The notes under the pieces are model-generated. The model was not told the origin of the DNA. It made no database searches and saw nothing but the letters and a program-made list of their open reading frames with translations. A program made the position numbers and the translations under genes. Positions 1-29,157 of a DNA stretch of 29,157 nucleotides are shown one piece after another (position 1 is the first letter of the stretch; every line of letters begins with the position of its first letter). The stretch comes from a virus, in IMG/VR virus record IMGVR_UViG_3300042905_000867, positions 1-29,157 of that record, one strand, 5' to 3'.

Positions 1-126
1 ACAGTTTACCGTGAATTCAAGCCAAAGAAGGATACAATCGAATACACACTCTACATTCGTGTTGGTGTGGCAGTTGAGAATCTTGACTCTTTCGTAGTTG
101 TCAAGAACGTCAAGGTTGCTTCCTGA
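1..126 (+). CDS. 3' end of a virion structural gene, probably major capsid protein (partial)
   Basis: The frame is open from the first base and ends at TGA 124-126, giving the last 41 residues of a protein that starts outside the window. The tail is rich in beta-forming residues (for example TLYIRVGVAVENL, then VVVKNVKVAS). Both arginines use CGT and the Lys and Asn codons are AAG and AAC, unlike the AGA/ATA-rich genes that follow. A strong terminator comes directly after. In siphophages the gene just before the head-tail connectors is normally the major capsid protein, so position, codon bias and terminator suggest that identity. The fold cannot be confirmed from 41 residues, and a capsid decoration protein is an alternative. 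Confidence 0.6.
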   Translation, partial: TVYREFKPKKDTIEYTLYIRVGVAVENLDSFVVVKNVKVAS

Positions 127-151
127 TTTAACTAAAATTAAATAGTGCGGC

Positions 152-180
152 AGGGAGGGATGTAAATCCCTCCCTTTCGC
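152..180 (+). terminator. Rho-independent terminator after the capsid-position gene
   Basis: Bases 152-161 (AGGGAGGGAT) pair perfectly with 166-175 (ATCCCTCCCT). The 10 bp stem is closed by a GTAA loop (GNRA type, 162-165) and followed by a T-rich stretch (TTTCGCCTTTT). It separates the capsid-position gene from the head-tail connector operon. Confidence 0.85.
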
Positions 181-186
181 CTTTTC

Positions 187-195
187 TGATATAAT
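187..195 (+). promoter_or_regulatory. Extended -10 promoter for the head-tail connector operon
   Basis: TGATATAAT contains a perfect -10 hexamer at 190-195 with an upstream TGn extension. No convincing -35 box is present, because that region is occupied by the terminator. The predicted start near 202 would precede the AGGAG ribosome site (211-215) of the gene at 220. The same TGATATAATT string recurs at 4066-4075. Confidence 0.6.
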
Positions 196-219
196 TACAA
201 TATAAGAGATAGGAGAATT

Positions 220-603
220 ATGTCTTTTTCAACAATGAAAGTTGGACAACTTAAAGAAGTTGCAGAGTATTTTGCTGTGGACCTTGAGGGTGCAAAGACC
301 AAGAATGAAATTATGGCAGCACTAGAAGAAGAGGGTGTCACGTTTGAAATGTATGCTAAATTTTCGGAGGCAGAAACAGAAACTGTAGATCTTCCAGAGA
401 AAAAAGCAAAGAAGTCTCCAGTAGGAGAAACAATACTAGTTAGGATGGACCGCGAAAACGCTAGGTTTGAAATAAATGGCTTCACCTTTACAAGAGAGCA
501 TCCTTTTGTTGCTATGTCTGAAGAAGATGCAGATTTCATCTTTTCGATAGAAGAAGGATTTAGAATGGCTACTCCGCGAGAGGTGCAGGAATACTATAAT
601 TAG
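220..603 (+). CDS. Small SAP/HeH-like domain protein between capsid and connector genes
   Basis: A 127-residue protein starting at ATG 220, six bases after AGGAG. Residues about 6-40 (MKVGQLKEVAEYF..., KTKNEIMAALEEEGV) have the two-helix pattern of SAP/HeH/Rho-N-like domains, with a conserved-looking K-x-L-K-x-h-A and a K-x-E-h-h-x-x-L. A short Lys-rich linker around residues 59-66 leads to a C-terminal part with E-H-P-F-V-A-M-S-E-E-D-A. Small proteins with such a domain often sit between capsid and adaptor genes in actinophage genomes. Their exact role (head protein, capsid-associated or DNA-contacting) is not settled, and I infer only a head-related function. It is first in the connector operon. 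Confidence 0.7.
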   Translation: MSFSTMKVGQLKEVAEYFAVDLEGAKTKNEIMAALEEEGVTFEMYAKFSEAETETVDLPEKKAKKSPVGETILVRMDRENARFEINGFTFTREHPFVAMSEEDADFIFSIEEGFRMATPREVQEYYN

Positions 604-615
604 TCGGAGGCAAAG

Positions 616-1560
616 TTGATAGAAATTTATACTGGTTCATTAGGAACAATATATTTAACAACCTACAAGGATGGTGTTCCAGTAGAGCCAGATAGTGCCC
701 CGACAGTCACTATCGTAGATGCAGAAACAGGATCATCAGTTACTTCTGGGTCCGCGTCCTTGGTAGATACAGATTATGAGGGAGAATATCAATTTGTACT
801 TCCCACCTCGTCTACATCTACTGATAGAATATTAAAGGCTACATGGTCGTACACAATATCATCTAAGAGTCAGCAAGAAGTTGAATATATTTATGTAACA
901 ACTCCATACGCTACGGTGGATGAAATTATGTCTGAACTAGGATATTCTTCCCAGGCTCAAGATCCCAATTACTTTTCTTACGATAAGGTAAAATCCGCAG
1001 AAAGAGTAGCAAGAATGATGATCAATGATTATCTAGGATTTGAGTTAGGAAAGTATACAGGTACTGTAGTGTCTTATGGTGATGAGGCAGATGTTCTACT
1101 TTTACCATCTAAAATGATTTCATTTTCTAAGTTAACAGAGAATGATCGGGTGGTAATAGATTTATCACAAAACATAAACGACTTTGGCTATGATGTAGAA
1201 ATAACAGAAACTGGATATGGCCTGAGAATTATTCCTCAAACTCCAGGAGATGATATTTCAGAGCAGGAGTATTATGACATACTTAATTTAAGATCAGGTC
1301 AGTTTAGAAATGGATATAGGTATGAAGTTACTGGAGTAGTTGGATGGAACTATATACCTGTAGAAATAAAACAGTCTATGTTTTTATTAGTCAATGATTT
1401 ATTATGCAATGATAGCACATGGAGAACTAAGTACGTTAAAAAGATTGATAGTGGACAAATGTCTGTTGAACTTTCATCATTAACATTTAATGGTACTGGA
1501 AATGCGATTGTAGATTCCATTCTTCAAAAATTTAAGAGTATACAGGCAGTTGTTATTTAA
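616..1560 (+). CDS. Head-tail connector (adaptor) protein with N-terminal beta-sandwich
   Basis: A 314-residue protein. The start is TTG 616, supported by CGGAGG at 605-610, and no better in-frame start lies nearby. Residues 1-95 are beta-rich and Ig-like (a TIYLTTYKDG opening, then a G-E-Y-Q-F-V-L-P strand). Residues about 97-314 have the helical adaptor pattern: an A-T-V-D-E-I-M opening, an amphipathic helix around SAERVARMMINDYLG, then a beta segment and a final helix region. This matches the HK97 gp6 / SPP1 gp15 adaptor position and composition, which docks under the portal and starts the head-tail interface. The N-terminal sandwich is an add-on seen in some actinophage adaptors. The family call rests on gene order and pattern, not on a database hit. 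Confidence 0.7.
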   Translation: MIEIYTGSLGTIYLTTYKDGVPVEPDSAPTVTIVDAETGSSVTSGSASLVDTDYEGEYQFVLPTSSTSTDRILKATWSYTISSKSQQEVEYIYVTTPYATVDEIMSELGYSSQAQDPNYFSYDKVKSAERVARMMINDYLGFELGKYTGTVVSYGDEADVLLLPSKMISFSKLTENDRVVIDLSQNINDFGYDVEITETGYGLRIIPQTPGDDISEQEYYDILNLRSGQFRNGYRYEVTGVVGWNYIPVEIKQSMFLLVNDLLCNDSTWRTKYVKKIDSGQMSVELSSLTFNGTGNAIVDSILQKFKSIQAVVI

Positions 1561-1985
1561 TGTATGGATGTTTGCAGGGTTCAGTATTTACTATGACTGC
1601 AGATGTTTATAGTCAAATACAAGAACAAGATGAAAGCACTAACGCAATAGTAAGAAGGTGGGTGTTGAAAAAGAACATACCATGTTCTATTATTCCTATT
1701 CGTGAAAGCGGAGGATCTGCTACATCTGATAATAAAACATTTGGTAAAGACTATATAGAAGAACTTGAAGTTAAGATGTACACTTTAGAAAAATTAAGTA
1801 AAAGATGGCGCGTGTCAGGTATAAAAAATTCTAAAAAAGAAGAATTGTATAAAGAAGTAGATAGAATATCAGAGCCTAGCACCATATTTGAAGTATATGC
1901 TTCCCACCCTATCTTTGACATGTACGGAAATGTGCAGTATTTTGAAAATCATTTAAAGAGAACTCAGGTGCAGTCAAATGATTAA
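1560..1985 (+). CDS. Head-closure / head-tail stopper protein
   Basis: A 141-residue protein whose ATG overlaps the adaptor stop codon in TAATG (1558-1562). It is small and mixed beta, with a K-K-N-I-P-C-S-I-I-P-I-R strand and a late F-E-V-Y-A-S-H-P-I-F segment. This fits the SPP1 gp16 / HK97 gp7-type stopper that closes the head channel after packaging. Its position second after the adaptor and before a gp10-like protein supports this. The next gene begins 8 bases before its end, so the two are probably translationally coupled. Confidence 0.65.
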   Translation: MYGCLQGSVFTMTADVYSQIQEQDESTNAIVRRWVLKKNIPCSIIPIRESGGSATSDNKTFGKDYIEELEVKMYTLEKLSKRWRVSGIKNSKKEELYKEVDRISEPSTIFEVYASHPIFDMYGNVQYFENHLKRTQVQSND

Positions 1986-2706
1986 TATTAGAGTATCTCC
2001 TGCATCCTCTCAAAGATTATATGCAGAAATAGAAAATAAGATAGAAGGAATAAAAGAGTTAAAGAGTGTCAGGTCAAAAAATGAAATTATGTCTGCTGAA
2101 TTTTCTATGTCTGCAATAAAATTTATTAAAAGAACTAATCTGCTAGCAAGATCTGCAAAAAAATCTTTTCACCATGTTTATGAATGGGGAGGTGCTGGTA
2201 ATGAGTCTTCAAGATTATTTAGAATAATTAAAAAACAAGAGGCTGGAGGAAATGCTTCTATTTATTACAAATTTAATAATTCTAAAAAGAATGCTCCAAT
2301 TGCTCCAGCATTGACTATCCCAGGACGAACAGGTAGAAGAGTTACAAAGAGTGGGGTCTTTAAAAGAAAAGCAGAGATAATGGAAAGTGGAAAAGAAATA
2401 AATTTTACTACTTCAAGATATATTGCTTTTAGCCCAAGATCAGGGGGAGTAGTATTTGTTCCTCCAGGGAAAACTATATCAATTAAAAATCCAGGCGGCA
2501 AACAAACCACGGGGTCATTTGAGAAGCATTTTAGGGCTTGGTGGACAGTAAACTTTGGAAATTCTTTAGATCAGGCTGGAGTTTTTAAAAAATTAGAAAA
2601 AAATGTTGCTAGAGCCTTAACTAAAAAGGGCTCTGATAAGAATTCTGCAAGAGCAGCAATTCAATCTACACTATCCCCATATCAAACTATTGGAAGTGTT
2701 ATTTAA
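1978..2706 (+). CDS. HK97 gp10-like neck/tail component
   Basis: A 242-residue, strongly basic protein starting at ATG 1978 inside the end of the stopper gene. An N-terminal helix (residues 8-70, rich in K and E) is followed by a Y-E-W-G motif near residue 69, then beta-rich segments (residues 120-190) with the repeated-glycine stretch GGVVFVPPGKT and a W-W near residue 190. gp10-like proteins sit between stopper and tail terminator in the HK97 order and work at the head-tail junction. The final residues use the same TAATG coupling into the next gene. Confidence 0.6.
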   Translation: MINIRVSPASSQRLYAEIENKIEGIKELKSVRSKNEIMSAEFSMSAIKFIKRTNLLARSAKKSFHHVYEWGGAGNESSRLFRIIKKQEAGGNASIYYKFNNSKKNAPIAPALTIPGRTGRRVTKSGVFKRKAEIMESGKEINFTTSRYIAFSPRSGGVVFVPPGKTISIKNPGGKQTTGSFEKHFRAWWTVNFGNSLDQAGVFKKLEKNVARALTKKGSDKNSARAAIQSTLSPYQTIGSVI

Positions 2707-3215
2707 TGACAGATTATAAATTAAATGCTAGATCTATTCTTAATTCATTTTTGTGGGAAGAGTTAAAGAATTCTGGAATTTTAGTTGAAGATCAATATCG
2801 TCCAGATAATTTTACTAAGTCTGTTATTCCAATAATACCTTCACAAGAAGTCCCAGAATTCAATAACTTAATGCCAGAACTGCCATATGTTATATACGAC
2901 TATGAAGTTGAAGGATATGGAGATCAATGGTGGGTATGTGAAGAAAGAATGCTCTACACCATTATTGCTAATGAAGTATCTAAGGTAGTAGAGATTATAG
3001 AGTTAATGATAGATCTTTTCAGACGAGTAGATGAATCTGGAAAAGATTTACAGAGTTTTAATCCTAAAGATGATAAGGTAAGGTTTTATACTGTATCTTT
3101 AGAGAATGCTTCTGGCCCAGCACCTGTGGAATTAGAGGGTGGTAGAGTGGCAGGAACAGTAGAAATTTCTTATAAATATTCAAGATATCTAGATCAAAAT
3201 GGTAGATTCATTTGA
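2706..3215 (+). CDS. Tail terminator (tail completion) protein
   Basis: A 169-residue protein whose ATG overlaps the previous stop (TAATG at 2704-2708). It has an N-terminal helix (SILNSFLWEELKNSG), a P-Y-V-I-Y-D-Y-E-V strand, an E-R-M-L-Y-T-I strand followed by a helix (VSKVVEIIELMIDLFRR), and a final V-E-I-S-Y-K-Y-S-R-Y strand. This alpha/beta order resembles gpU / gp17-like tail terminators, which cap the finished tail tube. It is the last gene before the major tail protein, the expected place. It is also the last gene of the operon that begins at 220. Confidence 0.7.
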   Translation: MTDYKLNARSILNSFLWEELKNSGILVEDQYRPDNFTKSVIPIIPSQEVPEFNNLMPELPYVIYDYEVEGYGDQWWVCEERMLYTIIANEVSKVVEIIELMIDLFRRVDESGKDLQSFNPKDDKVRFYTVSLENASGPAPVELEGGRVAGTVEISYKYSRYLDQNGRFI

Positions 3216-3218
3216 TCT

Positions 3219-3249
3219 TTGACTATTGATAAATTCATGTTATTATAAT
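3219..3249 (+). promoter_or_regulatory. Promoter for the major tail protein gene
   Basis: TTGACT at 3219-3224 is a good -35 box. The overlapping -10 candidates are TATTAT at 3241-3246 (16 bp spacer, preceded by TGT as an extended -10) and TATAAT at 3244-3249 (19 bp spacer). It lies in the 93-base gap that isolates the major tail gene from the connector operon. Confidence 0.65.
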
Positions 3250-3268
3250 AATGAGGAATGACCAATCT

Positions 3269-3286
3269 AGATATTTAATAATATCT
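3269..3286 (+). other. AT-rich leader hairpin before the major tail protein ribosome site
   Basis: AGATAT (3269-3274) pairs with ATATCT (3281-3286), and one more T-A pair closes a 4-base loop. The hairpin sits between the predicted transcript start and the AGGTAGGTG ribosome site (3290-3298). It is too weak to be a terminator and more likely a 5' leader structure. Confidence 0.4.
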
Positions 3287-3308
3287 GAAAGGTAGGTGTA
3301 AAACATAA

Positions 3309-3986
3309 ATGGCTTCAGTTAGTAATATTATCGTCGGTGCAGCAAAAGTCTACATTTCTGTCAAGGATTCAACTCAGACAGGTGGACAGCCACAGAATAT
3401 GCCCTCATTTGGCACAACTGGATCAGCAACTGCACATCTAGACGCACAAACAGCATCCTGGAGAGATGTTGGATACACTTCAGAGGGATTCGAAATTTCC
3501 TATGAACCAACATATGGAGAGGTTGAGGTTGACCAATTACTTGACTCCGCTCGTATCTTCAAGACTCAATTGAGAGTTATGCTCCGTACTTCTATGAATG
3601 AAGGAACACTTGAGAACGTTCGTGTCGCCTTTGGTCAAGGGAATGCAACACAATTGAATAGTGTCTACAACACATCAAGCACATACGCTAATGCATCAAC
3701 ATACGGCGCTTCCGCAACAGGCAACAATGCCCTGGGACTTGCCGCTGGTGCCCTTGGTGAAAAGCCAGTTGAAAGATCACTAGTTGCAGTAGGCCCAGCC
3801 CCAGCAGTTTCTGGATCAAACACAGAGAGAGTTTACCTCGCTCGTCGTGTACTTTCTATGGAAACCGTGTCTCACGCACTTCGTAGAAATGAGTCAACTG
3901 TTTACCCAGTTACATTCCGCTGCCTCCCAGCAGATGGATATGTTAACGCAGAATACGGCGAGATTCTTGATAGAGTCTACTCCTGA
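3309..3986 (+). CDS. Major tail protein (tail tube)
   Basis: A 225-residue protein starting at ATG 3309, downstream of AGGTAGGTG. The N-terminus is V-G-A-A-K-V-Y-I-S-V, then a W-R-D-V-G-Y-T-S-E-G-F-E-I-S-Y strand pair typical of tail tube subunits, and an acidic E-V-E-V-D-Q-L segment. A Gly/Ala/Asn-rich stretch lies at residues 118-155, and the final beta segment is V-Y-P-V-T-F-R-C-L-P. Codons are of the highly expressed type: 7 of 13 arginines are CGN, whereas the tape measure uses almost only AGA/AGG. It has its own promoter and terminator, as expected for the most abundant tail subunit, and it precedes the chaperone and tape measure genes. Confidence 0.85.
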   Translation: MASVSNIIVGAAKVYISVKDSTQTGGQPQNMPSFGTTGSATAHLDAQTASWRDVGYTSEGFEISYEPTYGEVEVDQLLDSARIFKTQLRVMLRTSMNEGTLENVRVAFGQGNATQLNSVYNTSSTYANASTYGASATGNNALGLAAGALGEKPVERSLVAVGPAPAVSGSNTERVYLARRVLSMETVSHALRRNESTVYPVTFRCLPADGYVNAEYGEILDRVYS

Positions 3987-4013
3987 CCCTAATAACTAAA
4001 TAGTTCTAAGGAT

Positions 4014-4046
4014 AAGTCCCCGTCAGAAATGGCGGGGCTTGTCTTT
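4014..4046 (+). terminator. Rho-independent terminator after the major tail protein gene
   Basis: CCCCGTCA (4018-4025) pairs with TGGCGGGG (4030-4037) around a GAAA tetraloop (4026-4029), with one T-G wobble. A further AAG/CTT extension lies below a bulged T4017. TTGTCTTT follows. Like the terminator at 152, the loop is of GNRA type. Confidence 0.8.
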
Positions 4047-4065
4047 ATGTTTTTACTCTTGATTT

Positions 4066-4074
4066 TGATATAAT
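4066..4074 (+). promoter_or_regulatory. Extended -10 promoter for the tail assembly/tape measure operon
   Basis: TGATATAAT has a perfect -10 hexamer at 4069-4074 with a TGn extension and no clear -35 box, identical to the element at 187-195. The predicted start near 4081 lies just before TAGGAGGA (4087-4095), the ribosome site of the chaperone gene. It restarts transcription after the terminator at 4014. Confidence 0.6.
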
Positions 4075-4098
4075 TTTATTAAGTTATTAGGAGGAAAG

Positions 4099-4434
4099 TT
4101 GTCAACTACTATATATGATACTGCTGAATTAGAGTTAGAAGATGGAACTAGTGTTTTTATCAAACCACTTCCAATCAAACAATTAAAGAAATTTATGGCA
4201 GTTATTAGAGAGTTAGACTCAGAAAATATACAAACTGAAGAGCAGGCGATGGACGTTTTTGTTAAGGCCGCTATGGTTTGTTTAGAAAAAGCATACCCAG
4301 AAATAGGACTAAACAGAGAAAAGTTTGAAGATGTAGTAAATATCCCTAACATGATGAAGATTTTAGAAATATGTGGGGGGCTGAAACTGAATGACCCAAA
4401 CCTACTGGGAGCGGCGCTAGTTGGGACAAACTAG
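4099..4434 (+). CDS. Tail assembly chaperone, short (unshifted) product
   Basis: A 111-residue protein beginning at TTG 4099, with a strong site TAGGAGGA four bases upstream. It is acidic: the N-terminal beta pair (AELELEDGTSVFIKPLP) is followed by helices (QLKKFMAVIRELD, EQAMDVFVKAAMVCLEKAYPEIG), the usual gpG-like pattern. It ends at TAG 4432-4434. Known tail chaperones of long-tailed phages make a short product and a longer one by frameshift, in a ratio important for tail assembly. They bind the tape measure and recruit tube subunits, and are not in the mature virion. Confidence 0.85.
   Translation: MSTTIYDTAELELEDGTSVFIKPLPIKQLKKFMAVIRELDSENIQTEEQAMDVFVKAAMVCLEKAYPEIGLNREKFEDVVNIPNMMKILEICGGLKLNDPNLLGAALVGTN
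4395..4401 (+). promoter_or_regulatory. -1 ribosomal slippery heptamer CCCAAAC
   Basis: In the reading frame of the short chaperone the bases read C CCA AAC, the canonical X XXY YYZ arrangement. In the -1 frame the TGA at 4392-4394 abuts the heptamer directly, so the shifted frame is open from 4395 onward. Six bases downstream a stable stem-loop begins. Slippage here joins the short chaperone to the downstream part. Confidence 0.85.
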
Positions 4435-4721
4435 ACCTAGCCGCTCTGGAATCTGAGGCGTTTCTTTTGGGAAACTGGAAAAGTTACGAGGATCTTGAAG
4501 AAAACTTATCAATAGATGAGTTAGTTCATACCCTTAACGCATATAGAAAGCGTCAGCGAGAAGATCAAAAATTCTTGGCAGCAATACAAGGAGTTGATCT
4601 TTCTGATAATGAACCAGTAAATATTACAGAAATGACTCCATCACAAGTGGTAAGTCAGGGATTCGGCGTAGGACTTGGAATTAGCCATAATATTCAGTCA
4701 GTAGTTGGTGATGAATTATGA
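4401..4721 (+). CDS. Tail assembly chaperone C-terminal extension (-1 frameshift product, gpGT-like)
   Basis: Read in the -1 frame after CCCAAAC, this adds 106 residues to the first 101 of the short protein, giving a fusion of about 207 residues (4099-4401 joined to 4401-4721). After a short P-T-G-S-G-A-S linker it contains S-W-D-K-L-D-L-A-A-L-E-S-E-A-F-L-L-G-N-W and then EDLEENLSIDELVHTLNAYRKR. This W...LD..LE.E.F..G.W...EELEENLS layout is what I recognise from actinophage chaperones. A separate start at TTG 4467 is formally possible but would cut off the W-D-K-L-D part and has no ribosome site. The end overlaps the tape measure start in ATGA (4718-4721). Confidence 0.85.
   Translation, partial: PTGSGASWDKLDLAALESEAFLLGNWKSYEDLEENLSIDELVHTLNAYRKRQREDQKFLAAIQGVDLSDNEPVNITEMTPSQVVSQGFGVGLGISHNIQSVVGDEL
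4408..4447 (+). other. Frameshift-stimulating stem-loop
   Basis: GGAGCGGC (4408-4415) pairs with GCCGCTCT (4440-4447) in an 8 bp stem including one G-U pair. Inside it CTAGTT (4417-4422) pairs with AACTAG (4429-4434), with 5 unpaired bases on the 3' side. The stop codon of the short product lies in the inner arm. The spacer from the slippery site is 6 bases, in the usual range for -1 frameshift stimulators. Confidence 0.7.
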
Positions 4722-7700
4722 GTAGAATAGATCTTCAGATAGTTGCTACGGGCAATTTTGCTGCCCTTGAAGGACAACTTGCTAGATTAAAGTCACAAAT
4801 AGCAACTCTAAATACTTTGGGTGTGGGATCTAACCCACAACAACTAAGAAATATTCAGTCCTACTCAACCGCCTTTGCTAATGCGCTAAGTGCTAGTGGC
4901 ATGTTCCAAAATAGAATGGTTAATCTTACTTCTGAAACTGAAAAATTTGGAAAATCTTTAGAAAGAGGAAATTTAAGATTAAGTCAATACTTTAGGGCTG
5001 GTGCTGAACATGCAAGAAAGCAGCAAGGACAGATTAGAGCATTAGCCAGAGAACAAGTAAGAATGATGAATTCTACTACCATGGCAATGGGTGATGGTAG
5101 GGCTATGGTTATTAGCCCAAAGGGTGTTGACGAGGCTATAGATAAACAAAAGATTCTTAATCAAGAGCATAGAATCTTTAGGCAAGTTGTTCAGGGTGGA
5201 GCAACACAATTAATCAACTGGGGTAAGAACACGCAATGGGCAGGGCGGCAGTTAACAGTAGGTCTTACCGTACCACTTACTATTTTTGGCGCTATGGCTG
5301 GAAAAGTATTTATGGATGCCGACAAACAACTTACCAGAATGGCAAAGGTTTATGGTGATGCATCAAAGGGAATGGTTAACACACAGGAACTTGATGCGAT
5401 TAGAGGAAAAACTCTAGCACTTGCCCAAGAAATAGCAAGCACCATGGGAGTCGCTGTAAGCGAAACTTTGGGAATCGCAGCAGACATTGCCGCTACTGGT
5501 AAAGAGGGCAATGAACTATTAGATTCAACTAGAGAGGCTATGAGACTATCGGTACTTGGTGAAGTTGATCGTCAAGAGGCTATGAAGGCCACGCTTGCAA
5601 TTCAAAGTGTTTTTAAACAAGATACAGAAGGTCTTACAAATTCAATTAATTTACTTAACGCAGTAGAAAACCAAACCTCAACTACATTAGATGATTTAAC
5701 TATAGGTATTATTAAGGCTGGCCCTGTTGTTCAAGGACTTGGAGGAAGTATTGCAGATCTTGCAAGCATGATGGTCGCTATGCGCGAGGGCGGAATTCCT
5801 GCATCTGAAGCAGCAAACGCAATTAAATCTTCATTAGGTGGATTGATTAATCCAACTAAGCAAACTACAGAACTCCTTAAAGGATTTGGGGTAAATCTTA
5901 CAGATATAGTTGATAGAAATGCTGGGGACGTAATAGGAACGTTAGTTGCCCTACAGGAAGCCTTAGATGGATTAGATGAATTAAGCCGACAAAGAGCAAT
6001 CGAACAAATGTTCGGTAAATTCCAGTTCTCTAGAATTAATGCTCTTCTTAATAATTTAAACAAGGCAGGAAGTCAAACAGAGCAAGTTTTAAAAATTGCT
6101 GGTATGAGTACCACACAATTAGCACAAACTGCTGACCGAGAATTAAAACTTTTAACAGAGTCTGCATCTATGAGATTTACAAGAGCAGTAGAAAGTTTAA
6201 AGGCTAGTCTTATCCCTATCGGTGAAACATTTGTTGATATAGGTGCTAAATTAATTAATGTTGCAACAACTATTATTGATGCATTTAACGATCTTCCAGA
6301 AGGATTAAAAACATTTATTAAAATACTTGCTGGGATAACTGCAATTGCTGGTCCAATTATTATGATTACAGGCGTATTCGGCAACTTCTTTGGCTATATC
6401 ATTAAAACTGTAGGCGCTCTTATGGCACTTAGGCGAGGGGCTAAGGGAGTGTTTGAATTCTATACAGCAGATTCTATAGCAGCAAGGGCATCAACAGAAC
6501 TTCTTTCTAAAGGAATGTTTAATCAAGTTGAAGCAACAAATGTACTCAAGGCAGCCCTTGAAACATTAAATGTAGAATTACAACAGGTTGCTACCAATAT
6601 GCGAGGAATGGGAGCAGCAGCCGCAACAGCAAGTCAACAGGCAAGGGCTGCAGCAACAGCATCTGCAACAGCAGTAGTTGCAGCACAGAGTCCACTTTAT
6701 ACCTTAGCAGGAAGAGCATCTAAGGGAGCCGTGGCAGGATTTGAAAGATCTCATTTAATTCCAGGACTTAAGGATAGTGGAAGGTATTCTTATCAAACTG
6801 GTGCTACATTGCTTCCTGCTGGATCTGCTGCAGGAGAATTCCAAAGAATGGGCTTTGCCCCAACCAACTTTTTTGGAGAGGGAGCATACGCAAATAAAAC
6901 TAGAGAACAAATTCTTAAGCAACAGCAAGCAATGCAGACACAGAGAGGAAGAGCCGCCTTTACAGATCTTTCTAGAAGCCCAGAACAAATGGCAAGACTT
7001 CTTCCTACACGGCAAGAATATAGTGCTAGTGCTGGTCAATATATGGCAACACTCAAACAACTACAATCACTAGCACCAAAAACTCTAAAAGAAATGTCTC
7101 AGCAAATGCAAATGGCAATATCTAGGGGAGATATTGAATCTGCAAAAAATATTTTAAATCAGGCTATTAATGCAAATTCTGTTCAATTTAAAGAATTAGT
7201 AACTAAAGAAACAACAGCCGTTGCTTCAATAAATGGAACATTAGATCAAGTAGTTACTAAAGTAATGGCAGATGAAGCAAAAACTGTTGCTGCATTAAAG
7301 GCCGCAGGAATGCAAGGTATATTAAAGAGTGGCAAGGGAATTGATCAGTTTATATACGCCATAACTGGTGGTGGAGGTGCTGCAAGATACGGTGCAACTG
7401 GTGGACAAGCAGCGGTATCTGGCTCCCTTGGAACTAGAGTAGCCCCCAATGAAAGAATAATGGCGAAGCAGGCTCAGATTGATGCTATTGAAGAACAAAG
7501 AATGGCGGTAAAAAGAAAGTTATTCGCTATTGAAAGCAATATTACTCAAAAACAACAAAACATTGAAACCCTAGTACAAGAGCAGCAAGTTTTAGAAAAT
7601 GAAAAGAAAGCCCTGTCTACTAAGAGAAAAGTAAATGCTAGTAAAATTGCAGAAATAGATGCTCAAATTGCAATATTAGCCGCAAAGGAGGCTGCCGATA

Positions 7701-10700
7701 GAAGATCATTAAGAAGTTCTAAAGGCGCTGCCACAACAAAGGCTAATCAAATAGAACAATTAACTGCACAAAAACGTTCTATGGAAGCAAATAGAGAAGT
7801 AATGATTAGAAGAAGGCTTACTGGTGAATTAATTAGATCAAATAATGTTGAGCAATCTGCTAGAGCAGGAATTGCAATGGCATTAACTCAAGAAAAGAGT
7901 TCTCTTCTTAAGCGAATTTCATCTCTAGAAAAAGTAACAATTGGAGATAATGTTTATTATGCAATGGTTGATAAATATGGAAAAACAATTGCATATGCTG
8001 ATGCAGTCAAAAGAAAACTCATAACTGTAGAGCAAGCAAATCAAATTAGATATACAGCACTAGGATCTGCTATTTCACAAGAAATGATGACCATGAATAT
8101 GAGTTCAAGGTCGCAGAGAAAAGTTGCTACATTTATGGAATCATTAAGCGTTCAGGTAAGAGATCAAATCGTATCACACGAATTAGTCCAGCAGGCGAAT
8201 GGAAGATACATCCTTGCACTTAAAAATGCTGAAGGAAAAATACTTGCTCAGTCTGCTGCCTTTGGAACAAATGCTAGACTTGGAAGAGGAATATCAACTG
8301 CAGGAATGCTTGCTGGCATGGGAACAATGTTTACCATGGGACAGGATAATGCTGCTGCAAAAATAGGTAGCGGTGCCTTAATGGGTGTTTCAATGGGTGC
8401 TATGACAGGAAATCCGTGGCTTGCTGTCGGAGGACTAGTTGCTGGAGCAGCCATACCAGCATTAATGGAATATCAAAAAGCACAACAAAAGGTAAATGAC
8501 GAACTTATTAAATATGGTGAAGCGCTAAATGGATCATCATTAATTATAGACCAATTCGCCTCAGAAATGGGTAAATTAAAGCCTTCTGAAAAATTAGCAG
8601 CAGCAATATCTGGTGTAGCAATGCCAGAAAAAACAATTGAATCTGGTAAGGCTTTATTAGATACAGAGGCTGGACAAAGACTTAGAGAAACATCTAGAAT
8701 GTTTGGTGGGGATCAATTAAGAAATTCCCTCCTAGCACAATTACAAAGACTTACTCTTATGGAAATATTTACTCCACAAGAGGCAAAAGATGTAGCACAG
8801 ACACTTGCTGTTGAACTAGGAAATCCAGCACTTGGAGAATCATTAGTTGCTGGAATTAATTCTGTATTAAATGAAGATGGAACCATAAAAGATAATATAT
8901 CTCAATTATTCTTAGATACAATTCCAGAAATACAATTACCAGAATTTGGTCAAAATCAAATAAATGACTACCTTACCAATAGATCCTGGACCGACACCCT
9001 TGCTGAACCATTTACTGCTGGAATAAATTTTGTAGATGAAATAGTAAATGATTTCTTAAATGATTTTGGTGGAGACAGTAGTGCATCAAGAGAAGAAACA
9101 GAGAGGGCATACAAGAGATTTGCTCAACAAAGCATCGGTCCATTAGCAGCATCCCTAGATCAATTGACAGAGGCACAGGCACTAGCAACCACACAATTCA
9201 TGAAAGGTGAATTGACGTTTGAGCAATATTCATCTCAAATGGAGACTATCCAGAAGAGAAATATTGAAGCAGCCGACGCCATGCTTAAGTTAAAAGAAAG
9301 TGGTGCAGATATTGGTGCAATGCTTAAAGACATTGCAGACCAGGCAGGAAGAGGAGCAGATTATTCTCAAATAGAAGGAATAGGAAAGAATCTTTTTGAA
9401 AGCCTATCAGTAGGAGAAAGATTCCTATCACAAATTCAAGTTGCTGCTGCATATGGCGACATTACTCTAGGTGATATGAAGAATCTAGAAACCATAATTG
9501 CAAACGAGGACACTAGAAGAAATATTGAATTGATATTTGATGTTAAAGGCGCAGAAGATAACGCTGTTCAAATAATCAAATTACTTGGCATGGGTATGGA
9601 TGCAGAGTTTATTGCTGATATTGTAGTAAGATCTGAAGAAATTGGAAAGCCTATATCAGAAATATATGGAATGCTTTCAGCAGTTTCTGGGTTGCCTCCA
9701 AATATTCAAAAAACTATTATATCTAATATTCAATCAGATCCTGATGCACTCACAGATTTAATTAACAAATATGAGTATGCCAATAGTCTTCCAGACTCTA
9801 AGAAAGAACTTAGGTTAGAGATTTTTGGTAATGAATATTTAACTGAAATACAAGAAAACTGGAAACAGTTTATAGCATTGCCAGATGAAGAAAGAAAAAC
9901 TGCAGTAGTAACCACCCTGCTTGGATATGAATATTCTTTTGCACAACCAGCATTACCAACTCCAACTGAAGTGTCAGATCTTGCTGGTCCAGATACTTCT
10001 GCAATGATTTCTTCACTTACTGGTGGCTCAAGTGGGGGTTCTGGCGGAGGATCAGATGCTGCAAATAAAGCAATAGATAAAAAAATAGCCCAGCAAGATA
10101 AGATCATAAAGCAAATTCAAAAAGAGCGCGAAGAAAGACAGAAACTTCTTGACCTAGAAAAGAAGGCACTAGATTTTGCTATGAAGCAGCAAGATTTAGA
10201 AAGCCAAATAATGATTGCTAAAGCAGAAGGTCGTCTAGCAGATGCTGCACTTCTTCAATCACAATTGGATGCAAATGAAATTGCTGATAGAGAAGATGAA
10301 AAAGAAAGACTTAGGCAAGAGCGTGAAGATAAAAGAATCCGCGCAGCAGAAAGAAGAAAGAAGCAACTTGAAAAGCAAAAAGAAGATTCATCAGGCGGTG
10401 GCGGTAGTGGCGGCGGGGGGCCATCAGACGCTGAATTATCAAAGATAGAAACTAGATTAGAATTTTTAAATAATCAATTAGCATCAGCACTAAATAACAA
10501 TGTTGAAATATTATCGCAAATAGAAGAAAAGGGTGCCAGCGCATTTTGGGAATCTGAGCCAATTAAAAACTATATCAAAGAGGCGCAAAAACTTGGCATA
10601 CCACTAGAAGTAATAAATGAACAACTTGAAACAACATTTGATTATTTAGTTACTCAAGGATTTAAAGATTATCCACTAATGACTAAACTTAGTGAAGGCT

Positions 10701-11806
10701 TAAGAGAAGTAGGAATTTATGGATCTTCACTAGAAAAAATCCTCCCCAACATTTTTGCAATTATGCAGGATAAGAGTTTAACAAAAGATGAAGTAATCGC
10801 TTCTATAGCAGAACAATTTAGAATTGCTGGAATGAAGGCTGATGAGGCTAGAAAAGCAGCAGAAAAATTCTTTAACACTAGTCCAGTAAGCAAGGTGTTT
10901 GATGATATTGATAAGTTTAAGAATAAGTTCGATGAGGTAAAAGACGAATTTGATCCCAACCAAGCAAAAATTATTTCAGAAGAATACGCTGCTGGAATTA
11001 GAAAAGGTCTTACTAAAGAAGAAATATGGTCAAATATTTCTAGAAGAATATCTGATGCTGTTTATAAAGATTCTGATTTAGATCCTTTAATTGCAGATAA
11101 GAAGGCTGCTGCCACAGCACAAGCATTGCAAACTAGAGTAACTAATGATTTTAAAGATTTTGATGTTAAATTCCCAATCAAGAGTGAATATACCAGTAAT
11201 GCTCCAGAATGGCTAGAAGGAGCATTAAATCAAGGTTATGTAGACAAGGGAATGAGAGCATTAGGATTTACCGTTGAGCATAATGGAAACTTCACCACTA
11301 CACCATCATCAACTCCACAGGAAGTTACTGGAACAGTAAATATTTCTGGAGTGACCGCTGTTAACGGAAGACTTCCAGTATCAGCACTAGTTGGAGCAGC
11401 CCTCGGAGGATTAATCAAGAGGGGCACAGGGGGGATGATTTATGGTCCAGGAGGGCCAACTGAAGATAGAATTCCTACAATGCTTTCAAACGGAGAGTAT
11501 GTAATTCGTGCATCTAGTGTAGATAAATATGGAATCCCCTTCCTTGATATGGTTAATATGGGAACATTACCAGCATTAGGCCGTGGAGGGTACTCCAAGT
11601 ATCCAAATATGGTTGGAAGAATGTCCATGGGTGGGGCAGTTTATTATAATAGTGGGGGGATTGTTGATGAATCTCCTAGCAATGTAGAGTATAATATTAA
11701 TGTAAATGTGGCTGGATCTAACGCTTCCGCCGATGAAATTGCGAAGGAAGTAATGTCTGCTATTGAAAGAAAACAAAGAATGACTAAGACGGTGAATAGA
11801 ATATAA
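4718..11806 (+). CDS. Tape measure protein, TP901 family, 2362 residues
   Basis: The longest gene sets tail length; at the usual ~1.5 angstrom per residue it predicts a tail near 350 nm (inference). Residues about 167-465 match the TP901 phage minor tail region (W-A-G-R-Q-L-T-V-G-L-T-V-P, then helices, G-G-I-P-A-S-E-A-A-N-A-I-K-S and R-I-N-A-L-L). Hydrophobic segments lie at about 532-571 and 1189-1252, the kind thought to help form a membrane channel. Long charged coiled coils lie at about 921-1037 and 1785-1890; the second is flanked by Gly/Ser linkers (1769-1781 and 1891-1904). The C-terminal segment near 2238-2272 has the common G-P-G-G-P-T-E-D-R-I-P and L-S-N-G-E-Y-V-I-R-A motif. No peptidase motif was recognised within it. 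It starts in ATGA overlap with the chaperone. Confidence 0.95.
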   Translation: MSRIDLQIVATGNFAALEGQLARLKSQIATLNTLGVGSNPQQLRNIQSYSTAFANALSASGMFQNRMVNLTSETEKFGKSLERGNLRLSQYFRAGAEHARKQQGQIRALAREQVRMMNSTTMAMGDGRAMVISPKGVDEAIDKQKILNQEHRIFRQVVQGGATQLINWGKNTQWAGRQLTVGLTVPLTIFGAMAGKVFMDADKQLTRMAKVYGDASKGMVNTQELDAIRGKTLALAQEIASTMGVAVSETLGIAADIAATGKEGNELLDSTREAMRLSVLGEVDRQEAMKATLAIQSVFKQDTEGLTNSINLLNAVENQTSTTLDDLTIGIIKAGPVVQGLGGSIADLASMMVAMREGGIPASEAANAIKSSLGGLINPTKQTTELLKGFGVNLTDIVDRNAGDVIGTLVALQEALDGLDELSRQRAIEQMFGKFQFSRINALLNNLNKAGSQTEQVLKIAGMSTTQLAQTADRELKLLTESASMRFTRAVESLKASLIPIGETFVDIGAKLINVATTIIDAFNDLPEGLKTFIKILAGITAIAGPIIMITGVFGNFFGYIIKTVGALMALRRGAKGVFEFYTADSIAARASTELLSKGMFNQVEATNVLKAALETLNVELQQVATNMRGMGAAAATASQQARAAATASATAVVAAQSPLYTLAGRASKGAVAGFERSHLIPGLKDSGRYSYQTGATLLPAGSAAGEFQRMGFAPTNFFGEGAYANKTREQILKQQQAMQTQRGRAAFTDLSRSPEQMARLLPTRQEYSASAGQYMATLKQLQSLAPKTLKEMSQQMQMAISRGDIESAKNILNQAINANSVQFKELVTKETTAVASINGTLDQVVTKVMADEAKTVAALKAAGMQGILKSGKGIDQFIYAITGGGGAARYGATGGQAAVSGSLGTRVAPNERIMAKQAQIDAIEEQRMAVKRKLFAIESNITQKQQNIETLVQEQQVLENEKKALSTKRKVNASKIAEIDAQIAILAAKEAADRRSLRSSKGAATTKANQIEQLTAQKRSMEANREVMIRRRLTGELIRSNNVEQSARAGIAMALTQEKSSLLKRISSLEKVTIGDNVYYAMVDKYGKTIAYADAVKRKLITVEQANQIRYTALGSAISQEMMTMNMSSRSQRKVATFMESLSVQVRDQIVSHELVQQANGRYILALKNAEGKILAQSAAFGTNARLGRGISTAGMLAGMGTMFTMGQDNAAAKIGSGALMGVSMGAMTGNPWLAVGGLVAGAAIPALMEYQKAQQKVNDELIKYGEALNGSSLIIDQFASEMGKLKPSEKLAAAISGVAMPEKTIESGKALLDTEAGQRLRETSRMFGGDQLRNSLLAQLQRLTLMEIFTPQEAKDVAQTLAVELGNPALGESLVAGINSVLNEDGTIKDNISQLFLDTIPEIQLPEFGQNQINDYLTNRSWTDTLAEPFTAGINFVDEIVNDFLNDFGGDSSASREETERAYKRFAQQSIGPLAASLDQLTEAQALATTQFMKGELTFEQYSSQMETIQKRNIEAADAMLKLKESGADIGAMLKDIADQAGRGADYSQIEGIGKNLFESLSVGERFLSQIQVAAAYGDITLGDMKNLETIIANEDTRRNIELIFDVKGAEDNAVQIIKLLGMGMDAEFIADIVVRSEEIGKPISEIYGMLSAVSGLPPNIQKTIISNIQSDPDALTDLINKYEYANSLPDSKKELRLEIFGNEYLTEIQENWKQFIALPDEERKTAVVTTLLGYEYSFAQPALPTPTEVSDLAGPDTSAMISSLTGGSSGGSGGGSDAANKAIDKKIAQQDKIIKQIQKEREERQKLLDLEKKALDFAMKQQDLESQIMIAKAEGRLADAALLQSQLDANEIADREDEKERLRQEREDKRIRAAERRKKQLEKQKEDSSGGGGSGGGGPSDAELSKIETRLEFLNNQLASALNNNVEILSQIEEKGASAFWESEPIKNYIKEAQKLGIPLEVINEQLETTFDYLVTQGFKDYPLMTKLSEGLREVGIYGSSLEKILPNIFAIMQDKSLTKDEVIASIAEQFRIAGMKADEARKAAEKFFNTSPVSKVFDDIDKFKNKFDEVKDEFDPNQAKIISEEYAAGIRKGLTKEEIWSNISRRISDAVYKDSDLDPLIADKKAAATAQALQTRVTNDFKDFDVKFPIKSEYTSNAPEWLEGALNQGYVDKGMRALGFTVEHNGNFTTTPSSTPQEVTGTVNISGVTAVNGRLPVSALVGAALGGLIKRGTGGMIYGPGGPTEDRIPTMLSNGEYVIRASSVDKYGIPFLDMVNMGTLPALGRGGYSKYPNMVGRMSMGGAVYYNSGGIVDESPSNVEYNINVNVAGSNASADEIAKEVMSAIERKQRMTKTVNRI

Positions 11807-12279
11807 TGTCTCTTTTAACTCCAAGCATTATTAAGTTACAAGTCGCTTCTAAGGCTGCCGCAGAGTTTGTTCCAATTACTGGTGAGAATAATGGACAATT
11901 AACTTTATCAGATCATTCTAGATCACCACTATCAGTAAATTATGAAATGATTGAAAACTCACAAAGAATGGCTAACGGAACATTAAGAAAATATATAATT
12001 TCTAAAAAAAGAAGCCTATCCTGCTCCTGGGAATTACTTCCTACCATTAATGATTTAGTAGTAGACGGAAATGCATCTGCTCTAAGCATGAAGAGATTCT
12101 TTGAGGTAAATAATGTTTATCCAATGAACATGACTTTATATTACAAAAGAAATTCATCTGCTGATTTTTCATATTCAGAAACAATAGAGGTATTCTGGGA
12201 TTCATTTAACTTTGATGTAATTAAAAGATATAAAGATTTTGACTATTGGAATATTACAACAGATTTTATGGAGATTTAA
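11806..12279 (+). CDS. Small minor tail protein in the distal tail (Dit) position
   Basis: A 157-residue protein coupled to the tape measure by TAATG (11804-11808). It is beta-rich, with an L-S-C-S-W-E-L-L-P strand, a Y-P-M-N-M-T-L-Y-Y-K-R strand, and a C-terminal F-N-F-D-V-I-K-R-Y-K-D-F-D-Y-W segment. Its place between the tape measure and the hub is that of distal tail proteins, which form the ring joining tube and tip. The tube-like strand pattern is compatible with this, but sequence alone does not prove the family. Its last codons carry GGAGAT, the ribosome site for the next gene. Confidence 0.6.
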   Translation: MSLLTPSIIKLQVASKAAAEFVPITGENNGQLTLSDHSRSPLSVNYEMIENSQRMANGTLRKYIISKKRSLSCSWELLPTINDLVVDGNASALSMKRFFEVNNVYPMNMTLYYKRNSSADFSYSETIEVFWDSFNFDVIKRYKDFDYWNITTDFMEI

Positions 12280-15200
12280 TGTTAGGATCTTCAAATACAC
12301 AAAGCCATGTAAAAAATAGTAAATCTTTAGATGTGAAGCCTAGGGTTTTCTTAGAAATAAATAACAATGATTATGGCAATCCTTATTTTTATGGAACGGG
12401 TACGCAAAATTCTAGTATATTACAAGAACTTATAAGAACAGTATCTAACTATCCGGCATCTCCAGCGCCAATAAATGCAGGATCTATTTTAGGAAGTGGA
12501 GGGCGAGGAGTAAAAACTGCCATATCAGGAATAGATAATCACGCAGTTCTTTTAAAAACTAATCTTTCTGCGGGAGAACCTATAGAATATTCATGGTACA
12601 CAGAATCTTCTGCTAATCAAAGGTCGGTAAAGTTTAATTTATTTCTTAAATCAGATTATGAATATCAAATAGAAACAAATGATCTTACATGCATGGAGTC
12701 ATTTGATGTTTTATTGGTTGCCGTAGGATATGATTCTTCTAATAAAATAGTTACTTCTGAAACAGTAGCAGAATCAGTTACAGTTGATTCTATTCAATGG
12801 AAAAATGTTTCAATAGCATTTGCAAATCCAGATCAATACGCAACGGTTAATAAAGTAAGATTAAATATATATGTAACTGCACCAGCCTATAAAAAAGTTG
12901 CATTACTAGTGGGTCAACCCGTAGTTTCTAATATTTCAGACTACGAAGTTTATTCATCTAACAGAATGCCGTTGTCAGAGGTTTTTGAGCCAGGTAGACC
13001 AGGAGAATTTTTAATTGATATTTCTGGTTCTTTAGAGGAAACTCCACCAATAAAACCAACAATTAGAGGAATTACTCAGCAACCCACCCCAATACACATG
13101 GCAACATACTATGCATTAGGTCCAAAGTACGAATTAGTCCAGCGTAGTGTTACTCCATATCCAAATAATCCATACACTTATTATGTGTCTGGTACTTCTA
13201 CTGAGAGTAAGCAAGTTTGGGCACTATACCAAAACAAGATAAAAACAAATAAAATAGTTCTTAAATTTAATGCCATTGCGTGTAAACCACAAACTCCTGC
13301 AGTTAATATTTTAACAAGTTCTGGATGGTCTAATAATATCGCTTCTTCAGCATCCATAGGTTCTGATGGAACTCTAGTTTTATACTTTAACGGAACATCG
13401 TGGGGAACTTCTAAGTGGACCAGTATATCTTATCCAACTATTTCTACATCATCAATTAATGCAGGAGATATAGTATTAGGATCTAATTCTGGCTATCAAG
13501 AAATTTGGGGAATAAGGGTAGAGGGTGTAGCACAACAAGTTACAAATACTGATTTTATAGATCTTCCAGGAAGAATGGAATTAATAGAAGTATCACCCAG
13601 ACTTGATATAGATGTTAGCAACTTTGTTACATCTGTTTCTACAATTTCTGAAAGTTCTTCAGATGCTTTATTAAATATTGGCGGGATAAGTTCAAATAGT
13701 TATAACATAAACTTATCAAATATACCACTTATTAAAAATTTGCATGATTTTTCAACAGGCAATTTTTCAAATCCTGATGTAAGACCAATAAGTAATATTT
13801 CCTCTACTTCAGCGCTACAAAATTTAATTAGAAAAGGTGTAAAGGTAAAAGGCGGGTACGACATTGACACAGGTTACCGAGGTACTGGTATTGCCACAGG
13901 TAAAACATACATCCAGTCATTTGTGGGATATGTAGATACTTGGAAAGAAAATAATCAAGAAATAGTTATTAATGCATTCGATGTTATAAAAAATCTACAA
14001 TCAGTAAATTCTGAGTCTATTTATTTAGAAGGTAAAAAAATATCAGAGTGTATATATTCTGTTTTAGATCCGATAGGATTTGGAGAGGTGTACGGAGAAG
14101 AATTAGTAGACCTTAGAGTTTTTGCAAATACATCTGATTCAGAATTAACATTCTCTCAGAATGAAAAAATAAAATTTTTCTGGACTTCTAATGATAAAAC
14201 AGTATCTGATACATTAAATAATTTGTTTAGAATATATCAAATATCTATGTATACAGATGAATATGGTGCGGTAAGATTTAAAACTCTTTATGACTACAGC
14301 ATGTCATATAAAAATCTAACAAAAACTTCATCTCCATCATACCCAGATATTTTTATACAAGATATAAATGATAATAATTCTACAAGTAATTTAATTAGTG
14401 TAGACATAACTGAAAATGAAAGGCCAAAATCTATACTAGTTAAATACAGAATACCAAGACCAACTCTAGCGCAACCCACTCCTCCAAAAACTAAAAAAGA
14501 CAATAAGCCAGTAGCAGAAAATATAAATATAAAAATATCAGAATCAACCGACAGAGTTTGGATTCTTCAAGACGATTCATACATAGTTCCATATATTCAA
14601 TTATCTGGCGGTGGAATAAAAACTACATCTCAAAACTTTATTCCTTATGATATTTCTATGACTAATATTTTTATGAGAGCGATTCCATTTTCTTCGATGC
14701 TTTTGATAGACAAAGAAATTGTTAGTTATGATGGCATAGAGTATGAGTTTTCTTATAAAACATCTACTGGCTTTTCAGTATTACTTAATCAGACTGTTAA
14801 AAGTTCTGAAGAGATAGAAATGATTAAATCTGAAATTTTTTCCAACAAGGGAGGTAGATCCATATCGTTTAAGCCTACTGGAAAATTGATGAATGTAAAG
14901 AGGGGCCTGTTTGGAACAACTCCAACACCTCACAACAGACAAACTTCTAGTACTAACGCTCCATGGCTCATGAAAAGATTTACTAGAACAGAAAATTCAT
15001 ATAAAAATGCTGTTTCTTCTCAAAAATTTACAACAACATTAAATGGAATTAACGTTACATCAAACAACAATTCAGAAATGTTATTATTATATCCAAAAGA
15101 TTCTGATTCTGATGCGTATTTAATGAGAGATAAAAGGCGTCTACTTTGCCAATTTAAACTAGGAGATATACCAGATAAAAAAGAAGGATATGTTGGAGTT

Positions 15201-15950
15201 GGAGTCGGCCTAGAAATAAATTCTAGCAATAATTTAGTAGGAGGACTTCTTGTTTGGGTCGGTGTGGAAACAGATAAGAAGAAAACAAATCCTACAGTAT
15301 ATGTTGAACAAATTAAAAGCAACGGAACTATAGAAACGCTTGTAGAAAAAGATCAATTTAAATATTCCGATAGAGTTATAGAAGAAAATGAAAACATGGA
15401 GATTTACATATCCCTTAATGAAAATAGAGATGAGTGTAAAGTTCTTATAGGCGGGTCCACAGCATTTGAAAAGATTATATCTAAAAAGATAGACGGAAAA
15501 AAGAAAGAAATAAAACAGCATACCTTCAAAATTAGACAACTATCTGGAAGAACAACGTTTGGATTTATTGCTAATAGATATGGAACAGCAACAATGGGGC
15601 AGTATTTATTCGGAGTCTCAGATAAATTTGAAGATATGAATAGCATAAATCTTTCTCTAGTAGATTCTAAATATTCACTCAAAAATTCTCTACCAACTAA
15701 AACATTTTTTATAGGAAGTAACAACCTACTTGATACAATAGTAGACGGAAGAAATGTAACTGGAATAAACTTGTTGTCTAAGGATAACTTTACATATACA
15801 GGCGCACCAGTAGCACGGGGAATACAGGTATTCGATGTTGAGTATGAAAAGTTTCCTGTAATAAGAACTCCAATTGCAGAATGGACAGGGTATACATACG
15901 ACTCCAATGCGTTTGAGGGCGGCAATTTAATTTCTGAGGAGCCTAGATAA
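12279..15950 (+). CDS. Tail hub / minor tail protein with carbohydrate-binding-like insertions, lacking a C-terminal hub segment
   Basis: A 1223-residue protein. I chose ATG 12279 because it forms the local TAATG overlap and has GGAGAT at 12270-12275; an in-frame ATG at 12246 has no ribosome site. Residues about 90-225 look like a beta-sandwich carbohydrate-binding insertion. The hub-like core includes residues about 560-680 (A-F-D-V-I-K-N-L-Q, C-I-Y-S-V-L-D-P-I-G, then F-F-W-T-S-N-D-K-T-V and Y-T-D-E-Y-G-A-V-R-F). Residues about 910-1121 form a second beta-rich, jelly-roll or concanavalin-like region with short repeats such as GVGVGLEI. It ends at residues 1179-1205 with I-Q-V-F-D-V-E-Y-E-K-F-P-V and a short tail. 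The hub-like segment that should follow is in the next gene. Function: tail tip hub, probably contacting the host surface. Confidence 0.7.
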   Translation: MLGSSNTQSHVKNSKSLDVKPRVFLEINNNDYGNPYFYGTGTQNSSILQELIRTVSNYPASPAPINAGSILGSGGRGVKTAISGIDNHAVLLKTNLSAGEPIEYSWYTESSANQRSVKFNLFLKSDYEYQIETNDLTCMESFDVLLVAVGYDSSNKIVTSETVAESVTVDSIQWKNVSIAFANPDQYATVNKVRLNIYVTAPAYKKVALLVGQPVVSNISDYEVYSSNRMPLSEVFEPGRPGEFLIDISGSLEETPPIKPTIRGITQQPTPIHMATYYALGPKYELVQRSVTPYPNNPYTYYVSGTSTESKQVWALYQNKIKTNKIVLKFNAIACKPQTPAVNILTSSGWSNNIASSASIGSDGTLVLYFNGTSWGTSKWTSISYPTISTSSINAGDIVLGSNSGYQEIWGIRVEGVAQQVTNTDFIDLPGRMELIEVSPRLDIDVSNFVTSVSTISESSSDALLNIGGISSNSYNINLSNIPLIKNLHDFSTGNFSNPDVRPISNISSTSALQNLIRKGVKVKGGYDIDTGYRGTGIATGKTYIQSFVGYVDTWKENNQEIVINAFDVIKNLQSVNSESIYLEGKKISECIYSVLDPIGFGEVYGEELVDLRVFANTSDSELTFSQNEKIKFFWTSNDKTVSDTLNNLFRIYQISMYTDEYGAVRFKTLYDYSMSYKNLTKTSSPSYPDIFIQDINDNNSTSNLISVDITENERPKSILVKYRIPRPTLAQPTPPKTKKDNKPVAENINIKISESTDRVWILQDDSYIVPYIQLSGGGIKTTSQNFIPYDISMTNIFMRAIPFSSMLLIDKEIVSYDGIEYEFSYKTSTGFSVLLNQTVKSSEEIEMIKSEIFSNKGGRSISFKPTGKLMNVKRGLFGTTPTPHNRQTSSTNAPWLMKRFTRTENSYKNAVSSQKFTTTLNGINVTSNNNSEMLLLYPKDSDSDAYLMRDKRRLLCQFKLGDIPDKKEGYVGVGVGLEINSSNNLVGGLLVWVGVETDKKKTNPTVYVEQIKSNGTIETLVEKDQFKYSDRVIEENENMEIYISLNENRDECKVLIGGSTAFEKIISKKIDGKKKEIKQHTFKIRQLSGRTTFGFIANRYGTATMGQYLFGVSDKFEDMNSINLSLVDSKYSLKNSLPTKTFFIGSNNLLDTIVDGRNVTGINLLSKDNFTYTGAPVARGIQVFDVEYEKFPVIRTPIAEWTGYTYDSNAFEGGNLISEEPR

Positions 15951-16972
15951 TGTCAGAATTTTATCCTGATAGTGATCAAATTATTGATGATGCAGTCGCA
16001 TATGCATTAAGACAGGTAGGAAAGCCATATAGTTTTTCTGCTAGTCCTGAAAGTTCATGGGATTGTACTAAATTAACAACATGGGCATATAGTAAGGCTT
16101 CTGGTGGACAAGGATCTTCTGGTGGAAGAATACAACTTACTCCATATTCATATAAGCAGGCCCAAGAAGTTAGAAAATTAGATGTAACTTCTGGAAGTAC
16201 AGACGGGTTACAGAAGGGAGATCTCCTATTCTTTTTCGTCGGAGATGCTCATCATGCATCAATGTATATAGGTGATGGTCAGATTGTTGAAGCATCAAGT
16301 CCTGCTACTGGAGTAAGAACAACTACTGTATGGAACTCATGGAATACTACATACTTTTCCTGGGCGGGAAGGCCACATAAAATTGCTACCTATGGCGGAA
16401 ATTCTGGAACTGGTAATACAGAAACTGGTAAAGATAAAGAAGATGTTATTACTAAGGTTGCTGCAAGAAAAATAAGTAGAAATGCCCTAGCAGTATCTAA
16501 GGTGACGGGCACACCCCAGAGGGCTAGATTTGCTGTAATGAATATGGCAAATGAAAGTTTATATCTTACTCAAGATAAATTAGATTTGATTAGCAAAACT
16601 GAATTTTATATAAAGGCAAAAGCGCTAGTTCTTGGAGATCAGTATGAAATCAAGAAGGATATCGCTGGAGGCAGAAACTCCTTTGAGATAACAATAGATA
16701 GTGATTATATTCAATCCAAGCAAGTGGCAGAAGCGGTGGCGTCGATGGCCTCCAACTCTTTTGAAAGTCCGATAAAATCTATAAATGTAGAAATATTTGG
16801 AAACCCACTAATTCAAATAGGAGATATTGTAAAGTTTAATTACTTTACTGGAAAGATAGAGAGTTCTACAAATGATTTCTATATTGTTTCTAGGGTGCAG
16901 AATAATTTCTCCATGGGACTAACCACATCCTTAACTCTCACACCCCTAAATAAAATAGTTTCGGTGGTATAA
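15950..16972 (+). CDS. NlpC/P60 peptidase fused to a hub-like C-terminal domain
   Basis: A 340-residue protein coupled by TAATG (15948-15952). Residues about 8-145 are an NlpC/P60 cysteine peptidase: Cys39 in S-W-D-C-T-K-L, His102 in H-H-A-S-M-Y-I-G, and Glu114 twelve residues after His102, the spacing and Cys-His-Glu set of actinobacterial RipA. Such tail enzymes cut peptide stems of peptidoglycan during DNA entry. A Gly/Thr/Lys linker (about 150-165) leads to residues 175-340, which look like a phage hub C-terminus: Q-R-A-R-F-A-V-M-N, I-T-I-D-S-D-Y-I-Q-S-K, then I-F-G-N-P-L-I-Q-I-G-D-I-V. No signal peptide is seen, so it should act from the virion. Confidence 0.85.
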   Translation: MSEFYPDSDQIIDDAVAYALRQVGKPYSFSASPESSWDCTKLTTWAYSKASGGQGSSGGRIQLTPYSYKQAQEVRKLDVTSGSTDGLQKGDLLFFFVGDAHHASMYIGDGQIVEASSPATGVRTTTVWNSWNTTYFSWAGRPHKIATYGGNSGTGNTETGKDKEDVITKVAARKISRNALAVSKVTGTPQRARFAVMNMANESLYLTQDKLDLISKTEFYIKAKALVLGDQYEIKKDIAGGRNSFEITIDSDYIQSKQVAEAVASMASNSFESPIKSINVEIFGNPLIQIGDIVKFNYFTGKIESSTNDFYIVSRVQNNFSMGLTTSLTLTPLNKIVSVV

Positions 16973-16973
16973 T
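16965..16973 (+). promoter_or_regulatory. Possible internal extended -10 promoter
   Basis: TGGTATAAT overlaps the end of the peptidase gene, with a perfect -10 hexamer at 16968-16973. No -35 box is evident. The predicted start near 16980 would fall inside the AAGGAG ribosome site of the next gene, so the element may be chance. The stretch AGGAGAATTATGTCT that follows (16980 on) is identical to the one at the gene starting at 220. Confidence 0.3.
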
Positions 16974-16988
16974 TTATTAAGGAGAATT

Positions 16989-17372
16989 ATGTCTATAGAA
17001 TCGCCAGGACAAAAAACTGACTCAGAATCAATAATAAATCAACTACGTCAAGAAGTTGATGAAAGAATTATGCAATTAGTTCCTCAACTTATTGATGAGG
17101 CCACAGTATCTAGAACAGTAAGGGCTACCGCAGATACTGATCCAACAGGGGACGGCCTGGAAAAAAATACTGGTGTAAATATTTTATTTTTAAAAAATAA
17201 AGAATATATTGAATCAGAAGAAGATAATGCTGGAAATTATATACAATTCGGAACTCCATCAAAGGTTGATGGACAAGGTAATTACACGATGACTATAGGT
17301 TGTAAAATAATAGATGACGATGAAAATTCAGAATACTGGGAAATTGATTATTCTATAGTGGAGTTGTCATAA
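16989..17372 (+). CDS. Small tail-region protein of unknown function
   Basis: A 127-residue acidic protein with a good ribosome site (AAGGAGAATT before ATG 16989). The N-terminal third is helical and probably coiled coil (SIINQLRQEVDERIMQLVPQL). The C-terminal two thirds are beta-rich (T-G-V-N-I-L-F-L-K-N, Y-T-M-T-I-G-C-K-I-I, W-E-I-D-Y-S-I). I do not recognise the family. Its place between the tail peptidase and minor tail genes, with a TAATG link to the next gene, suggests a tail-tip component or a helper of one. Confidence 0.75.
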   Translation: MSIESPGQKTDSESIINQLRQEVDERIMQLVPQLIDEATVSRTVRATADTDPTGDGLEKNTGVNILFLKNKEYIESEEDNAGNYIQFGTPSKVDGQGNYTMTIGCKIIDDDENSEYWEIDYSIVELS

Positions 17373-18304
17373 TGAAGGGTAAGTACTTAGTATACGAAGG
17401 AAACTCCCTTGTTGGTGAATTCTACAATGTTTTAACTACTGAAGGTAAAAGTATTATTAGAAATTACCTAGCGGGTAATGTTGGAACATGGGCGGGATCT
17501 ATATCCATAGGTGCAATGAATTCATCGGCACCCTCTGTTAATGACGCAGGCTTGGAGTTTGAAATAACAAGAGTTCCAGTAACTCTTTCTACTGTAAGAG
17601 GATCAGATATTATACTTTCAGCAGATATAGGAACAGAAGTTTCTGGCAGAATATTTGAGTTGGGAGTGTACCCCACAGTAAATAATTCCTTCTCCGCAGG
17701 GTTTGATGATAGGGTTATATCTAATTTTAGTGAAACCTGGCTTGACGGATCTGGAAATGTTCTTTCTTCATCAAATTTTGATGGAACCGAAGAAGTCCCA
17801 GTTGCCAGAATAGGATATAGAAACCTTATATTAAATAATTTAGGACTTACTACATCATATTCAGTAGGAATAGATCTATCTGGATATTCAGATTTAGATA
17901 GCATTTCTATGTTATATAAAATTGCATCCACAGGTGCTAACAAGACTGTAAGATTAACTTTTTACGATGATCAATTGCCAACGGCTGGCACTAAATATTA
18001 TGACTTTATCTTATCTGGATCTACTGCTGGATATAAAAAGGAAACTGTAGAGTTAGGATACTTTACTGAGACTGGAAACTTTAATAATAATGTTTCTAGA
18101 ATAGAATTATTCACAGCAGCAGGATCTTTTGCCACAGCACATATTGATTCAATCAAATTAGACGATGCTGATGAAACAAACCCAAACTTTGCACTAATTA
18201 GTAGAGCATTAATAGGTCAAGTAAATGGCTCCTCATCAAACGACTACTTTGAGAAAAGGTCGGGAACTAATATGACCATTCAGTATGTTGTGGAGATGAA
18301 TTAA
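17372..18304 (+). CDS. Minor tail protein with carbohydrate-binding-like C-terminal region
   Basis: A 310-residue protein starting in TAATG overlap at 17370-17374. Residues 1-100 form a beta-rich head (Y-E-G-N-S-L-V-G-E-F, S-I-S-I-G-A-M-N, I-F-E-L-G-V-Y-P) of the type seen at the base of tail fibres. Residues about 105-275 resemble a galactose-binding-like sandwich (S-Y-S-V-G-I-D-L-S-G-Y, K-T-V-R-L-T-F-Y-D-D, then A-H-I-D-S-I-K-L-D-D near the end), a fold often used to bind surface glycans. The assignment is by pattern only. It is coupled to the next gene by another TAATG. Confidence 0.7.
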   Translation: MKGKYLVYEGNSLVGEFYNVLTTEGKSIIRNYLAGNVGTWAGSISIGAMNSSAPSVNDAGLEFEITRVPVTLSTVRGSDIILSADIGTEVSGRIFELGVYPTVNNSFSAGFDDRVISNFSETWLDGSGNVLSSSNFDGTEEVPVARIGYRNLILNNLGLTTSYSVGIDLSGYSDLDSISMLYKIASTGANKTVRLTFYDDQLPTAGTKYYDFILSGSTAGYKKETVELGYFTETGNFNNNVSRIELFTAAGSFATAHIDSIKLDDADETNPNFALISRALIGQVNGSSSNDYFEKRSGTNMTIQYVVEMN

Positions 18305-20739
18305 TGCCTAAAAAAACCGTAGAAAAAAAAATATTTACATTAGATGAGTTAAAGCCAGCAAAACACTATAAGTTAAAGGTACGATCTTTCGACAAGGATA
18401 AAAAGGTTGTTGGAGAGTCCCCCTGGATTATTTTAAAAACTGGCGGGAAAAGTGTTGCTCCTCCTAATGTTACTAATTTAACTGCAAACTTTGAAGGCAC
18501 TACTCTTGTAATTAGATGGAACGGTTCAGCAGCCAGGGCAGAAAAAGATTTTAAAGAATTTAGAATAAAAATATCCAGTCCTAATCAAACTGAAGAGGGT
18601 AACTTTTTCGATAAAGATAACAAGTTTAATTTTAATCGTGATCTTAACCGCACCCTATTCGGCCAGTTTGAGGGAAGTATAAATATTACTGTATATTCAA
18701 GAGATACTAGTGATAATGAAAGTAGCGGAGTGAGCATATCTGCTTCTTCACAAGTTCCAGTAGATCCAACAAATGTTAAACTTACTGCTGCAACATTGGG
18801 TTACAACGTTTCCTGGGACTTTCCTACATTTTCTAATTATTATGAAACAAGAATATATCAAAGTTCTACACAAAATGGGACGTATGCTTTAGTTGGTACT
18901 GCATATGGTTCGGGAACTTTTATTTCTTATAGCACCTTTAGCGAGGTTTGGGTTAAGGTTTCCCATGTTAATATTGCTAGAATTGAATCTAATTTAGTAG
19001 CATCTACACCCCCTAGCGTTATCCCTATTGATCCAGTTCCTACAGATGTAACTCCGCCATCCGATCCAACTAATTTAAACTGGGAAGATCCAGAAGTTGG
19101 TGCATTAAATACTTTAAATGGAATTACTACCGCTTCAAAAAGAGCGCATTGGCAAGTTTCTGAACCAACATCGGGCTATAAGGTTCGTGTAAGTGAAAAC
19201 GGACAAAATTGGGCGGTGTACGATGTTCCATCTATAAAAGCAACTATTACTCATAAATCTGCTAGTGGAACAACTGCTACTATAACTACTGTAGCCAACT
19301 CCTTTGCGGTAAATGATTATATAACAGTATTTGGTTTAGGAACTCCATTTGACGGTAAATTTAAAGTTAGTACTAGAACTGATACCTCTGTATCTTATAC
19401 GTTGCCATCTTCAAACAATATTTCACAAGTTGCTGACGACGGAGAGGCCATAGTTTCATCTTACATTGTCAAAGAGTTGACTCCTGGAACACAGCACTAT
19501 GGATCTATTTTAGCCTATGACTCTGCTAATAATTTAACGCAATTTGTCAGTCAGGGCACATTTAATACTTCTGGCACAGCGGGACAACTAGGCAGTCCCA
19601 TAACCATAAGTGGAACAACCATGGCTTTCGGTCCTTCCGCTGGCGGAGCAGGAAATAACGGATTATACATTAATTCTAATAACTACTGGTACACAACAGG
19701 AACCTTCAAATTAGGTACTTCTGGAAATTCTGTATCATGGGACGGAGTGAAACTTAATGTAGATGGCAATATTACTGCTAGAAGCGGTATTTTTAGCGGA
19801 AATGTATTTATTGCTAATGGAGATGCGTCTTTAATAGCATCAGACTCAATAACTGTTCAGAGTGGGTCCTGGTCTTCTGGTATTGCTACAATTACATTAG
19901 CAGATCCAGTTCCAGGATCGTGGCAATCTACAAATGTAATTGTAATCGCCCAGACAGGATCTTCTTTCGATGGTCAGTATGTTATACAAGGAACACCCTC
20001 TGGGAACAATGTTTCTTTTTCTATGCCTAGTGCCCCAGCAACATATCCAGTTTTTAATGCTGGTGCAGTCTCTAATGTCAGCGTTGGAGAAAGAGTTGTA
20101 TTTAATTCAAGTGGTATTAAAGGAATTACTGGAAATACTGCAAAATTTACTCTAACCCAAGGTGGCTCACTAACAATAATAGATATTGTTGCTGAAGGAA
20201 TTAACTTAAAAGGCGGAAGCATATTAATTCCCTATACAAGATACTCTGGTGGAGTGCAGGTAACCCCAAGTGATGTAGATAGAAGGTATTCAATATTCTC
20301 TGATGACGGAAAAGATATATTCTTAAAAAGTTCTTCAATTTTATCAGATCCAGCAAAAATTAGGTGGATTGATTCCAGTAATAGACAGAGGGGCACTATA
20401 GGATGGGATATTGATGATGAAGAAGGCGGAGAGGGAACTAATTATCCTAATACATTGGTAATAAGAGCAAACGCTGTTGATTCTGGAAGTACAGATACTC
20501 CTGGGCAAATATTAATACATGCCCAGGGAGCAAATAGTAATATTAATTTAAAAACTGGAAGTAACGGAGTAGTTACAATAAATGGTGAGCCAATTGAAAC
20601 CCCAGGTACAATATCAAATAGATACAAAAATGGGATAAACTCTCCAACAACAGGAAATAAAATCACATTCAGTTCTTCAGGACCTTCAGGTAGCAATCCA
20701 ACTCCTAATCGTGGAGACATACACTTAAGGTATTTGTAA
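18304..20739 (+). CDS. Fibronectin type III minor tail / central tip protein, 811 residues
   Basis: Several Fn3-like modules occupy residues about 17-420, each with a P-x-N-V/L-T/N start and a late L-T-P-G-T-x-Y-type turn. One Fn3 module is interrupted at residues 313-385 by a compact insertion with an F-D-G-K-F-K-V core. A second copy of this small domain (F-D-G-Q-Y-V-I core) lies at about 513-596. The region between (430-512) carries the V-D-G-N-I-T-A-R-S-G-I-F-S-G motif common in central tail fibre proteins. The C-terminal third is beta-rich with D-R-R-Y-S-I-F-S-D-D-G. It likely forms part of the tail tip spike contacting the host. It is coupled by TAATG on both sides. Confidence 0.75.
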   Translation: MPKKTVEKKIFTLDELKPAKHYKLKVRSFDKDKKVVGESPWIILKTGGKSVAPPNVTNLTANFEGTTLVIRWNGSAARAEKDFKEFRIKISSPNQTEEGNFFDKDNKFNFNRDLNRTLFGQFEGSINITVYSRDTSDNESSGVSISASSQVPVDPTNVKLTAATLGYNVSWDFPTFSNYYETRIYQSSTQNGTYALVGTAYGSGTFISYSTFSEVWVKVSHVNIARIESNLVASTPPSVIPIDPVPTDVTPPSDPTNLNWEDPEVGALNTLNGITTASKRAHWQVSEPTSGYKVRVSENGQNWAVYDVPSIKATITHKSASGTTATITTVANSFAVNDYITVFGLGTPFDGKFKVSTRTDTSVSYTLPSSNNISQVADDGEAIVSSYIVKELTPGTQHYGSILAYDSANNLTQFVSQGTFNTSGTAGQLGSPITISGTTMAFGPSAGGAGNNGLYINSNNYWYTTGTFKLGTSGNSVSWDGVKLNVDGNITARSGIFSGNVFIANGDASLIASDSITVQSGSWSSGIATITLADPVPGSWQSTNVIVIAQTGSSFDGQYVIQGTPSGNNVSFSMPSAPATYPVFNAGAVSNVSVGERVVFNSSGIKGITGNTAKFTLTQGGSLTIIDIVAEGINLKGGSILIPYTRYSGGVQVTPSDVDRRYSIFSDDGKDIFLKSSSILSDPAKIRWIDSSNRQRGTIGWDIDDEEGGEGTNYPNTLVIRANAVDSGSTDTPGQILIHAQGANSNINLKTGSNGVVTINGEPIETPGTISNRYKNGINSPTTGNKITFSSSGPSGSNPTPNRGDIHLRYL

Positions 20740-22877
20740 TGGCAAAACAAATAAGATTGTACAATAGTACAACTCCTACCCCAGACTGGGGCGACTCAGG
20801 AAACAAATTAGTAGATGCAGCGTGGGTGTATGATGGCACTACTCTATCTTGGAAGTCTGTAGATGTTGGATGGGTATATGAACCGTCATTCGGAACAATG
20901 ACGGGGTGGACAGTAGTATTTGGAACTCTGACCCCAACAGTATCCATAACTAGTTATTCTACTACAGATACATCTATTACTTTAAATTGGGATTCAGAAT
21001 ACCAAGAATACATAGTTATATCTTATTATCGAACAGACAATCCATCTCAAATATTTACTACAGGTAATTTATATACTCAACTAAAAACATATACGCTAAC
21101 AAATAATATTTTACCAGGCTATCGGTACTTTGTATCGATTTCTGTTTACTCAGAAACAAATACTGCAGCATCAGACAATGAAACAATAACTATACCTGTT
21201 ATTCCTATTGCGAGTAACTTTCAATTGTCTGATGAAACTGCTACAACAGCATCTTTTACTTGGTATTCTAAAAATCAAAAATATTATAGAATAATAGCAT
21301 CATATGACTTCGGTGATGGAAGTTTAATTAAGGATACTGGGTGGGTTACAAGCACAAATGAAGATGGACAGACAGGAGGAGTTCTTGGAGGATTGGATGC
21401 AGGAACTCAGTACTATAGCACTACTCTTTTTGTAAAATCTATTACAGACAATGTAGTAAGCACTACTCTTATTCCAGATGGAACTTTTACTACCCAGGGT
21501 CCAATAAATATAGTTGCTCCAGTCAATTCAGGAGATATTTTCGTAGGAGGACAGAGATCTGTAACTTCAGGCACTTGGGAAGGTGCTACAGCATTTTATT
21601 ATCAATGGGTAAGGAGTCTCACTCCTAGTGGGCCAGGGATAGAAATTCCTGGTGCGGGTGGAAACACATATACTACTTATACATTAACTAATGCTGATGC
21701 TGGATATTATATTGCGTGTAAAGTAAATCCTAGTAACCCATATTTCCCTAGCAACATTGTGTATTCAAATTGGTCGCCCCTAATTGGAAGAAGGCCAACT
21801 GCAACTTTAAACAGCATAGATCAGATAACATCTTCATCTGCTAGATATAGTTTTACTTCTACAGATGCTGTGGCTATTTATGTTAGAGCAGAGCCGGAAG
21901 ACGGATTTGGAGATACAATCTATTCACCATCTCCAATTTCATCTCCTTATACATTAACTGGGCTATCATCAAATAAAAATTATTTCGGAGCCGTCATTGC
22001 CTCAAACGATTTCGGTTTAATAAACTCAAACGTCATAGCCTTTAAAACTTTACTTCCTCTTCCACCAGCACCATCTGGATTAACTGCATCAGTATTAAGT
22101 AGAACCTCCGTGTACCTTGATTGGAACGATGTAATAGGATTTGACTTATCCAACCCGTATCATCGAATACAATATAGTACAAACCAATCAACATGGACTA
22201 CCTTAGATGGCAGTTCATCATCTAATTTTACTGTGACAGGGTTAACGGCTGGCACTTTGTATTACTTTAGGGTGGCAGCAGTAAATGCAACAGGAACTGG
22301 ACCATACTCCTCCGCTGTTTCTGCAACAACTCTTCCTCCGCCCCCAGGGAACTTTACCTTGTCGATTAGCAATGTTACTCAAACATCTGCACTTTTTAGT
22401 TGGACCGCCTCTTCTTTTGCAACAGAATATACTCTCTACTACTACTACAACGACTTCGACACAGGATTTATTTATGATTTAACCTCAACCTCCTATACCC
22501 TTACTGGACTTACAGGAGGAAGAACTTATTATGGGCAAATAGCAGCAATAAATTCTACTAATGATGTTACAAATTCAAATGGGGTGTATTTTACAACAAC
22601 CTCACCTCCACCGCCGCCACCGCCAGCACCAATTATAACCTCCTTCTCTGTAAGCCAAAGCACATTTTTTGTTACAGCGTCCTGGTCTGCATCAAATGCT
22701 ACTTCATACAGCATATCGGTATCCGCCTTTGGAGGAACATCTACATATAGTACAACCTCTAACAGTTATACTTGGAGTAAAGGAGAAGATATTAGTAGTG
22801 GATCGCACTCCTTCACGCTCACCGCGTTCGGTCCAGGAGGTTCTGCATCAGCAAGTACAAGTTTAAATATAACCTAA
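20739..22877 (+). CDS. Multi-domain Fn3/Ig-like minor tail protein, 712 residues
   Basis: Residues 1-65 contain a short W-V-Y-repeat head (A-A-W-V-Y-D-G and D-V-G-W-V-Y-E-P). Fn3-like modules follow at about 66-260, an Ig-like module at about 265-350 (S-G-T-W-E-G, Y-Y-Q-W-V-R, D-A-G-Y-Y-I-A-C-K-V), then further Fn3 modules near 353-440, 441-532 and 533-622. A run of seven prolines starts at residue 623, before a last beta-sandwich (632-712) rich in Ser and Thr. Such modules decorate tail tips and are thought to bind weakly to cell-surface carbohydrate. No enzyme motif is visible. It is the last gene of the operon that starts at 4099. Confidence 0.8.
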   Translation: MAKQIRLYNSTTPTPDWGDSGNKLVDAAWVYDGTTLSWKSVDVGWVYEPSFGTMTGWTVVFGTLTPTVSITSYSTTDTSITLNWDSEYQEYIVISYYRTDNPSQIFTTGNLYTQLKTYTLTNNILPGYRYFVSISVYSETNTAASDNETITIPVIPIASNFQLSDETATTASFTWYSKNQKYYRIIASYDFGDGSLIKDTGWVTSTNEDGQTGGVLGGLDAGTQYYSTTLFVKSITDNVVSTTLIPDGTFTTQGPINIVAPVNSGDIFVGGQRSVTSGTWEGATAFYYQWVRSLTPSGPGIEIPGAGGNTYTTYTLTNADAGYYIACKVNPSNPYFPSNIVYSNWSPLIGRRPTATLNSIDQITSSSARYSFTSTDAVAIYVRAEPEDGFGDTIYSPSPISSPYTLTGLSSNKNYFGAVIASNDFGLINSNVIAFKTLLPLPPAPSGLTASVLSRTSVYLDWNDVIGFDLSNPYHRIQYSTNQSTWTTLDGSSSSNFTVTGLTAGTLYYFRVAAVNATGTGPYSSAVSATTLPPPPGNFTLSISNVTQTSALFSWTASSFATEYTLYYYYNDFDTGFIYDLTSTSYTLTGLTGGRTYYGQIAAINSTNDVTNSNGVYFTTTSPPPPPPPAPIITSFSVSQSTFFVTASWSASNATSYSISVSAFGGTSTYSTTSNSYTWSKGEDISSGSHSFTLTAFGPGGSASASTSLNIT

Positions 22878-22883
22878 TATATA

Positions 22884-22913
22884 TTTACAGATATGTTTTA
22901 ATTAATGTATAAT
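22884..22913 (+). promoter_or_regulatory. Promoter for the small-gene cluster after the tail genes
   Basis: TTTACA (22884-22889) and TATAAT (22908-22913) are separated by 18 bp in the 55-base gap after the tail genes. The predicted start near 22920 precedes GAGGAGG (22922-22928). The string AATGTATAAT recurs at 27415-27424. I see no hairpin terminator in this gap. Confidence 0.6.
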
Positions 22914-22932
22914 ACTAATGTGAGGAGGTATA

Positions 22933-23190
22933 ATGTCTTATAGCGAGTTGTCTGGACAAGAAAAAAAGCAAATAGTTAGATCTCAGATAAAAAATATTCA
23001 GTATAATAAATATAATGCTGAATTAAATATAATTCAAGAACAGTCATTGTCTGAGCCTAGTCAAGCAACCTTGGCAGCATTAAATAATGAATTGTCTAAA
23101 TGCAATATTAAAGAGCAGGCTCTTTTAGTTAAACTACAAGAATTAGAATTAGAATATCCAGAAATAGAAGAAGGAGAAGAAGTTGTCTAG
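22933..23190 (+). CDS. Small coiled-coil protein of unknown function (85 residues)
   Basis: Starts at ATG 22933 with a strong GAGGAGG four bases upstream. The protein is almost fully helical by composition, with Gln, Glu and Lys rich heptad-like stretches (IVRSQIKNIQYNKYNAEL, IKEQALLVKLQELELEY) and an acidic tail of Glu and Val. I do not recognise a family. It heads a set of three small genes expressed from the promoter at 22884 and may be a tail-linked accessory protein. Confidence 0.7.
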   Translation: MSYSELSGQEKKQIVRSQIKNIQYNKYNAELNIIQEQSLSEPSQATLAALNNELSKCNIKEQALLVKLQELELEYPEIEEGEEVV

Positions 23191-23350
23191 CACACTAGAA
23201 CTAGTTGTTCAAGAACTACAAAATAGAATTGGTCAAATTACATCTAATTATGAAACTCAGTTAGCGGTTTTGAAAGCACAGGCTACCGAAGAAATTCAAA
23301 AGCGGGATGAGCAAATTAGACAACTTTCATCACCCGACTCGGAGGAATAA
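23183..23350 (+). CDS. Tiny coiled-coil protein (55 residues), TTG start
   Basis: Begins at TTG 23183 inside the end of the previous gene, with GGAG at 23173-23176 six bases upstream, and stops at TAA 23348-23350. The stop shares the TAATG pentamer with the next gene. The product is M-S-S-T-L-E-L-V-V-Q-E-L-Q-N-R-I followed by an alternating Gln/Glu/Leu pattern, predicted as one long helix. It fills the 159-base space that would otherwise be empty, and both its borders use this phage's usual overlaps, so I consider it real. Function unknown. Confidence 0.7.
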   Translation: MSSTLELVVQELQNRIGQITSNYETQLAVLKAQATEEIQKRDEQIRQLSSPDSEE

Positions 23351-23760
23351 TGTCTTCAATTAATGAAGCATACGCAAGAATAGATTATGCAACTATACTA
23401 GATTTGCAAAACAAAGTTAACTCTCTAGAAAAAATTATTTCTTCATATAATTCAGATAAGTTCTCTAACTTAGAGGGAGAGTCTACAAATGTCCGTGGCA
23501 CAAAAGTATTTACTGAAACAGTAACGGTCGGAGAAAAAGATTCCAAAATCCAGGTAGTATTTGGCAGTAACTTTTTTGCGTCATCACCAACAGTAACAGC
23601 AACAATTAGAGACATTAATAATAAGTTGGCAGGCGGTACTGAAATTCCAGTAGTTCTTATCACACAATTAGATAAGAGCAAGGCCACCTTCCTGGTTAAA
23701 AGAAAGAAAGAAACATCTTTGATTTTGCATATTATTGCAATTGGTGAATCTGCTGATTAA
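23350..23760 (+). CDS. Small protein with coiled-coil N-terminus and beta-sandwich C-terminus
   Basis: A 136-residue protein starting in TAATG (23348-23352) with CGGAGGA just before. Residues about 14-35 form a helix (ILDLQNKVNSLEKIISSY). Residues about 55-136 are beta-rich (V-T-V-G-E-K-D-S-K-I-Q-V-V-F, then F-F-A-S-S-P-T-V-T-A-T-I and S-L-I-L-H-I-I-A-I-G). The helix plus sandwich arrangement resembles short trimeric fibre or H-type-lectin-like attachment proteins. That is an inference from pattern, and an internal chaperone role is also possible. Confidence 0.65.
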   Translation: MSSINEAYARIDYATILDLQNKVNSLEKIISSYNSDKFSNLEGESTNVRGTKVFTETVTVGEKDSKIQVVFGSNFFASSPTVTATIRDINNKLAGGTEIPVVLITQLDKSKATFLVKRKKETSLILHIIAIGESAD

Positions 23761-23762
23761 AA

Positions 23763-24023
23763 ATGCCCTACAGACCTATTTCTGACTGGGCCAAAAGAAG
23801 CAAAAAAATAGTAGATGGATACGTTTTAGTATGGGTCCCAGAACATCCTAAATGTTTTTCTAAGGGGTGGTACTACGAACACCGACTTGTCATGGAAAGA
23901 AAATATTGTAGAATATTAAAGGACTGGGAAACTGTACATCATATAAATGGTGACAAAGAATGCAACGAAGAGTATAATCTTTTCGTATGCACTCGCGCTC
24001 AACATATGAAAGCGCATAAATAG
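23763..24023 (+). CDS. Free-standing HNH endonuclease
   Basis: An 86-residue protein with E39-H40-R-L-V-M-E, V-H59-H60-I-N-G-D, N72-L and H81 near the end. This is the order of a small HNH homing-type nuclease that binds a divalent metal and cuts DNA. The starting ATG has no clear ribosome site, unlike its neighbours, and the gene sits at the boundary between tail-related and replication genes. Both points fit a mobile gene inserted between existing ones. No intron is visible around it. A role in packaging, as for terminase-linked HNH proteins, is less likely this far from the terminase. Confidence 0.85.
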   Translation: MPYRPISDWAKRSKKIVDGYVLVWVPEHPKCFSKGWYYEHRLVMERKYCRILKDWETVHHINGDKECNEEYNLFVCTRAQHMKAHK

Positions 24024-24034
24024 ATGGGAATTTT

Positions 24035-24790
24035 ATGAATAACGACCTAAAGTGGATGATGGTTTCAGACGTTCACTTTCCTAGGCACGACCCGCGTAAG
24101 GTAGAACTATTTCTTAAGGTTATGAAATGGTTTAAGCCAGACGCAGTAGATTTGCTTGGTGATATTGACGATGCAGATTCCACTAGTAGGTGGGCAGCAG
24201 ACAAGCCATTAGAAATGTCAATCTCTCTAGAAGACGGAGGCGTTCGTGAGACAAGGCAGTTCCTTAAAGATATCAGAAAGATCGTACCCAGCGCTGATTG
24301 TCATTTTCACGATGGGAATCATGGCTGGACTCGCCACGGCGAGTACCTTGCTAAGAAAGCGCCACAGTTTCTTGAACTAGTAACCCCAGACACTTTGTAT
24401 GATTACTCTAACGCTGGCTTTGAATGGCATAATTGGAACGAGCCACCAGTACAACGATTCGGAGATATCTATGGTCATCATGGGGAATCTATTTCTAAGC
24501 ACGCTGGAGAGTCAGTTCGTAATGATGTAAATAACTGGGGTGTATCTCTGGTTAGAGGACATTCGCATAGAATGGGTGCATACTTCCAGACATATAATCT
24601 TTCTGGTCAGGAACTGCGCGGGTATGAAATCGGGCACCTTTGCGACGAAGACCAGATGGACTACTCTATCCAAAAAAATTGGCAGGCAGGATTTGCTATT
24701 GCCCATGTTGTAAATGATTATCCTCACATGCAATTAATTCAAATTCATGATTATACTTGTGTGGTAGATGGGAAAATATTCTCAGCATGA
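24035..24790 (+). CDS. Calcineurin-like metallophosphoesterase
   Basis: A 251-residue protein with the full metal-binding set in order: S-D12-V-H14, G42-D43-I-D-D46, G94-N95-H96, G147-H148-H149 and G175-H176-S-H178. This superfamily cleaves phosphomono- or diesters using two metal ions. The substrate here is unknown; nucleic acid, cyclic nucleotides or modified ends are all possible. The family is frequent in actinophages between structural and replication genes. The start ATG 24035 follows a weak GGGA. It ends in ATGA overlap with the next gene, which suggests coupled translation. Confidence 0.85.
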   Translation: MNNDLKWMMVSDVHFPRHDPRKVELFLKVMKWFKPDAVDLLGDIDDADSTSRWAADKPLEMSISLEDGGVRETRQFLKDIRKIVPSADCHFHDGNHGWTRHGEYLAKKAPQFLELVTPDTLYDYSNAGFEWHNWNEPPVQRFGDIYGHHGESISKHAGESVRNDVNNWGVSLVRGHSHRMGAYFQTYNLSGQELRGYEIGHLCDEDQMDYSIQKNWQAGFAIAHVVNDYPHMQLIQIHDYTCVVDGKIFSA

Positions 24791-24960
24791 TGACGCATAA
24801 GAAATGTAAGGGCAGCGTGTATGTAGATAGAGTATTTTCTGGCCCCCTAAGGCTGGATCTGTTTTGCCTAAGATGTGGCAAAAGATGGTTTATTCAAAGA
24901 AACAAGGGAGCGTTTGGCCCATGGCTAAGTCAACTAGAATACGAAAAGGAACTAGCCTAA
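24787..24960 (+). CDS. Short Cys-containing protein, possible zinc ribbon (57 residues)
   Basis: Starts at ATG 24787, overlapping the phosphoesterase stop as ATGA. A longer in-frame open stretch from 24757 lies inside that gene and is not favoured. The product has a Lys-Lys-Cys near residue 7 and an F-C-L-R-C pair near residues 28-31, followed by G-K-R-W-F-I. The single Cys-x2-Cys plus one extra Cys fits a minimal or incomplete zinc ribbon. Its last 40 bases overlap the next gene in another frame. Function unknown, possibly nucleic-acid binding. Confidence 0.6.
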   Translation: MMTHKKCKGSVYVDRVFSGPLRLDLFCLRCGKRWFIQRNKGAFGPWLSQLEYEKELA

Positions 24961-25436
24961 GATATTTTTTTCTTAATGGTGAAGTTCACAAAGTACTAAG
25001 AATAAGTCGTGCAGAAGATATAATAACTGCATGGAATTATCCGCAGGGCAAACGCTGTACTTATATATGGTCAGCAACAAAATCTAATATGGAAAAAGCC
25101 TTTACCATGAAACAAGTATCTAAAATATTTAGAAGAGATCCATTAGTTATTCATGGGTATATAAAAGAAGGTAAAATTAGAAGGCCATATCAAATATACA
25201 CAATTGATGATAATAGAAATCCAGGAAAATTTATTTTTCATGAAGATGAACTTAGAGAACTACATTCGTTTCTTTTAACTGTTCATAGAGGCAGGCCAAG
25301 AAATGATGGACAAATTACTCAATCCAAGGTAATGTCAAGGGCAGAACTTGAGGCATTGATGAAAGAAGAAACTGTACTTTATACTAAAGATTCCGCTGGA
25401 GAATTTGTTCCAGTATGGAAGCAACCAGATTGGTGA
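24921..25436 (+). CDS. DNA-binding protein with helix-turn-helix and AT-hook-like motif
   Basis: I chose ATG 24921 (171 residues, GGGAG at 24906-24910); the frame is open further upstream to 24864 but without a ribosome site. Residues about 61-82 (F-T-M-K-Q-V-S-K-I-F...I-H-G-Y-I-K-E-G-K-I) look like a MerR/excisionase-type helix-turn-helix. They are followed by F-I-F-H-E-D-E-L-R-E-L at 104-114. Residues 123-127 carry R-G-R-P-R, the core of an AT-hook, within H-R-G-R-P-R-N-D. It may regulate transcription or organise phage DNA, and its target is unknown. Confidence 0.65.
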   Translation: MAKSTRIRKGTSLRYFFLNGEVHKVLRISRAEDIITAWNYPQGKRCTYIWSATKSNMEKAFTMKQVSKIFRRDPLVIHGYIKEGKIRRPYQIYTIDDNRNPGKFIFHEDELRELHSFLLTVHRGRPRNDGQITQSKVMSRAELEALMKEETVLYTKDSAGEFVPVWKQPDW

Positions 25437-25438
25437 TA

Positions 25439-25678
25439 ATGGGTAAGAAGAAAAAGGAAGAAGAGCCTTTAGTTTTAGATCAAGATGGGATACTTAATGA
25501 ATGTGCAACATCCTTGATGGCAGCATTCGATTTTGCTATTGAACATAGAGATGTTGACTCTATGCTAGCAGTTTCAGATAGGTGGCTTAGGCTATATGCT
25601 ATGCTTTCCCACATGGAAGAAGAAGTTAGTTCAGAGCAGATAAAGTTAGGATTTATTGATGACAACTCACAACCATGA
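25439..25678 (+). CDS. Small acidic/helical protein of unknown function (79 residues)
   Basis: ATG 25439 follows the previous stop by two bases, and GGTGA at 25432-25436 is the only possible ribosome site. An in-frame ATG at 25415 lies inside the previous gene. After an M-G-K-K-K-K-E-E-E start, the protein is helical (ILNECATSLMAAFDFAIE, DSMLAVSDRWLRLYAMLSHMEEE). I do not recognise the family. Confidence 0.65.
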   Translation: MGKKKKEEEPLVLDQDGILNECATSLMAAFDFAIEHRDVDSMLAVSDRWLRLYAMLSHMEEEVSSEQIKLGFIDDNSQP

Positions 25679-25877
25679 GTCAACTAATGTCAGAGTTGAA
25701 CTACAATTTGTAAGAAATCTTGGAAACTATGAAAGTCTTAGAGTATCTATCGGAGTGGAAGATTATGTGCGCCAGGGAGAAACTGTTGACGCCGCTACAG
25801 ATAGGGTATATGATTTCGTAGAGAGCAAGGTTGTAGAAAAAGTTTCTGAAATTGAAAAGGAGTTAAAGAATGGCTAA
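25659..25877 (+). CDS. Small conserved-looking phage protein of unknown function (72 residues)
   Basis: The favoured start is ATG 25659, overlapping the previous gene, with TTAGGA at 25646-25651. A TTG at 25656 is an alternative. It has a beta pair (V-R-V-E-L-Q-F-V-R-N-L and S-L-R-V-S-I-G-V-E-D-Y-V) followed by a long helix (AATDRVYDFVESKVVEKVSEIEKEL). I have seen this layout in other phage small proteins but know no function. It overlaps the following gene by 8 bases. Confidence 0.65.
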   Translation: MTTHNHESTNVRVELQFVRNLGNYESLRVSIGVEDYVRQGETVDAATDRVYDFVESKVVEKVSEIEKELKNG

Positions 25878-26193
25878 GGCTGATACTAAGCAGCCCTATA
25901 CACTTTTAAGCCTTTATGAGAAACTATACTCTGAGAAATATAACAAGACTGCCAGACTTAACAAGTTTAAAGAAAAGTGGGCTATGCAAGACGTTATTGA
26001 ATCAGTCGGATATGACAGGGCGAGAGAACTGCTTGAGTATTATTTTCGTGTTACTAAGCAGGGGCATCCACTTCAATGGTTCTTCTATAATTTCGACAGA
26101 TTAGATGACATGCTGCTACAATCAGAGGAAGATATGCAGCGCCGTCGCAAGTTGCGTGAGGCCACTAAGAAAATGGTAGAGGATAATTCATGA
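25870..26193 (+). CDS. Small helical protein upstream of helicase, possible helicase loader
   Basis: A 107-residue basic protein with AAGGAG at 25857-25862 and ATG 25870. It is helical throughout, with a conserved-looking E-Y-Y-F-R-V-T-K-Q-G-H-P-L-Q-W-F-F-Y-N-F block (residues 56-75) and a charged C-terminal helix (EEDMQRRRKLREATKK). It overlaps the helicase start in ATGA. A small protein directly before a DnaB-type helicase may load it onto DNA, but no known loader family is recognisable. The role is inferred from position only. Confidence 0.65.
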   Translation: MAKADTKQPYTLLSLYEKLYSEKYNKTARLNKFKEKWAMQDVIESVGYDRARELLEYYFRVTKQGHPLQWFFYNFDRLDDMLLQSEEDMQRRRKLREATKKMVEDNS

Positions 26194-27416
26194 ACACAGA
26201 AGCAGCAGTAATTACATCAGTATGTCAGAACAAGGATATTGCTACTATTCTGGCAGACAATGTTGATGATATCTTCCAGTCCCACCGCGACGTTTGGGAA
26301 GGTCTAAAGTCTTACTACTATAAGTTTAAGTCTGTTCCAGATGCTAATGTGCTTCAGGAGAAGTTCCGCGACTTTGAACCAGTTAAGGTTACTGCTGAAA
26401 CTGGGTACTACCTTGATCAATTAAAGAATGAATACCTCGCATCTCGTATGCGTAATCTTCTCATGAAGAGTGGCGCATCTCTTAAAGATAATGCTGCTGC
26501 CAGAGTTCTTGCTGATATGCAATCAGAGATTGCTTCACTATCAAGGCTAACTAACAATGTGCGAGATGTTGATCTAACAGACTATGAGTTGGCTGAGAAA
26601 CATATTGTCGCTGTTCAGGAGCGCTCTGCTGTCATGGGTGGCAGTCCAGGCATTAAGACGGGATTCACGGCACTAGATTTAGCCTACCCGACTGGGATGG
26701 CCCCTGGACATTTAATTGTTGCTATTGGCTGGCCAGGGCGTGGCAAGACCTGGCTTACATCCTATCTCGCGTGCAAGGCTTGGGAGCAGGGATTCAAGCC
26801 TATGATTGTTTCTCTAGAGATGAGTCCAGAGAATATGCGTGACCGCATCTACACTATGCTGGGTAGTGGAATGTTTAGGGCTTCTGATTTCTCCCGTGGG
26901 AATATTAATATTGATGACTTCCACAACTGGGCAAAGAAGCGATTTGATGATAAGAACAGTTTTATTCTAGTATCTAACGAGGGGACAAATGAAGTTACTC
27001 CACAGACGGTCCAGGGTAAGATCGATCAGCATCGCCCTGACCTTGTTATCTTGGATTATCACCAGTTGTTTAATGACACTAAGAGATCTAATTCTGAGGT
27101 TGAGCGCAACCGTAACATCTCGCGGGAATTCAAACTACTAGCCGTTCGTAATAATATTCCTGTCATCGACATTACCGCAGCAACTATGGATGATGTATCA
27201 GATCAAGATGCTCCACCGCTTCTCTCACAGGTAGCATGGTCAAAGGCTATTGAGTATGATGCTGATATGGCTATGGCTGTCCATCGTCACCCAGATACTA
27301 ATATTATTGAAGTTGTAAGTCGTAAGAATAGGCATGGTACGGATTTTGCCTTTTATCTTGACTGGGACATTGACCGTGGAATTGTTAAAGAAATTTACGA
27401 TGATATACCAGTCTAA
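26190..27416 (+). CDS. DnaB-type replicative DNA helicase
   Basis: A 408-residue protein. Residues 1-120 are a helical N-terminal domain, followed by a G-I-K-T-G-F-T-A-L-D-L linker (residues 154-164). The RecA-like ATPase core has Walker A at 180-187 (G-W-P-G-R-G-K-T), a catalytic Glu at 210 in V-S-L-E-M-S, and Walker B at 285-290 (L-V-I-L-D-Y). Such enzymes form hexamers that unwind the fork 5' to 3'. It is a little shorter than bacterial DnaB (about 470). The arginine codons are mostly CGN, unlike the neighbouring primase. Confidence 0.92.
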   Translation: MNTEAAVITSVCQNKDIATILADNVDDIFQSHRDVWEGLKSYYYKFKSVPDANVLQEKFRDFEPVKVTAETGYYLDQLKNEYLASRMRNLLMKSGASLKDNAAARVLADMQSEIASLSRLTNNVRDVDLTDYELAEKHIVAVQERSAVMGGSPGIKTGFTALDLAYPTGMAPGHLIVAIGWPGRGKTWLTSYLACKAWEQGFKPMIVSLEMSPENMRDRIYTMLGSGMFRASDFSRGNINIDDFHNWAKKRFDDKNSFILVSNEGTNEVTPQTVQGKIDQHRPDLVILDYHQLFNDTKRSNSEVERNRNISREFKLLAVRNNIPVIDITAATMDDVSDQDAPPLLSQVAWSKAIEYDADMAMAVHRHPDTNIIEVVSRKNRHGTDFAFYLDWDIDRGIVKEIYDDIPV

Positions 27417-27418
27417 TG

Positions 27419-27424
27419 TATAAT
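27419..27424 (+). promoter_or_regulatory. Possible -10 box for a near-leaderless transcript
   Basis: A perfect TATAAT at 27419-27424 lies just after the helicase stop, within AATGTATAAT, the string also used at 22904-22913. TTTACG at 27394-27399 is a weak -35 at 19 bp. The ATG at 27435 is only about 4 bases past the predicted start and lacks a ribosome site, consistent with a leaderless message. Confidence 0.45.
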
Positions 27425-27434
27425 TAAATATATC

Positions 27435-27713
27435 ATGAACAAAAAACTGAAGAGTTTTGGAATGCAAGGTCAAATTCATGACGATGCTGCTATCCCAAGA
27501 CTAAGAAGTCAATATGAACAACTCATAGAATCAGATATGAGAGAGCAGGGGTACGTTCCCATACTAGACTTAGATATTCAGTTTTCTTTAGTATATGATG
27601 AATCGATAGATATATACGAATTTGATATAGTAATCTATGGTGTGTATGTGGGAAAGAAAAAAGCACATCTATATGAAGGCTTCTCAGGACAGAATTTAGT
27701 TCCTAAACAATAA
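27435..27713 (+). CDS. Protein of unknown function between helicase and primase (92 residues)
   Basis: Starts at ATG 27435, with no recognisable ribosome site. The N-terminal half is helical (IPRLRSQYEQLIESDMREQGY), then a beta hairpin (L-D-L-D-I-Q-F-S-L-V-Y and Y-E-F-D-I-V-I-Y-G-V-Y-V-G) and a K-K-K-A tail. I do not recognise it. It sits between helicase and primase and may belong to replication. Confidence 0.65.
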   Translation: MNKKLKSFGMQGQIHDDAAIPRLRSQYEQLIESDMREQGYVPILDLDIQFSLVYDESIDIYEFDIVIYGVYVGKKKAHLYEGFSGQNLVPKQ

Positions 27714-27721
27714 GGAAAGTA

Positions 27722-28681
27722 ATGCTATTGGAAACTTACAGCCCCTCGCATATGCGAGCAATAGTAGGGCAACTTGGCCTGCATATTGTAAGCGAAACAT
27801 CTAATGATTTTCTATGCCTATGCCCATTCCATGGTAATAGGCATACACCATCATTTTCTGTAAGCCACCAAAAGGGCTTATATCTATGTTTTAATCCATC
27901 ATGTGGAGCAAGCGGAACTATTGTAGAATTAGTTAAGAATATTTCTCATAGGAATGAATACGAGGCTTTGAGATTTATCATGTCTGCACAGCCTTCTGCA
28001 GCAGAGAATTTTGAAGAGGAACTAGCGGAAATTCTAGATGAAAAGCCTGAGTACGCCGACTTTGATCAGAATGTCTTAGATAGACTACATTCTCAGATGG
28101 ATGATCGTGGCAGATCATACCTAAATGGTCGTGGTATTAATGATGAATCAATTGACCACTTTAAACTTGGTTACTCTGCAAGTCAGGATATGGTAATTGT
28201 TCCAGTACATTCACCAGATGGAATCCCCGTAGGTCTTGTGGGAAGATCGATAGAAGGAAAGTCTTTTAAGAATAGTACAGGGCTTCCAAGAAATAAGACT
28301 ATGTTTAATATTCACCGCGCTAAAAGAATGGGTGGAGCAGTAATTATAGTAGAGTCGTCTTTCGATGCTATTAGAGTACATCAGTCTGGATATCCAAATG
28401 TTGTAGCCTCTTTAGGAGGCTCCATGTCAAAGATAAATCTTAATAACCTTAACAGAAACTTTAGCAAGATTATTATTATGACTGATGCTGACGAGGCAGG
28501 AAGAAGCCTTGGTAAACTTATAGCAAATACATTAAAGACAAAAGAAATCTTGTGGGCGCACTATTCAAATGATATTCTATATCCACATGACGCAAAAGAC
28601 GTTGGGGATATGACAGAAGAAGAGATTAGAACTTGTATAGAAAATTCCCTTGCAGACTACGAATATAGAATGGTACAATAG
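27722..28681 (+). CDS. DNA primase, DnaG-like with CHC2 zinc finger and Toprim
   Basis: A 319-residue protein with AAGGAAAG just upstream. The zinc-binding domain uses C34-x2-H37 and C56-x4-C61 (the usual CHC2 second pair is C-x2-C, so the spacing is longer here). The Toprim domain has E211 in I-V-E-S-S-F-D-A and D255-A-D257 in M-T-D-A-D-E-A-G, plus a late D-A-K-D-V-G-D motif. It makes RNA primers for lagging-strand synthesis with the helicase two genes upstream. No helicase-binding C-terminal domain like that of bacterial DnaG is visible, which matches its short length. Confidence 0.9.
   Translation: MLLETYSPSHMRAIVGQLGLHIVSETSNDFLCLCPFHGNRHTPSFSVSHQKGLYLCFNPSCGASGTIVELVKNISHRNEYEALRFIMSAQPSAAENFEEELAEILDEKPEYADFDQNVLDRLHSQMDDRGRSYLNGRGINDESIDHFKLGYSASQDMVIVPVHSPDGIPVGLVGRSIEGKSFKNSTGLPRNKTMFNIHRAKRMGGAVIIVESSFDAIRVHQSGYPNVVASLGGSMSKINLNNLNRNFSKIIIMTDADEAGRSLGKLIANTLKTKEILWAHYSNDILYPHDAKDVGDMTEEEIRTCIENSLADYEYRMVQ
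28650..28679 (+). promoter_or_regulatory. Promoter for the single-stranded DNA-binding protein gene
   Basis: TTGCAG (28650-28655) and TACAAT (28674-28679), 18 bp apart, with a TGG extension before the -10. It overlaps the end of the primase gene. The predicted start near 28686 precedes the small hairpin at 28689. Confidence 0.55.
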
Positions 28682-28688
28682 TTATACA

Positions 28689-28704
28689 GGGCATAATATA
28701 GCCC
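28689..28704 (+). other. Leader hairpin before the SSB ribosome site
   Basis: GGGC (28689-28692) pairs with GCCC (28701-28704) around an 8-base loop. It lies just after the predicted transcript start and before AGGAGAT (28714-28720). Only four pairs and no T run, so it is not a good terminator. Confidence 0.35.
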
Positions 28705-28725
28705 AATATAAATAGGAGATATACA

Positions 28726-29157
28726 ATGGGATTAGTAAAAGGTCTTAAGGCCATGAACCAAACAATTGATCGCCCCGCTGCTTCTTCAGACGGTCCTCGC
28801 GGTCGCTGGCTAAAGTTAAACGATGGTCAGAGTGTTAAGATTAAGTTTCTTCAGGAACTAGATCCTGATTCACCAAATTATAGCGATAAGGCTGGACTAG
28901 CATTTATTGCTGTTGAGCATACCAACCCATCCGATTACCGTCGCAAGGCTCTTTGTAGCATTGAAGATCAGGGTCGTTGCTTTGGATGCGAGATGCATCG
29001 TCGTGACCCCAAGGCTGGGTGGAAGGGTCGTAGCCGACTCTACTGCAACATTCTTGTAAACGATGGAAATGAAGATCCATACGTTGCAATTTTCTCTCAG
29101 GGTACTGGACCCAAGTCAGCCACTCCTGAGATTATCCAGTACGCTGGAGAGACTGGA
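28726..29157 (+). CDS. Single-stranded DNA-binding protein, zinc-type (partial, 5' part)
   Basis: ATG 28726 follows AGGAGAT by five bases, and the frame is open to the window end (144 residues). After a basic N-terminal part (V-K-G-L-K-A-M, P-R-G-R-W-L-K) come strands (V-K-I-K-F-L) and a likely zinc site: C77, C85-x2-C88, H91 and C107. This resembles the zinc-containing gp32-type single-stranded DNA-binding proteins of phages. All ten arginines visible use CGN codons, the mark of a highly expressed gene here. It sits directly after helicase and primase and would coat the lagging strand template. The C-terminal acidic tail is beyond the window. Confidence 0.8.
   Translation, partial: MGLVKGLKAMNQTIDRPAASSDGPRGRWLKLNDGQSVKIKFLQELDPDSPNYSDKAGLAFIAVEHTNPSDYRRKALCSIEDQGRCFGCEMHRRDPKAGWKGRSRLYCNILVNDGNEDPYVAIFSQGTGPKSATPEIIQYAGETG

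Follow-up and report, generated by a model that had tools for sequence, protein, structure and literature searches.

The tail hub of an uncultured virus, a single polypeptide in most of its relatives, is divided over two adjacent genes close to its C-terminus, and the second of these genes begins with an NlpC/P60 wall enzyme. The stretch of DNA analyzed (hereafter the window) is the 29-kb IMG/VR virus record IMGVR_UViG_3300042905_000867. The explanation that we consider quite probable is a single gene fission near the hub C-terminus, with translationally coupled pieces that reassemble and an enzyme fused at the break. At the level of sequence, the homology of both pieces, the break point, its one origin, purifying selection and the swapping of enzymes could be demonstrated.

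Organization of the tail module

The tail module of the window is siphophage-like. It runs from the tape measure protein (TMP; 4718-11806; PF10145) over a gene of 157 aa to the hub gene, encoding the first piece (P1), and the gene of the second piece (P2), followed by tail genes of 127, 310 and 811 aa. One-base overlaps of stop and start codons are present at 11806, 12279, 15950, 17372, 18304 and 20739, that is, at most tail-gene boundaries, and the boundary inside the hub is therefore in keeping with the style of the operon. The order TMP, small gene, hub, small gene, 300-aa tail gene is common to eight named phages (Sham, Coruscant, LukeCage, Tomas, BillNye, Gilson, Stigma and Wakanda), which carry a single hub gene at the site where the window carries two. 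A scan of GTDB genomes did not find relatives of the window. Beyond the tail module, the region 24035-28681 encodes a metallophosphoesterase, a DnaB-like helicase and a DnaG-like primase.

P1 (1223 aa; 12279..15950, + strand), the N-terminal piece of the hub, contains the core of the hub, a carbohydrate-binding-like region and the strands that directly precede the break. It is recognized by an HMM of single-chain hubs and by phrog_10359, the latter matching residues 319-1207 of the mechanical ORF with E 6e-29. The start of P1 is likely the ATG at 12279 rather than the mechanical TTG at 12246, because the former creates the one-base TAATG overlap with the upstream stop that is seen at most boundaries of the operon; the TTG would overlap the upstream gene by 34 nt. 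The last hub block that clearly aligns with single-chain hubs before the break is the strand QVFDVEYEKFP (15825-15857, + strand), the counterpart of PYEVTFEKSP in phage Sham and YYDVEYQTP in the single-chain relative L047. An earlier note, made from the letters of this DNA, had stated that the hub gene ends soon after this motif, and the stop codon indeed follows at 15948-15950. The remaining tail of P1 (AEWTGYTYDS... to the stop; 15876..15947, + strand) forms the end of the broken loop, and its xxxGYxY pattern can be aligned across all split lineages.

P2 (340 aa; 15950..16972, + strand) is composed of an NlpC/P60 endopeptidase, a flexible linker and a hub C-terminus. The same note had read the start of this gene as NlpC/P60, in agreement with the match of PF00877 to residues 24-131 (E 8e-12, 45.5 bits, above the curated cut-off of 23). 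Combining PF00877, AlphaFold and Foldseek, we place the domain at residues ~12-142 (15983..16375, + strand). Its catalytic triad is predicted, by position, as C39 (16064), H102 (16253) and E114 (16289). The His-to-Glu spacing of 12 is the same as in RipA (H432/E444), whose residues C383, H432 and E444 are those mutated in PDB entries, according to the entry titles. When P2 was modeled alone with AlphaFold, the NlpC block was well formed (pLDDT 67-91), and a Foldseek search against the PDB returned for the enzyme part mainly NlpC structures, including RipA, with prob 1.00. Judged by its triad, the domain would be an active wall-cutting endopeptidase.

The glycine-rich, low-complexity linker that follows (residues ~143-189; 16376..16516, + strand) was delineated by alignment and by a pLDDT mostly < 50, and varies among relatives. 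Behind it lies the C-terminal piece of the hub (residues 191-340; 16520..16969, + strand), delineated with the single-chain C-terminus HMM described below, with the motifs RARFAVMN (191-198), DYIQSK (252-257) and FGNPLIQIGD (283-292), then TTSLTL. Predicted alone, this part mostly has a pLDDT < 50, compared with ~63-89 for the same region within the single chain of the relative L046. Such low values are as expected for half a fold, although a shallow alignment may also contribute. Foldseek matches of P2 in BFVD to gpD, gp27 and 43-kDa tail proteins are in line with a hub identity, but weak.

One hub family divided over two genes

Profile comparisons offer the clearest view of how the hub is distributed over the two genes. 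The PHROG family phrog_10359, a single family of 1081 aa made up of single-chain minor tail proteins, is divided between them, with profile positions 122-907 in P1 and 983-1076 in P2. Likewise, an HMM built from eight Stanwilliamsviridae single-chain hubs matches both P1 (E 3e-28) and residues 234-331 of P2 (E 4.6e-23). We also built separate HMMs of the C-terminus and of the N-side solely from unbroken hubs, with no split sequence included. The C-terminus HMM matches P2 with E 1.9e-35, while all other frames of the window and all reversed frames give E of at least 0.2; the matching N-side HMM finds P1 alone in the window (E 3e-29). Because the two halves of the single-chain hub match P2 and P1 separately, P1 really lacks the hub end and P2 really bears it. 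Hub homology is found at the same gene position as annotated hub or minor tail proteins, by phrog_10359 as well as by synteny, yet over the C-terminal domain the chain of the window is not continuous but broken at 15950.

These results support the proposal of the earlier note that the C-terminal segment of P2 is the end of a hub protein. The two outcomes that it had named as fatal did not materialize: the profile comparison of the P2 C-terminus with single-chain hubs revealed homology, and the hub is not complete without P2, as P1 lacks the hub C-terminus by the single-chain HMM. The same data bear on the view that P2 is a stand-alone tail lysin, with a C-terminus that serves only for binding to the tail and shares no ancestry with the hub chain. 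Tail enzymes of the NlpC/P60 kind are common, and lambda gpK and RcGTA g14 are separate tail peptidases adjoining hub genes, which lends this view some appeal. Nevertheless, we find it highly improbable: it is refuted on homology by residues 191-340 of P2, which are the hub's own C-terminus (E 2e-35) and are missing from P1, and in one lineage of relatives (L029, L030, L033) P2 is kept without any enzyme.

At the break site itself, the Sham chain runs unbroken (...HEYRPYEVTFEKSPVLYSSLYVSNDSQIVQDEYVHNPFGAKFIIAN...), whereas in the window 30 residues separate EKFP from the stop codon, with ARFAVMN found from residue 192 of P2. In the single-chain relatives, both halves are continuous across the site, with a segment of 25-48 residues there; the corresponding join in split viruses, enzyme excluded, measures 52-57 residues. 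AlphaFold modeling of the single-chain hub L046 (mean pLDDT 73.5) places the break in a loop between the strands 887-894 and 900-908, with ~165 hub residues after it. In Foldseek, this model matches best with contractile-system hubs/VgrG and T5 tail-tip chains, and further with Mu gp44 (E 2e-9 to 1e-5), so that the hub fold is seen on the relative L046 rather than on the window chain itself. The last 100 residues in split relatives weakly match PF24032 YQBQ (E 0.0005-0.07). We place the break in or beside the last hub domain (HDIV).

The L046 model also has Foldseek matches to CBM66, and a CBM66/LamG-like carbohydrate-binding region is probably present in the hub ahead of the break. This region spans residues ~640-808 of L046 and, with its position judged from the alignment, ~950-1130 of P1.

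The junction between the genes

The junction (15936..15952, + strand) consists of the ribosome-binding site GAGGAG followed by TAATG, in which the hub stop TAA (15948-15950) shares one nucleotide with the ATG of P2 (from 15950). All eleven junctions that we read in split viruses have both the 1-nt stop/start overlap and an upstream SD-like motif, and in none is a slippery heptamer present within the final 60 nt. This arrangement has to be weighed against the suggestion that the stop/start is artefactual or bypassed, by a programmed -1 frameshift or an assembly error, and that one fused polypeptide is made. P2 does lie in the -1 frame of P1, the 1-nt overlap could be used for frameshifting, and the hubs of L043 and L063 resemble frame errors. 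We consider the suggestion very unlikely, however, since the split is kept in 17 contigs of several lineages, an SD-like motif precedes every P2 start that we read, and one-base overlaps are just as well present at 11806, 12279, 17372, 18304 and 20739. Programmed frameshifting was rejected on the absence of a slippery heptamer. The hubs of L043/L120 and L063, broken elsewhere by frame changes, probably represent assembly errors or decaying genes and were excluded from the split set.

Relatives and the origin of the split

Searching IMG/VR with a single hub sequence returned nothing, and alignment queries were needed. With an alignment of hub C-termini, the best 80 of 325 relatives were kept, plus further loci. 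Most relatives among those kept have single-chain hubs, typically of 1060-1660 aa, and a one-chain hub at the equivalent place is found in Streptomyces phages and many uncultured phages.

The split hubs adopt three forms. An NlpC domain heads P2 in the window and in L001, L002/L003, L022, L023, L024 and L028 (P2 of 336-344 aa). In three contigs (L025, L026, L027), an N-terminal domain of ~230 aa takes its place, assigned to Amidase_2 (PF01510) with E 2e-5 and 3e-5 at 25.3 and 24.8 bits, below the cut-off of 26. Six more contigs (L029, L030-L032, L033-L034) have an empty slot, with P2 of 186-193 aa representing the hub C-terminus without an enzyme. A scan of IMG/VR with the end of P1 recovered the same 16 contigs and no fourth slot state, bringing the split clade found there to 17 including the window. 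L004-L006 were discarded, as they showed NlpC-only matches in unrelated genes without a hub C-terminus.

To place the break, we used an unrooted tree (67 rows, 526 columns, 13 split rows) built on the part of the hub that all rows share, with the enzyme left out. All 13 split rows form one clade (100/100), with the single-chain rows outside it in several deep lineages. Within the clade, the NlpC (96/89), amidase (100/99) and empty (100/100) groups are each recovered, the latter two as sisters (99/95); some of the long branches join close to the split clade, yet each group is highly supported. On this sequence evidence, the hub split is one old event. The earlier claim that a hub chain was broken at one loop fits both this single placement and the continuity of the single chains across the site.

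Taken alone, the unrooted tree accommodates one change in either direction, and the split could thus be ancestral, with the single-chain hubs formed by fusion. We give very little credence to this direction: single-chain rows span several deep lineages, and the distant hubs of T4, T5, 80alpha and VgrG keep all four hub domains in one chain (PMC10721106). For these two reasons, the simplest reading is that the split is derived. The dN/dS ratios of 0.04-0.14 for P1 and P2 (seven pairs, several near synonymous saturation) indicate that neither gene is decaying.

Wall enzymes in the hub slot and in the tape measure protein

The split records were scanned with PF00877. Viruses with NlpC in the slot have one match each, located in the slot, and those with an amidase in the slot have none. 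Three empty-slot viruses (L029, L030, L033) also have one match each, which lies in the TMP frame (3054-3693 aa). All split viruses share the final 130-150 residues of the TMP, with 45-55% identity between lineages, and the NlpC of the empty-slot viruses is located directly upstream of this conserved C-terminus (~690-1040 in L029; also in L030 and L033). At this TMP site, the slot-NlpC and slot-amidase records have no NlpC. TMP NlpC and slot NlpC are 33-35% identical. Each split virus thus has one recognized tail wall enzyme, either in the hub slot or in the TMP. The complementarity is no more than suggestive, as it reflects very few independent changes. Among single-chain records, NlpC was also noted in L057 and L151 (G025 13981-14307 and G040 25460-25705), in long frames of 2915 and 2119 aa that are probably tape measure proteins.

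The hub break thus behaves, in the sequences compared, as an exchangeable enzyme slot holding NlpC, Amidase_2 or none. Because the slot of relatives holds an amidase or stays empty, the break and the graft are separable events. This qualifies the claim that the enzyme was grafted onto the C-terminal part of the hub: it holds for the lineage of the window, but not for relatives with an amidase or an empty slot.

A different order of events can be envisaged, in which the enzyme was inserted first into the loop of a single chain, the stop/start arose later, and the empty-slot lineage lost its enzyme. Two of the three slot states do include an enzyme, and enzymes also seem to occur inside single-chain hubs, for example in gp119 of Rhodococcus phage E3. 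We regard this order as possible but rather unlikely, as the loop spans 25-48 residues in the 75 single-chain hubs measured, in every case too few for an enzyme. On a further proposal our confidence is evenly divided: fission would have created a standing docking slot, in which the N-terminus of P2 is permissive for swapped enzymes, with the TMP as the alternative carrier and one wall enzyme per tail.

Proposed mechanism and implications

Probably, a single fission event cut the hub gene within a loop close to the hub C-terminus. P1 and P2 are then produced from neighboring genes whose translation is coupled through GAGGAG and TAATG, and would associate, presumably with a 3:3 stoichiometry, to complete the trimeric hub closing the tube. 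With its new N-terminus, the C-terminal piece offers a free attachment point, where an NlpC/P60 endopeptidase is joined via the flexible linker in the lineage of the window. In relatives, Amidase_2 occupies this point, or the slot is empty with NlpC in the tape measure protein. Tail lysins cut peptidoglycan as the tip opens. Each hub would accordingly hold wall-cutting domains on tethers, which attack peptidoglycan when the DNA enters, and the timing in infection would be such that NlpC cuts peptide cross-links while the tip is opening.

The window represents a natural, phylogenetically placed case of a core tail part that tolerates a chain break, with the break turned into a site of enzyme exchange. 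It opens the testable question of how a tail lysin is physically positioned within the tip and whether it is able to move between tape measure and hub, and it marks a hub loop that may tolerate fused cargo. For annotation it holds a warning, as hub C-termini can hide in genes labeled NlpC/P60 or amidase.

Comparison with known hubs

In phage lambda, gpK is a peptidase. The hub domains of lambda (gpL/gpK/gpI/gpJ) are, as in the window, carried on two polypeptides, with gene K between them (PMC10721106). The lambda break, however, lies in the insertion of HDII, with HDI in gpL (PMC10721106), whereas that of the window lies near the C-terminus. Moreover, gpK is a separate protein not detected in virions, in contrast to the window enzyme, which is fused to a hub fragment. 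RcGTA (gp13/14/15) and roseophage R4C (014/015/016) similarly have a two-chain hub whose halves flank a peptidase gene (PMC7296036, PMC10276861); the two RcGTA hub chains together align with T5 pb3, their one-chain equivalent (PMC10038345). Unlike in the window, the chain is again interrupted within the HDII insertion, and their peptidase is a small, unattached protein believed to reside inside the tube lumen. With the lambda/RcGTA type, the window therefore shares the two-polypeptide hub, but neither the HDII break nor the separate peptidase gene: its break falls ~165 residues before the single-chain end and its enzyme is fused to the C-terminal piece.

The Stanwilliamsviridae hub (Sham gp38, phrog_10359) is homologous to that of the window and has the same position in the gene order, but is unbroken, ~1065 aa long and without an enzyme. 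NlpC/P60 joined to a one-chain hub is found in diffocin CD1368, Deep-Blue Gp189 and Vp4 Gp110, the latter two being bacteriolytic (PMC11406892). In these three, the enzyme follows the hub in a single chain, while in the window it heads the C-terminal fragment of a broken one. Gp119 of Rhodococcus phage E3 (L018 4852-7272) apparently has, as read from its sequence, NlpC inside a hub-like chain, with hub-like sequence resuming after it; this is a single chain with the insertion near its middle. An SLT-like stretch may precede the NlpC of gp119. In T5, whose tail-tip hub chains are matched by the model of the single-chain relative L046, the hub pb3 is unbroken and the wall enzyme is located on the tape measure protein pb2 (PMC10038345), in contrast to the hub piece in the window.

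In a limited literature search, in which absence is not proof, we found no description of a near-C-terminal hub break with a fused enzyme and enzyme exchange. Split hubs whose two parts enclose a peptidase gene thus have precedents; a break near the C-terminus with a covalently grafted enzyme would be a new form.
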